Shown in pieces: positions 1 through 64,000 of a stretch of 64,000 nucleotides of DNA. Origin of the DNA: Pyropia yezoensis (lineage: Eukaryota > Rhodophyta > Bangiophyceae > Bangiales > Bangiaceae); the NCBI GenBank assembly GCA_009829735.1, contig CM020620.1:5138299-5202298 (forward strand), in the 5' to 3' direction. Each line of letters begins with the position of its first letter. Position 1 is the first letter of the stretch. The position numbers were made by a program, and so were the translations under genes. The notes below the pieces were generated by a model. The model searched no databases. It saw only the letters and a list, made by a program, of their open reading frames with translations, and had not been told where the DNA came from.

Positions 1-2
1 CT

Positions 3-2153
3 CAAGATGGTCCGCCCTGCGGCGGAGGTCGCGACCCGCAGCCGACTCCGGCTGGTCAAGGTGGTCCGGGTGTCCGGGCGGTGACTCCTCGAGGCGGTCC
101 CGACGTTGACGCGGGTGGTGGTGGCGGTGCGACACCCGGTGCGGTGGGTCAAGACGGTGCGGGTGTCCGCACGGCCGGGGCTCCGGCTCCGGAGGCTGTC
201 CAAGTGCCTTCCACTTCCGAGGCGGGGGCTACGCCGACGGGTGGTGCCGGCGCCGGTACCATACCTGCGGTGCCGCGGGTGTCGAGCGGTCAAGACGCTC
301 CTTCTCCCATGGCGGTTGACACCGGGAGTTACTCCGGGCGGGCGCCCGCCCTTCTTCTTCCTCCTCGGCCTCGTCCATCTCCGACGTCGGCCCCTCTGCC
401 GGTGGTGCGTCCCCCGGCGCCCCCGATTCTTCCTGGTCCTGCCCGGGTTGCCCCGTTGGGTGGCGGCGTCGCCGTGGCGGCGGGTCAACCCGCCATGTCG
501 GTGTCCGACTTGGTGGCTCGGGTTCGAGGCCTCACGGTGCAAGAGTCGATGGAGTCCGATGGGCGTATGCGGGTGGACTTCCACCTGGTGCATCCCCGTG
601 GAGAATCCTCCCGGCGCGTCAAGGTGGACTCGTGCTGGGAGCGGGAGTTGGTGCGGCTGGTCAACCAGCCGAACGCGGTCCGGGTGGAACACCATTGGAT
701 CCTGAGTCAGCCGGACGACCGGCATGCGCAGCTCTGGCGCACCCGGGTGGGACGGGGTGAGGTCTACCTCGACCCCAACTTCGGGGTCTGCGACTTGATT
801 GCCCCCGCGTTGCCGCGGGAGATTGACTACCCGGCTAGTGCTCGGGGGATTGCGGCGGCGGCGGAGCCGGTTGCGTTTGGGGAGACGGTGAGCCGTACCG
901 GTCGGTATCCCGACTTTGACTACTACCCGGGGGTACCCCCGTATCTGTCGTTGACGGCTCCCTACCCGCCCATGGCGGGGTTGAAGTCGGCGTCGAGTTG
1001 GCGACGTAACCATGGTGTCATGGCGGATGCGTTCCGCACGGATATAACGTGTGCGTTGCAGACCGGCAACGGTCGTGCTCCGGTATACACTCCCGTGCGC
1101 CCGCCGCTATGGCAGGAGGGGTGGGAACCCGCCCCTGCTTTCCGGTTTGACACCGGCTCCTGCCTCCGATACTTCGGGAGTGTGTTGGCCTCCCGGCCGG
1201 TCCACCCGTTGCAGGGTACCTTCACCCTTGAGGTTACCCTCGGGCAGGCTTCATCCTTCTTGCTGTCCGTCCGCCGGCAGGGTCGTCTGTTTCATCTTCC
1301 GACGGGTGTCCGTCGGCACATCGCGCAGTTGGGCGTGGATCTGATAGCCGCCAAGACCGGGTTGGCCCGGGAGTTCGAAGCCCTGCTGGCTGTTCACGAT
1401 GCCGTGAACTGGGCTGGGGTGTTGGCCCTTCCCCCGTACCGGGACCCGCAGGCTGGGGCTTCCCCCTTGCCTCGTCACTCGTTGCGTGTCCGGCGTACTC
1501 AGCCGGGTGAGCCTAGTTGCCATGGGTGGGCGTCCACCGAGGCCGTTCCTGACCTGGGTATTCCCATGGTTATCCATGACCCTCTTCAGGTCCTTGCTCC
1601 GTGGTTCGGTAACCCGATGCCTGCGGCGGTTGGCCGTCGTCCCCGAGAGTGGGGCTCTGCGGGTGGGGAGCGTGAGGTGTCCCGTCGTCGGGCGGAGTAC
1701 CGCCGTGGTTACGGTGGAGCCCCTTCGGTAGGGTCCTACCGGGCCTCGTATCAGGTGCCACCGGCTCCGGTGGTAGCCGTGTCGGCTCCTGTGGCTCCTC
1801 TGGCTGCGCCAGTGTCACCTCCCGCCCCTGTCCTACATGACGGGGGTCCCCGTCTCTGGTATGAAGGCGTTGACGCCCTTGTTACCCGCGCAATGCGTGG
1901 GGGTCTCTCTGTTAGCTGGGGGGATATCCCCCCAGGTGCTGCGCTGGTTGGGTCAGCGCGTTGCTTTGGTGGCGTGCTGGACCGCCTCCAGAAAGCTCTG
2001 GAGGACGTGGAGGCTGGCCGCAGCACCCTCGTCCAGCTATGCACCGAGGTAACTCGGGTGGTCGACCGTCGTGACATTGCCGACCGGTGGAGCACGGAGG
2101 TATACGCGCTTACGCGTGAGTGGCCTCCCTCGGGCAGTGGGTCTACCCACTGA
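3..2153 (+). CDS. Family A antisense ORF, C-terminal part (start off-window)
   Basis: The frame is open from the window edge and ends at TGA 2151-2153. It runs opposite to the gag-pol of its own element and converges on it. The N-terminal third is low-complexity Pro/Gly/Ala. The middle is globular, with the motifs YFGSVLAS, RRQGRLFHLP and LLAVHDAVNW near nucleotides 1170-1415. The C-terminal part has an Arg-rich stretch and a final segment that may be helical. The same motifs at matching spacing occur in the antisense ORF of family B, so I treat this as a retroelement-specific protein family of unknown function. The full-length version is at 12156-14603. Confidence 0.75.
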   Translation, partial: QDGPPCGGGRDPQPTPAGQGGPGVRAVTPRGGPDVDAGGGGGATPGAVGQDGAGVRTAGAPAPEAVQVPSTSEAGATPTGGAGAGTIPAVPRVSSGQDAPSPMAVDTGSYSGRAPALLLPPRPRPSPTSAPLPVVRPPAPPILPGPARVAPLGGGVAVAAGQPAMSVSDLVARVRGLTVQESMESDGRMRVDFHLVHPRGESSRRVKVDSCWERELVRLVNQPNAVRVEHHWILSQPDDRHAQLWRTRVGRGEVYLDPNFGVCDLIAPALPREIDYPASARGIAAAAEPVAFGETVSRTGRYPDFDYYPGVPPYLSLTAPYPPMAGLKSASSWRRNHGVMADAFRTDITCALQTGNGRAPVYTPVRPPLWQEGWEPAPAFRFDTGSCLRYFGSVLASRPVHPLQGTFTLEVTLGQASSFLLSVRRQGRLFHLPTGVRRHIAQLGVDLIAAKTGLAREFEALLAVHDAVNWAGVLALPPYRDPQAGASPLPRHSLRVRRTQPGEPSCHGWASTEAVPDLGIPMVIHDPLQVLAPWFGNPMPAAVGRRPREWGSAGGEREVSRRRAEYRRGYGGAPSVGSYRASYQVPPAPVVAVSAPVAPLAAPVSPPAPVLHDGGPRLWYEGVDALVTRAMRGGLSVSWGDIPPGAALVGSARCFGGVLDRLQKALEDVEAGRSTLVQLCTEVTRVVDRRDIADRWSTEVYALTREWPPSGSGSTH

Positions 2154-2634
2154 GGAGTGCTATTTGTTTGTGAGGGAGAGGGCCCCGGCAACCCTTATGG
2201 TAGCCGGGTAGTAGTGAGTATAAACTCATCCCCCGCTGGGGGCATTGCTTGCCTCTGTTTGCTGCCCTGGGGAGTACCCCTTCTGGCTCAGTGGTGCCTT
2301 GCCTCCCGCCCAACTTCTTCCGGTTGGTTCATGCTTGGGGTGGTTATCCTCCCTCACTTTGTGTCTTGGCTTGGGGAGGTCATCCTCCCGTGTAAGCTCC
2401 CTAGTTACTTCGATATTATCGGAGTTAGCCTTTACCTTTAAGTTAACTTATTAAGGTTCAGGTTTTTACTTAGTTACCTAAGCTTAGCTCTACTTAGTTA
2501 CCTAAGCTTGGTTCGACTTAGAAACCTAAGTCTGATTTGACTTAGAAACCTAAGTCTGCCGTAACCATGTCACACCCTACTTAGTAGGTATAAGCCTCAC
2601 CCCCCAACAGCCGAAGTCGGTGTCGGTTGGGTTG
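2154..2634. other. Spacer between convergent antisense ORF and pol (family A)
   Basis: No ORF is supported here. The segment lies between two stop codons that face each other. It holds the 24-bp hairpin array listed separately, a palindrome CCTACTTAGTAGG near 2577-2589 and a hairpin-prone stretch just before the pol stop. It could end transcripts from both directions; that is inference. Confidence 0.6.
2469..2556. repeat. Four 24-bp units, each a short hairpin (family A)
   Basis: Four palindromes start 22-24 bases apart on a 24-bp period: CTTAGTTACCTAAG at 2469 and 2493, then GACTTAGAAACCTAAGTC at 2515 and 2539. The same array is at 11753-11840 (inverted) and 24239-24326, so it is a fixed part of family A. 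Confidence 0.85.
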
Positions 2635-5600
2635 TTACAGGAGGCGTCGTCGCCTCATGTACGGCATGAGGAGTTGGCGGGGTATATTCGCCGCCTGTTC
2701 CCAGGTGGGTGAGTCGTATCCGACCCACATAACCTTGACGTACCAGGGTCCTGGTATGTCCGGGTCGGTGTGTCCGACCACGCTCTCTACTTGGTATGGA
2801 ATCCCATCCGGTCCCACCGGGTCATCCGACCGGTGGGTTGTAAGAGCTTCATGTAGCAACCCAGCCGGTACCGGCTGAGGCTGTTCCGGCTTCGGAGCAG
2901 GTGTGACATCATTCATACTGATGCGTTGGATCTCCGTATCGGAGTGTAAGATAACAGAGTGGTCATCTCTGTGGAGGATCTGGTACGGTCCCTTGACCGG
3001 TTGCATAAGCTTGTTCCCTCGGAACTTCTGGTGTCTGATATAGACCCAGTCACCTGTTACCAGGGTTGCGTTGCGCACCCGTAGTCGGGCGTCGAAGTTC
3101 TTCTTATACCGAAGTTGTGTTCTGTCAAGGGCACCCTTGAGCTTAGGAATCATCCACGATAGCTTGGCCAACCAAGCTAGGTGGATGCGTTCGGCGGGTC
3201 GGCCCTTCGGTGTATCATACCGAGTGCACCTGCCGGGCGGCAGCGTCAGGTTACCGACGCCTAGTGGCATGACCCACTCCAGCGGAGCAATGTTTGTGCT
3301 CCGATGTGGCCTGGCATTGTATGCCAGGGTGAGTACGGACAGAAGCCTGTCCCAAGTGTTCGTGTGCTCGGCCACGTAGCACTGTAGCATCTTTACGATG
3401 GTGCGGTTGAACCGCTCCACCTGCCCGTTGGACTGCGGGTGGTAGTCGGATGCCCGACGTGGTTCGATACCGAACATGCCCAGGACCTTAGTGCAGAATG
3501 CCGACGTAAGGTTTGCTCCGTTATCGGAGAGGAGTTGCTTCATGACTCCGTATGCACTGATCCAGTGGTCAACCACTGCGTTCATGATCGTGTATGCCGT
3601 ATCATTCGGGATGGCTGCCGCTCTTGACAGCTTAGTGAAGCGGTCAGACATGACCAGGATGTACCTGTTCCCTTCTTCCGTTATCGGAAGTGGCCCGAGT
3701 ATGTCGATAGCGACTTGCTCGTTGGGCCCATCAGGTGGGAATAGCTTCATGGCAGACGCCTGCCTATGTAGACTCATGCGGTTACGCGCACAGGGGTGGC
3801 ATCCCCTTACGTGGTCGACCACGTCGACGGCCATTGCTGGCCAGTAGAAGAACCTTCGCATTGCTGCGAACATACGTGAACCCCCCGGGTGTCCGGCTGT
3901 AGGGTTCTCATGTTCTCGTTCCATGACGGCTTGCCGTAAGGACACGGGAACCACGACTTGATGTCGTCCATCGGCGGGTGCCCGCCGGTATATGAGTCCG
4001 TCTTCGTTCTCGGAGAAGATGCCGGCCGTACCGGCCAGGAGGTTAGCACGATGACGTCTACAGTCATCGTCGTTGGCTTGTGCCTCGCGGAAGTCCGCGA
4101 GGGTCAATGGGCACGCCAGGTGTGCCATGGTATGGTCAGCCATACCCTGGGTAGCATTACCCACCATGCACACCGGTACTACCGGGATGTCCTCGTCCAC
4201 CGGGCGGGTATCCCCGCTCGGGGTGTCGAGTCGAGACAACGCGTCTCCGAGGTGGTGGGTTGACCCAGCCTTATACACCGTGCGGTAGTCGTGCTCGGCC
4301 ATCTTCAGCCTCCATCGGGCTAGCCTCCCATGGCTATCGGAATCCTTGTCACCAAGGTTGAGGAGCCATCGTAGGGGTTCGTGGTCGGACCTCACGATGA
4401 ACCTGGAGCCCTCCAGGTATGGACGGAGCAGTTGCACTGCCCATATAACTCCGAGGCATTCACGCTCGGTGGCACTATAGTTCCGCTCAGCCGGGTTGAG
4501 TGTCCGGCTGAAGTACCCTACCGGACGTAGGTCCGGGATAACGTTATCGGTACCGATCAACGTCTCTCCCTGTAACAGGGTGCATCCCACTTGTGTATCA
4601 CACGCATCGACATCGATGACGAAGGTACCCCGTCTATGCGGTAACGCAAGGACGGGTGGGGCTAGTAGGGCTCGCTTCAGCGACTCGAATGCCTCCTCTT
4701 CGCTAGGCGAAGGGGGTTGGAGTACCTTGGGTAAGGTACTGCTCGTAAGAACCGTTAACGGTTTAGCTATCCGAGCGAAGTCCTTGACGAACCGTCGGTA
4801 TACATTGCACATTCCCAGGAAGCTCTTGAGCTGCGTCTGGGTGTTAGGGAACCGGGCATCCCGGAGTGCCCGGGTATTGGCTTCGAGTACCCCTAGTTTA
4901 CCAGGGGTTATCTGGTGGCCCAGATATTCGACCGTCTGTTGGAAGAAGGCGCACTTCTTCAGACGCAGGGTTACCCCGGCGTTCCTCAAGAGGGTGAGTA
5001 CCTCGTCAACATGTTGTACATGGTCATCCATGTTACGCGAGAAGACGATGACGTCATCGAGGTACACTAGGCAGTTACGCCACTTCACCCCCGACAGTAT
5101 GATGTCGATAGCCCGCTGGAATGTAGCGGGGGCGTTGGACAATCCGAAGGGCATCCTTAGGAACTCGTACACGCCACTGTGACAGACGAATGCCGTCTTG
5201 GGGATATCCTCGTCCGCCACCGGGATCTGCCAGTATCCGGCGTTGCAGTCGATGGTGGTAAACACCGTAGCCTCCCCCAGGGAGTCGATGCATTCATCCA
5301 TCCTTGGTAAAGGGTATGAGTCCTTCTTGGTAACCAAGTTGAGGCGTCGATAATCGATGCAAAACCGAGGGGTTTGATCCTTCTTCGGCACAATAACGAC
5401 TGGGGCACCCCATTCCGACATCGAAGGTCGGATCACCTTAGCTTCACTCATCCTCTTCACTTCTCCATCAACGATCTCTCGTTGCATAGGTCCCGCTCGG
5501 TGCGGTTGTGAGCGGGCGGGTCGTGCGCCTGGTACCAGGTCTATACGATGTTGGGTTGCCCCAATGGTCCCCAAGGCCCCGCCTGTCCACATAACGTCAT

Positions 5601-5855
5601 GCTTTCTTAGCATCCGTCGTACCCCTTCGGCTACCGAAGGGGGAAGGTGGTCGAGGTCAGCCTCGGCCAGTGCCTTCAAGGCCTCTTGGTCCTTTGGCGG
5701 CAGGTCCGCCGGAGCCGCCGATGGGTTAGGCTTCCCGTCATCGGGTTGCTGTCGCTCGGTGGTCTCGGTGACCGCCAGTACTTCAAGTGGTTCCACTTGA
5801 CCTTCCTTATCAGGGGTAAGGATATCTCCTTCGTAGAGTTCGGCAATCCGAGGAT
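2635..5855 (-). CDS. pol: Family A pol: RT, RNase H, integrase, chromodomain
   Basis: This is the polymerase polyprotein of a Ty3/gypsy chromovirus. In order it has an RT with the YLDD catalytic box, an RNase H beginning FVIDVDA, an integrase with an HHCC zinc-binding region (H..GH...C..C) and D, D, E residues in AIDILGPLP, SDNGAN and QVERFNRT, and a C-terminal chromodomain ending near MRRRRLL. The frame is intact from about 5796 to the stop at 2635. Just upstream (near 5857) it shifts because one C is missing relative to the copy at 27617. The product would copy element RNA in virus-like particles and insert it; chromodomains of this class bind modified histones and steer integration. Confidence 0.92.
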
Positions 5856-6815
5856 AGTTCCCTTCGGAGGGTGACTGCCTTACGGCGATAGTTCGCCATC
5901 ACTAGGAGGGACGACCCTCCTGCTGGGAGGTCTATGAGACCGTTGGCCATGGTCAACCCATGGCGCTTGTACGTCCGTAGGTTGGACTGGACTCTGCAGA
6001 TGCCTGCGAGGTCGCAGTTAACCGGGAGGACTGTCTCTGACAACGGCTCAAAGCGAGTTCGCTCGGCCAACCGAAGTGTCTTCGCTCGACGCTTGCGTAC
6101 ACCTCAGCCACGTTAACGTGGCTTCCTTGTAGCGTCAGGTCCCTGACGATAGCCGTGTGTCCTCGCTTCGTCCCGTCGGCTTCTTGAAGCTCGACGGTCC
6201 TCCGGCCTGGCCGGATTGCATCAACGTGAACGTTGATGAAGGTGCACCCCAGTATGCAGGGCACCGATAGCGTCTCACATACCAGGAAGTCAACTTCCGT
6301 GGTGGAGATCCCCGATGGTAACCTGCAGCGACATCGCTGCGGTCGTACGAATGAGTCGACCATTCGCGTCCTTGATGGTGGGTCCCCGAGTCACTCTGAC
6401 TCGTGGAAGCCACTTGTCCGGGAGGGTATCCTTCCGGATAAGGTTGGGTCCAGCCCCTGTGTCCAGTACAGGGTAGTACGATCGTGTCGACTGGGGGTCA
6501 ACCCCCAGGGTGGCTGATACCTTGGAAGTTCTCCAAGGTAAACAACACATGTCCTACACCGATATCCGGTGTAGCTCGGGCATCCTGAACAGGGCCCTTG
6601 TCTGGTTCAACGTGACGGGGCTTCCCGTCTCTTCCTCCCAACCTTGGAGGTTGGTCACATCCCCTGACGCCGTGTCGTCGGGGCCGGAAGGTGTACCCGG
6701 GGTTGATGCGGCGTCGGCTCAACCGCGCTCTCCGTGGGGCTTTCCCGCGGTACTCCGGGGTGGCTTGCTTGGGTGACCCCAGCGCCCCCCGGTCATCCTT
6801 CCTTACTCGTTTCCC
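5856..6815 (-). pseudogene. Family A protease region, frames broken by indels
   Basis: The segment corresponds to the intact protease frame at about 27600-28583. The DTGAGPNLIRKD active-site segment is still readable near 6440-6480. At least three single-base indels split the frame. They are absent from other copies and cluster toward the contig end, so sequence error is more likely than decay. Confidence 0.7.
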
Positions 6816-7417
6816 GCCCTTGGTAGGGTGCTGTCCGCCGGGACATCCGGCTGAGGAGGTGCCCCCTCGACGGCCAGTACTCCACCTGGAGCTGGCTGCC
6901 ACCCGGTGCGGGTCCGGGTGCTCGGGGGGATACCCCCGGTGGATGCCTTGCGTTGCGCCGCTGCCCGCGAGACTCCTCGGGATGAGTGGGCAGGAAGACA
7001 CCCAGTGCTGGGGATCCCCACACAAACATACACCGGACGTGCCGGTCCCCCTTGAGGTCGCCGGGGTAGCCCCGTAGCTACGGTTGCCTCCCTCGGGCGC
7101 CCGAGTGCCTGCTCCCTGGTAGGCCTTGGGTCCTTGGGTCAACCGGAACATGGACTCCCCAACCGGTTGGTCGGCCCGCAATCTGCGGGGGTGCCTCCGT
7201 GCGCCCGCCCATGTTGGCAAGGGTTGGTGAGGGTTACCCGTCACCGGGGGAGTACCCCGTAGTCCGCACATACGGACGCGCCGTCCCGTTCCTTCGTTGA
7301 CCTGGAACTGGGTTCCAGCCGGGGCGATGTACGCTACCGTACCATGTTCATCAATCACCGGCGTCGCCGGTAGCAACAGGTGGCCCTGTTGGTCGACTAG
7401 AGGGTCACCCTCACCAA
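6803..7417 (-). pseudogene. gag: Family A gag C-terminal part, broken and cut by the gap
   Basis: This matches the gag C-terminus at 28578-29203, including the region of the CCHC zinc knuckle (near 7000-7030) and the last residues AGNE. Several indels break the frame, and the segment stops at the N gap. Confidence 0.65.
6809..6815 (-). promoter_or_regulatory. -1 frameshift heptamer at end of gag (family A)
   Basis: On the minus strand this reads GGGAAAC, followed by GAG and the gag stop TAA. It equals the site at 28584-28590, where the gag frame is intact and parses it as G GGA AAC. Confidence 0.6.
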
Positions 7418-7917
7418 NNNNNNNNNNNNNNNNNNNNNNNNNNNNNNNNNNNNNNNNNNNNNNNNNNNNNNNNNNNNNNNNNNNNNNNNNNNNNNNNNNN
7501 NNNNNNNNNNNNNNNNNNNNNNNNNNNNNNNNNNNNNNNNNNNNNNNNNNNNNNNNNNNNNNNNNNNNNNNNNNNNNNNNNNNNNNNNNNNNNNNNNNNN
7601 NNNNNNNNNNNNNNNNNNNNNNNNNNNNNNNNNNNNNNNNNNNNNNNNNNNNNNNNNNNNNNNNNNNNNNNNNNNNNNNNNNNNNNNNNNNNNNNNNNNN
7701 NNNNNNNNNNNNNNNNNNNNNNNNNNNNNNNNNNNNNNNNNNNNNNNNNNNNNNNNNNNNNNNNNNNNNNNNNNNNNNNNNNNNNNNNNNNNNNNNNNNN
7801 NNNNNNNNNNNNNNNNNNNNNNNNNNNNNNNNNNNNNNNNNNNNNNNNNNNNNNNNNNNNNNNNNNNNNNNNNNNNNNNNNNNNNNNNNNNNNNNNNNNN
7901 NNNNNNNNNNNNNNNNN
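7418..7917. other. Assembly gap, 500 N
   Basis: Exactly 500 unknown bases, the same length as the second gap. This indicates a fixed-length scaffolding join and not a measured distance. The two flanks are inverted copies of the same family A protease/gag region. Confidence 0.98.
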
Positions 7918-8461
7918 CTCGGGGACCCACCATCAAGGACGCGAATGGTCGACTCATTCGTACGACCGCAGCGATGTCGCTGCAGGTTACCATCGGGGAT
8001 CTCACCACGGAAGTTGACTTCCTGGTATGTGAGACGCTATCGGTGCCCTGCATACTGGGGTGCACCTTCATCAACGTTCACGTTGATGCAATCCGGCCAG
8101 GCCGGAGGACCGTCGAGCTTCAAGAAGCCGACGGGACGAAGCGAGGAACACGGCTATCGTCAGGGACCTGACGCTACAAGGAAGCCACGTTAACGTGGCT
8201 GAGGTGTACGCAAGCGTCGAGCCGAAGACACTTCGGTTGGCCGAGCGAACTCGCTTTGAGCCGTTGTCAGAGACAGTCCTCCCGGTTAACTGCGACCTCG
8301 CAGGCATCTGCAGAGTCCAGTCCACCTACGGACGTACAAGCGCCATGGGTTGACCATGGCCAACGGTCTCATAGACCTCCCAGCAGGAGGGTCGTCCCTC
8401 CTAGTGATGGCGAACTATCGCCGTAAGGCAGTCACCCTCCCGAAGGGAACTATCCTCGGGA
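7918..8461 (+). pseudogene. Family A protease C-terminal fragment
   Basis: This encodes the post-active-site half of the protease (TTAAMSLQVTIGDL, then VPCILGCTFINVHVDA). A missing base near 8145 and an extra G near 8477 shift the frame relative to the copy at 26926-28569. The active-site DTGA lies in the gap. Confidence 0.7.
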
Positions 8462-11400
8462 TTGCCGAACTCTACGGAAGGAGATATCCTTACCCCTGAT
8501 AAGGAAGGTCAAGTGGAACCACTTGAAGTACTGGCGGTCACCGAGACCACCGAGCGACAGCAACCCGATGACGGGAAGCCTAACCCATCGGCGGCTCCGG
8601 CGGACCTGCCGCCAAAGGACCAAGAGGCCTTGAAGGCACTGGCCGAGGCTGACCTCGACCACCTTCCCCCTTCGGTAGCCGAAGGGGTACGACGGATGCT
8701 AAGAAAGCATGACGTTATGTGGACAGGCGGGGCCTTGGGGACCATTGGGGCAACCCAACATCGTATAGACCTGGTACCAGGCGCACGACCCGCCCGCTCA
8801 CAACCGCACCGAGCGGGACCTATGCAACGAGAGATCGTTGATGGAGAAGTGAAGAGGATGAGTGAAGCTAAGGTGATCCGACCTTCGATGTCGGAATGGG
8901 GTGCCCCAGTCGTTATTGTGCCGAAGAAGGATCAAACCCCTCGGTTTTGCATCGATTATCGACGCCTCAACTTGGTTACCAAGAAGGACTCATACCCTTT
9001 ACCAAGGATGGATGAATGCATCGACTCCCTGGGGGAGGCTACGGTGTTTACCACCATCGACTGCAACGCCGGATACTGGCAGATCCCGGTGGCGGACGAG
9101 GATATCCCCAAGACGGCATTCGTCTGTCACAGTGGCGTGTACGAGTTCCTAAGGATGCCCTTCGGATTGTCCAACGCCCCCGCTACATTCCAGCGGGCTA
9201 TCGACATCATACTGTCGGGGGTGAAGTGGCGTAACTGCCTAGTGTACCTCGATGACGTCATCGTCTTCTCGCGTAACATGGATGACCATGTACAACATGT
9301 TGACGAGGTACTCACCCTCTTGAGGAACGCCGGGGTAACCCTGCGTCTGAAGAAGTGCGCCTTCTTCCAACAGACGGTCGAATATCTGGGCCACCAGATA
9401 ACCCCTGGTAAACTAGGGGTACTCGAAGCCAATACCCGGGCACTCCGGGATGCCCGGTTCCCTAACACCCAGACGCAGCTCAAGAGCTTCCTGGGAATGT
9501 GCAATGTATACCGACGGTTCGTCAAGGACTTCGCTCGGATAGCTAAACCGTTAACGGTTCTTACGAGCAGTACCTTACCCAAGGTACTCCAACCCCCTTC
9601 GCCTAGCGAAGAGGAGGCATTCGAGTCGCTGAAGCGAGCCCTACTAGCCCCACCCGTCCTTGCGTTACCGCATAGACGGGGTACCTTCGTCATCGATGTC
9701 GATGCGTGTGATACACAAGTGGGATGCACCCTGTTACAGGGAGAGACGTTGATCGGTACCGATAACGTTATCCCGGACCTACGTCCGGTAGGGTACTTCA
9801 GCCGGACACTCAACCCGGCTGAGCGGAACTATAGTGCCACCGAGCGTGAATGCCTCGGAGTTATATGGGCAGTGCAACTGCTCCGTCCATACCTGGAGGG
9901 CTCCAGGTTCATCGTGAGGTCCGACCACGAACCCCTACGATGGCTCCTCAACCTTGGTGACAAGGATTCCGATAGCCATGGGAGGCTAGCCCGATGGAGG
10001 CTGAAGATGGCCGAGCACGACTACCGCACGGTGTATAAGGCTGGGTCAACCCACCACCTCGGAGACGCGTTGTCTCGACTCGACACCCCGAGCGGGGATA
10101 CCCGCCCGGTGGACGAGGACATCCCGGTAGTACCGGTGTGCATGGTGGGTAATGCTACCCAGGGTATGGCTGACCATACCATGGCACACCTGGCGTGCCC
10201 ATTGACCCTCGCGGACTTCCGCGAGGCACAAGCCAACGACGATGACTGTAGACGTCATCGTGCTAACCTCCTGGCCGGTACGGCCGGCATCTTCTCCGAG
10301 AACGAAGACGGACTCATATACCGGCGGGCACCCGCCGATGGACGACATCAAGTCGTGGTTCCCGTGTACTTACGGCAAGCCGTCATGGAACGAGAACATG
10401 AGAACCCTACAGCCGGACACCCGGGGGGTTCACGTATGTTCGCAGCAATGCGAAGGTTCTTCTACTGGCCAGCAATGGCCGTCGACGTGGTCGACCACGT
10501 AAGGGGATGCCACCCCTGTGCGCGTAACCGCATGAGTCTACATAGGCAGGCGTCTGCCATGAAGCTATTCCCACCTGATGGGCCCAACGAGCAAGTCGCT
10601 ATCGACATACTCGGGCCACTTCCGATAACGGAAGAAGGGAACAGGTACATCCTGGTCATGTCTGACCGCTTCACTAAGCTGTCAAGAGCGGCAGCCATCC
10701 CGAATGATACGGCATACACGATCATGAACGCAGTGGTTGACCACTGGATCAGTGCATACGGAGTCATGAAGCAACTCCTCTCCGATAACGGAGCAAACCT
10801 TACGTCGGCATTCTGCACTAAGGTCCTGGGCATGTTCGGTATCGAACCACGTCGGGCATCCGACTACCACCCGCAGTCCAACGGGCAGGTGGAGCGGTTC
10901 AACCGCACCATCGTAAAGATGCTACAGTGCTACGTGGCCGAGCACACGAACACTTGGGACAGGCTTCTGTCCGTACTCACCCTGGCATACAATGCCAGGC
11001 CACATCGGAGCACAAACATTGCTCCGCTGGAGTGGGTCATGCCACTAGGCGTCGGTAACCTGACGCTGCCGCCCGGCAGGTGCACTCGGTATGATACACC
11101 GAAGGGCCGACCCGCCGAACGCATCCACCTAGCTTGGTTGGCCAAGCTATCGTGGATGATTCCTAAGCTCAAGGGTGCCCTTGACAGAACACAACTTCGG
11201 TATAAGAAGAACTTCGACGCCCGACTACGGGTGCGCAACGCAACCCTGGTAACAGGTGACTGGGTCTATATCAGACACCAGAAGTTCCGAGGGAACAAGC
11301 TTATGCAACCGGTCAAGGGACCGTACCAGATCCTCCACAGAGATGACCACTCTGTTATCTTACACTCCGATACGGAGATCCAACGCATCAGTATGAATGA

Positions 11401-11674
11401 TGTCACACCTGCTCCGAAGCCGGAACAGCCTCAGCCGGTACCGGCTGGGTTGCTACATGAAGCTCTTACAACCCACCGGTCGGATGACCCGGTGGGACCG
11501 GATGGGATTCCATACCAAGTAGAGAGCGTGGTCGGACACACCGACCCGGACATACCAGGACCCTGGTACGTCAAGGTTATGTGGGTCGGATACGACTCAC
11601 CCACCTGGGAACAGGCGGCGAATATACCCCGCCAACTCCTCATGCCGTACATGAGGCGACGACGCCTCCTGTAA
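8462..11674 (+). CDS. pol: Family A pol: RT, RNase H, integrase, chromodomain
   Basis: This is the best intact family A polymerase frame, 1070 codons as listed. Residues are counted from 8462: RT with YLDD at about 262, RNase H from about 410 (FVIDVDA, then TERECLG and SDHEPLRW), integrase zinc region HENPTAGH...C..C at about 645-690, catalytic D, D and E at about 713, 775 and 811, and chromodomain at about 1015-1068 (YVKVMWVGYDSPTWE). The first dozen residues are out of the ancestral frame because of an indel near 8477, so the true polyprotein begins further left. The copy at 2635-5796 differs at very few residues (for example a Tyr here is Ser there, near 10368). Confidence 0.93.
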   Translation: MPNSTEGDILTPDKEGQVEPLEVLAVTETTERQQPDDGKPNPSAAPADLPPKDQEALKALAEADLDHLPPSVAEGVRRMLRKHDVMWTGGALGTIGATQHRIDLVPGARPARSQPHRAGPMQREIVDGEVKRMSEAKVIRPSMSEWGAPVVIVPKKDQTPRFCIDYRRLNLVTKKDSYPLPRMDECIDSLGEATVFTTIDCNAGYWQIPVADEDIPKTAFVCHSGVYEFLRMPFGLSNAPATFQRAIDIILSGVKWRNCLVYLDDVIVFSRNMDDHVQHVDEVLTLLRNAGVTLRLKKCAFFQQTVEYLGHQITPGKLGVLEANTRALRDARFPNTQTQLKSFLGMCNVYRRFVKDFARIAKPLTVLTSSTLPKVLQPPSPSEEEAFESLKRALLAPPVLALPHRRGTFVIDVDACDTQVGCTLLQGETLIGTDNVIPDLRPVGYFSRTLNPAERNYSATERECLGVIWAVQLLRPYLEGSRFIVRSDHEPLRWLLNLGDKDSDSHGRLARWRLKMAEHDYRTVYKAGSTHHLGDALSRLDTPSGDTRPVDEDIPVVPVCMVGNATQGMADHTMAHLACPLTLADFREAQANDDDCRRHRANLLAGTAGIFSENEDGLIYRRAPADGRHQVVVPVYLRQAVMEREHENPTAGHPGGSRMFAAMRRFFYWPAMAVDVVDHVRGCHPCARNRMSLHRQASAMKLFPPDGPNEQVAIDILGPLPITEEGNRYILVMSDRFTKLSRAAAIPNDTAYTIMNAVVDHWISAYGVMKQLLSDNGANLTSAFCTKVLGMFGIEPRRASDYHPQSNGQVERFNRTIVKMLQCYVAEHTNTWDRLLSVLTLAYNARPHRSTNIAPLEWVMPLGVGNLTLPPGRCTRYDTPKGRPAERIHLAWLAKLSWMIPKLKGALDRTQLRYKKNFDARLRVRNATLVTGDWVYIRHQKFRGNKLMQPVKGPYQILHRDDHSVILHSDTEIQRISMNDVTPAPKPEQPQPVPAGLLHEALTTHRSDDPVGPDGIPYQVESVVGHTDPDIPGPWYVKVMWVGYDSPTWEQAANIPRQLLMPYMRRRRLL

Positions 11675-11752
11675 CAACCCAACCGACACCGACTTCGGCT
11701 GTTGGGGGGTGAGGCTTATACCTACTAAGTAGGGTGTGACATGGTTACGGCA

Positions 11753-11840
11753 GACTTAGGTTTCTAAGTCAAATCAGACTTAGGTTTCTAAGTCGAACCA
11801 AGCTTAGGTAACTAAGTAGAGCTAAGCTTAGGTAACTAAG
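11753..11840. repeat. Four 24-bp hairpin units (family A, copy 2)
   Basis: The palindromes are GACTTAGGTTTCTAAGTC at 11753 and 11777 and CTTAGGTAACTAAG at 11803 and 11827. They lie in the 481-bp gap between the pol stop (11674) and the stop of the convergent antisense ORF (12156). A further palindrome, CCTACTAAGTAGG, is at about 11720-11732. Confidence 0.85.
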
Positions 11841-12155
11841 TAAAAACCTGAACCTTAATAAGTTAACTTAAAGGTAAAGGCTAACTCCGATAATATCGAA
11901 GTAACTAGGGAGCTTACACGGGAGGATGACCTCCCCAAGCCAAGACACAAAGTGAGGGAGGATAACCACCCCAAGCATGAACCAACCGGAAGAAGTTGGG
12001 CGGGAGGCAAGGCACCACTGAGCCAGAAGGGGTACTCCCCAGGGCAGCAAACAGAGGCAAGCAATGCCCCCAGCGGGGGATGAGTTTATACTCACTACTA
12101 CCCGGCTACCATAAGGGTTGCCGGGGCCCTCTCCCTCACAAACAAATAGCACTCC

Positions 12156-14603
12156 TCAGTGGGTAGACCCACTGCCCGAGGGAGGCCACTCACGCGTAAG
12201 CGCGTATACCTCCGTGCTCCACCGGTCGGCAATGTCACGACGGTCGACCACCCGAGTTACCTCGGTGCATAGCTGGACGAGGGTGCTGCGGCCAGCCTCC
12301 ACGTCCTCCAGAGCTTTCTGGAGGCGGTCCAGCACGCCACCAAAGCAACGCGCTGACCCAACCAGCGCAGCACCTGGGGGGATATCCCCCCAGCTAACAG
12401 AGAGACCCCCACGCATTGCGCGGGTAACAAGGGCGTCAACGCCTTCATACCAGAGACGGGGACCCCCGTCATGTAGGACAGGGGCGGGAGGTGACACTGG
12501 CGCAGCCAGAGGAGCCACAGGAGCCGACACGGCTACCACCGGAGCCGGTGGCACCTGATACGAGGCCCGGTAGGACCCTACCGAAGGGGCTCCACCGTAA
12601 CCACGGCGGTACTCCGCCCGACGACGGGACACCTCACGCTCCCCACCCGCAGAGCCCCACTCTCGGGGACGACGGCCAACCGCCGCAGGCATCGGGTTAC
12701 CGAACCACGGAGCAAGGACCTGAAGAGGGTCATGGATAACCATGGGAATACCCAGGTCAGGAACGGCCTCGGTGGACGCCCACCCATGGCAACTAGGCTC
12801 ACCCGGCTGAGTACGCCGGACACGCAACGAGTGACGAGGCAAGGGGGAAGCCCCAGCCTGCGGGTCCCGGCACGGGGGAAGGGCCAACACCCCAGCCCAG
12901 TTCACGGCATCGTGAACAGCCAGCAGGGCTTCGAACTCCCGGGCCAACCCGGTCTTGGCGGCTATCAGATCCACGCCCAACTGCGCGATGTGCCGACGGA
13001 CACCCGTCGGAAGATGAAACAGACGACCCTGCCGGCGGACGGACAGCAAGAAGGATGAAGCCTGCCCGAGGGTAACCTCAAGGGTGAAGGTACCCTGCAA
13101 CGGGTGGACCGGCCGGGAGGCCAACACACTCCCGAAGTATCGGAGGCAGGAGCCGGTGTCAAACCGGAAAGCAGGGGCGGGTTCCCACCCCTCCTGCCAT
13201 AGCGGCGGGCGCACGGGAGTGTATACCGGAGCACGACCGTTGCCGGTCTGCAACGCACACGTTATATCCGTGCGGAACGCATCCGCCATGACACCATGGT
13301 TACGTCGCCAACTCGACGCCGACTTCAACCCCGCCATGGGCGGGTAGGGAGCCGTCAACGACAGATACGGGGGTACCCCCGGGTAGTAGTCAAAGTCGGG
13401 ATACCGACCGGTACGGCTCACCGTCTCCCCAAACGCAACCGGCTCCGCCGCCGCCGCAATCCCCCGAGCACTAGCCGGGTAGTCAATCTCCCGCGGCAAC
13501 GCGGGGGCAATCAAGTCGCAGACCCCGAAGTTGGGGTCGAGGTAGACCTCACCCCGTCCCACCCGGGTGCGCCAGAGCTGCGCATGCCGGTCGTCCGGCT
13601 GACTCAGGATCCAATGGTGTTCCACCCGGACCGCGTTCGGCTGGTTGACCAGCCGCACCAACTCCCGCTCCCAGCATGGGTCCACCTTGACGCGCCGGGA
13701 GGATTCTCCACGGGGATGCACCAGGTGGAAGTCCACCCGCATACGCCCATCGGACTCCATCGACTCTTGCACCGTGAGGCCTCGAACCCGAGCCACCAAG
13801 TCGGACACCGACATGGCGGGTTGACCCGCCGCCACGGCGACGCCGCCACCCAACGGGGCAACCCGGGCAGGACCAGGAAGAATCGGGGGCGCCGGGGGAC
13901 GCACCACCGGCAGAGGGGCCGACGTCGGAGATGGACGAGGCCGAGGAGGAAGAAGAAGGGCGGGCGCCCGCCCGGAGTAACTCCCGGTGTCAACCGCCAT
14001 GGGAGAAGGAGCGTCTTGACCGCTCGACACCCGCGGCACCGCAGGTATGGTACCGGCGCCGGCACCACCCGTCGGCGTAGCCCCCGCCTCGGAAGTGGAA
14101 GGCACTTGGACAGCCTCCGGAGCCGGAGCCCCGGCCGTGCGGACACCCGCACCGTCTTGACCCACCGCACCGGGTGTCGCACCGCCACCACCACCCGCGT
14201 CAACGTCGGGACCGCCTCGAGGAGTCACCGCCCGGACACCCGGACCACCTTGACCAGCCGGAGTCGGCTGCGGGTCGCGACCTCCGCCGCAGGGCGGACC
14301 ATCTTGAGGTACCTGCGGTGAGCCGGCATCGGCACCAGGCCCCATCCGGGCAGCCGGCAGAGAGGGGGTAGAAGCCGCCACGCGCGGTTGACCGCCGGGT
14401 TGACCTCCGGCCGACGGCACCGTCGTGCCGCTGCACACGGACGACAGTCCTCCGGCCGACAGACGGACGGACACCGCAGGCCCGTCGTCGTCAGACGAGC
14501 TCACCCCGTAACGCGCGGCGTCGGGACCGACAGGCGCGTCGTCCTCCATCTCCTCCCCGATCAGGAGGTCTTCCTCCTCTTCAAGCACCTGGGGATAGGA
14601 CAT
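12156..14603 (-). CDS. Family A antisense ORF, full length, unknown function
   Basis: I place the start at ATG 14603-14601 (MSYPQVLEEEEDLL), giving about 815 residues; the frame is open further upstream, to 14885. The N-terminus is acidic, followed by about 250 residues rich in Pro/Gly/Ala. A globular core follows with YPGVPPYLSL, YFGSVLAS, RRQGRLFHLP and LLAVHDAVNW. A basic Arg-rich stretch and a C-terminal segment with a possible helix (VLDRLQKALEDVEAG) follow. It has no gag, pol or envelope motif. Order, spacing and residues of the core match the family B antisense ORF at 17935-19878, which argues for real coding. It could be expressed from an antisense promoter in or near the 3' LTR. I do not recognise the family. 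Confidence 0.75.
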   Translation of the reverse strand: MSYPQVLEEEEDLLIGEEMEDDAPVGPDAARYGVSSSDDDGPAVSVRLSAGGLSSVCSGTTVPSAGGQPGGQPRVAASTPSLPAARMGPGADAGSPQVPQDGPPCGGGRDPQPTPAGQGGPGVRAVTPRGGPDVDAGGGGGATPGAVGQDGAGVRTAGAPAPEAVQVPSTSEAGATPTGGAGAGTIPAVPRVSSGQDAPSPMAVDTGSYSGRAPALLLPPRPRPSPTSAPLPVVRPPAPPILPGPARVAPLGGGVAVAAGQPAMSVSDLVARVRGLTVQESMESDGRMRVDFHLVHPRGESSRRVKVDPCWERELVRLVNQPNAVRVEHHWILSQPDDRHAQLWRTRVGRGEVYLDPNFGVCDLIAPALPREIDYPASARGIAAAAEPVAFGETVSRTGRYPDFDYYPGVPPYLSLTAPYPPMAGLKSASSWRRNHGVMADAFRTDITCALQTGNGRAPVYTPVRPPLWQEGWEPAPAFRFDTGSCLRYFGSVLASRPVHPLQGTFTLEVTLGQASSFLLSVRRQGRLFHLPTGVRRHIAQLGVDLIAAKTGLAREFEALLAVHDAVNWAGVLALPPCRDPQAGASPLPRHSLRVRRTQPGEPSCHGWASTEAVPDLGIPMVIHDPLQVLAPWFGNPMPAAVGRRPREWGSAGGEREVSRRRAEYRRGYGGAPSVGSYRASYQVPPAPVVAVSAPVAPLAAPVSPPAPVLHDGGPRLWYEGVDALVTRAMRGGLSVSWGDIPPGAALVGSARCFGGVLDRLQKALEDVEAGRSTLVQLCTEVTRVVDRRDIADRWSTEVYALTREWPPSGSGSTH

Positions 14604-15178
14604 GATAACGGGTGCGGAGTCCCCCGCGCCCACAAGCCGTCGACGGCTACAACCCGGTACGGTGGGATAACCGGGACGAGCCAGGGAAGCGCGGACACCC
14701 GCGCTTATGACCACAAACGGCCACGAGAAGCGCCGCAGGCACGCGGGTCGACCCGCGCCCCACGGGGCTACGACCGCGCTCCACCCAGGCACCTGGGCGG
14801 GACGGGGCCACACCCACACACGGGGTAAGCAAGGGGGGTCACCCCCAACCGCCCCCACGCAACGCGGGCAGCCCCCGCCCCCCACTCAATCGTCCACACG
14901 AGAGGGGCCCCCCTACCACCAGGCACCTGGTGGCGGATCCGCTTGCACCACCCCTCGGAAAGGGGGGGCGTGAACAGCAACCCGCATCGGGAATTTAACG
15001 GTCCGGAAAACGGATCGTGTGTGTGTACCACGCAAAGGGGGGCACCCCCCTGAGACAACCTCGAAAAGGGGTGTCTGTCGCGACGGGGCGCAAAGCCCCA
15101 CCCGACGGGTAAACGGTCACGCGACCCACTTACATTCGGTACCCCGAATGCAACTCGACCCGAGGACGGGCCGAATCT
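14604..15178. other. Region between antisense ORF start and 3' LTR (family A)
   Basis: No separate gene is supported. The antisense frame stays open to about 14885 without a convincing start. The rest would hold the 5' leader and any promoter of the antisense gene. Confidence 0.5.
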
Positions 15179-15190
15179 AAGGGGGGGATA
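15179..15190 (+). other. Polypurine tract, family A
   Basis: The tract AAGGGGGGGA followed by TA sits immediately before the TGTAGCA that opens the 3' LTR. This is the expected site for plus-strand priming. Confidence 0.75.
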
Positions 15191-15553
15191 TGTAGCAATA
15201 TGGTTGTCCGTATTGTGACCCTAATATCAGGGGGGCTACTTCTAACCCTTAACTTTCAATTTGATAGTTCGTACTGGTCACGGTATCTATAAGTTACGTA
15301 TGACCAGAGGGACTTGCATCTTGGGGTGGAGGGTAGTTAGTAGTGTCTCCGAGGGTTTATAACGAGGGGGCCGGTGGCGAATCCACCGCCGGCCAGGGTA
15401 GAACAACAAACCCCTCCCCTTTGGGCTCCCATCTTGGTCCCGTGGCTTGCGCTCCAAGGACAGCAACCTTGGCCTCCCGGTGACGTTGGTGCCGATCCCC
15501 CTTGGTGAGTGTTCCCTGAGAGTGGACGCGCGACGGATCCCTATGGTGCTACA
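15191..15553 (+). repeat. Family A 3' LTR, 363 bp
   Basis: It begins TGTAGCA and ends TGCTACA, perfect 7-bp inverted ends. It has the same length as, and is almost identical to, the 5' LTR at 30987-31349. It carries a TTTATAA box at 15357-15363. Confidence 0.95.
15357..15363 (+). promoter_or_regulatory. TATA-like box in family A LTR
   Basis: TTTATAA stands in an otherwise GC-rich stretch about 167 bases into the LTR, a usual place for a retroelement core promoter. The matching site on the minus strand in copy 3 is 31178-31184. Confidence 0.45.
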
Positions 15554-17823
15554 GACATGTTGTCCATCCGGGGCGTCTCAGTGTTAACGAGAAGAACTTG
15601 AGGGCCATTCGTAAGGCTCAGTACCCCCGGACCCAGACCCAGATGAGGGGCTTCCTCGGGATGTGTAACGTGTACCGACGTTTCACCAAGGGCTTCGCCA
15701 AGGTGGCGAAGCCGTTGAATGAGCTAGTGAGCTCAACGCTACCGAAGAACCTGCCTCCCCCAAGTCGGGCGGAGCAGGAATCCTTTGAGACTCTTCGGGA
15801 CCTTCTGCTGAAGCCCCCCATCTTGGCTATTCCCAGGTTGGGAGGCCACTACATCCTGGATGTGGACGCTAGCTACGACCAACTAGGTTGTGTGTTGCTT
15901 CAGCAGCAGCCGGACAAGGAGTACTTGCCGGTGGGATACTTTAGTAAGGGGCTGAACTCGGCCGAGAAGAACTACGGAGTCACCGAGTTGAAAGGACTCG
16001 CAGTGGTGTGGGCGGTGACGTCACTTCGTCACTACCTGGAGGGTGAGAAGTTCCTCATCCGCTGTGACCACCGCGCGTTGCAGTTCATCTTTAAGACGGA
16101 CTGTACGAACACTCGTCTCAACCGGTGGAGGGTGCGACTGGCACCCTTCAACTTTGACATTGAATACCGACCTGGCAGGCAACATGCCCTTGCCGACGGC
16201 CTCTCTCGGGTACCTACCGAGGGGCTGGACACTAACCCAGTCGATGAGGACATCCCCATCGTGGGGGTAGTCACGCGCTCGGGTCAGGCGTTGAACCCCG
16301 AGGCGTCAGGGAACAAGAAGTACTTGCCCCTGTCCCTGGACGAGGTGGTGAAGGCCCAGGCCGAGGATCCCTTCTGCAAGTCGCAGAGGGATATACTGGA
16401 TACAGTGGTAGAGACGCGTTTCTTTCTGGGAGACGATGGCCTCCTCATGAGGAGGGGGGTATTCCAGGGGACCGAACAACTTGTCGTCCCCGCATCCCTC
16501 AAGGACAGTATCCTTGAGAGGGAGCACAACGCTCCCACGGGTGGACACCTGGGGTCTAGCAAACTGTACCAGACCCTGAGGACCAGGTACTACTGGCCGT
16601 CCATGGTGGTGGACATCTACAGTTGGGTGGCTGCCTGCACAAGTTGTGCACAGAATCGTCTGATGGAACGGCGGCCTACTACGGCTATGCTATTGTTCCC
16701 GGCCAAGGAGCCCTTCGCCGCGTTGGCGATGGACATCCTTGGGCCACTGCCCGTGACCGAGGAGGGCAACCAGTACCTCCTGGTCATCTGTGACCGCTTC
16801 ACGAAACTTACGCGAGCGATCCCACTGGCAGAGATCACGGCCATGTCGGTCGTGTCAGCCTTCCTAGATCACTGGGTTGCCGCGTATGGCATCCCAGATA
16901 GTACACTATCGGACAATGGACCGCAATTTGCGTCTGTACTGTTTCAGGGAGTGCTGGATATGTTGGGGGTTAAGGCAAACTATGCCACCCCCTACCACCC
17001 ACAAACTAATGGGCAGGTGGAGCGCTTCAACAAAACTATTGTTAGGCAGCTGCGCCACTATGTGAGTGAGCACGTGAAGACGTGGGACCAATACATTTCT
17101 ATCCTTACTACTGCCTACAATTCGCAGGTTCACTCATCTACAGGGGAAGTACCCCTCGCTTTTGTGACCCCCCGTCGCGTGCGGTCTATTGCCGTGCGGC
17201 GGTCGCTCCCAACTAGGGAGGATGGTGGCAGTACGCCTACTCCTACTGAGAGTAAGGCGGAGTTCGCCGCTAGGCTTGAAAACCTCATCCCTAAAGTCAG
17301 GGCTGAGATGGACAAAGCACAAAAGCGCTACAAGCGTACCTTTGACAAAAAGGTGCGCAATGCTAAACATGTCCCCGAGCAGGGTGACTGGGTGCTGGTA
17401 CACTCGCACACCCCAACTGGGTGTAAGCTGGTATTCCAGACGAAGGGACCGTACCAGGTCCTTCGTACTGATGGGCGGCGCTTCACCATCGAAAGTGACG
17501 ATGGGGTCCGCACAGTGAACGGACAGGACGTGGTCAAAGTTGCACCACCGCCTGCAGGCGACCCAGCTTGGGCGCGTGCTTTGGAAGCGTGGCGCCTCCC
17601 CTCACTGCCTGCGGCCAAACAGGGCCCGCAGGAGTACGTGTTCGATAAGTTCATCGACCACGGATGGGATGAAGACACTGACCGCCTCATGTTGAGGGTG
17701 CGTTGGTTTGGCTACAAAGCCAAGGATGATACGTGGGAGTATGTGGAGGACCTTCCCGCTGAGAAGGTCCGGGCGTACTGTGCCCGGAATGAGATAGACC
17801 CTAACAGCCCTCCCTCAACGTGA
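15554..17823 (+). CDS. pol: Family B pol, 3' part: RT end, RNase H, integrase, chromodomain
   Basis: The frame is open from the insertion junction (codon at 15556) to the stop at 17821-17823. It has the RT connection (FLGMCNVYRRFTKGFAK), RNase H (HYILDVDASYDQLG, then IRCDHRALQFI), integrase with a HHCC region (EREHNAPTGGH...CTSCAQNR), catalytic D, D and E in AMDILGPLP, SDNGPQF and QVERFNKT, and a chromodomain (LRVRWFGYKAKDDTWEY). It lacks the nonsense codon found at 36716-36718 in the complete family B copy. The family A insertion cuts it after the RT active site. Confidence 0.92.
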
Positions 17824-17934
17824 GGGAAGGCCGAGCAACAGTGCCAAGAGAGTGCTTCAAGTCGAAGTGGTACGCAGAGTAGCTTTTAACTACAGCCCTA
17901 ACCCTCACACTCTCACAACAAAGGCAGCTGCCAA

Positions 17935-19878
17935 CTAGGCACGCATGCTAGACTCTCCCACTCCACGGCCCTCGCCCTCACGTGGAGGCGAGCGGCGAGA
18001 CCCACGCCGATAACGGTCTCCACTCGTTGGAGGGGGCGGCGGCTCCAAGTCGGAACCGTCGCGCCCCTCACGGTCGCGCAAGTGGCGCCGACCGTGGCCA
18101 CTCTTCTGCCTGGTCTTACGCGCAAGTTTTCGACGCAGACGCTGGACAGACTCCGTCTCCGACGGGGTAGAGGACTCCGAAACGGAGTAAGACAACTCGT
18201 CTTCCGATACGGAAGGAGAGCGCCGCGAGTGTCGGCGACGACGGCGAGGAGGCGAGTATGCCCGGCTCGCGCGACGTTTGCCTCGCCCAAGTGGGGCTGG
18301 CTGGGGCATAATAGCCCCAATGCGAGCCAACTCGGCTGTCATAAACTCCGCCACCGACTCGCAACTCGCGGTCGCCACTGCAGTACGAACGCGCTCCTCA
18401 CGTTGAGGAGTCTCGGAACTCTGTAGGGTTGCGGTCGACGCGGCCAACCAGGAAATGGTGCGCACCAACGTGGTGATCATCATCTCTGAGGTTAGAGGCG
18501 TGGGCGGCAACACCAACTTGGGGTATACCGTCAGGAGGGTGGCCCCCAAGTTGGGGGACACCGGGGTGGAAGACTCCACGGCCACGCTGATCGGGATGTT
18601 CCCGTGAGGTTGGAAAGGAACAGGAGGAAGCGGAGGGGCCCGCCGAGGTGGCGGTACCCGGGTGTAACTGCGACCCCGACTTGGGGCCCCCGCAGTGGGT
18701 TGAGTCATATGGTCATCATAGGACGGCACGGCCATAACTATGGGCTTGTCCGGGGGTGGCGCAGTGTGGCGATCCACCCCCGGGGCATACGCGTAGTCCC
18801 CGATGCCCAACCCCTCTCGTAGGACCACACGGCCGTCGTGAAGTTCACGAGCGACCCACACGAACTGGCGAAGTGCGCCATCGTCCTTGGGCCCACGAGT
18901 GGGGCGGCGCAACTTGTGCTCAATGCTCTCCCACTCGATAAACTTATGGAGCCGGAGCATCTCCTCAAGTAGAGTGAGTTGTCCTGATGAGCACCCCTCA
19001 GCAACTAGCTGAGGGGTGAGCTGTTCCAAACCTTGGAGGAGCCGGAGGGGGAGATGCCAGAGCATCCCCCGCCGCTGAACACAGGACACCCAGGTCGACA
19101 TGACCTCGAGGAGCCACTGGGTGGCCAACATGGCCCACACCAGGTGATCAGGGGCAGCCGTCAACATGACGGAGCCGAAGTGGTCAAGCAACCGTGGCAA
19201 CAACGCCGGGAACCCGTAGGGGACCTCAACTTGAGGCCACCACTCGGGCTTCTTCGGATAGTACTGCTCCTTACTGGCAGCAGACTGTTGAGGAAGCTCA
19301 AGTTGAGCCGAGGTCACCAAGTAGGGACCTCGCCGGAAGTCTTTCTCCATCCGCACATCAAAGTGATGAGTGTGTGGATCGGCCTCGTGGAGGTACGGTG
19401 GGCGAGTTGCCACAGCGTCCCACGTGAAGGTCGGCAAGTCGCCGGGACCCGGGATAGTTCCCCCGCGGTCCACCATGGCCTTGGCACGCTGAACGTCCTC
19501 AACCTCCTCATCGTCCAGGATGGCAAACTGGTCCGTCCTGAAGCCGGCAGGGAACCCGACCCTACGGGGATACTTCTCCCGTAGGCGGTCCCATACCCGG
19601 CCCATCGCTGCGCCAAGTCGGCCACAGCGAAGAACAGTCAGCCCCTCCTCATTGAGAGGCCAAGCGGGGTAAAACCACCGCCCCAAGGCCTCACGCGGGA
19701 CAACTTGTCCCGCCTCCGGGGGAGACCCCGCCGTCAACCCAAAGCCGGGTGACGCGGGAGTCCCATCCCCCGGAGCGATCGCGGAGCCCCCGCCGGAAGT
19801 CCCAGCGGGTGCTGCCCCGTAGGAGGTATCCTCCATGCGCTCGTCAAGAGAGTCCGTCTCCACTCCCGGAGTCGCCAT
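17935..19878 (-). CDS. Family B antisense ORF, full length, unknown function
   Basis: I choose ATG 19878-19876 (MATPGVETDSLDERMED) because an acidic ERMED/EEMED motif follows in both families; the frame is open to 20049. The product is about 647 residues. A globular core (about residues 60-350) includes RPPYLHEADP, HFGSVMLTAAP, QRRGMLWHLP and MLRLHKFIEW. A Pro-rich linker follows, then a C-terminal tail with many RS/SR dipeptides and Arg runs (RRRRRHSRRSPSVSEDE), like SR-type RNA-binding tails. It converges on pol with a gap of only about 110 bp. It has no gag, pol or envelope motifs, and I do not recognise the family. The RS tail suggests nuclear or RNA-related work, but that is inference. 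Confidence 0.75.
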   Translation of the reverse strand: MATPGVETDSLDERMEDTSYGAAPAGTSGGGSAIAPGDGTPASPGFGLTAGSPPEAGQVVPREALGRWFYPAWPLNEEGLTVLRCGRLGAAMGRVWDRLREKYPRRVGFPAGFRTDQFAILDDEEVEDVQRAKAMVDRGGTIPGPGDLPTFTWDAVATRPPYLHEADPHTHHFDVRMEKDFRRGPYLVTSAQLELPQQSAASKEQYYPKKPEWWPQVEVPYGFPALLPRLLDHFGSVMLTAAPDHLVWAMLATQWLLEVMSTWVSCVQRRGMLWHLPLRLLQGLEQLTPQLVAEGCSSGQLTLLEEMLRLHKFIEWESIEHKLRRPTRGPKDDGALRQFVWVARELHDGRVVLREGLGIGDYAYAPGVDRHTAPPPDKPIVMAVPSYDDHMTQPTAGAPSRGRSYTRVPPPRRAPPLPPVPFQPHGNIPISVAVESSTPVSPNLGATLLTVYPKLVLPPTPLTSEMMITTLVRTISWLAASTATLQSSETPQREERVRTAVATASCESVAEFMTAELARIGAIMPQPAPLGRGKRRASRAYSPPRRRRRHSRRSPSVSEDELSYSVSESSTPSETESVQRLRRKLARKTRQKSGHGRRHLRDREGRDGSDLEPPPPPTSGDRYRRGSRRSPPREGEGRGVGESSMRA

Positions 19879-20203
19879 GGCTCTCCCCAAGTTGGGGAGA
19901 GACGCTCTGGCTATCGCAGCACGAGACCCGCCTCGAGTTGAGGGGGACTCGGATCGTGGGTATACGGGTGGCCTCCCCAGCGTGGGGCGGCCCAGTGGAA
20001 GGTGAAGGGGAGGTGGTGGTGATGGTGAAGTGTGAACTGAGGAGAGCAAGCTGCCGAGTGGGCACGCTTGAGGAGAGGGGCGGTCATTGTGACCGCCTCC
20101 ACATCCGTGTTACGTACTCGATGGGGGACAGCAAGTCGCGCCCCCAACGCCGAGACGTGCGTTTACGCACCCCCTCACAGGACCGACCGGGTCGGTCGGA
20201 ACT

Positions 20204-20216
20204 GAGGAGAGGGGAG
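20204..20216 (+). other. Polypurine tract, family B
   Basis: The all-purine GAGGAGAGGGGAG lies immediately before the TGTGGCA start of the 3' LTR. The same tract precedes the LTR at 40864. Confidence 0.75.
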
Positions 20217-20685
20217 TGTGGCAGTATTGACCCCCAGGTAGGGGGGCAACACGTGCCATGCAAGGGGCGGCAGGCCACTAGCCTGATCCGTTCCTCCCCC
20301 TGCATTTGGGTCCATATTCCCTAAGTTTGGGATAGTTAGCTTAGTAGTAAATCCAACTTGGATTTGAGGGTTTTCTGCATTTATCGTCTTGAATTTTCGT
20401 GTGGCCCGGTGGGCAGGTGCTGGGGTGGGAGATTCTGAGTGGCGAGATTCTGAGTGGACCCTGGGGGGATAAGGGGAGGGACAGCGGGGCTTGGCCCTGC
20501 GTCCCCGTCCCGACCAAGAAACTGTTGGACCACACACCATCCTCTTGTTTGTCCGTGGGGGGTTTGCCCCACAACAGGGACAGAGTGTGTGCGACTTGCA
20601 CTTCTTCCGGTTCCCCCGACACGGGAGGCAGCCCTAGCACACCGCCCCAACTTGGGTGCCGTGTGTGCTAGTGGTTTTTGCCACA
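20217..20685 (+). repeat. Family B 3' LTR, 469 bp
   Basis: It begins TGTGGCA and ends TGCCACA. It is nearly identical to the LTRs at 32014, 40864 and 61460 (the last inverted). Confidence 0.95.
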
Positions 20686-22301
20686 ACCGCAGCGCTCTTG
20701 AGCGGCGGATGCCGATAGCGGGCGCCGCCTCGAGGGAGGCGAGTAGCGTGGAGATATTGGTCGGCGACGGGCGCGGCGCCCTTCTCTCCCTGCTCTACCG
20801 CACCTATTTGGTCAGGAGGAGAAAGAAGAAGATGAGGGTGACGTCCCCCGTCCCCTCTCGAAGTTACCTTCCGCCCAAAGGCGGCGCCCGATGGGGGGGT
20901 CAGTGCCTTCACGGGTAGGTGAGGGTGCCACGTAATTGCTCTAGAAAGTTTTAATGTATTTCAAGTACTGTATTGGACAGCAGTGCGAGAGAAGAATAGG
21001 AAGTGCAAGTACGATACGGTCTCTCGCACTTGGACTTCAGGAAGGATGACGGCCCTCACGATGGCCTTGCACCGCCCGCGGCCCATCTACCATGCACGAC
21101 CAAGGTTGCCGGACAATTCTAGTAACCCAAGTATCTCATTGGGTATCCTGGTCGGGCCTCGCCCACCACGGGCAGCTGCTGGCCTGCCGTTAGTGACCGC
21201 CTCTAACGACAGGCCAGGAGCCGCTCATCTCTCGCCAATGGATTGAGGTGCTTAGCACGAACCGGGGCCGTTGCCACGTCGTTTGAGATTTTTGGTACGT
21301 GTTAACGGGTTTGTCCAGCCGGTTTGTTGTCTTCAACAACTGTGAAGATGCACTTGAAGGCCTTAAGCGTCCGATGTTGTAATTGCCGTGAGCAACTTGG
21401 GAGGCATCACACAATTGTAGACACACCTACGTGCCCCCTAATCTGTCGCCACCAAGTCGACCCATGTCCCCTACTGTCCCCAGCTCTGTCGCCACCGACG
21501 CGACCCCTGCCGCCCACCGACGCGGCGCTGCCCCCCCCGCTGCCGCCGAGGCCACCGGCTAGCCGCCGCAGGCCGCCGCTGCCGCCACTGCCGCAGCCGG
21601 CTCGCGACGAGCCCCCGGCCGCGGCCGCCCACGGCTGGCAGCCGCCCCTCCGCCGCGACCGCTCCCGGCCGGCCGCCGCCAGCACTGCGGCCAGCTGGCA
21701 AGGGCCTCCCAGCTCCTTCCCGCCCGCTTGCCGCCGCCGCCACCGCCGCTACCGCCGCCGCCGCCGCCGCCACCGCTACCGCCGCCTCTTGGCTGCTCGC
21801 CCGGGGGCGGCGGCGGCGCGGCCATCGCTGCGGCCGCCGCCGCCGGCTGGTCCCTGTCCACCCCCCACCACAAACGCCGCCGCCAGCTGGCCGTCGGCTG
21901 GCTTCAGCCCGCCCGTCGCCGCCGCGGCCGCCACCGCCAACCCCGCCAGCTAGCCGCTCCCCGCCTACCACTCCCGCCGCCGCCGCCGCCGCCACCGTCG
22001 CCGCTGCCGCCGCTACCGCCGCTGCAGCTGTCGCCGTCGCCGCTGCCGCTGCCGCCGCCGCCGCCACCACCGGCCAGTCTCTGCCCGCCCGGCGCCGCCG
22101 CCGCCGCCGCCGCCGCCGCCACTGCCGCGGCTGCCTCCGCCGGCCCGTCCCTGCCGGCACCCCGCCGCAGCCGCCGCCGCCGGCTGGCGATCGGTTGGCC
22201 GCTGCCCGACCACCACTGCCGCCAGCTGCGCCAGCCCGCGGCTCCCCACCCGGCGCCGCGTCCGCTGCTGCTGCCGCCGCCGCCGCCGCCGCCGCTGCCG
22301 C
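20686..22301. other. Host flank, noncoding then GC-rich low complexity
   Basis: The first 800 bp has ordinary composition and no supported gene. A long imperfect hairpin is at 21180-21216 (TGGCCTG... against ...CAGGCCA). From about 21490 the sequence becomes CCGCCG-type low complexity, with open frames on both strands that encode only Ala/Pro/Gly/Arg runs; I do not call a gene. The whole segment recurs inverted at 59844-61459. Confidence 0.7.
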
Positions 22302-22321
22302 CCCTACGGGAACAAAAGCGC
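22302..22321. repeat. First 20 bp of a CMC transposon terminal repeat, cut by the gap
   Basis: CCCTACGGGAACAAAAGCGC is the terminal inverted repeat of the transposon at 52757-59843. The flanking host bases are the same as at 59844, so this is the same insertion site seen from the other strand. Confidence 0.85.
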
Positions 22322-22821
22322 NNNNNNNNNNNNNNNNNNNNNNNNNNNNNNNNNNNNNNNNNNNNNNNNNNNNNNNNNNNNNNNNNNNNNNNNNNNNNNN
22401 NNNNNNNNNNNNNNNNNNNNNNNNNNNNNNNNNNNNNNNNNNNNNNNNNNNNNNNNNNNNNNNNNNNNNNNNNNNNNNNNNNNNNNNNNNNNNNNNNNNN
22501 NNNNNNNNNNNNNNNNNNNNNNNNNNNNNNNNNNNNNNNNNNNNNNNNNNNNNNNNNNNNNNNNNNNNNNNNNNNNNNNNNNNNNNNNNNNNNNNNNNNN
22601 NNNNNNNNNNNNNNNNNNNNNNNNNNNNNNNNNNNNNNNNNNNNNNNNNNNNNNNNNNNNNNNNNNNNNNNNNNNNNNNNNNNNNNNNNNNNNNNNNNNN
22701 NNNNNNNNNNNNNNNNNNNNNNNNNNNNNNNNNNNNNNNNNNNNNNNNNNNNNNNNNNNNNNNNNNNNNNNNNNNNNNNNNNNNNNNNNNNNNNNNNNNN
22801 NNNNNNNNNNNNNNNNNNNNN
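22322..22821. other. Assembly gap, 500 N
   Basis: A second run of exactly 500 N. It joins a transposon end to the middle of an unrelated family A antisense ORF, so the true neighbours are unknown. Confidence 0.98.
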
Positions 22822-23925
22822 ATAACGTGTCGTTGCAGACCGGCAACGGTCGTGCTCCGGTATACACCCCCCGCGCCCGCCGCTATGGCAGGAGGGGTGG
22901 GAACCCGCCCCTGCTTTCCGGTTTGACACCGGCTCCTGCCTCCCGATACTTCGGGAGTGTGTTGGCCTCCCGGCCGGTCCACCCGTTGCAGGGTACCTTC
23001 ACCCTTGAGGTTACCCTCGGGCAGGCTTCATCCTTCTTGCTGTCCGTCCCGCCGGCAGGGTCGTCTGTTTCATCTTCCGACGGGTGTCCGTCGGCACATC
23101 GCGCAGTTTGGGCGTGGATCTGATAGCCGCCAAGACCGGGTTGGCCCGGGAGTTCGAAGCCCTGCTGGCTGTTCACGATGCCGTGAACTGGGCTGGGGTG
23201 TTGGCCCCCCCCCGGACCCGCAGGCTGGGGCTTCCCCCTTGCCTCGTCACTCGTTGCGTGTCCGGCGTACTCAGCCGGGTGAGCCTAGTTGCCATGGGTG
23301 GGCGTCCACCGAGGCCGTTCCTGACCTGGGTATTCCCATGGTTATCCATGACCCTCTTCAGGTCCTTGCTCCGTGGTTCGGTAACCCGATGCCTGCGGCG
23401 GTTGGCCGTCGTCCCCGAGAGTGGGGCTCTGTGGGTGGGGAGCGTGAGGTGTCCCGTCGTCGGGCGGAGTACCGCCGTGGTTACGGTGGAGCCCCTTCGG
23501 TAGGGTCCTACCGGGCCTCGTATCAGGTGCCACCGGCTCCGGTGGTAGCCGTGTCGGCTCCTGTGGCTCCTCTGGCTGCGCCAGTGTCACCTCCCGCCCC
23601 TGTCCTACATGACGGGGGTCCCCGTCTCTGGTATGAAGGCGTTGACGCCCTTGTTACCCGCGCAATGCGTGGGGGTCTCTCTGTTAGCTGGGGGATATCC
23701 CCCCAGGTGCTGCGCTGGTTGGGTCAGCGCGGTTGCTTTGGTGGCGTGCTGGACCGCCTCCAGAAAGCTCTGGAGGACGTGGAGGCTGGCCGCAGCACCC
23801 TCGTCCAGCTATGCACCGAGGTAACTCGGGTGGTCGACCGTCGTGACATTGCCGACCGGTGGGAGCACGGAGGTATACCGCGCTTACGCGTGAGTGGCCT
23901 CCTCGGGCAGTGGGTCTACCACTGA
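22822..23925 (+). pseudogene. Family A antisense ORF, partial, frame broken near contig end
   Basis: This corresponds to 1046-2153. Missing or extra bases in homopolymers (for example near 22830, 22935, 23050 and 23205) shift the frame several times; the last 250 residues are mostly readable to the stop near 23925. The density of indels falls away from the gap, which points to poor contig-end sequence. Confidence 0.7.
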
Positions 23926-24238
23926 GGAGTGCTATTTGTTTGTGAGGGAGAGGGCCCCGGCAACCCTTATGGTAGCCGGGTAGTATGAGTATAAACTCAT
24001 CCCCCGCTGGGGGCATTGCTTGCCTCTGTTTGCTGCCCTGGGGAGTACCCCTTCTGGCTCAGTGGTGCCTTGCCTCCCGCCCAACTTCTTCCGGTTGGTT
24101 CATGCTTGGGGTGGTTATCCTCCTCACTTTGTGTCTTGGCTTGGGGAGGTCATCCTCCCGTGTAAGCTCCCTAGTTACTTCGATATTATCGGAGTTAGCC
24201 TTTACCTTTAAGTTAACTTATTAAGGTTCAGGTTTTTA

Positions 24239-24326
24239 CTTAGTTACCTAAGCTTAGCTCTACTTAGTTACCTAAGCTTGGTTCGACTTAGAAACCTAAG
24301 TCTGATTTGACTTAGAAACCTAAGTC
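24239..24326. repeat. Four 24-bp hairpin units (family A, copy 3)
   Basis: The same array as at 2469-2556 at an offset of 21770 bases, between the antisense ORF stop and the pol stop at 24405. Confidence 0.85.
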
Positions 24327-24404
24327 TGCCGTAACCATGTCACACCCTACTTAGTAGGTATAAGCCTCACCCCCCAACAGCCGAAGTCGGTGTCGGTTGG
24401 GTTG

Positions 24405-27400
24405 TTACAGGAGGCGTCGTCGCCTCATGTACGGCATGAGGAGTTGGCGGGGTATATTCGCCGCCTGTTCCCAGGTGGGTGAGTCGTATCCGACCCACAT
24501 AACCTTGACGTACCAGGTCCTGGTATGTCCGGGTCGGTGTGTCCGACCACGCTCTCTACTTGGTATGGAATCCCATCCGGTCCCACCGGGTCATCCGACC
24601 GGTGGGTTGTAAGAGCTTCATGTAGCAACCCAGCCGGTACCGGCTGAGGCTGTTCCGGCTTCGGAGCAGGTGTGACATCATTCATACTGATGCGTTGGAT
24701 CTCCGTATCGGAGTGTAAGATAACAGAGTGGTCATCTCTGTGGAGGATCTGGTACGGTCCCTTGACCGGTTGCATAAGCTTGTTCCCTCGGAACTTCTGG
24801 TGTCTGATATAGACCCAGTCACCTGTTACCAGGGTTGCGTTGCGCACCCGTAGTCGGGCGTCGAAGTTCTTCTTATACCGAAGTTGTGTTCTGTCAAGGG
24901 CACCCTTGAGCTTAGGAATCATCCACGATAGCTTGGCCAACCAAGCTAGGTGGATGCGTTCGGCGGGTCGGCCCTTCGGTGTATCATACCGAGTGCACCT
25001 GCCGGGCGGCAGCGTCAGGTTACCGACGCCTAGTGGCATGACCCACTCCAGCGGAGCAATGTTTGTGCTCCGATGTGGCCTGGCATTGTATGCCAGGGTG
25101 AGTACGGACAGAAGCCTGTCCCAAGTGTTCGTGTGCTCGGCCACGTAGCACTGTAGCATCTTTACGATGGTGCGGTTGAACCGCTCCACCTGCCCGTTGG
25201 ACTGCGGGTGGTAGTCGGATGCCCGACGTGGTTCGATACCGAACATGCCCAGGACCTTAGTGCAGAATGCCGACGTAAGGTTTGCTCCGTTATCGGAGAG
25301 GAGTTGCTTCATGACTCCGTATGCACTGATCCAGTGGTCAACCACTGCGTTCATGATCGTGTATGCCGTATCATTCGGGATGGCTGCCGCTCTTGACAGC
25401 TTAGTGAAGCGGTCAGACATGACCAGGATGTACCTGTTCCCTTCTTCCGTTATCGGAAGTGGCCCGAGTATGTCGATAGCGACTTGCTCGTTGGGCCCAT
25501 CAGGTGGGAATAGCTTCATGGCAGACGCCTGCCTATGTAGACTCATGCGGTTACGCGCACAGGGGTGGCATCCCCTTACGTGGTCGACCACGTCGACGGC
25601 CATTGCTGGCCAGTAGAAGAACCTTCGCATTGCTGCGAACATACGTGAACCCCCCGGGTGTCCGGCTGTAGGGTTCTCATGTTCTCGTTCCATGACGGCT
25701 TGCCGTAAGGACACGGGAACCACGACTTGATGTCGTCCATCGGCGGGTGCCCGCCGGTATATGAGTCCGTCTTCGTTCTCGGAGAAGATGCCGGCCGTAC
25801 CGGCCAGGAGGTTAGCACGATGACGTCTACAGTCATCGTCGTTGGCTTGTGCCTCGCGGAAGTCCGCGAGGGTCAATGGGCACGCCAGGTGTGCCATGGT
25901 ATGGTCAGCCATACCCTGGGTAGCATTACCCACCATGCACACCGGTACTACCGGGATGTCCTCGTCCACCGGGCGGGTATCCCCGCTCGGGGTGTCGAGT
26001 CGAGACAACGCGTCTCCGAGGTGGTGGGTTGACCCAGCCTTATACACCGTGCGGTAGTCGTGCTCGGCCATCTTCAGCCTCCATCGGGCTAGCCTCCCAT
26101 GGCTATCGGAATCCTTGTCACCAAGGTTGAGGAGCCATCGTAGGGGTTCGTGGTCGGACCTCACGATGAACCTGGAGCCCTCCAGGTATGGACGGAGCAG
26201 TTGCACTGCCCATATAACTCCGAGGCATTCACGCTCGGTGGCACTATAGTTCCGCTCAGCCGGGTTGAGTGTCCGGCTGAAGTACCCTACCGGACGTAGG
26301 TCCGGGATAACGTTATCGGTACCGATCAACGTCTCTCCCTGTAACAGGGTGCATCCCACTTGTGTATCACACGCATCGACATCGATGACGAAGGTACCCC
26401 GTCTATGCGGTAACGCAAGGACGGGTGGGGCTAGTAGGGCTCGCTTCAGCGACTCGAATGCCTCCTCTTCGCTAGGCGAAGGGGGTTGGAGTACCTTGGG
26501 TAAGGTACTGCTCGTAAGAACCGTTAACGGTTTAGCTATCCGAGCGAAGTCCTTGACGAACCGTCGGTATACATTGCACATTCCCAGGAAGCTCTTGAGC
26601 TGCGTCTGGGTGTTAGGGAACCGGGCATCCCGGAGTGCCCGGGTATTGGCTTCGAGTACCCCTAGTTTACCAGGGGTTATCTGGTGGCCCAGATATTCGA
26701 CCGTCTGTTGGAAGAAGGCGCACTTCTTCAGACGCAGGGTTACCCCGGCGTTCCTCAAGAGGGTGAGTACCTCGTCAACATGTTGTACATGGTCATCCAT
26801 GTTACGCGAGAAGACGATGACGTCATCGAGGTACACTAGGCAGTTACGCCACTTCACCCCCGACAGTATGATGTCGATAGCCCGCTGGAATGTAGCGGGG
26901 GCGTTGGACAATCCGAAGGGCATCCTTAGGAACTCGTACACGCCACTGTGACAGACGAATGCCGTCTTGGGATATCCTCGTCCGCCACCGGGATCTGCCA
27001 GTATCCGGCGTTGCAGTCGATGGTGGTAAACACCGTAGCCTCCCCCAGGGAGTCGATGCATTCATCCATCCTTGGTAAAGGGTATGAGTCCTTCTTGGTA
27101 ACCAAGTTGAGGCGTCGATAATCGATGCAAAACCGAGGGGTTTGATCCTTCTTCGGCACAATAACGACTGGGGCACCCCATTCCGACATCGAAGGTCGGA
27201 TCACCTTAGCTTCACTCATCCTCTTCACTTCTCCATCAACGATCTCTCGTTGCATAGGTCCCGCTCGGTGCGGTTGTGAGCGGGCGGGTCGTGCGCCTGG
27301 TACCAGGTCTATACGATGTTGGGTTGCCCCAATGGTCCCCAAGGCCCCGCCTGTCCACATAACGTCATGCTTTCTTAGCATCCGTCGTACCCCTTCGGCT

Positions 27401-28583
27401 ACCGAAGGGGGAAGGTGGTCGAGGTCAGCCTCGGCCAGTGCCTTCAAGGCCTCTTGGTCCTTTGGCGGCAGGTCCGCCGGAGCCGCCGATGGGTTAGGCT
27501 TCCCGTCATCGGGTTGCTGTCGCTCGGTGGTCTCGGTGACCGCCAGTACTTCAAGTGGTTCCACTTGACCTTCCTTATCAGGGGTAAGGATATCTCCTTC
27601 GTAGAGTTCGGCAATCCCGAGGATAGTTCCCTTCGGGAGGGTGACTGCCTTACGGCGATAGTTCGCCATCACTAGGAGGGACGACCCTCCTGCTGGGAGG
27701 TCTATGAGACCGTTGGCCATGGTCAACCCATGGCGCTTGTACGTCCGTAGGTTGGACTGGACTCTGCAGATGCCTGCGAGGTCGCAGTTAACCGGGAGGA
27801 CTGTCTCTGACAACGGCTCAAAGCGAGTTCGCTCGGCCAACCGAAGTGTCTTCGGCTCGACGCTTGCGTACACCTCAGCCACGTTAACGTGGCTTCCTTG
27901 TAGCGTCAGGTCCCTGACGATAGCCGTGTGTCCTCGCTTCGTCCCGTCGGCTTCTTGAAGCTCGACGGTCCTCCGGCCTGGCCGGATTGCATCAACGTGA
28001 ACGTTGATGAAGGTGCACCCCAGTATGCAGGGCACCGATAGCGTCTCACATACCAGGAAGTCAACTTCCGTGGTGAGATCCCCGATGGTAACCTGCAGCG
28101 ACATCGCTGCGGTCGTACGAATGAGTCGACCATTCGCGTCCTTGATGGTGGGTCCCCGAGTCACTCTGACTCGTGGAAGCCACTTGTCCGGGAGGGTATC
28201 CTTCCGGATAAGGTTGGGTCCAGCCCCTGTGTCCAGTACAGGGTAGTACGATCGTGTCGACTGGGGGTCAACCCCCAGGGTGGCTGATACCTTGAAGTTC
28301 TCCAAGGTAAACAACACATGTCCTACACCGATATCCGGTGTAGCTCGGGCATCCTGAACAGGGCCCTTGTCTGGTTCAACGTGACGGGGCTTCCCGTCCT
28401 CTCCTCCCAACCTTGGAGGTTGGTCATCAATCCCCTGACGCCGTGTCGTCGGGGCCGGAAGGTGTACCCGGGGGTTGATGCGGCGTCGGCTCAACCGCGC
28501 TCTCCGTGGGGCTTTCCCCGCGGTACTCCGGGGTGGCTTGCTTGGGTGACCCCAGCGCCCCCCGGTCATCCTTCCTCTTACTC
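24405..28583 (-). CDS. pol: Family A protease-pol, two single-base frameshifts
   Basis: The protease/RT part is open from the gag overlap to about 26970. It has the aspartic protease box VLDTGAGPNL, then RT (RFCIDYRRLN). One G is missing from a GGGG run at about 26968 relative to the other two copies, moving the frame. RT continues with YLDD, then RNase H, integrase and most of the chromodomain. A second missing base near 24518 garbles the last 40 residues. The pro-pol frame lies -1 relative to gag, so a gag-pol fusion requires -1 frameshifting at 28584-28590. Both breaks are homopolymer or short-run losses and may be sequencing errors. Confidence 0.88.
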
Positions 28584-30761
28584 GTTTCCCGCCCTTGGTA
28601 GGGTGCTGTCCGCCGGGACATCCGGCTGAGGAGGTGCCCCCTCGACGGCCAGTACTCCACCTGGAGCTGGCTGCCTACCCGGTGCGGGTCCGGGTGCTCG
28701 GGGGGGATACCCCCCGGTGGATGCCTTGCGTTGCGCCGCTGCCCGCCGAGACTCCTCGGGGATGAGTGGGCAGGAAGACACCCAGTGCTGGGGATCCCCA
28801 CACAACATACACCCGGACGTGCCGGTCCCCCCTTGAGGTCGCATCGGGGTAGCCCCGTAGCTACGGTTGCCTCCCTCGGGCGCCCGAGTGCCTGCTCCCT
28901 GGTAGGCCTTGGGTCCTTGGGTCAACCGGAACATGGACTCCCCCAACCGGTTGGGTCGGCCCGCAATCTGCGGGGGTGCCTCCGTGCGCACCGCCCATGT
29001 TGGCAAGGGTTGGTGAGGGTTACCCGTCACCGGGGAGTACCCCGTAGTCCGCACATACGGGACGCGCCGTCCCGTTCCTTCGTTGACCTGGAACTGGGTT
29101 CCAGCCGGGGCGATGTACGCTACCGTACCATGTTCATCAATCACCGGCGTCGCCGGTAGCAACAGGTGGCCCTGTTGGTCGACTAGAGGGTCACCCTCAC
29201 CAATAGGGGTATGTTCGGTCGCAACCAGTACTGGTGCGGCCTTACGTTCCACCTTCTCTTGCCTCGGTACCGGGGTAAGACTGGGCTTGCCTCCCTCACC
29301 CTTGGGCTTCGGGGCCAAGGCACACTCCGGGTGTAGAACCCGGTAGGCGTCCCCTAGGGACTTGCACATATGCATCAGTCGACTGAAGTTCGTCCGTGCC
29401 GTGTTGGCGCCCCGTGCGGATATCCGCACGTAGTTGGGTACTCCTGCGAACAGGATGGCCCGTAGCTCCCCTTCTCCGAGGAGCTTCCCCAGCTCGTAGT
29501 CGAGCTCTTGGATCCGGCGTCCAAACATCTCCTCATCCTCCCAGGACTGGGCGGTGGCAGTGCGAAGGGCCCGATAGTGGTCCTCGCACTTGTCCTCACT
29601 GAGGTAGCTGCTCAGCAGCTCCTTCAATATCCCACGGTAATCCATGGGGGTGGCCGCGACCCTCATTCCCGGCATCGGGGATGCCTGGCGAAGAATGCCT
29701 CGCACCCGTTCATCAACAAAGAACGGGAGGATCTCCAGGGCCAGCCCCTCGTTAACGAGCGCCTTGTCTGCGGCTGCCTTGAAGCTAGTCAAGAAGCCGA
29801 TGACTGCCAACGGGCGTCCGTTCGGCCCCCCGAACATAGGGACTCCCTTCATAAGGGTCTGCATAGAGCGGATCGCCCGATGCGACGTATTACGCATCGA
29901 TTCCGATACGGTGGTAGAGCGGTCCTCCAAACGATAACGTTCCGGAGTAAGAACCGACCGGAAGACCTCGTTGACGATCTCCGTGTCAGCGTCCTGGATA
30001 TCCAGTCGCTTAGCCAGTTGATGAGCGAACTCATCGGACTCCATCCGCTTCAGTAGGCTCGCAGTTACCTGCGCGGTCATAGCTTCCACCACTGAAGATG
30101 GTACTTCAGGCGTCGGCACCTCGGGAACCCGAGTTGCCTGGCCTCCTTCGTCGTGGGGGTACTGCGAGAGGGTACCCCCTCCCCCCATAACCGACTCTCC
30201 CCCGGCGTACGTATCTGCCGGGTCGTGTCCGCGGAGTCCGCTTCGGGTGCTCCGAGCGTATCGCTCCGTGTGACTCCGTTCCAACTCTGCCGACGAGTCG
30301 GACCCATACCCCATTGTGTCCGGGGGTTGTCCAGGATTAGCAACACCGGGGTTGACCCTGGTGGACTCCGAAAGTAGTCCGGCCGGTTCGAACCGTACCG
30401 GTGTGGGAGGAACACGACGGGGTCCCGTCGTGTGCCGTGTTGACATCAACACTGCCATTGCGTCCTCCGTCCGATCTTGACGGGCGTCGAGCCCGGAAAA
30501 CCGGGCCTCGATGCGGGCCAATGATGCCATCAGGGAATCCCCTGGTGAAGGAGGCGGCGGAGTGAGGTCGGTCGACGACAGTTGAGGCGGGCCCCCGCCT
30601 CCTGCCGTCCGAGCCGTGCCAAACGTCGATCCGGCACCGGAAAGCATTGGCGTCTCAATGTTATCGATCGGGTTCCCGATCCCGGTTCCCGTAGTCACCT
30701 CCGGGGTCGGCGTCGACGCCGATCCGTCATCTTGAACGTTCCCCGTCTCTTGGGTAGACAT
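28578..30761 (-). CDS. gag: Family A Gag with CCHC zinc knuckle
   Basis: This is the structural capsid/nucleocapsid polyprotein of the element, about 727 residues from ATG 30761-30759. A low-complexity N-terminus is followed by a helical capsid-like region (about residues 220-480, including ALEILPFFVDERVRGIL and the retrotransposon-gag-like stretch around SSYLSEDKCEDHYRALR). A CCHC knuckle (CMLCGDPQHWVSSC, spacing C-2-C-4-H-4-C) sits near residue 650, and the product ends AGNE. It begins about 200 bp after the primer-binding site. The stop at 28578-28580 directly follows the slippery heptamer. This is the only copy in the window with gag intact. Confidence 0.88.
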   Translation of the reverse strand: MSTQETGNVQDDGSASTPTPEVTTGTGIGNPIDNIETPMLSGAGSTFGTARTAGGGGPPQLSSTDLTPPPPSPGDSLMASLARIEARFSGLDARQDRTEDAMAVLMSTRHTTGPRRVPPTPVRFEPAGLLSESTRVNPGVANPGQPPDTMGYGSDSSAELERSHTERYARSTRSGLRGHDPADTYAGGESVMGGGGTLSQYPHDEGGQATRVPEVPTPEVPSSVVEAMTAQVTASLLKRMESDEFAHQLAKRLDIQDADTEIVNEVFRSVLTPERYRLEDRSTTVSESMRNTSHRAIRSMQTLMKGVPMFGGPNGRPLAVIGFLTSFKAAADKALVNEGLALEILPFFVDERVRGILRQASPMPGMRVAATPMDYRGILKELLSSYLSEDKCEDHYRALRTATAQSWEDEEMFGRRIQELDYELGKLLGEGELRAILFAGVPNYVRISARGANTARTNFSRLMHMCKSLGDAYRVLHPECALAPKPKGEGGKPSLTPVPRQEKVERKAAPVLVATEHTPIGEGDPLVDQQGHLLLPATPVIDEHGTVAYIAPAGTQFQVNEGTGRRVPYVRTTGYSPVTGNPHQPLPTWAVRTEAPPQIAGRPNRLGESMFRLTQGPKAYQGAGTRAPEGGNRSYGATPMRPQGGTGTSGCMLCGDPQHWVSSCPLIPEESRRAAAQRKASTGGYPPRAPGPAPGRQPAPGGVLAVEGAPPQPDVPADSTLPRAGNE
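28584..28590 (-). promoter_or_regulatory. Gag-pol -1 ribosomal frameshift site GGGAAAC (family A)
   Basis: In the gag frame the codons read GCG GGA AAC GAG TAA, a perfect X XXY YYZ heptamer (G GGA AAC) one codon before the stop. The pro-pol frame is -1. Downstream structure is weaker than in family B; TGACC and GGTCA can pair about 15 nt past the heptamer. Confidence 0.7.
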
Positions 30762-30966
30762 GGTCACAATCAGTCAACCGACGTATCAATCACCACGAAC
30801 AAGAGAGCGAGGGGGTAGATTGGGGAGAGTAACAGTAGATCACAGTCACAGGTAAAATCTCAACACAATCGATCAGGTCGCAACACCACGAGTACAAGAA
30901 AAGGACCGGATCCCTATCCGTGTGCCAGGGCCGAAGACGGCGTCACCACAGGGGTGACGGAAACCC
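30762..30966 (-). other. Family A leader between primer-binding site and gag
   Basis: About 200 bp of untranslated leader. It would hold the packaging signal; I see no ORF. Confidence 0.5.
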
Positions 30967-30985
30967 GTCCCCTGCTGCTCCACCA
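30967..30985 (-). other. Primer-binding site, family A
   Basis: The minus strand reads TGGTGGAGCAGCAGGGGAC one base after the LTR. It is complementary to a tRNA 3' end of the form ...CTGCTCC-A-CCA. The identical 19 bases follow the family B LTR at 32487. I could not name the tRNA. Confidence 0.8.
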
Positions 30986-30986
30986 A

Positions 30987-31349
30987 TGTAGCACAATAGG
31001 GATCCGTCGCGCGTCCACTCTCAGGGAACACTCACCAAGGGGGATCGGCACCAACGTCACCGGGAGGCCAAGGTTGCTGTCCTTGGAGCGCAAGCCACGG
31101 GACCAAGATGGGAGCCCAAAGGGGAGGGGTTTGTTGTTCTACCCTGGCCGGCGGTGGATTCGCCACCGGCCCCCTCGTTATAAACCCTCGGAGACACTAC
31201 TAACTACCCTCCACCCCAAGATGCAAGTCCCTCTGGTCATACGTAACTTATAGATACCGTGACCAGTACGAACTATCAAATTGAAAGTTAAGGGTTAGAA
31301 GTAGCCCCCCTGATATTAGGGTCACAATACGGACAACCATATTGCTACA
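30987..31349 (-). repeat. Family A 5' LTR, 363 bp
   Basis: On the minus strand it runs TGTAGCA...TGCTACA with a TTTATAA box at 31184-31178. It matches 15191-15553 with about one visible difference. Its outer edge abuts satellite DNA at 31350. Confidence 0.95.
31178..31184 (-). promoter_or_regulatory. TATA-like box in family A 5' LTR
   Basis: The minus strand reads TTTATAA, at the same LTR position as 15357-15363. In this copy it would drive the gag-pol transcript. Confidence 0.45.
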
Positions 31350-32013
31350 CCCCGCCGCCAGAGGCCGCCCCTCTGGCGGCGGCCCAGTCTTTATGTAGGG
31401 GGCGGTGCCTATCTACGTGTGGCGCCGCCCCCCCGCCGCCGGCAGCCGCCTGCTGCCGGCGCCATCGTCGGCGTTATGTAGGCGGCGCCTGTGCTCTCTT
31501 GGCGCCGCCCCCCCGCCGCCAGCAGCCCCCTCCTGTCGGCGTCACGGTCTTACGGTTTGGGGCGGCGCCCATCTACGTCTGGGGCCGCTCCCCTGCCGCC
31601 GGCAGCGGCCTGCAGCCGGCGGGGCCGTCTCTCTCTTTTGAGCGGCGCCTGTGTTTGTTGGGCGCCGCCCCCCCGCGGCCAGCAGCCCCCCCCTCTCGGC
31701 GGCACGGTCTTCCTGTTGGGGGCGGCGCCCATACAGGTTTGGCGCCCCCCCCCCCCCGCCGGCAGCCGCCCCCCGTCGGCGGCACGGTCTCTCTCCTTTG
31801 GGCGGCTCCTGGGCTTTTTCGGTCGCCGCGCCCCCGCCGCCAGCAGCCCCCCCCTGTCTGCGGCCCAGTCTTTTTGTGGGGGGCGGTGCCTATCTACGTT
31901 TGGCGCCGCCCCCCTGCCGCCGGCAGCCGCCTGCTGCCGGCGGCATCGTCGGCTTTTTGTGAGCGGCGCCTGTGCTTTCTTGGCGCCGCCCCCCCGCCGC
32001 CAGCAGCCCCCCC
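31350..32013. repeat. 80-bp satellite monomers in 160-bp dimers, left block
   Basis: Units restart at GGCGCCGCCCCCCCGCCGCC-like positions 31501, 31581, 31661 and 31741, exactly 80 bp apart. Two monomer types alternate: one continues into AGCAGCCCCC...ACGGTCTTCCTG, the other into GGCAGCCGCCTGCTGCCGGCGG, giving a 160-bp higher-order unit. Long frames cross the block on both strands, but they are a by-product of composition. Confidence 0.92.
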
Positions 32014-32484
32014 TGTGGCAGTATTAACCCCCTGGTAGGGGGGGGCAACACGTGCCATGCAAGGGGCGGCAGGCCACTAGCCTGATCCGTTCCTCCCCCT
32101 GCATTTGGGTCCATATTCCCTAAGTTTGGGATAGTTAGCTTAGTAGTAAATCCAACTTGGATTTGAGGGTTTTCTGCATTTATCGTCTTGAATTTTCGTG
32201 TGGCCCGGTGGGTAGGTGCTGGGGTGGGAGATTCTGAGTGGCGAGATTCTGAGTGGACCCTGGGGGGATAAGGGGAGGGACAGCGGGGCTTGGCCCTGCG
32301 TCCCCGTCCCGACCAAGAAACTGTTGGACCACACACCATCCTCTTGTTTGTCCGGGGGGGGTTTGCCCCACAACAGGGACAGAGTGTGTGCGACTTGCAC
32401 TTCTTCCGGTTCCCCCGACACGGGAGGCAGCCCTAGCACACCGCCCCAACTTGGGTGCCGTGTGTGCTTGTGGTTTTTGCCACA
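32014..32484 (+). repeat. Family B 5' LTR, 471 bp
   Basis: TGTGGCA...TGCCACA. Differences from the 3' LTR that I can see are in the first 30 bases (two) and near 32213 (one). Confidence 0.96.
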
Positions 32485-32486
32485 TT

Positions 32487-32505
32487 TGGTGGAGCAGCAG
32501 GGGAC
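32487..32505 (+). other. Primer-binding site, family B
   Basis: TGGTGGAGCAGCAGGGGAC starts two bases after the LTR. It is identical over 19 bases to the family A site. Confidence 0.8.
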
Positions 32506-32603
32506 AGAGGTAAACTTTACCTCTGGGTGCACCCGGGTGTAGGGGGCCCTCTGTCTCAGAGGAACGGTGGACTTGGACCGTGTCATACGGATCGTCAGCC
32601 AAC

Positions 32604-34550
32604 ATGGCTAGCTCGGACCCCCCGTCGTCCGGGGAGTACACGGGTGACGCACGTACTTCAGTGCCTTTGAATAGTGGTGAGACACAGGTGGGTTTACCGG
32701 GGGTCGCAGAGGGACTAGAGGTCCCTCAAGCCAGCAGGACTGGAAGTACGGGCGGGCAACAGGCCACCCCGACTCAGTCGGGAGTTCACTCGGGTGACAC
32801 TTCTGATGTGGGTGGGCCGAAGTCTGGCCACCGCGTGGTGTACTCAACGGGAACGTCCCAAGGGGTGAGGACTGTCCCCGCGGGTTCCACTCGGGTTGGA
32901 GCCAACTTTGGCTTGGAGCCGTCGCCAACTAGGCTTTCGGAGGACGGCGGACCTCCGTTGGTCGGCGATGGGCTCGCGCCCATGCCCCCGGTTGAGACCC
33001 CTGAGGAACGTGGTTACCCCTCAGGTGGACTCCCGGAGGCGGACCGAGACTCAACTGGAGTCGTCAATCCACTCCTCGCGGAAACTGTCCGTCGGGAGGC
33101 GACCAATGTGTTGCGGCAGACTTTGCCGGACCTGGTGGTCACGATGACGAATACTATTCTGAATCAGATTGTGGCGAGTTTGCCAGATGGCCTTATTGTC
33201 CAGACCGGACTGGGGCTTTCGAGCCCGCAGGCGCAGGGGGAATCTCTCCTGACGCCTATTCCGGGTCGCCCCGAACAGGGGGGGACCCCTGTGACTCCCA
33301 ACGTGGGAGCCGCACCATTCTCGGTGGGGCGTACGCCCTTCACGGGGGAGTTCCCCTCGGAAACGCCGGCGGCTACACCAAGCTCGCCGTACCAGACTAC
33401 AGGCGCTGAGGGTCAACTTACCCCAGTGCCACAGAGGCTGTTCCCTCAACGTGAGGTGCCGCCCAAGATCCAGGTAGCCAACCCGGTCTACCAGAGGATC
33501 TTTGACTGTGAGACCTACGCCCTCCACAACAAGTCGGTGGCGTATGGTCCTGACCAGGCCCGAGCCATGGGCCGTGCCAAGAAGAATGCACTTCATTCTT
33601 TTGGGCACAAAGCGGAGTGGGACGGAACTCCCCCCCTCCGTGTCTTTGAGTTCCTACGTCGTTTCACAAAAGCCTGTGACGACAATGCCATAAGTGAAGG
33701 CATGGCTTTTTACATGCTACAGGAGTTTACGAAGGGCGACCTACGGACAGAACTTATGTCCGTCATGCCCAGCTCCTCAAGTGGAGGCGCTGGGGAGGTG
33801 ACGTCCTATTTGGAGCTCGTCAACTGGTTGTTGAGAGCCATGGTTGATGAGGCAGCGTTGGCTTCTCAAGTCGAGGAGTTTACGCAAGCCCATCAGGAAG
33901 AGGCGGAGGACGAGTTGTCCTTTGCGGAGCGAGTCCGTAAGCTCAAAAATCTTTGTGGGTTTCTTCATCCACAAGCTGTGGTGAAGAGTCGGTTTGTGGA
34001 GGGACTCCATTGGTCAGTCCGGATGGAGACCCGGGAGCATAACACTGCCCGGGCGACCCTGGCCGAGTTGGCCAGGTTCGCCTATCGCAGAGGCGAGGCC
34101 TACCGCAAGTTGCGGGAGGAACAACGCCAGGAGCGTCAGGCCGAGTTGGCCAAGGAACGTCAGGAGGCGCGCCAGGCCAGAGAGTTGAGAGAGGCACGCC
34201 GAATCCGCAAGGAGAGGGTGGTAGCTGCCGTGGGAACTTCCCAGGGTATCCCTTCGTCTTCCCCAGTTGGGAAGACCCCTCCCGGAACGGACCATCGGTG
34301 TTGGAACTGCAACTCCGATGGTCACTGGGCATATGATTGCCCCAAGTTGAGTAAACGCATCCAACAACTTGTTAGGAATGCGAGTAAAAAGTCGGCTACG
34401 AACGAAGTACGTTCACGCCGCGAGGGTGGGTCTCGACCGGTCGTTGCGGTCGCCACACCCTCGGCGGAGGAGGCGGACACGTCGTCCTTGGACTCGTCGT
34501 CTTCCTCCCCGCCCTCAGATTCGGACGCCAAGTCGGCGGGAAACGAATGA
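32604..34550 (+). CDS. gag: Family B Gag with CCHC zinc knuckle
   Basis: Starts at ATG 32604 (MASSDPPSSGEY), about 100 bp after the primer-binding site; stop TGA 34548-34550; about 648 residues. The N-terminal 250 residues are low complexity. A capsid-like helical core follows (VYQRIFDCETYAL through FAYRRGEAYRKL), then a charged coiled-coil-like stretch of Glu/Arg/Gln (about residues 495-535). A CCHC knuckle (CWNCNSDGHWAYDC, C-2-C-4-H-4-C) sits near residue 566, and the tail is acidic Ser-rich, ending AGNE. The stop overlaps the pol ATG (ATGA). The product forms particles and binds the element RNA, by family knowledge. Confidence 0.9.
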   Translation: MASSDPPSSGEYTGDARTSVPLNSGETQVGLPGVAEGLEVPQASRTGSTGGQQATPTQSGVHSGDTSDVGGPKSGHRVVYSTGTSQGVRTVPAGSTRVGANFGLEPSPTRLSEDGGPPLVGDGLAPMPPVETPEERGYPSGGLPEADRDSTGVVNPLLAETVRREATNVLRQTLPDLVVTMTNTILNQIVASLPDGLIVQTGLGLSSPQAQGESLLTPIPGRPEQGGTPVTPNVGAAPFSVGRTPFTGEFPSETPAATPSSPYQTTGAEGQLTPVPQRLFPQREVPPKIQVANPVYQRIFDCETYALHNKSVAYGPDQARAMGRAKKNALHSFGHKAEWDGTPPLRVFEFLRRFTKACDDNAISEGMAFYMLQEFTKGDLRTELMSVMPSSSSGGAGEVTSYLELVNWLLRAMVDEAALASQVEEFTQAHQEEAEDELSFAERVRKLKNLCGFLHPQAVVKSRFVEGLHWSVRMETREHNTARATLAELARFAYRRGEAYRKLREEQRQERQAELAKERQEARQARELREARRIRKERVVAAVGTSQGIPSSSPVGKTPPGTDHRCWNCNSDGHWAYDCPKLSKRIQQLVRNASKKSATNEVRSRREGGSRPVVAVATPSAEEADTSSLDSSSSSPPSDSDAKSAGNE

Positions 34551-34583
34551 CCGTTGGAGCTGGCCGTCCGAAGCTCACAACGG
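34538..34583 (+). promoter_or_regulatory. -1 frameshift signal: GGGAAAC heptamer plus hairpin (family B)
   Basis: The heptamer G GGA AAC lies at 34538-34544 in gag frame. A 6-nt spacer follows (34545-34550), then a hairpin: CCGTTG+GAGCT (34551-34561) pairs with AGCTC+CAACGG (34572-34583), leaving one bulged A at 34577 and a 10-nt loop. The pol frame is -1. Heptamer, spacer length and stem match the standard architecture of retroviral frameshift signals. Confidence 0.82.
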
Positions 34584-37500
34584 CAGCCTCGGCCAAGTGG
34601 GCCAGGAGGACGAACCAACCGTGCCGGATACTGCGGCGACCTAAGGGAGTCCGCCCACCTCGGGTAGGACTCCCCAAGAACGTAAACCCACGTCGGGTCA
34701 TCGCGGTGCTGACGGGTGAGAACTTCCAGGTGGCTGGACGGGTGCAACTTGCCCCCGGCCGTGCATGCTGTACCCGTATCGTACTTGATACCGGGTCAGG
34801 AGCCTCCTTGATACGCAAGTCGCTATTACCAAAGGAGGTGAAGCTCCAACGCTGGAGGTCCAAAGCTGACCATATGATTGACATCAATGGTGGGGTACTT
34901 CCCATCGTTGGTGCCGTGACCCTACCAACTAGGTTGGGGGCCCATGAGGTCGACGTGACCTATGGCGTAGTTGAGAATATATCGGTATCCCTGCTTCTGG
35001 GTACCCCTCATGTTGTTACACAAGTGCCTTTGATTTGTGGCCCTGAGTACTGGGTCAAGTTGATGAATGGGGAGACTATCCCCATCCTTGGTAAGGGAAA
35101 GTCTGTGGCTCCTGTGACAGTCTCACAGTCGAAGCCTGTTTGTTCGGTGAGGGAAGGGTTTACTGCTACCCTGCGTTTAGCCCGCAAAGTCATGTTGCCC
35201 CCCAACTCGGTGGCGCACGTTGATGTTGTAACTGATTTTACGGGGAACGGGTTGGTGCACCCTCACCCCCGTCTTGCTCGCAAGCACCAAGTGCATGTTG
35301 CCCTTGGCACGATGGACTCCAAAGCCGGAGTCCCGTGGAGTATCCAGGTAATGAGCCTGAGCCCGACGCCCAAGTACTTCAAGTCGGGAGCCAAGTTCGG
35401 CTATATCGACCAACACGAGGGACCGGTAGTAGCGGTCACCCTCAACGCGGGCGCAAGTAGCGACCCGAAGTCCGGAAAGGAGAAGCATCAAGCCAAGTCG
35501 GCCGCCTCTCCTCGACCCCATGTGAACATGGAGGGTGTCCCCCCCAGGTTGAGGGTTCAAGTTGAACGCCTCTTGGACCAATATCACAAGTTGTGGGATG
35601 GTCAATTGGGACTCATGAGAGCCACCCAACACCGGATCGAGTTGAAGCCCGGTGCACCCCCTATACGCCAACAACCGTATAGGGGAGGACCTCGTTCAAG
35701 GGCCCTCGTTAAGGAGCAAGTTGCTCGCATGGAGGCCCTCGATGTGATCGAGGCCAGCAACGCCGAGTGGGCGAGTCCGGTGGTTATCGTCCCCAAAGTT
35801 GATGGGACCCCCCGGTTTTGTATCGACTACCGTAAGCTCAACGAGAGCACGGTGAAGGACAGTTATCCCCTACCTAGGATGGATGACTGTCTGGACTCTC
35901 TGGGGGAGGCAAACGTGTTCTCTACCCTGGACTGTAACGCGGGGTACTGGCAAATTACCATTGCCCCGGAGGACAGGCACAAAACTACCTTTACCTGTCA
36001 CTGTGGTACCTACCAGTGCAAGCGTCTACCGTTTGGTCTGTGTAACGCGCCGGCAACTTTCCAGCGCGCTATGGACATGATTCTGGCCGGAGTACGGTGG
36101 CAGATCTGTTTTGTGTACCTAGACGATATCATTGTGTTCTCCCGAAGTCCGGAGGAACACATTGGCCATCTTGGCCAGGTGTTCAAGCTACTTGCTGACG
36201 CCGGTGTGTCACTGAAGGCGAGTAAGTGCCACCTCTTCACTCAAGAGGTGGAGTACTTGGGACATGTTGTCCGTCCGGGGCGACTCAGTGTTAACGAGAA
36301 GAACTTGAGGGCCATTCGTAAGGCTCAGTACCCCCGGACCCAAACCCAGATGAGGAGCTTCCTCGGGATGTGTAACGTGTACCGACGTTTCACCAAGGGC
36401 TTCGCCAAGGTGGCGAAGCCGTTGAATGAGCTAGTGAGCTCAACGCTACCGAAGAACCTGCCTCCCCCAAGTCGGGTGGAGCAGGAATCCTTTGAGACTC
36501 TTCGGGACCTTCTGCTGAAGCCCCCCATCTTGGCTATTCCCAGGTTGGGAGGCCACTACATCCTGGATGTGGAAGCTAGCTACGACCAACTTGGTTGTGT
36601 GTTGCTTCAGCAGCAGCCGGACAAGGAGTACTTGCCGGTGGGATACTTCAGCAAGGGGCTGAACTCGGCCGAGAAGAACTACGGAGTCACCGAGTCGGAA
36701 GGACTCGCAGTGGTGTGAGCGGTGACGTCACTTCGTCCCTACCTGGAGGGTGAGAAGTTCCTCATCCGCTGTGACCACCGCGCGTTGCAGTTCATCTTCA
36801 AGACGGACTGTACGAACACTCGTCTCAACCGGTGGAGGGTGCGACTGGCACCCTTCAACTTTGACATTGAGTACCGACCTGGCAGGCAACATGCCCTTGC
36901 CGACGGCCTCTCTCGGGTACCTACCGAGGGGCTGGACACTAACCCAGTCGATGAGGACATCCCCATCGTGGGGGTAGTCACGCGCTCGGGTCAGGCGTTG
37001 AACCCCGAGGCGCCAGGGAACAAGAAGTACTTGCCCCTGTCCCTGGACGAGGTGGTGAAGGCCCAGACCGAGGATCCCTTCTGCAAGTCGCAGAGGGATA
37101 TACTGGATACAGTGGTAGAGACGCGTTTCTTTCTGGGAGACGACGGCCTCCTCATGAGGAGGGGGGTATTCCAGGGGACCGAACAACTTGTCGTCCCCGC
37201 ATCCCTCAAGGACAGTATCCTTGAGAGGGAGCACAACGCTCCCACGGGTGGACACCTGGGGTCGAGTAAACTGTACCAGACCCTGAGGACCAGGTACTAC
37301 TGGCCGTCCATGGTGGTGGACATCTACAGTTGGGTGGCTGCCTGCACAAGTTGTGCACAGAACCGTCTGATGGAACGGCGGCCTAGTACGGCTATGTTAT
37401 TGTTCCCGGCCAAGGAGCCCTTCGCCGCGTTGGCGATGGACATCCTTGGGCCACTGCCAGTGACCGAGGAGGGCAACCAGTACCTCCTGGTCATCTGTGA

Positions 37501-38530
37501 CCGCTTCACGAAACTTACGCGAGCGATCCCACTGGCAGAGATCACGGCCGTGTCGGTCGTGTCAGCCTCCCTAGATCACTGGGTTGCCGCGTATGGCATC
37601 CCAGATAGTACACTATCGGACAATGGACCGCAATTTGCGTCTGTACTGTTTCAGGGAGTGCTGGATATGTTGGGGGTTCAGGCAAACTATGCCACCCCCT
37701 ACCACCCACAAACTAATGGGCGGGTGGAGCGCTTCAACAAAACTATTGTTAGGCAGCTGCGCCACTATGTGAGTGAGGACGTGAAGACGTGGGACCAATA
37801 CATTTCTATCCTTACTACTGCCTACAATTCGCAGGTTCACTCATCTACAGGGGAAGTACCCCTCGCTTTTGTGACCCCCCGTCGTGTGCGGTCTATTGCC
37901 GTGCGGCGGTCGCTCCCAACTAGGGAGGATGGTGGCAGTACGCCTACTCCTACTGAGAGTAAGGCGGAGTTCGCTGCTAGGCTTGAAAACCTCATCCCTA
38001 AAGTCAGGGCTGAGATGGACAAAGCACAAAAGCGCTACAAGCGTACCTTTGACAAAAAGGTGCGCAATGCTAAGCACGTCCCCGAGCAGGGTGACTGGGT
38101 GCTGGTACACTCGCACACCCCAACTGGGGGTAAGCTGGTATTCCAGACGAAGGGACCGTACCAGGTCCTTCGTACTGATGGGCGGCGCTTCACCATCGAA
38201 AGTGACGATGGGGTCCGCACAGTGAACGGACAGGACGTGGTCAAAGTTGCACCACCGCCTGCAGGCGACCCAGCTTGGGCGCGTGCGTTGGAATCGTGGC
38301 GCCTCCCCTCACTGCCTGCGGCCAAACAGGGCCCACAGGAGTACGTGTTCGATAAGTTCATCGACCACGGATGGGATGAAGACACTGACCGCCTCATGTT
38401 GAGGGTGCGTTGGTTTGGCTACAAAGCCAAGGATGATACGTGGGAGTATGTGGAGGACCTTCCCGCTGAGAAGGTCCGGGCGTACTGTGCCCGGAATGAG
38501 ATAGACCCTAGCAGCCCTCCCTCAACGTGA
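34547..38530 (+). pseudogene. pol: Family B pol with in-frame stop in RNase H
   Basis: Protease VLDTGSGASLIRK is at about residue 78 from the 34547 ATG, and RT with YLDD at 524. RNase H begins ILDVEASYDQLG, where the first catalytic Asp region reads DVEA against DVDA in the other copy. TGA at 36716-36718 then replaces a Trp codon present at 15998-16000. The same frame continues from 36722 through integrase (HHCC, DDE) and chromodomain to 38530. The break is one substitution, not an indel. The ATG at 34547 may never be used as a start; frameshift fusion to gag is more likely. Confidence 0.92.
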
Positions 38531-38641
38531 GGGAAGGCCGAGCAACTGTGCCAAGAGAGTGCTTCAAGTCGAAGTGGTACGCAGAGTGGCTTTTAACTAC
38601 AGCCCTAACCCTCACACTCTCACAACAGAGGCAGCTGCCAA

Positions 38642-40524
38642 CTAGGCACGCATGCTAGACTCTCCCACTCCACGGCCCTCGCCCTCACGTGGAGGCGAGC
38701 GGCGAGACCCACGCCGATAACGGTCTCCACTCGTTGGAGGGGGCGGCGGCTCCAAGTCGGAACCGTCGCGCCCCTCACGGTCGCGCAAGTGGCGCCGACC
38801 GTGGCCACTCTTCTGCCTGGTCTTACGCGCAAGTTTGCGACGCAGACGCTGGACAGACTCCGTCTCCGACGGGGTAGAGGACTCCGAAACGGAGTAAGAC
38901 AACTCGTCTTCCGATACGGAGGGAGAGCGCCGCGAGTGTCGGCGACGACGGCGAGGAGGCGAGTATGCCCGGCTCGCGCGACGTTTGCCACGCCCAAGTG
39001 GGGCTGGCTGGGGCATAATAGCCCCAATGCGAGCCAACTCGGCTGTCATAAACTCCGCCACCGACTCGCAACTCGCGGTCGCCACTGCAGTACGAACGCG
39101 CTCCTCAAGTTGAGGAGTCTCGGAACTCTGTAGGGTTGCGGTCGACGCGGCCAACCAGGAAATGGTGCGCACCAACGTGGTGATCATCATCTCTGAGGTT
39201 AGAGGCGTGGGCGGCAACACCAACTTGGGGTATACCGTCAGGAGGGTGGCCCCCAAGTTGGGGGACACCGCGGTGGAAGACTCCACGGCCACGTTGATCG
39301 GGATGTTCCCGTGAGGTTGGAAAGGAACAGGAGGAAGCGGAGAGGCCCGTCGAGGTGGCGGTACCCGGGTGTAACTGCGACCCCGACTTGGGGCCCCCGC
39401 AGTGGGTTGAGTCATATGGTCATCATAGGACGGCACGGCCATAACTATGGGCTTGTCCGGGGGTGGCGCAGTGTGGCGATCCACCCCCGGGGCATACGGG
39501 TAGTTCCCGATGCCCAACCCCTCTCGTAGGACCACACGGCCGTCGTGAAGTTCACGAGCGACCCACACGAACTGGCGAAGTGCGCCATCGTCCTTGGGCC
39601 CACGAGTGGGGCGGCGCAACTTGTGCTCAATGCTCTCCCACTCGATAAACTTATGGAGCCGGAGCATCTCCTCAAGTAGAGTGAGTTGTCCTGATGAGCA
39701 CCCCTCAGCAACTAGCTGAGGGGTGAGCTGTTCCAAACCTTGGATGAGCCGGAGGGGGAGATGCCAGAGCATCCCCCGCCGCTGAACACAGGACACCCAG
39801 GTCGACATGACCTCGAGGAGCCGAAGTGGTCAAACAACCGTGGCAACAACGCCGGGAACCCGTAGGGGACCTCAACTTGAGGCCACCACTCGGGCTTCTT
39901 CGGATAGTACTGCTCCTTACTGGCAGCAGACTGTTGAGGAAACTCAAGTTGAGCCGAGGTCACCAAGTAGGGACCTCGCCGGAAGTCTTTCTCCATCCGC
40001 ACATCAAAGTGATAAGTGTGCGGATCGGCCTCGTGGAGGTACGGTGGGCGAGTTGCCACGGCGTCCCACGTGAAGGTCGGCAAGTCGCCGGGACCCGGGA
40101 TAGTTCCCCCGCGGTCCACCATGGCCTTGGCCCGCTGAACGTCCTCAACCTCCTCATCGTCCAGGAAGGCAAACTGGTCCGTCCTGAAGCCGGCAGGGAA
40201 CCCGACCCTACGGGGATACTTCTCCCGTATGCGGTCCCATACCCGGCCCATCGCTGCGCCAAGTCGGCCACAGCGAAGAACAGTCAGCCCCTCCTCATAG
40301 AGAGGCCAAGCGGGGTAAAACCACCGCCCCAAGGCCTCACGCGGGACAACTTGTCCCGCCCCCGGGGGAGACCCCGGGGTCAACCCAAAGCCGGGTGACG
40401 CGGGAGTCCCATCCCCCGGAGCGATCGCGGAGCCCCCGCCGGAAGTCCCGGCGGGTGCTGCACCGTAGGAGGTGTCCTCCATGCGCTCGTCAAGAGAGTC
40501 CGTCTCCACTCCCGGAGTCGCCAT
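38642..40524 (-). pseudogene. Family B antisense ORF with 61-bp deletion
   Basis: Starts at ATG 40524-40522 as in the intact version (19878). At about 39822-39828 a 61-bp segment present at 19117-19178 is missing. It is bounded by the hexamer GGAGCC in the intact copy, so slippage or microhomology repair is likely. The frame shifts within the core at HFGSV. The C-terminal frame (from MSTWVSCVQRRG to the RS-rich tail) is intact downstream. Confidence 0.85.
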
Positions 40525-40850
40525 GGCTCTCCCCAAGTTGGGGAGAGACGCTCTGGCTATCGCAGCACGAGACCCGCCTCGAGTTGAGGGGGACTCGGAT
40601 CGTGGGTATACGGGTGGCCTTCCCAGCGTGGGGCGGCCCAGTGGAAGGTGAAGGGGAGGTGGTGGTGATGGTGAAGTGTGAACTGAGGAGAGCTAGCTGC
40701 CGAGTGGGCAAGCTTGAGGAGAGGGGCGGTCAACGTGACCGCCGCCACATCCGCGTTACGTACTCAAGGGGGGGACAGCAAGTCGCGCCCCCAACGCCGA
40801 GACGTGCGCTTACGCACCCCCTCACAGGGCCGACCGGGTCGGTCGGAACT

Positions 40851-40863
40851 GAGGAGAGGGGAG
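40851..40863 (+). other. Polypurine tract, family B
   Basis: GAGGAGAGGGGAG directly before the 3' LTR, identical to 20204-20216. Confidence 0.75.
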
Positions 40864-41334
40864 TGTGGCAGTATTGACCCCCAGGTAGGGGGGGGCAACA
40901 CGTGCCATGCAAGGGGCGGCAGGCCACTAGCCTGATCCGTTCCTCCCCCTGCATTTGGGTCCATATTCCCTAAGTTTGGGATAGTTAGCTTAGTAGTAAA
41001 TCCAACTTGGATTTGAGGGTTTTCTGCATTTATCGTCTTGAATTTTCGTGTGGCCCGGTGGGCAGGTGCTGGGGTGGGAGATTCTGAGTGGCGAGATTCT
41101 GAGTGGACCCTGGGGGGATAAGGGGAGGGACAGCGGGGCTTGGCCCTGCGTCCCCGTCCCGACCAAGAAACTGTTGGACCACACACCATCCTCTTGTTTG
41201 TCCGGGGGGGGTTTGCCCCACAACAGGGACAGAGTGTGTGCGACTTGCACTTCTTCCGGTTCCCCCGACACGGGAGGCAGCCCTAGCACACCGCCCCAAC
41301 TTGGGTGCCGTGTGTGCTTGTGGTTTTTGCCACA
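40864..41334 (+). repeat. Family B 3' LTR, 471 bp
   Basis: TGTGGCA...TGCCACA, followed by a C-run containing the right target duplication and then satellite DNA. Confidence 0.96.
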
Positions 41335-42288
41335 CCCCCCTGTCGGCGGCACGGTATTCCTGTGGGGGGCGGCGCCAATCTACGTTGAGCGCCGCCCCCC
41401 CGCCGCCGGCAGCCGCCTGCTGCCAGCGGCGCCGTCTTCCTCTTTTGAGCGGCGCCTGTGTTTTTTGGGCGCCGCCCCCCCGCCGCCGGCGGCCGCCTGC
41501 AGCCGGCGGCATCGTTTGCCTTTTTTGGGCGGCGCCCGTGTTTTTTGGGCGCCGCTTCCCCGCCGCCGGCTGTCCCCTCCTGTCGGCGGCACGGGCTGTC
41601 TCTCGGATGCGGCGCCCATCTACGTTTGGCGCCGCCCCCCCGCCGTCGGCACCCGCCTGCTGCCGGCGGTGTCGTCTCTCTCTTTTGGGCGGCGCCTGTG
41701 CTTTCTGGGCGCCGCCCCCCCGCCGCCAGAAGCCTACCCCTGTCGGCGGCACGGTCTTCCTGTAAGGGACGGTGCCCATCTACGCTTGGCGCCGCCCCCC
41801 CGCCGCCGGCAGCCGCCTGCTGCCGGCGGCACCGTTTGCGTTTTTCGGTCGGCGCCTGTATTTTTTGGGCGCCGCCCCACCGCCGCGAGCAGCCCGCCCC
41901 TGTCGGCGGCACGGTCCTCCTGTGAGGAACGGCGCCAATCTACGTTGAGCGCCGCCCCCCCGCCGCCGGCAGCCGCCTGCTGCCAGCGGCGCCGTCTCCC
42001 TCTTTTCGGCGGCTCCTGGGCTTTTTGGGCGCCGCCCCCTCGCCGCCAGCAGCCCCCTTCTGTCGGTGGCACGGTCTTCCTGTTGGGGGCGGCGACCATC
42101 CAGGTTTGGCGGCGCCCCCCCGCCGCCGGCAGCCGCCTGCTGCCGGCAGCGCCGTCTCTCTCTTTTGGGCGGCGCCTTTTTTTGGCGCCGCTCCCCCGCC
42201 GCCGGCAGCCCCTTCCTGTTGGTGGCGCGGTCTTCCTGTGGGGGGCGGTGCCCATCTACGCTTGGCGCCGCCCCCCCGCGACCGCTAG
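41335..42288. repeat. 80-bp satellite monomers, right block
   Basis: The continuation of the array at 31350-32013. Restarts at GCGCCGC occur at 41389, 41469, 41549 and 41629, exactly 80 bp apart, with the same two alternating monomer types. About 12 monomers are present. Confidence 0.92.
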
Positions 42289-42289
42289 C

Positions 42290-43168
42290 CTCGCCGCCGG
42301 CGACGCTGCCGCCGCGCCCGGCACGTCAGCTGGCTGGCTGGCGGCGGCCGCCTTCGCCGGCACCGCCGCGGCGGCGGCGCGGTTGGCGCCGGCGGTGCGG
42401 TCGGCCGTGTCGCTGGCGGGGTGCGCGCTGCTGGCGGCGCTCGCGGCGCTGCTGCAGCACGCGGTGGCCGACGCGGGTGGGGGGGGGGGGGGGGGGGGGC
42501 CGCCGCCGCGGGGGGGGGGGGGGGGGGGGGGGGGTGGACCCGGCGGCTTGCCGCCGCCGCCGCGGCGGGCGCGGCCGTCACCGCGGCGGTCGGCTTGCCG
42601 CCCGTCGTGCTGCCTCCAGAGGCGGTCGCGCACAAGGGCGGCGGCGGCGGCGGTGGCGGTGGCGCCGGCAGCTGCGTCAGCACCCTCCCCCGCGCCCACG
42701 CGCTGCCGCCGGCCGCGCCGCCCCCACCGCCGCCGCCACCCTCAACGGGCGGCCTCCGCGACGGCGCCGGCGGCGCACCGGCGGCCCTTCCCGCGGGGGG
42801 GGGGGGGGGGGGGGGACCGGCCGCCGCCGCGGGGGGGGGGGGGGGGGGGGGGGGGGTGGCCGCCGTCGCGCAGGCGCTGCTTGAAGGCCTTGCGGGCGCT
42901 GTGGCCGCCGCGGCGGCCGCGGCGCCGGGTACGTCGGCGCGGGACGAGGCGGTGGCGGCGGCGGCGGTGGTCATGGGGGCGGTCGCGCGGCTGGCGGCGG
43001 CGGCGCCCGTGGCTGGTTGTGGCAGGCGCGCTGCGGCAGCTGGGGGGGGGGGCGCTGGCGAGGCTGAAGCGCCTGCCGAAAAAAGCAAGCACACTCCCCC
43101 GTCATCGACGAGGAAGCCCCCGAGGTCCTCCGCACCGCGCAAAAAAAAACCACAACCGAAGACTTAAA
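42290..43168 (+). other. Possible Ala-rich membrane-protein gene, frame broken at poly-G
   Basis: Between G tracts, plus-strand frames give plausible hydrophobic segments: GWLAAAAFAGTAAAAARL and SLAGCALLAALAALLQ near 42330-42465, then LAAAAAAGAAVTAAVGL near 42550, and a basic tail. Each lies in a different frame, separated by runs of 21-26 G where a length error would shift it. It could be a real host gene with miscounted homopolymers, or only low-complexity DNA. I do not assign a CDS. Confidence 0.3.
42479..42856. repeat. Two paired poly-G tracts
   Basis: G21 (42479-42499), about 10 bp of CCGCCGCCGC, then G25 (42510-42534). About 316 bp later come G21 (42795-42815), ACCGG plus CCGCCGCCGC, then G26 (42831-42856). 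The block is duplicated, and the words coding APGTSA recur beside each copy. Exact lengths are uncertain in long homopolymers. Confidence 0.85.
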
Positions 43169-43484
43169 AAGCACTGCCTACGCAGTCAGCCGCCCCCACG
43201 CTCGGAGAGCTGCCCTCCCTGCCGAGCTCCTCTCCGTCTTCCCCGCCCACAGCCCTCAAACACACACTGAAAAAAATACCCCCCCCGCGAACACATCCAC
43301 CACTCGCACTCCACGACCCTCCCCCTTACCCCGCTCCACCAGGACTGAGCCCTAGGCTGCGTCGGCGCCGACCCCCGGCGCCATCCGTGGTGAAGAGGGT
43401 ACAGCGCCCATCGCCGGGGCCGGCGTCAACGACAGCAGGAGCGCCCCCCCCCCCCCCCCCCCCGACCCCCGCCCCCCCCCCCCT
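43169..43484. other. Intergenic, C-rich
   Basis: An A/C-rich stretch with several short poly-A and poly-C runs, including an uninterrupted C run at about 43444-43463. No gene or RNA is recognised. Confidence 0.5.
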
Positions 43485-44715
43485 ACAAAGCGCCCGCCGA
43501 CGCGCGCTCGGCCGCCGCCCTCGCCGCCGACAGCTGCCGCACCCCCCCCCCGCCACACGCGCCTCCACCCACGACGCCGAGACCGCCGCCGCCGATCGTT
43601 CTCGTCTTGCCGCCGCGCGCCGCCGTCGCGATCGCCACCCCGCCGCCGACGGCAGCCTCCTTGTGCTTAGCGGGGGGGGCGCCAGCGGCCGCGAGCAGGC
43701 CGCCGGAGCCCCCCGCCGCGTCGGCGCCGGCCCCAGGCGCGGCGCAGGGCGGACCGTGCTCACCGCCGGGGCCGGCGGCAACGACAGCGGCAGCGCCCCC
43801 CCCACCCACCGCCGACCCACCCCCCGCCACCCCCCGACCCTGCCCCTACCCCCCCCACAAAGCGCCCGCCGACGCGTGCTTGGTCGCCGCCCTTGCCGCC
43901 GACAGCTGCCGCACCCCCCCGCCAGACGCGCCACCACCCACGACGCCGAGACCGCCGCGGCCAACAGTTGCCGTCTTGCCGCCGCGCGCCGCCGTCGCGG
44001 TCGCCACCCCGCCGCCGACGGCAGCCTCCTTGTCCTCAGCGGGGAGGGCGCCAGCGGCCGCGAGCAGGCCGCCGGAGCCCCCTGCCGCGTCGGCGCCGGC
44101 CCCAGGCGCGGCGCAGGGCGGACCGTGCTCACCGCCGGGGCCGGCGGCAACGACAGCGGCAGCGCCCCCCCCACCCACCGCCGACCCCCCCCCCGCCCCC
44201 CCCCGACCCCCCCCCCACCCCCGTCACAAAGCGCCCGCCGATGCGTGCTTGGTAGCCGCCCTTGCCCCCGACAGCTGCCGCACCCCCTTGCCAGACACGC
44301 CACCTCCCACGACGCCGAGACCGCCGCCGCCAACCGTTGCCGTCTTGCTGCCGCGCGCCGCCGTCGCGGTCGCCACCCCGCCGCCGACGGCAGCCTCCTT
44401 GTGCTTGGCGGGGGGGGCGCCAGCGGCCGCGAGCAGGCCGCCGGAGCCCCCCGCTGCGTCAGCGCCGGCCCCAAGCGCGGCGCAGGGAGGATCGCGCTCA
44501 CCACCGGGGCCGGCGGCAACGACGGCGAAAGCGCCCCCCCCCCCCCCCGATCCCCCCCCCACCCCCGCCACAAAGCGCCCGCCGACGCGCGCTCGGCCGC
44601 CGCCCTTGCCGCCGACAGCTGCCGCCCCCCCCCCGCCACACGTACCACCGCCAGCAACGCCGAGACCGCCGCCGCCAACCGTTGCCGCGTTGCCACCGCG
44701 TGCCGCCTACGTGTT
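43485..44715. repeat. Tandem repeat, about 3.4 units of 344-372 bp
   Basis: Each unit begins ACAAAGCGCCCGCCGA, at 43485, 43857, 44226 and 44570. Units are about 90% alike by eye and vary mostly in poly-C length. Long frames are open on both strands, including a minus-strand frame that yields repeated GGGLGVVGGG and AATKHASAGAL segments. Unit lengths are not all multiples of three and composition alone explains the open frames, so I record a repeat and no gene. Confidence 0.85.
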
Positions 44716-44992
44716 GGCAAAGGCGTGGCCGCTCTCCGTCGGCTGCCGCCAATCACAGCCGTTTATTCGGTGCCCTTTAAAGCAGCCAGTCGGACGCTGT
44801 CCGTCCACCTCGCCGCTTCGGACGGCCGTTGCCTGTCAGTGCTCGTAGATGAGCCATGTGCCCTCAAGTGGAAATACAGGCAAAGAAAAGTCATTGGTCA
44901 CAGAGTGTATCGATCGAAAGCAAGGAAAAAGAGATGAGATGGACCAATCAAAAAGAAGTAACAAACGCAGAAACAGCCACGAGCGCCCGATC
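44716..44992. other. Intergenic, composition change to moderate GC
   Basis: The transition from GC-rich repeats to ordinary DNA. It contains a short A-rich stretch near 44880-44965; no gene seen. Confidence 0.45.
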
Positions 44993-46622
44993 TCACGTGC
45001 TCTTCTCGCGCAGTGCGCGGATCCAGTCATTACAACTCGCCTCATAGCTGGACCGAGCATCGGCCGTCTCGTCCACACCATCAAGCAGCTGGCTTGTCAA
45101 TCGAGCAACGTCACCCGACCCACTCAAAGTCGACCCACGGATACCAAACTTGGCTGCGGCGGTCGTCACCACGGCCAAAAAAGATACTCGCTCCACGCTC
45201 TGCTCGTCACCGAAAATAAACTCTGTCAGATCCATGGCGGCCTCTGCGGGTGACAGTCGCAGACGAGCAGGGGGAGGCGCCACGGGAGGAACTTCGACCC
45301 CTACCGCCGTTGTCGAGATCTCAGCGTTGTACTGTGCCCGACGCTCCGCTCTGATGTCATGCCGATCGCCAGGCAGATAAAACAGACCAAGTCGACAGAA
45401 CCACCGTGGAGACAATCAAAGCCAGCGGAAAAAAATAGATAGCAGCCCGGTCGCAACAGTCAGTGTCCTGTCCGCGCGGCAACTCCATCAGACCCGTCCC
45501 TCTTTAAACCACAAGTAAAAAAAGGAAAGGAAAATCAACATGCATGCGGTGAGAACCACTGGGGGATGAGAGAGACAGCGCCGATTGGCTCAGCCGCTTC
45601 GCTCCCACCCGCTGGGCGGCGGCTTCGGCGCCGCGTAATTTCGCCAGGGCCGCTGCCGGCGCAAGATCGTCGGTGATGCCGCTGGAGCGGCCGGTGGCGG
45701 CCGAGATGGCTCCACCCAGCGCAGAGGCACAGGCGGAGAGCCCAGTGTCGGCCAATCGCGCCTGCTCGCCAATGGCCACTAAATTGGGCATCGCCAACCC
45801 AGACGCCGAAGACCCCAGAGAACGTAGGGTAGCCACCGTCGTGGTGACGGGCGCGACCGCTCCAACAATGTTCGACACGAGCCCCGCCCGTTCGCTGGCC
45901 GTCTGATTCAGCGCCGCGTCCTTTTCAGCGTACATTGCTCGAACCCTCTGCACTTCTGCGAGGAAGAACGCCGGCGTAGAGCCCTGGCAAACATAGTTGG
46001 AATATTCCAGGCGCTTGTGTCCCTTCTTGTTGAAGGAGACGCCTTTCTCTGAGATGACGCGCTTGAAAAGTCTGGGGTCCAGCGCAATCGTCTTTTGCGT
46101 GTGCTCCGGACGGCGGCACTTGGGACACCTACGCCAAAGCACAGCAGGCAACAGCAATAAAATGTCACAACGAGCGAACACAAACGGCAGTTGAAAAAAA
46201 AAGACACAGAGAAGCGTACCCAGTGCGTAGAAAAAAGAATTGGTCAAAACGCTGCTATGGCGATGTCTCACCATGCGCCCTCATCCAACCGCCGCACGAA
46301 AAAAAAGTATACACATATGAACGTACATCATACGGCACACGCAGTGCTGGTTCTGGCATTGCGCCCCGGTGTAAAAAAAGTGGCCAGCAATCAAAGTGCT
46401 CACGCACTGCAGGTTTCCCGCCACCAGAGCGCACTGCCCAAAATAGTGCCCCTTGCCGTGGGTACCAATCTTCTGGTGGCCGCACGCCCCGCAAGCTGGT
46501 GTCTTTGGGCCTGTCACAGCAGCGCTGGCCGCTGCGTCTGGATGGCCGACACTGGGCACATGGGCGGGAGAGGGAGAGGTGGGAGCACCATCTGCTGCGT
46601 TGTTCGACCAGATCCAAGACAT
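44993..46622 (-). CDS. Hypothetical multi-exon gene with zinc-ribbon-like cysteines
   Basis: Exon 1 starts at ATG 46622-46620 and ends at 46408. A GT-AG intron of 279 bp (46407-46129) follows. Exon 2 from 46128 restores the frame and brings CGAC-H...GQC together with CPKCRRPEH, a C-2-C...C-2-C pattern typical of zinc ribbons. Exon 2 continues to about 45560 with KGHKRLEYSNYVCQ and an Ala-rich helical segment. The last exon probably begins in 45300-45400 and runs to the stop at 44993 (MDLTEFIFGDEQ...ALREKST). The second intron's boundaries are not clear. I do not recognise the family; a chromatin or transposase-associated zinc protein is possible. The outer limits are approximate. Confidence 0.45.
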
Positions 46623-47893
46623 AAAAATAAAACATTGGCATGCCGCATCACCCGAGCGTTGTCAGAATTAATTGCATCACGCGCAGATTATGCGATGCGG
46701 CAGGGTACCAGCGTCCCACTCATATCCAATGGCCTCCCAGCAATGAGTCCCACCATGACGCACCTGTCTCATGGCTCATTGTATTGGCTGGAGCGCGTTG
46801 GCGATCGGGTGCGGAGTGGGTGGGAAGGTGATTGGGGTGATTGGTGCTGGAGGGTGGAGCATGCGCCGAGGTCGGCTGGTGGGGGTGCCCTCGTGACGGG
46901 GACGCCCGGCGGGAAGAAGACGGTGACGACGACGGTGGTGTCGATGACGGTGGCCGACGTCCGACGTCCCTGTTCAGCCGTCCGCTGGAATGGCAACCAA
47001 TTAGCGAAGAAACTAGACATCTCCTGCCATTGGTTTGGTTGGTTCTTGGATGTGCAATAGTATTGATGTAAAATCTACTAGTGTACATTCCCATGTTCCA
47101 GATCTGTACGGTCCTGATGCGAGTACAGCTTGTAGATTTGACATCGTGCTGTAATGGTGTGCGAAACATGTTACCTTGCATGTTGCGCACCTCAACATGC
47201 ATGAGCTACTTTTTGGGGGATGCACAATACTAGGCGTGTCATCGTCCCGACGGGGACGCGATGGCCTCACACGAGAGCCGACCTCACAATGGGGACCCGC
47301 CGGCGGCCAATCAGCTGTGGTCTGTGCAAGTCGTGCCCGCCTCCCCTCGACAGGGAGCGGCGCCCGTGGAACGTCGGCTGTCACTGGCGGCACTGCGCAG
47401 TTCAACCGCTGCAGCATCCAAAGCCGGCTACGGGGTTGGGGTTGGGGGTGGCTGGGCTGTGTACGCACTCGCCGTAGAGCTCGCAAGATACCGCTTCCGC
47501 AGCAGACTGCCGGCAGCGCGCGCGTCGCTGCGCACTTCGCAAAGCGGCGCGCTTGTCTCTCCCTCCGCGGCTGCCTGCCCAAGGCGCCCTCTCCGACGCG
47601 CTGCTCAGTCGTCGCCGCTTTCCCCCTGCCATCCTGTCATCCTGCTGCCCCTAGCCGCTATCGCCTGCTCCTGCTGGGCCTGTCTCTTTTTCGCGGCCGC
47701 CGCCCTCCCGTCGCCCCTTTCCCCCCCTCCACTCCCCCTCTTACTAAGAAGACTTACTAAGAAGAGGCTCTTAGTGCCTGCTGCACGAACCACCACCATA
47801 GCCGCCACCGCCGCCGCCTCGGCCGCCGCCGGCCGCCCCCCCTCCGCCGCCGCGGCCGCCATCGCCGCTGCGGGTGCACTGGCGCCTCTGGCC
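46623..47893. other. Divergent intergenic region between two host genes
   Basis: It separates the minus-strand zinc-ribbon gene from the plus-strand plastid-type gene and so should hold both promoters. Composition is mixed. A near-duplicate TTACTAAGAAGA motif occurs twice at 47751-47766, close to the plus-strand gene. Reading frames here are short or compositionally odd, and I call none. Confidence 0.45.
46783..47033. promoter_or_regulatory. Cluster of four ATTGG (inverted CCAAT) boxes
   Basis: ATTGG occurs at 46783, 46831, 46840 and 47029 within the divergent intergenic region. The pentamer is short, so clustering is only suggestive of CCAAT-type promoter elements. Confidence 0.25.
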
Positions 47894-49959
47894 ATGGCCC
47901 GTGGGCCCCTTTCCGCATTCGTGCTCCTCCCCCCCCCCGCCGCTCCGCGCGCGCCACCCGTCCGTAGCGGGCGCTCCCCTGCGGCCCCCGCCGTCGCGGT
48001 CTCTGCTGCCGTAGGCGTTGCTGCGCCAGCGGGCGCGCCGGCAGCATGGCGCCGGCGGCCGGGTAGGTCGATGTCGCGGCGGCGGGGGTGGATTGGCGGC
48101 GGCGGGGGTGGCTCTGGCGGCCGCGGCGGTGGATTTGGCGGCGGCGACGTCGGCGTCGGCGTCAGCACCAGCAGTGACGCCAGTGGCGGCGGCAGCCGCA
48201 GGGGCGCCCCCCACCCCCCACGCGCGTCGGCTGACGCGCCGCTGCCGCCGCCGTCCACGTCTTTGCACGAGGATGATGTGGATGACGGCCCGTTTTCCAT
48301 CCTGGGCGTCCCCCCCCCGCCCCCCAGCACCTACGCCCGGCGGGCGGCGGGCCCGCCGGCGCGCCCCCCCCCCGGGGCGGTCGAGGTGCTGGACTTTGTG
48401 ACCCAGCGGGCGGTCCAGACCTACCTCTTTTACAGGCGCTCCTTTCGTGACTCGGTGACGGCCGACTGGGTGGAGGCCGCCACCGGGCTGGGGCCCCTGG
48501 GGGAGGTCCACGACTTTGTGTTCCGCGGCACGGACCGGTACCTCCGGGCGCTGGGCGCCCTGCCCCCGCGGACGGTGCACGTGCAGACGCGGGTGGCGTG
48601 CCAGGGTGGGAGCGCCGACAACCCGTACCGGCCAGTCAGGTACGTAGGTTACGACGTAGACATCAGCCCGCCGGCGGTGGTGGCGGCGCTTTGTGGGGTG
48701 CGGGAGGGGGTGGCCGTAGAGGTCACCGCTGACCTGGGGCGGGTGGGTGCGGAGAATGAGCGCCTGTGGGGGGCCTACCTGGTGGGGGTTGTGCGGCCTG
48801 GGGGGGGGGGCGGGGGTGTGGGAGGGGGGGGGGGGGGGGCAACAGCAGCAGCAGCAGTAGTGGTGGTGGCAGTGGCAGCAGCGCCTCTGTCCCTGGTGGG
48901 CGTGCCGCCAAAGGCGGGGATAGCGGCGCCGGTGGCGGGGGTGGTGGCGGCAAGCGGCCGCCCAAGGAGGTAGAGGGCGGCCTCGTTGAGCGCAGTACCC
49001 TACCTGTCAATGAGCACGACCCGTCGCACAGTGGACGCAGCGCGCTGTGTGGCGGCACCGCCGACCTGATAAGCAAGTACGTGACCGTCGCGGCGGTATG
49101 GCGGGTGGTGGGGGCGCTCGAGGCGCGGGCGGGGGGGGGGGTGAGTGGCTTACCCGCCGCCGACGACGACGACGACGACGACAATGCCACCGACGGCAGC
49201 GAGGACGGCGGCAGCTGCGCCAACGTGCAGCTGCCGCCTGGTGTCGACGACGTTGTCCAGGGGGGCGACGCCACAGCCACCCCTCCGGCGGCGGCAGCAG
49301 CGGCAGCAGCGGCCGACGGTGGAGATGAGTCGGGGGACCCGCCCCCCCCGCCCCCCCCCCCTCGGGCGCTGGCCGGCAGGGGCACCGTCTGGGGCGCGGG
49401 CCTCGACTGGGAGGGTGCCCGCCTCGACGCCGCCTGGCTCCGCGCGTTCATCGCCACCCGCGGCGGGGGCTTTGAGGCCGACGCGGGCTACCACGTCGGC
49501 CGCACCTTCCTCAAGGCTCTCCTCGCGCAGCCGCCGGTGATTGTGAGCGCGCCGCCGGGGGCGGGCGCCGCCGGAGGCGCGTCCCCCACTGACGGCTCTG
49601 CCGTTGCTGCCGACGGCACAGCCGCTGCCGCCGCCGAGGCCACTGGCGCCGCCGCCCTCTCAGGGGAGTCGACCGGGCGACCCGACGCCCTCCCGTCTGC
49701 CAGACGGGCGACTCAGGAGGACCCCCCTGTCAATGGCGGCGTGGAGAGGGACGTGGAAGACGCTGCGGAAGCGGCTGCCGCCGGCGCCGCCACACGTGGT
49801 GGGTTCCACATGGTGGACACCCGCCGGCTGGCGCAGGCGGTCCTCACCGAGCGCTTGGCGGTGGCGGCCGAGTGGAAGGCCGCCCTCGCGAGGGTGCCCG
49901 CCGCGCACGCGGCACTGCGGCGGGAGCTGTTGCAAAAGAGCCTCGATGCGTCGGCCTGA
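47894..49959 (+). CDS. Probable plastid-targeted conserved protein, one poly-G frameshift
   Basis: I choose ATG 47894 (MARGPLSAFVLL) because an Arg/Ala/Pro-rich, acid-poor leader follows, resembling a plastid transit peptide. A Gly/Ser linker comes next, then a globular domain (about residues 155-300) with VLDFVTQRAVQTYLFYRRSF, HDFVFRGTDRYLRAL and a core GGSADNPYRP...YDVDISPP...VRE. The frame then changes within the G runs at 48799-48838, where one base is probably miscounted. The second part holds a Ser/Gly linker, a run of seven Asp, Ala-rich linkers and a closing domain (WGAGLDWEGARLDAAWLRAF, VDTRRLAQAVLTERLAVAAEW). Stop at 49957-49959. The NPY...VDI...VRE core recalls an uncharacterised plant/algal family, but I cannot name it. 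Confidence 0.6.
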
Positions 49960-50596
49960 GTTCCGTGCTGGGGATGTTGGTGGGGCGTGGGCTAGTGGGG
50001 GCAGGATGGGGGAGGGGGGGGGGAGCGTGAGGCGGCGGGGTGGGCGGCGCTGCGGGTAGTCGGTGTGGAGTGGGGAATGGGGTTGAGGAGAGACGACAGA
50101 GGCAGAAGGGTGGAGAACTGGGCACGCAGGGTGGCGCTCACTGGAGTAATAGCTGTCACTTATATTCTTTCAGGGGTTCTTGCGCGTGGGGGGTACAGTA
50201 CATACAATGGAGTCTGCCATGACCCTCTTTTCGGCTACCGACGTCGCTCGCCGCCTTCCCCCTCCCCATTACTGTACCGGTGCGTGCAGGCATCCTCTCT
50301 TGAGACACGTGTCCCAAGTGCACTTGTGTCGAATACATCTCTTTTCGCCGACGCAGCTCCTGACCGCCCGCCCCCCCCCCGCCTTCTCGCCCCTCCCCCG
50401 TGCAGTCAGCAAGTCACGCCCTGTATGTACACACTACAGTCTCGTGCAGCGGCAATGCCGCCTCTCCAGATGTGCCGGTTGGTGCCCACAAGCCCTCCTT
50501 CGGGAGGACCAATCCGCGCACAAACGGAGTTGCCATAAGGATGCAGGCCCACGATGCCGCCTGTAGCCCTGGCCCCTCTTGTCCCGCCCGGACGCC
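49960..50596. other. Intergenic between convergent host genes
   Basis: Contains the 3' ends of the plastid-type gene and the SRPBCC gene. No gene or structured RNA recognised. Confidence 0.5.
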
Positions 50597-51124
50597 TCAG
50601 ACGGTCACCCACGTGGGGTTGGCCTCTGTCCCCCGATAGGTGCGGCCACCCTTGGACACCAGCACCGTCGGGTCGCGGCCGTGCACAAGCATGCCGTCGG
50701 CGAGGCCCTTGACGGCGCCGCGGAGCTTGGGCGCAATCATCCACCGGGTCATCAGCACGCCGAGCACCCCAAACTTGGGCTCCACCAGCATGACCAGCGA
50801 CACCCGCGACGCGGCACCCCCCCGCACGGGGGCGACGGTGAGCTTGGCGGTGCCCGTCTTGAACGGCAGGCTCATGTCACTCATCGCAACCGTAAAAGAG
50901 GTGGGCGTCTCCTCAATGATCGTCTCCTTGACGCTCCCCGCGCCGTCGTAAAAGTTGCACACCCGTGCCGCGCCGACGCCGTGGTCGCCCTCTGCGCCGG
51001 GGGTGAGAAAGTCCACCCGCTCCACCAGCGGGTGAATCTTCCACACGTTCTTAAAGTCAAAGAGGATAGGCGTGGCCTGCGTGTGGGGGAGGTCAATGAC
51101 CTCCGCGTGCGCGATTTCGTACAT
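50597..51124 (-). CDS. SRPBCC / polyketide cyclase-like lipid-binding protein
   Basis: 175 residues from ATG 51124-51122 to TGA 50599-50597, a usual length for a single START/Bet v1-like (SRPBCC) domain. Features seen: an N-terminal strand (EIAHAEVIDLPHTQATPILFD), FKNVWKIHPLVERVDFL, GVGAARVCNFYDGAGSVKETI with E-T-P-T-S-F-T following, beta strands and a long C-terminal helix (MTRWMIAPKLRGAVKGLADG). The order matches polyketide cyclase/dehydrase and lipid-transport family members, which bind hydrophobic ligands; enzyme activity cannot be inferred. Single exon, no targeting signal seen. Neighbouring genes do not suggest a pathway. Confidence 0.8.
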   Translation of the reverse strand: MYEIAHAEVIDLPHTQATPILFDFKNVWKIHPLVERVDFLTPGAEGDHGVGAARVCNFYDGAGSVKETIIEETPTSFTVAMSDMSLPFKTGTAKLTVAPVRGGAASRVSLVMLVEPKFGVLGVLMTRWMIAPKLRGAVKGLADGMLVHGRDPTVLVSKGGRTYRGTEANPTWVTV

Positions 51125-52232
51125 GGTGACGGCAAGTAGGCTCGGAAGGGAGGAAAGGGAAGAGGAAGGGCGGAGGAAGGGGGACGAGACGGTGGGAGTG
51201 CCGAGCAGAGGTGACAGAGTGCGGCAAAATGGGCTGGACCGGCAGGGGTGTGGCCGTGGAGGTTGTGCGGCTCAGTAGCAGGGAAGGTCGTGCGACCCAG
51301 AGGTGGCGGTGGTTGACGAAGCGAGGGAGCGACGACGGTGGGGCACGGCAGAGATGGAAAAGAAAGGCGCAGGGCTGGAAGGACCAGGCCCTCGGCGATG
51401 AAAGGTGTGTTGACACCGGTGGTGGTGGTGGTGCGGCGGGAGGCCAGAGCAGGTGGCGTCCTCAACGCCGCCGCTGCGCCCCTTTATGTACCCTTCCCGG
51501 TAGCGGCGGGCCGCAGCCGAGCCAGGTACGGTGGAAGGCTACACGGCGGGCTACGGCCACCCGTCAGTCCCTGCTGCAGCGCGGCCCCGGCCCCCGCGCA
51601 ACAGTCCCTGGTGCCCGCACGCCCCTCCCGCTGCACCCCCCCCCGTAGGCGACGCTCGTTTGGGGGCCCTATGCCACCCCCCTGGGCCCCCGGCCCGCCT
51701 CCCCCGTTCCGCGGGGCGCAGAACGGGGGGCGGGGGCGGGTTGGCTGGGGGGAGGACGTCCTCCTCCCCCAACCCCTGCCAAGCAGCTGGTCATGAATTC
51801 GCGCGACACCGCGCGACACCGGCGGCGGCGGCACCGGCAGCCACCCCTCGGCGGGCGCCCCGGAGACCCGGCCCAGGGGTGGTGGTGCGGCGTCGGCGGG
51901 AGAGCACACACACTCGCCGACCGACTCCTCCCCTCCCCCCACCCCCCCCCCGCCACCCGGCGGTCGTCAGGGGATTTCTCCGCTCGGCCCCACTGCCTCC
52001 CCCCCTCTGCTCTGCCGGCGCGTGCGGCCCTTGTTCGAAACGCGGTGTGGATGGCGGGTCCTGGCCCACTCGCCCCCCCGCACCGACCCACCCACCCCCC
52101 CCGCCTTTGCCAGGCGCAGGGGGCCGACGCGCCGCCGCCGCGGCCACCGCCGCCTCCAGAGGCGGTGGGGGAGCCGCCGCCACCGCCACTGCCGCGCTGC
52201 CCTTCCACTCTCCGCCGCGTCGGCTGCAGGGC
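51125..52232. other. Upstream region of the SRPBCC gene and GC-rich spacer
   Basis: The first 350 bp is the likely promoter and 5' leader of the minus-strand gene. The rest is C/G-rich with proline-type frames on both strands and no recognisable domain. No gene called. Confidence 0.45.
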
Positions 52233-52344
52233 CCAGAGTATGGAAGGCGGCTGCGCCGCGCGCCTGCCCCGCCCGCGGGCAGTCTCGCTGCCATCTCGCT
52301 CTCCCGCCCGCAGTCGCCCGACGCAGCCGCCTTCCATACTCTGG
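52233..52344. repeat. 112-bp inverted repeat with 23-bp arms
   Basis: The left arm 52233-52255 (CCAGAGTATGGAAGGCGGCT plus GCG) is the exact reverse complement of 52322-52344. The 66-bp centre also contains CGGGCAG/CTGCCC-like words. It could fold as a hairpin or be a tiny MITE. Clear target duplications are not visible. Confidence 0.8.
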
Positions 52345-52756
52345 CTCCCCGCCTCGACGGCCAGATCGGGTGGTGGGGGTTGCGGGCGGGGCCCATATAC
52401 CATGCACGACCAACGAACGTTCTTTGAATCTTGAATATTGATATCCGCGTAGATCTCCAGCGTATCCGTCACTACTTGGCACATTCATGTTGAAAATATT
52501 AAATTGCATATAAATCTACTGCATGTAGTTAGTATTGTTGGGGGAGTTGAAATTGACGTTGGCGGTCGGAGACATACCTGGAGCTATTACAAGCTCCTTG
52601 AGAAGCACTTTGAGCTGCTGTCAGCCGGCGGCGGCGGCAGCCCCGGTCTGGAGTGGCCCGCTGGTGGTCTCGGCGGCGGCGGCGGCCGCGGCGGTACCAG
52701 CGGCGGCGGCCGCCTCGCCGGGACCGGCAGCGATAGCGACGGAGGCGGCGGCGGCG
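52345..52756. other. Host flank left of the CMC transposon
   Basis: Moderate-AT DNA from 52425 to 52560, then GCG-rich low complexity from 52620. The last three bases, GCG (52754-52756), form the left target duplication of the transposon. No gene called. Confidence 0.55.
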
Positions 52757-53358
52757 CCCTACGGGAACAAAAAGCGCGATATTGCGGAAAGCAGGACGGC
52801 TGGTGGCCACCCCCAAGACACACCCAAAACTAGCAGAGAAGCACTTCCCACCCACTTCTCGGTGTGCTCCTGGCCGGTTCACGGGGGCTCTGGCCTGCTG
52901 GAATGGTGCTGTGGAGGGGTCAGAGAGCGCGATATCGCGTTCTTGCTTCCGCGATATCGGGCTTTCCTCCTGGAGAAACCGCGATCAGATGATACTCTGG
53001 TTGGCTGTGAGACGCTCTCACGGGGAGAGATTGGAGGTCCACTGACGGTTGTAACAACGTCATGCCACAGACAGTCATATTCAATATTGATCAGCAAAAC
53101 TACCACGCGGTCGGATTATGACAAGAATGATCTACATAAGTGTTGTCTCTACACAATCAAGATTATGCATGTGGTTGTTATCATATAAATAGCCAGTGAT
53201 AGTTGACCACGGTACAGCATTTGCGTGGGCAGTAACATCACACGTGATAGTATGTAAAACGCGTTCTTACGTTATATTATGCGCACATTATGCTGATGTG
53301 CAATGAGAGTTATAGTTCCCAGTTCGATTTGGAAGCAGTTCAATATTTGGTAAAGTTG

Positions 53359-54516
53359 CTATATCGCATTCAAGAAGTTGGCTTGCCGGCTGACAACCGC
53401 GTCCGAGCCTCCTGCCGACAGACGTCCCTGCACCATCGGCGCACGTCGCGTCCAACTTCCCCCCTCTGACAGTGCCCGGGCGCCTGCGCTGCCAGTCCCG
53501 GCCTCTCCCTCCCGCCCCCCTGAAACCAGCGCAACCCCTCGCCCCTGCACCAACGACGAAGAACTCCCCCCCCCGCTGGGCAGCAGCACGGGCACAAGGC
53601 GGACGTTACCCACGCCCAAGTCATGCACGTCAGGAGAACCCTCCCCGCCTCCCCCCCCGTCAATCACATCCCCAGACACGTTCCGCAAGTGAGAGGACAG
53701 AAAAGAACAGGCCCCCCAACACCCGATGCACCTCTGCAGCGCAGGCTGCTCCTCCTCCAGCGCCGCGATGGCACGTGCCATCCTGGCGTTAGTCTGCCGC
53801 GTGAATGACACCCCACGTGTCAGGTGCTTAGCCGCACGACGCGCTGCCTGCAGAAGACGCATGTCACCGGGATGGTACCCGAGGTGACTGTCTCGAGCAA
53901 TGCGAATCTTTTGGATGACTGGCCCAGGTGCCGGAACCGACCGCACGCCGCCAGCCCAGAAGTAGCCCCCTCGCCCAATCGTCCGGCATCGCCTGCCGCC
54001 CCTGTGCGGCACGACATGGGCGTCTCCACCAGCAGGCCGGGGCGGCGCCACCAGCTCGGGCGCCACCAAGCTCGGCGCCGCACCCGCGCTCGACCCACCG
54101 CTCCGCCCCGGCAGAATACGTGTCGGGGAATGCGGGGGCCCAGCTGGCCCCCCGGGCTGCGCCACCCCGAGCGGTCGCCGACTTGGTGGCGTTGGGGCTG
54201 TTGCGGCCCCGCCAGGGCGCCAGCGGGCCCGGCCGACCGACCGGCGCGCGTGTCCCCGAGCGTCTGACGACGCGGTGGGGGCGGCGGCGGTGGCAGTCGT
54301 GCCAGGGTGGGCGGGGGCCCAACCGTCCGACCGTCCGGCGTCGCCCTGAGTGCGGCGCGACTTAGTGGGGGGGGCGACGGAGGTGGTGGCGCCGGGGAAG
54401 GCGGGAGCGCAGCCAACCGACCGGCCGGCGTCGCCCTGAGCGCTCGACGACTGGGTGGTGGGGGCGGCGGATGAGGTGCACCGGCTGCCAACGGGAAAAA
54501 AGAAACAAGACCACAT
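53359..54516 (-). CDS. Accessory ORF of the CMC transposon, unknown function
   Basis: The frame is open from beyond 54516 (first internal ATG, MWSCFFFPVGSRC) to the stop at 53359, about 385 residues. The N-terminal part holds about three imperfect 30-residue repeats around QGDAGRSVG and APAHPGT. A more ordinary segment follows, IQKIRIARDSHLGYHP then RGVSFTRQTNARMARAIAAL with CIGCWGAC, which may be helical and contains a C-2-C pair. The sequence around 54480-54516 (a pyrimidine run then GCAG) could be a 3' splice site, so the real start may lie in an upstream exon. By position it may act like a TnpA-type second protein; that is inference. Confidence 0.4.
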   Translation of the reverse strand: MWSCFFFPVGSRCTSSAAPTTQSSSAQGDAGRSVGCAPAFPGATTSVAPPTKSRRTQGDAGRSDGWAPAHPGTTATAAAPTASSDARGHARRSVGRARWRPGGAATAPTPPSRRPLGVAQPGGPAGPPHSPTRILPGRSGGSSAGAAPSLVAPELVAPPRPAGGDAHVVPHRGGRRCRTIGRGGYFWAGGVRSVPAPGPVIQKIRIARDSHLGYHPGDMRLLQAARRAAKHLTRGVSFTRQTNARMARAIAALEEEQPALQRCIGCWGACSFLSSHLRNVSGDVIDGGGGGEGSPDVHDLGVGNVRLVPVLLPSGGGSSSSLVQGRGVALVSGGREGEAGTGSAGARALSEGGSWTRRAPMVQGRLSAGGSDAVVSRQANFLNAI

Positions 54517-56036
54517 GCACGTATGAATGACACACCCAAGAACAATCGCAACCACGACAAAAAATGCCCACGCTGACGCATGTCAGGATGTGGTCCGTCA
54601 TCCCCAAAACTCATCTGACACGCTGCAGGCCATCAAGAGCGCATGCCTCGTCCTCGAAGCCCCACCCCGCATGACGCTCGATAACATACCGTTGTACGAC
54701 GATGATCCGCGTCGCGGTGCCTGGTGGCCGCCACCCGCGATGGACGCCGACATAACGTGGTGGAAAGAACAAACGGGAGCGTGGAAGACGAAGGGGAGGG
54801 GGGGTGTGCTGGGAAGATGTGGGGGACGGCTCGTGATGTGGGTCAGTCGACGGGAATGGGGCGGCCAGGGGCTGGCACATGCGGGTGGGCTCACGGGAAT
54901 GGTGCGGTCACGACGGCGAACGGCCGACGGGTTCTCGGATGCCAGCAGGCGATAACGGCGGCGGCGTGTCGGCCGCGGCCCAACTAGCCGGCAGACACCA
55001 GCGCGCAGCTCACTGAGGGCGTCCGACGGCCTCCCATTCCCTTCCACGCTCTCGGTGGGGAGATTGGAGGGATGCGATTGCCTGGGTCCGTCATATGGAG
55101 ATACGTGGTCTCCGCAGCCTGCCTCATGGGGCATCACCCAATGCGTGGTCACGAACAGAGCAACAGGGAGATCGCACAGAGCTCCAGGTACAGGTCAAGT
55201 ACTTACATGAGCAATCCCAAAGCAAAACGTAATTGGGTAATTATGCTGCGTATGTACCCTTCTGTTCTTGGGAGTCTCATTGGCTCAGTTGTACCGCGCA
55301 CGACGCGCGTTCGTGAAGTTCGAGGTTCGAGACAGCTGCTTCACGGGGTCGACAACCCCGGCTTTCGTCAATGGCATCTCTCTGTCAGGGCACGGCATTC
55401 GTGATCTCCGTTAGACTCGTACTATTCGCTCCGCCCTTGACTGTGTTGGTGTACGTTATTGCACATGGGTCGAGCTAATGCTCAAGTACATGCAGTTATG
55501 TTCACTATCATAACCCTCCGCAGAAGATCCGAAACGCCGGCTGAACTAATACGTTCGACCGACACAGTAATCTGGCGTTGACGAGAGTAAGCAATGAACA
55601 AGGCACAACGTCCTCCGTCTCTTTTTTTCTTTTTTTGACGATTTGCTGAAATTTTGATGATCTCTTATTCTCGCGACACTAGGAGTCGTCTGCAACACGG
55701 TGCGTGCAGCTGCGCCGCTTTGCGCAGAAGCACGACAAGAAGACGTGTGCTGCCCGCAGCAGTCGCTGGGCTGCGCTTTAAGGTCCACAGCTCGTACTGC
55801 GCGACGGGAGCAGTTTCCATGCATCCCACGCCCTCGCCGCGCCCACCACCGAGCGGGCCGCCAAAAGAGCCTTCTTAGTGCGACAGCGTTCTCACCGCGC
55901 AGCACTTGGGGACCACTGAAGTGCAATCGACGCGCGACACTCCCCATATCCAAAGGACACCTCCTCCTGTTCCAATGTGTAATGAGTTAAATGTAACGAC
56001 TATTATCTGCGTCAAGCACTCGACATAAAAATTCAA
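54517..56036. other. Internal spacer of the CMC transposon
   Basis: No convincing domain-bearing frame. A minus-strand frame at 54598-55152 and one at 55546-55953 lack recognisable motifs. It includes the tRNA-like segment at 55274-55346. Confidence 0.5.
55274..55346 (+). other. Degenerate tRNA-like segment (A box and B box)
   Basis: TGGCTCAGTTG at 55281-55291 fits the pol III A-box consensus. GGTTCGAGAC at 55324-55333 is close to the B box, 43 nt further on. Between them CACGA and TCGTG can form a 5-bp anticodon-type stem with a 7-nt loop. The acceptor and T stems do not close and U33 is absent, so this is at best a tRNA relic or SINE head. Confidence 0.3.
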
Positions 56037-59000
56037 TCAATTAGAGAAGGGCTCCCTGGGGAATAACCCAAATTGCAGGTTGTTGCGACTTAGATTGCCC
56101 ACGGCTGCCTCGACTGCTTGGACAGGAACATACTTGCGCAGCCCGCCGAAAGATGAGAAGCAGTCCATTTGCCGCCTGCGCTCTGGCGGACCGTAACGCC
56201 CAAGGCGATCGACGGAAGTCTTGACACTTTCCACGTACACAAACGCCTGAGGCTGGTCAATGTAAACGACAGCGTAGTGCAGCGCCAAACCGTACGTTGT
56301 CATGGGAACGCGTACAACGGAACCTGACGGGCGACGTACCAAGTCCTCGGAGTTGATTTGCAGGAGATTGTTGCGCCGCTTGATGCTTCCTGCCCCCATT
56401 GCCGAGCCAGCGATAGTCCCGCAAGAGAGCTGCAGCCGAGCGTACTTCTTCGCAAGTATGACCTCGGGAACATTGAGGACGCCTTCGAGCCCCAGAGCCG
56501 TCTTCAGGTGCTCCAACTCGGGCGACGATAGCTTCGACGCTGACGAGCGAGGGGGTAGCAGAATCACATCGGCGTCCTCGCCCGGTGGGAAAGCGAAGCT
56601 GCCCCGGATATCATCGCACGCAACTGGAACACCAGTAGCACGGGCCCAGTCACTCGGACAAAACGTCTCACCAAACGCTGTCAGCAGCTCAGCCTCGTAC
56701 TTGCAGGAGATGGCATTCATTAAAGATGCGTGCGGCTTGCTCCTGGACTTGATATCGACACCTAGCGTCCCAATTGCGCGCTCTATTGGAAATTGCCACC
56801 AGACCCAGACGGGACCACCTGCAAGAATTCCAGGAACCACGTCCAGCAGGGTCGCTATCGGCAGTCGGCACAGCTTCAGTCTGGCAGGGTCATGCCGATA
56901 GACATTGTCGTAGAAGCCTGCACAGAACTTCTCCAGACCGGTCTTAATCGCCGTGACGTCTGCTCGGCTAAGTGGTGATGGACGGAACATCAAGCGACAG
57001 GAACTGACGAGGAACATCACCATGTGGTAGTAGACGTCCGGAATACGGCCAGCAAACACTGTCTCGGCCAAGCTAACGATGAAGTACAGCCAATCGGCAG
57101 CCTTGTAGGACTTCCAGTGAATTCGCACGTCCCGTAACGACCGGGCCTGCGAGGCTGGCACTGTATCTCGCGCGTCACGAATCTCTCGACCAATCGCCTC
57201 CGCGTCCGCGGATGTCAGATGGTAGTCCTCAGGTGGGTCTCCAGGCAAAGTCCAAGTCCTGGAAAACAGCTGCCACAGACTCTTGACAACATTTGTCAGG
57301 ACCAAATGCATTGTGTCGTACGGGGCCAGAGCAGGTCCGATCGATGACAAGTACGTCATGTGGGGGTAGCTCTGTTTATCGGAAGGGCTGGGGCTGCTGA
57401 GCAGTGAGTAGCCGCGCACGCCGCAGTTCTTCACCAACTCGCTCACAGCGCTCTGAGTGGCGCCCTGCTCCCTGGCAAGAGCCACCCGACGAGCGTCTGC
57501 GGCGAAGCCAGCGGCTGTCCTCCGGCTGCGCGATGGTCTCCTCAACGAGAATAGCTCCATGTTCGTTGTCGGGTCCTTGGGCGGGTAGTAGTCCCTGGAT
57601 GTAGCGTAAATGCCTTGAAACTTCCGCTGTCGACCCGGAGTTCGCCCCCCGTTTCCGGTAATGTTGACTACTTTGTCGCCAGCAGGCATATAGCCGTAAG
57701 TTGCAGTAAAACTTCTTTGAGGGTGACTTCGCCCTCGACTCCAGCTACCTTGACACCAGGGATGCCCTCGCTCAGCCGATCGAGTTCTCCGACAATGGGG
57801 TGCAAGAAAGACTCTAAGTCGGCCGGTTGATCTGGTCCAGGTGTGACACACAGATGCAGCTGGGAGATGAAACTGGATCGCCGACTGGGAGCTAGGTTGA
57901 GCACAGTGACGATAATAGGCCACGAGTGGAACCCTTGCTGACGCCACGCTTCAAAGCCGTCGGTGGAAATGCTCAGAGCAATATCCGAGTCTGCTGTAAT
58001 GCGGCCGTCAGAGACCAACTTGCGAAATGTCGTCCCGTCGTACCAATCTTGAATCTCGTCCACCGGCTCGGAAGCCGCCTGCCTCGCTAGCCGCATTGTG
58101 GATACCAGTTCTGGGCCAAGGTCAGGGTCAGCAAGCATTGCAGTCATCCATGGGATGAGAGACCAATACACAATTTGCTTGACAGGGGCTCCTGACGGGG
58201 ATGTTCGGCGCGTTCCGCAAAAAGGGCACTCGCCTTCGCCCGCATGATCTGCCGTGTAGGCGAGACAGCCGTTCGGGCAGGCGTCCACGAGCTTGGTACG
58301 CAGCGTGAATGTGTTGCGGACCAGAGACGCGAGCATGGCTGGTGTACGGCTGGCCAGGTCTTGGCGCTGTCGTAGGAGTGCTGCCGTAGCCTCTCGTACA
58401 AACCCGAATTGAACGCGGGTAGTGTAGAACACAATGTCTCTGATAATTGCAATGAAAGCCGCCGTGGTCACGTGCACCTCATTGACAGCAACAGTCTGGC
58501 GGACACGCACTCTTGTCACGTCAACAGCTTGCTGAGAGTTTAATTCGCCTTGACCCTCAACAATATCGCGAACATCTCCAGCGTCACGTTCTGCGTTCGG
58601 CAGCCAAACGCTGTCGTCGACATCTGAGGTTGATGCAGACGCCGGCGTAGTAGTATCGACGTCGGGGATGGACCTGAGGCTGTTTACTGCTCTCAGAGGG
58701 CTTGCGCTTTCGCCACAGTTGACGTCTGGTAGATCGCTCGACTGATCACTCGTCGAATCTTCGTCCAAGCGGGCGCGCTTACTTGAGCGATGACGATAAA
58801 ATGTTGCGGCTGACTCTACCTTTCCACGACATTGTGCGCACGTGCACGAGCGCGCGGGGCGGTGGAGGTCCGCAGGAGTGGGGGGGGGGGAGGGGGGGCG
58901 GGAGGGAGAGGGGGGTTGGGTAGCGAGGGGGGGCGTCGGGGGGTGGCGGGGGAGGGTGCGGGCGGTTACGGGGTGGGGATGGCTGGGGGGGGTAATGAGG

Positions 59001-59149
59001 GGATCGGGGGGGGGAGGGGGACGCTCGCGCAGTTGGGGCGGAGGGGGGGCGCGTCGAGGGGATCGGGGGGGATGGGGGGGCGTTGCTTCCTCGCCGTCCG
59101 AATCTCCGCTTGAAGAGACAGGAGGGGTACCAAAACGACGAGCGTCCAT
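56037..59149 (-). pseudogene. Tnp2-type (Transposase_21) transposase in two overlapping frames
   Basis: The first frame starts at ATG 59149-59147 (MDARRFGTPP) and ends at 57668. It has a Pro/Ser-rich N-terminus, a Cys pair (CTCAQC), then CPNGC...CPFC as in Tnp2 proteins, STDGFEAWRQQG...WPIIV with the first catalytic Asp, and PGPDQPADLESFLHP. The second frame (to 56037) is offset by -1 and continues from TATYGYMPAGD through DTMHLVLTNVV and a DUF4218-like segment (GGPVWVWWQFPIERAIGTLG). The switch falls at a TTTT run near 57705-57715. A one-base change there, sequencing error or real frameshifting would explain it; no intron is needed. Confidence 0.85.
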
Positions 59150-59843
59150 GGCGACGCCAGGACCGCGAGCCGTGTGTGAGTGACTTGGGTGAAGGGAGGG
59201 AAGGGCAGGTTCGGGGATCGGAGGCACCTGTTATATAGTGGTCGGGACGGACCTGTTCGTCGCGGGCGCGGCTGGTATCCCAGGGCAGCAGCACCGCTCG
59301 TGCTCCAGAGCTTTCTAGAAGGGACCTGGATGCATCGTTGTCAGGCTCTCGCGAGTTCCACCGTGGGGCCCTCTCGGGGCCTTCGTGTGGGCTGGTGGAA
59401 GCTGAACGAAGTATCACGCTGGGCGCAGCAGTCATGGGCTGTGGCGGCCGCTCCCCGCCCTCCAGCTCCCCTCCACTATTGAGGGGGGGGGGGGAGCACG
59501 CGGGAGCTAGGGGGGAAGGGGAGGCACCAGGGGCGGGGGGGGGGGGAGGTGAGGAGGCGGCGGGGGGGCGGGCGGGAGGGCAGGACGTGGGGTGCGGAGG
59601 GGGGGGGAGGAGCAGGCGGGGCGGGTGGGGGGGAGAGGAGCAAACGGCGGGGGGGGGGGGGGTGGGCGGGGGGTGGGGCGGGTCAGTTTCCGAGCGTTCA
59701 TGGCTGGTGGCGACGAGATCCTTCTACACACGGCTTCAGGCGAGGTGCCAAAATTCTGCATTGACCGGGAACCGCGATATCGCGCTCTTGTGCGCGATTT
59801 CGCGTTTATCTGAGCGCGGTATCGCGCTTTTGTTCCCGTAGGG

Positions 59844-61459
59844 GCGGCAGCGGCGGCGGCGGCGGCGGCGGCAGCAGCAGCGGACGCGGCGCCGGGTGGG
59901 GAGCCGCGGGCTGGCGCAGCTGGCGGCAGTGGTGGTCGGGCAGCGGCCAACCGATCGCCAGCCGGCGGCGGCGGCTGCGGCGGGGTGCCGGCAGGGACGG
60001 GCCGGCGGAGGCAGCCGCGGCAGTGGCGGCGGCGGCGGCGGCGGCGGCGGCGCCGGGCGGGCAGAGACTGGCCGGTGGTGGCGGCGGCGGCGGCAGCGGC
60101 AGCGGCGACGGCGACAGCTGCAGCGGCGGTAGCGGCGGCAGCGGCGACGGTGGCGGCGGCGGCGGCGGCGGGAGTGGTAGGCGGGGAGCGGCTAGCTGGC
60201 GGGGTTGGCGGTGGCGGCCGCGGCGGCGACGGGCGGGCTGAAGCCAGCCGACGGCCAGCTGGCGGCGGCGTTTGTGGTGGGGGGTGGACAGGGACCAGCC
60301 GGCGGCGGCGGCCGCAGCGATGGCCGCGCCGCCGCCGCCCCCGGGCGAGCAGCCAAGAGGCGGCGGTAGCGGTGGCGGCGGCGGCGGCGGCGGTAGCGGC
60401 GGTGGCGGCGGCGGCAAGCGGGCGGGAAGGAGCTGGGAGGCCCTTGCCAGCTGGCCGCAGTGCTGGCGGCGGCCGGCCGGGAGCGGTCGCGGCGGAGGGG
60501 CGGCTGCCAGCCGTGGGCGGCCGCGGCCGGGGGCTCGTCGCGAGCCGGCTGCGGCAGTGGCGGCAGCGGCGGCCTGCGGCGGCTAGCCGGTGGCCTCGGC
60601 GGCAGCGGGGGGGGCAGCGCCGCGTCGGTGGGCGGCAGGGGTCGCGTCGGTGGCGACAGAGCTGGGGACAGTAGGGGACATGGGTCGACTTGGTGGCGAC
60701 AGATTAGGGGGCACGTAGGTGTGTCTACAATTGTGTGATGCCTCCCAAGTTGCTCACGGCAATTACAACATCGGACGCTTAAGGCCTTCAAGTGCATCTT
60801 CACAGTTGTTGAAGACAACAAACCGGCTGGACAAACCCGTTAACACGTACCAAAAATCTCAAACGACGTGGCAACGGCCCCGGTTCGTGCTAAGCACCTC
60901 AATCCATTGGCGAGAGATGAGCGGCTCCTGGCCTGTCGTTAGAGGCGGTCACTAACGGCAGGCCAGCAGCTGCCCGTGGTGGGCGAGGCCCGACCAGGAT
61001 ACCCAATGAGATACTTGGGTTACTAGAATTGTCCGGCAACCTTGGTCGTGCATGGTAGATGGGCCGCGGGCGGTGCAAGGCCATCGTGAGGGCCGTCATC
61101 CTTCCTGAAGTCCAAGTGCGAGAGACCGTATCGTACTTGCACTTCCTATTCTTCTCTCGCACTGCTGTCCAATACAGTACTTGAAATACATTAAAACTTT
61201 CTAGAGCAATTACGTGGCACCCTCACCTACCCGTGAAGGCACTGACCCCCCCATCGGGCGCCGCCTTTGGGCGGAAGGTAACTTCGAGAGGGGACGGGGG
61301 ACGTCACCCTCATCTTCTTCTTTCTCCTCCTGACCAAATAGGTGCGGTAGAGCAGGGAGAGAAGGGCGCCGCGCCCGTCGCCGACCAATATCTCCACGCT
61401 ACTCGCCTCCCTCGAGGCGGCGCCCGCTATCGGCATCCGCCGCTCAAGAGCGCTGCGGT
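59844..61459. other. Host flank right of the CMC transposon (inverted copy of 20686-22301)
   Basis: GCG-type low complexity to about 60660, then ordinary DNA up to the family B LTR. Base for base it mirrors 22301-20686, with very few differences. No gene called; the Ala/Gly frames are composition effects. Confidence 0.75.
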
Positions 61460-61929
61460 TGTGGCAAAAACCACTAGCACACACGGCACCCAAGTTGGGG
61501 CGGTGTGCTAGGGCTGCCTCCCGTGTCGGGGGAACCGGAAGAAGTGCAAGTCGCACACACTCTGTCCCTGTTGTGGGGCAAACCCCCCACGGACAAACAA
61601 GAGGATGGTGTGTGGTCCAACAGTTTCTTGGTCGGGACGGGGACGCAGGGCCAAGCCCCGCTGTCCCTCCCCTTATCCCCCCAGGGTCCACTCAGAATCT
61701 CGCCACTCAGAATCTCCCACCCCAGCACCTGCCCACCGGGCCACACGAAAATTCAAGACGATAAATGCAGAAAACCCTCAAATCCAAGTTGGATTTACTA
61801 CTAAGCTAACTATCCCAAACTTAGGGAATATGGACCCAAATGCAGGGGGAGGAACGGATCAGGCTAGTGGCCTGCCGCCCCTTGCATGGCACGTGTTGCC
61901 CCCCCTACCTGGGGGTCAATACTGCCACA
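61460..61929 (-). repeat. Family B 3' LTR (inverted), 470 bp
   Basis: Reverse complement of the LTR at 20217-20685. The outer flank reads GCGGT, the reverse complement of the ACCGC seen at 20686-20690. Confidence 0.95.
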
Positions 61930-62268
61930 CTCCCCTCTCCTCAGTTCCGACCGACCCGGTCGGTCCTGTGAGGGGGGTGCGTAAACGCACGTCTCGGCGT
62001 TGGGGGCGCGACTTGCTGTCCCCCATCGAGTACGTAACACGGATGTGGAGGCGGTCACGTTGACCGCCCCTCTCCTCAAGCTTGCCCACTCGGCAGCTTG
62101 CTCTCCTCAGTTCACACTTCACCATCACCACCACCTCCCCTTCACCTTCCACTGGGCCGCCCCACGCTGGGGAGGCCACCCGTATACCCACGATCCGAGT
62201 CCCCCTCAACTCGAGGCGGGTCTCGTGCTGCGATAGCCAGAGCGTCTCTCCCCAACTTGGGGAGAGCC

Positions 62269-64000
62269 ATGGCGACTCCGGGAGTGGAGACGGACTCTCT
62301 TGACGAGCGCATGGAGGATACCTCCTACGGGGCAGCACCCGCTGGGACTTCCGGCGGGGGCTCCGCGATCGCTCCGGGGGATGGGACTCCCGCGTCACCC
62401 GGCTTTGGGTTGACGGCGGGGTCTCCCCCGGAGGCGGGACAAGTTGTCCCGCGTGAGGCCTTGGGGCGGTGGTTTTACCCCGCTTGGCCTCTCAATGAGG
62501 AGGGGCTGACTGTTCTTCGCTGTGGCCGACTTGGCGCAGCGATGGGCCGGGTATGGGACCGCCTACGGGAGAAGTATCCCCGTAGGGTCGGGTTCCCTGC
62601 CGGCTTCAGGACGGACCAGTTTGCCATCCTGGACGATGAGGAGGTTGAGGACGTTCAGCGTGCCAAGGCCATGGTGGACCGCGGGGGAACTATCCCGGGT
62701 CCCGGCGACTTGCCGACCTTCACGTGGGACGCTGTGGCAACTCGCCCACCGTACCTCCACGAGGCCGATCCACACACTCATCACTTTGATGTGCGGATGG
62801 AGAAAGACTTCCGGCGAGGTCCCTACTTGGTGACCTCGGCTCAACTTGAGCTTCCTCAACAGTCTGCTGCCAGTAAGGAGCAGTACTATCCGAAGAAGCC
62901 CGAGTGGTGGCCTCAAGTTGAGGTCCCCTACGGGTTCCCGGCGTTGTTGCCACGGTTGCTTGACCACTTCGGCTCCGTCATGTTGACGGCTGCCCCTGAT
63001 CACCTGGTGTGGGCCATGTTGGCCACCCAGTGGCTCCTCGAGGTCATGTCGACCTGGGTGTCCTGTGTTCAGCGGCGGGGGATGCTCTGGCATCTCCCCC
63101 TCCGGCTCCTCCAAGGTTTGGAACAGCTCACCCCTCAGCTAGTTGCTGAGGGGTGCTCATCAGGACAACTCACTCTACTTGAGGAGATGCTCCGGCTCCA
63201 TAAGTTTATCGAGTGGGAGAGCATTGAGCACAAGTTGCGCCGCCCCACTCGTGGGCCCAAGGACGATGGCGCACTTCGCCAGTTCGTGTGGGTCGCTCGT
63301 GAACTTCACGACGGCCGTGTGGTCCTACGAGAGGGGTTGGGCATCGGGGACTACGCGTATGCCCCGGGGGTGGATCGCCACACTGCGCCACCCCCGGACA
63401 AGCCCATAGTTATGGCCGTGCCGTCCTATGATGACCATATGACTCAACCCACTGCGGGGGCCCCAAGTCGGGGGTCGCAGTTACACCCGGGTACCGCCAC
63501 CTCGGCGGGCCCCTCCGCTTCCTCCTGTTCCTTTCCAACCTCACGGGAACATCCCGATCAGCGTGGCCGTGGAGTCTTCCACCCCGGTGTCCCCCAACTT
63601 GGGGGCCACCCTCCTGACGGTATACCCCAAGTTGGTGTTGCCGCCCACGCCTCTAACCTCAGAGATGATGATCACCACGTTGTGCGCACCATTTCCTGGT
63701 TGGCCGCGTCGACCGCAACCCTACAGAGTTCCGAGACTCCTCAACGTGAGGAGCGCGTTCGTACTGCAGTGGCGACCGCGAGTTGCGAGTCGGTGGCGGA
63801 GTTTATGACAGCCGAGTTGGCTCGCATTGGGGCTATTATGCCCCAGCCAGCCCCACTTGGGCGAGGCAAACGTCGCGCGAGCCGGGCATACTCGCCTCCT
63901 CGCCGTCGTCGCCGACACTCGCGGCGCTCTCCTTCCGTATCGGAAGACGAGTTGTCTTACTCCGTTTCGGAGTCCTCTACCCGTCGGAGACGGAGTCTGT
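62269..64000 (+). pseudogene. Family B antisense ORF, frameshifted, cut by window edge
   Basis: Starts at ATG 62269-62271 and carries the 61-bp segment missing from 38642-40524. One extra G at about 63470-63474, one missing G near 63680 and one missing C near 63975 shift the frame relative to 17935-19878. All lie in short homopolymers and may be sequence errors. The core motifs HFGSVMLT and QRRGMLWHLP are intact. Confidence 0.85.

Follow-up and report, generated by a model that had tools for sequence, protein, structure and literature searches.

An antisense open reading frame with a conserved core, under purifying selection, in Ty3/gypsy retrotransposon families of the red alga Pyropia yezoensis

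Retrotransposons of the analysed locus

We analysed a stretch of 64 kb from Pyropia yezoensis (64,000 nucleotides of contig CM020620.1, assembly GCA_009829735.1), hereafter the window. Its left two thirds are a nest of LTR retrotransposons containing two gaps of 500 N. Copies of two families, A and B, were delimited (Table 1); A2 is inserted in B1, whose 5' side it interrupts. Using Pfam profiles, the reverse transcriptase (RT), RNase H and integrase domains were found in Ty3/gypsy order in A and in B2 (in two frames), as well as in three of the further families described below (D, E and B'); family C was placed in Ty3/gypsy by its pol identity to A and B only (42-44%). The Chromo profile (PF00385) matched B, D and E with E-values of 4e-4 to 1e-3, below the Pfam cut-off, and A with an E-value of 0.26. 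From these domains the elements are probably chromovirus-like, with a pol lineage that probably differs from that of the plant Retand elements.

The two LTRs of B2 are 99.4% identical to each other, and immediately after the 5' LTR both A3 and B2 carry the identical stretch TTGGTGGAGCAGCAGGGGAC, a putative primer-binding site. An earlier note on this DNA, made from its letters without database searches, had stated that the LTRs differ between the families; their ends are in fact alike, with TGTRGCARTAT at the start and GCYACA at the end. The antisense strand of each LTR holds one TATA-like site, which is too weak to serve as promoter evidence. The GC content of the region is 60-69%, and mirror ORFs also occur on the sense strand.

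Table 1. Positions of the retrotransposon copies and of their parts in the window
Feature	Positions	Strand	Remarks
A1 (family A)	1-7417	-	
A1 antisense ORF	3-2150	+	cut by window start
A2 (family A)	7918-15553	+	
A2 pol	8462-11674	+	RT-RNaseH-integrase, very weak chromodomain-like end; Pfam
A2 antisense ORF (ORF A)	12156-14603	-	815 aa from first Met; frame open to 14885
Conserved-domain query stretch of ORF A	12651-13793	-	contains PPYL...FGSV...HLP core
A2 3' LTR	15191-15553	+	TGTAGCA...TGCTACA; purine tract AAGGGGGGGA directly before
B1 (family B)	15554-20685	+	
B1 pol	15598-17823	+	RNaseH-integrase-chromodomain-like; 5' side cut by A2 insertion
B1 antisense ORF (ORF B)	17935-19878	-	647 aa from first Met; frame open to 20109
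B1 purine tract	20204-20216	+	GAGGAGAGGGGAG; read from sequence
B1 3' LTR	20217-20685	+	
A3 (family A)	22822-31349	-	
A3 antisense ORF remnant	22927-23922	+	
A3 gag	28578-30767	-	
A3 5' LTR	30987-31349	-	
B2 (family B)	32014-41334	+	both LTRs present (32014-32484, 40864-41334); CCCCC on either flank
B2 gag	32580-34550	+	with zinc knuckle
B2 protease-RT-RNaseH-integrase region	34547-38530	+	spread over two frames
B2 antisense ORF	38642-40536	-	broken into two frames
B3 (family B)	64000-61460	-	inverted near-copy of B1
B3 antisense ORF	62038-63999	+	cut by window end

Antisense ORFs of families A and B

ORFs A and B are antisense to gag-pol and lie downstream of the integrase, before the purine tract that precedes the 3' LTR, exactly where the earlier note had placed them and with the coordinates that it had given. 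The first methionine is residue 95 of a 909-aa frame in ORF A and residue 58 of a 704-aa frame in ORF B. The ORF of B2 lacks a stretch of about 60 bp that B1 has.

The note had aligned the two proteins by eye, and their homology was confirmed with BLASTP (24% identity over 230 aa, E-value 6e-11) as well as by the profile-to-sequence searches described below. When all 6 x 6 pairs of frames from the pol-to-LTR regions of A and B were compared, the annotated pair alone was significant (E-value 2.5e-9, next best 0.45), and the score of the A-B domain was 16.8 SD above that of 1000 shuffles. For the other parts of the elements, identity between A and B is 35% in protease-RT, 57% in RT, 41-44% in the integrase region and 25% in gag (over 220 aa, E-value 1.5e-14), so that divergence of the antisense protein roughly keeps pace with that of gag. 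The note had reasoned that the antisense protein must be conserved for function since gag differs between the families. This argument falls, gag being equally similar; the conclusion itself stands on other evidence, given below.

Antisense ORFs in further families of the genome

To cover related elements, a survey that the earlier note had proposed, we searched the genome (107.5 Mb in 11 contigs, three of them of 29, 34 and 44 Mb) for the integrase core (PF00665), yielding 150 scored matches among 3515 candidates. For 8 of the 150 matches, selected manually, mainly with a view to long pol frames and diversity and taking no account of the antisense strand, we fetched the 5 kb downstream. An antisense frame of 326-995 aa was present directly after pol in all eight regions. 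They comprise family C (L087 and L090, each of 663 aa, and L088, of 326 aa with an internal deletion), its relatives C' and C'' (L092, 651 aa, and L089, 360 aa and broken), a relative of B named B' (L093, 725 aa), family D (L094, 779 aa) and family E (L091, 995 aa). At 6 of 30 other integrase loci, a profile made from the C-terminal part of family C likewise matched antisense frames, at the locus edge.

Candidate LTRs were picked, among several chance matches to the pattern, by an adjoining purine tract or a common alignment end. After the antisense ORF of B', C, C', C'', D and E they start with TGTRGC, and those of B', C, C', C'' and E end with GCYACA where the end is seen, D being seen at its start only. 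The genome holds at least 63 near-identical copies for B, 108 for A and 128 for D, counted among the best candidates scored, with no stop inside the match in 56 of the 63, 106 of the 108 and 123 of the 128, respectively.

To compare the antisense proteins across families, we built core profiles with one family left out in turn and searched them against 1138 ORFs. These profiles recovered D at 7.7e-23, A at 2-3e-8, B at 2e-24, B' at 1e-22, and C, C' and C'' at 3e-16 to 1e-19. The core pattern consists of PPYL, an R-rich turn, VE.P.G...LP...YFG..L, and then a run ending in L..LP..LR..I..LG. Between families, no homology was detected in the C-terminal parts. These sequence comparisons show a core domain homologous across A, B, C and D, with variable ends. 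Family E matched the core at the expected place over about 90 aa, with E-values of 3.9e-4 for the full profile, 7e-4 without D, 1e-4 without A and 0.33 without C; with B left out it was unlisted at E-values up to 1, so that it stayed below 1e-3 with two of the four leave-out profiles. Membership of the E protein in the same homologous family is possible on this evidence.

Inheritance together with pol

For A, B, B', C, C', C'' and D, the pol tree and the antisense-core tree share one topology; adding E makes them disagree. As the two trees match for A to D, gene and element were inherited together, and the simplest reading of the sequences would place the antisense gene in the common ancestor of A to D, after which it would have been kept with its element. 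Another account would have different families capturing unrelated antisense ORFs independently. It could draw on plant Ty3/gypsy elements, whose extra ORF proteins are reported to form 314 groups with multiple sources suggested (PMC6317226), as well as on the C-terminal parts without detectable homology and on the marginal match of E. For A to D it is contradicted by the homologous core that the leave-one-out profiles recover and by the core tree that matches pol when E is left out; for E it is still conceivable, and as a whole we regard independent capture as very improbable.

Selection on the antisense protein

For family A, we took 20 copies from the upper half of 104 scored integrase matches and, for each match, fetched the adjoining 1.64 kb from the antisense ORF region. 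At least 1.2 kb of it is kept in 18 of the 20; the other two (L072 with 0.72 kb and L081 with 39 bp) were dropped. The variant test was made on these 18 copies (10 gap-free in the alignment, 8 with gaps, one with an in-frame stop) and the window copy, and expected counts were obtained by placing the same mutations at random. Private variants comprised 90 nonsynonymous (N) and 37 synonymous (S) changes and 2 stops, against 90, 35 and 4 expected (ratio 0.94), and shared variants comprised 9 N and 24 S against 23 and 10 expected (ratio 0.16; shared versus private, Fisher P = 6e-6). As private changes are neutral and shared ones mostly synonymous, copies decay neutrally after insertion while the copy-producing lineage is under purifying selection.

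For family B, 28 copies were used (1 from the window, and 7 + 20 fetched), with shared variants of 8 N and 44 S against 34 and 17 expected (ratio 0.09) and a total of 111 N and 110 S against 150 and 65 expected (ratio 0.44); these copies were found via protein similarity, which biases the test against changed proteins. The comparison of B with B', which was found through its integrase and is less biased, gave a dN of 0.031 and a dS of 0.170 (ratio 0.18), and the other five frames of the same columns have stops in 14-29 codon pairs. Between C and C' the antisense dN/dS was 0.26-0.27 (0.08 for pol), between C and C'' 0.30, and between C' and C'' 0.44; the very close pair L087/L090 gave 0.76 on few changes. 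Codons in poorly matching windows were removed before computing dN/dS, none of them for B/B' and C/C'. In family B, the 54 codons starting one codon before the proposed methionine carry 0 N and 11 S changes, against 8 N and 8 S in the 76 codons further upstream (ratio 0.43), a difference in favour of the proposed start. The earlier note had named dN/dS as a check, and for shared changes and diverged lineages the values are clearly under 1 (0.16 for shared changes in A, 0.18-0.44 for diverged B and C). Purifying selection acts on the antisense protein in families A, B and C.

Might the ORFs be by-products of GC-rich, codon-biased DNA from which no protein is made? The GC content given above and the mirror ORFs would suit such an origin, and the mirror-codon frame of the sense strand also has a low ratio (0.17-0.39 overall; 0.28 for B/B' and 0.39 for C/C'). 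That mirror frame, however, has stops in 29 (B/B') and 27 (C/C') codon pairs, whereas the shared changes in the ORF frame are strongly synonymous, and homology across families appears in one frame only. The by-product account is already contradicted by these results, and we give it almost no credence.

A related question is whether the antisense RNA rather than a protein could be the functional product, for instance by pairing with the genomic RNA. The 3' part of that RNA and the antisense transcript would be complementary, and functional antisense RNA is raised for other elements in PMC7264820. Here, however, selection follows amino acids and not bases, and the similarity across families is at the protein level, which makes this alternative improbable. 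We conclude that the antisense ORF is very probably a translated and selected gene, its expression itself being a matter of inference.

Domains, structure and relatives of the antisense protein

The antisense proteins had no match above the curated cut-offs in Pfam or NCBIfam, and a search of PDB sequences with a four-sequence profile returned none of 177,635. No TRP28 (PF04195) match at E-values up to 1 was obtained for A, B, any of the 18 sequences in alignment A3 or a further six antisense ORFs. AlphaFold2 models of the A domain (from 18 sequences) and of the B domain (from 13) had a mean pLDDT of 36 and were unusable. Using a simple threshold on hydropathy, the largest 19-residue mean was 0.98-1.54 in seven antisense proteins; as it never exceeds 1.54, there is no clear membrane segment, and by that test the proteins are not env-like. 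Basic stretches rich in arginine occur in the proteins of B, B' and E (pI 9.3, 9.4 and 11.0, respectively), and the proteins of A, C, C' and D have a pI of 6.0-6.8, with no basic clusters in A, C' and D. RS/SR dipeptides number 28 in E and 7 in B, which is no richer in them than A, C or D (5-11).

The four-sequence profile retrieved 16 proteins among 7998 scored candidates of a collection of 5.8 billion proteins. Six of the 16 are from Pyropia vietnamensis (49-61% identity to A), a species whose hypothetical proteins are the best named relatives of antisense protein A; seven others are 54-68% identical to A and perhaps come from further species, judging by identity. With B alone as the query, 7995 candidates were scored and a single relative emerged, at 96% identity. 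Among the candidates scored, all relatives with a name belong to Pyropia.

These properties bear on whether the protein could be a second structural protein, gag-like or particle-associated, that would join the particle in trans. Its divergence between A and B at the pace of gag would suit that role, and the low-complexity head, helical core, Pro-rich linker and basic tail (in B and E) recall gag, with helices that come from the poor models only. Against it, hhalign of the antisense core to an alignment of gag A and gag B gave a probability of 0.1%, the antisense proteins have neither a zinc knuckle nor any other Pfam match, and A and B already possess a gag. We therefore consider a structural role unlikely.

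Slightly less doubtful, in our view, is an anti-silencing factor that would free the element's own copies from host repression. The VANC proteins of Arabidopsis VANDAL transposons are a precedent for such a factor. Fast divergence between families around a preserved core, the many near-identical copies of A, B and D, and production from integrated DNA would all fit, but no methyltransferase, demethylase or chromatin domain was found with Pfam in the antisense proteins.

Proposed function and its meaning

Being antisense, the ORF could not be translated from the genomic RNA, and a separate mRNA from integrated DNA would be required. By arithmetic on the positions, the ORF start at the chosen methionine lies 0.1-0.6 kb from the LTR. 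We propose that transcription of this mRNA would begin within or close to the 3' LTR of an integrated copy, and that its protein would most likely be a trans-acting accessory factor that regulates the expression of the element, its RNA or its integration. A role in the nucleus, bound to nucleic acid, would agree with the arginine-rich tails of B and E, but A and D have no basic clusters. As no known domain was found and the structure models are unusable, the case for a regulatory role is made by analogy and by the tails of some families only. Taken by itself, the assignment as a trans-acting regulator is tentative, with somewhat less than even confidence. Taken as a whole, the observations are best explained, with good confidence, by a Ty3/gypsy group with a third, antisense gene that has a homologous core in A to D, is inherited with pol, is under selection and most likely encodes a trans-acting regulator.

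A bolder reading is that this red-algal Ty3/gypsy lineage is ambisense by design, each element since before the A-D split needing a third protein made only from integrated DNA via a promoter in the 3' LTR. We see this as a serious possibility that falls just short of an even chance. If true, a two-phase life cycle, with sense RNA for copying and antisense mRNA encoding a trans-acting factor, would go back to the ancestor of the whole lineage and would not reflect an occasional capture.

Works cited in PMC7264820 describe antisense ORFs of LTR retrotransposons from the late 1990s onwards, and no agreement has been reached on whether these ORFs have any role. For one lineage the present results give a measured answer: in family A shared changes are mostly synonymous and private ones neutral, and the gene follows pol across the family splits from A to D. 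In this one genome of 107 Mb, three families or more are present in many near-identical copies, so the question is directly testable in an alga. The results also add a protein family that, in the searches made here, has no named relative outside Pyropia.

Comparison with known systems

Both A and B fit the class of ORFs called aORF-3R or eORF-3'R, which have at least 250 codons, are antisense to gag-pol and lie between pol and the 3' LTR; presence in most copies, another trait of the class, was found for family A (18 of the 20 integrase-selected copies). Antisense extra genes are known in some plant Ty3/gypsy lineages, as the earlier note stated; Retand, Grande and RIRE2 are described in PMC11963269 and PMC7264820. 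Retand with TRP28, Grande with gene23 and RIRE2 likewise carry an antisense ORF, alike in position and orientation to those described here. According to PMC11963269, a TRP28-coding antisense ORF is present in 97% of the clusters of Retand elements, and that paper and PMC7264820 speak of a suspected regulatory role for the antisense ORFs of the Retand/Tat lineage. The present case differs from Retand in its host, a red alga, in its elements, which are probably chromovirus-like as Retand is not, and in a protein without a match to TRP28 (PF04195); it differs from the Retand/Tat antisense ORFs in that selection and co-inheritance were measured here. The Retand/Tat lineage is marked by a non-chromovirus pol with an extra RNase H of archaeal type, where the present elements gave the weak chromodomain matches described above. 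Among plant and algal chromoviruses, Chlamyvir, CRM and Tekay have the same Ty3/gypsy domain order and, as is probable for the present elements, a chromodomain-like end of the integrase.

Beyond plants, the antisense gene of the animal retrovirus HTLV is HBZ. By the accounts in PMC7264820 and PMC11963269, HTLV has a protein gene that is transcribed from an antisense promoter located in its 3' LTR; antisense transcription is described for HTLV, whereas the red-algal gene is known here from sequence alone. Boty of Botrytis cinerea is a non-plant LTR retrotransposon reported to carry an antisense gene, brtn, between pol and the 3' LTR (PMC7264820); it is fungal, and brtn is likened to the present gene by position and orientation, not by sequence.

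Chromoviruses are stated to occur even in green and red algae (PMC3605345), and extra ORFs are reported for most elements of the non-chromovirus OTA group (PMC6317226). A 2012 survey lists no retrotransposon chromodomain for the Porphyra yezoensis data of that time (PMC3350952), and our literature search, mostly of titles and abstracts, found no report of this antisense protein in red algae. Antisense accessory ORFs are thus already known from plants (Retand, Grande) and from a fungus (Boty), and what is new is this one, in red-algal elements that are probably chromovirus-like.

Duplicated and paired elements

The same 2.1-kb sequence lies downstream of both family B copies B1 (plus strand) and B3 (minus strand), in inverted orientation and with a reported complementarity of 100%. 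This points away from two separate transpositions and to either a segmental duplication or an artefact of the assembly. Two family A copies lie head-to-head across a 500-N gap and are 99.8% alike, an arrangement that is possibly an assembly effect. Elsewhere in the genome, integrase matches of family A sometimes occur as same-orientation pairs with a spacing of 5-11 kb, as if they were tandem elements with common LTRs.

Tandem repeats and a transposase-like frame

The family B copy B2 is inserted in an array of 80-bp tandem repeats, which it splits in two, with CCCCC on either side of the element. The window also holds a 369-bp unit in 3 to 4 tandem copies, a stretch of 80% GC that contains G homopolymers roughly 20 nt or longer, and a frame weakly matching Transposase_21 (tnp2) with an E-value of 2.3e-6, just below the cut-off.

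Locations of the features described (C1, a contig of the whole genome G000; L091, the family E region downstream of integrase)
Feature	Coordinates	Strand or orientation	Source
Flank shared by B1 and B3	window 20241-22321 vs 59824-61904	inverted	
Family A pair	window 1-6390 vs 7918-14308	head-to-head	
Paired family A integrase matches (example)	C1:26868650 and C1:26876614 of G000	same orientation	
Split 80-bp array	window 31335-32150 and 41302-42290		
369-bp repeat	window 43444-44731		
GC-rich stretch	window 42435-42864		
Transposase_21-like frame	window 57668-59227	-	
PF05869 region, family E	L091:3-788 = C1:34415003-34415788 of G000	+	Pfam

Methyltransferase domain in family E

In the pol frame of family E, a chromodomain-like integrase end is followed by a Dam-type DNA N6-adenine methyltransferase domain (PF05869), detected above the Pfam cut-off with an E-value of 8e-8. 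Among the 150 integrase matches scored, 3 further ones lie in 1673-aa frames resembling that of family E. A literature search listed no case of a Ty3/gypsy element with a Dam-type methyltransferase domain; such a domain would be unusual in these elements.
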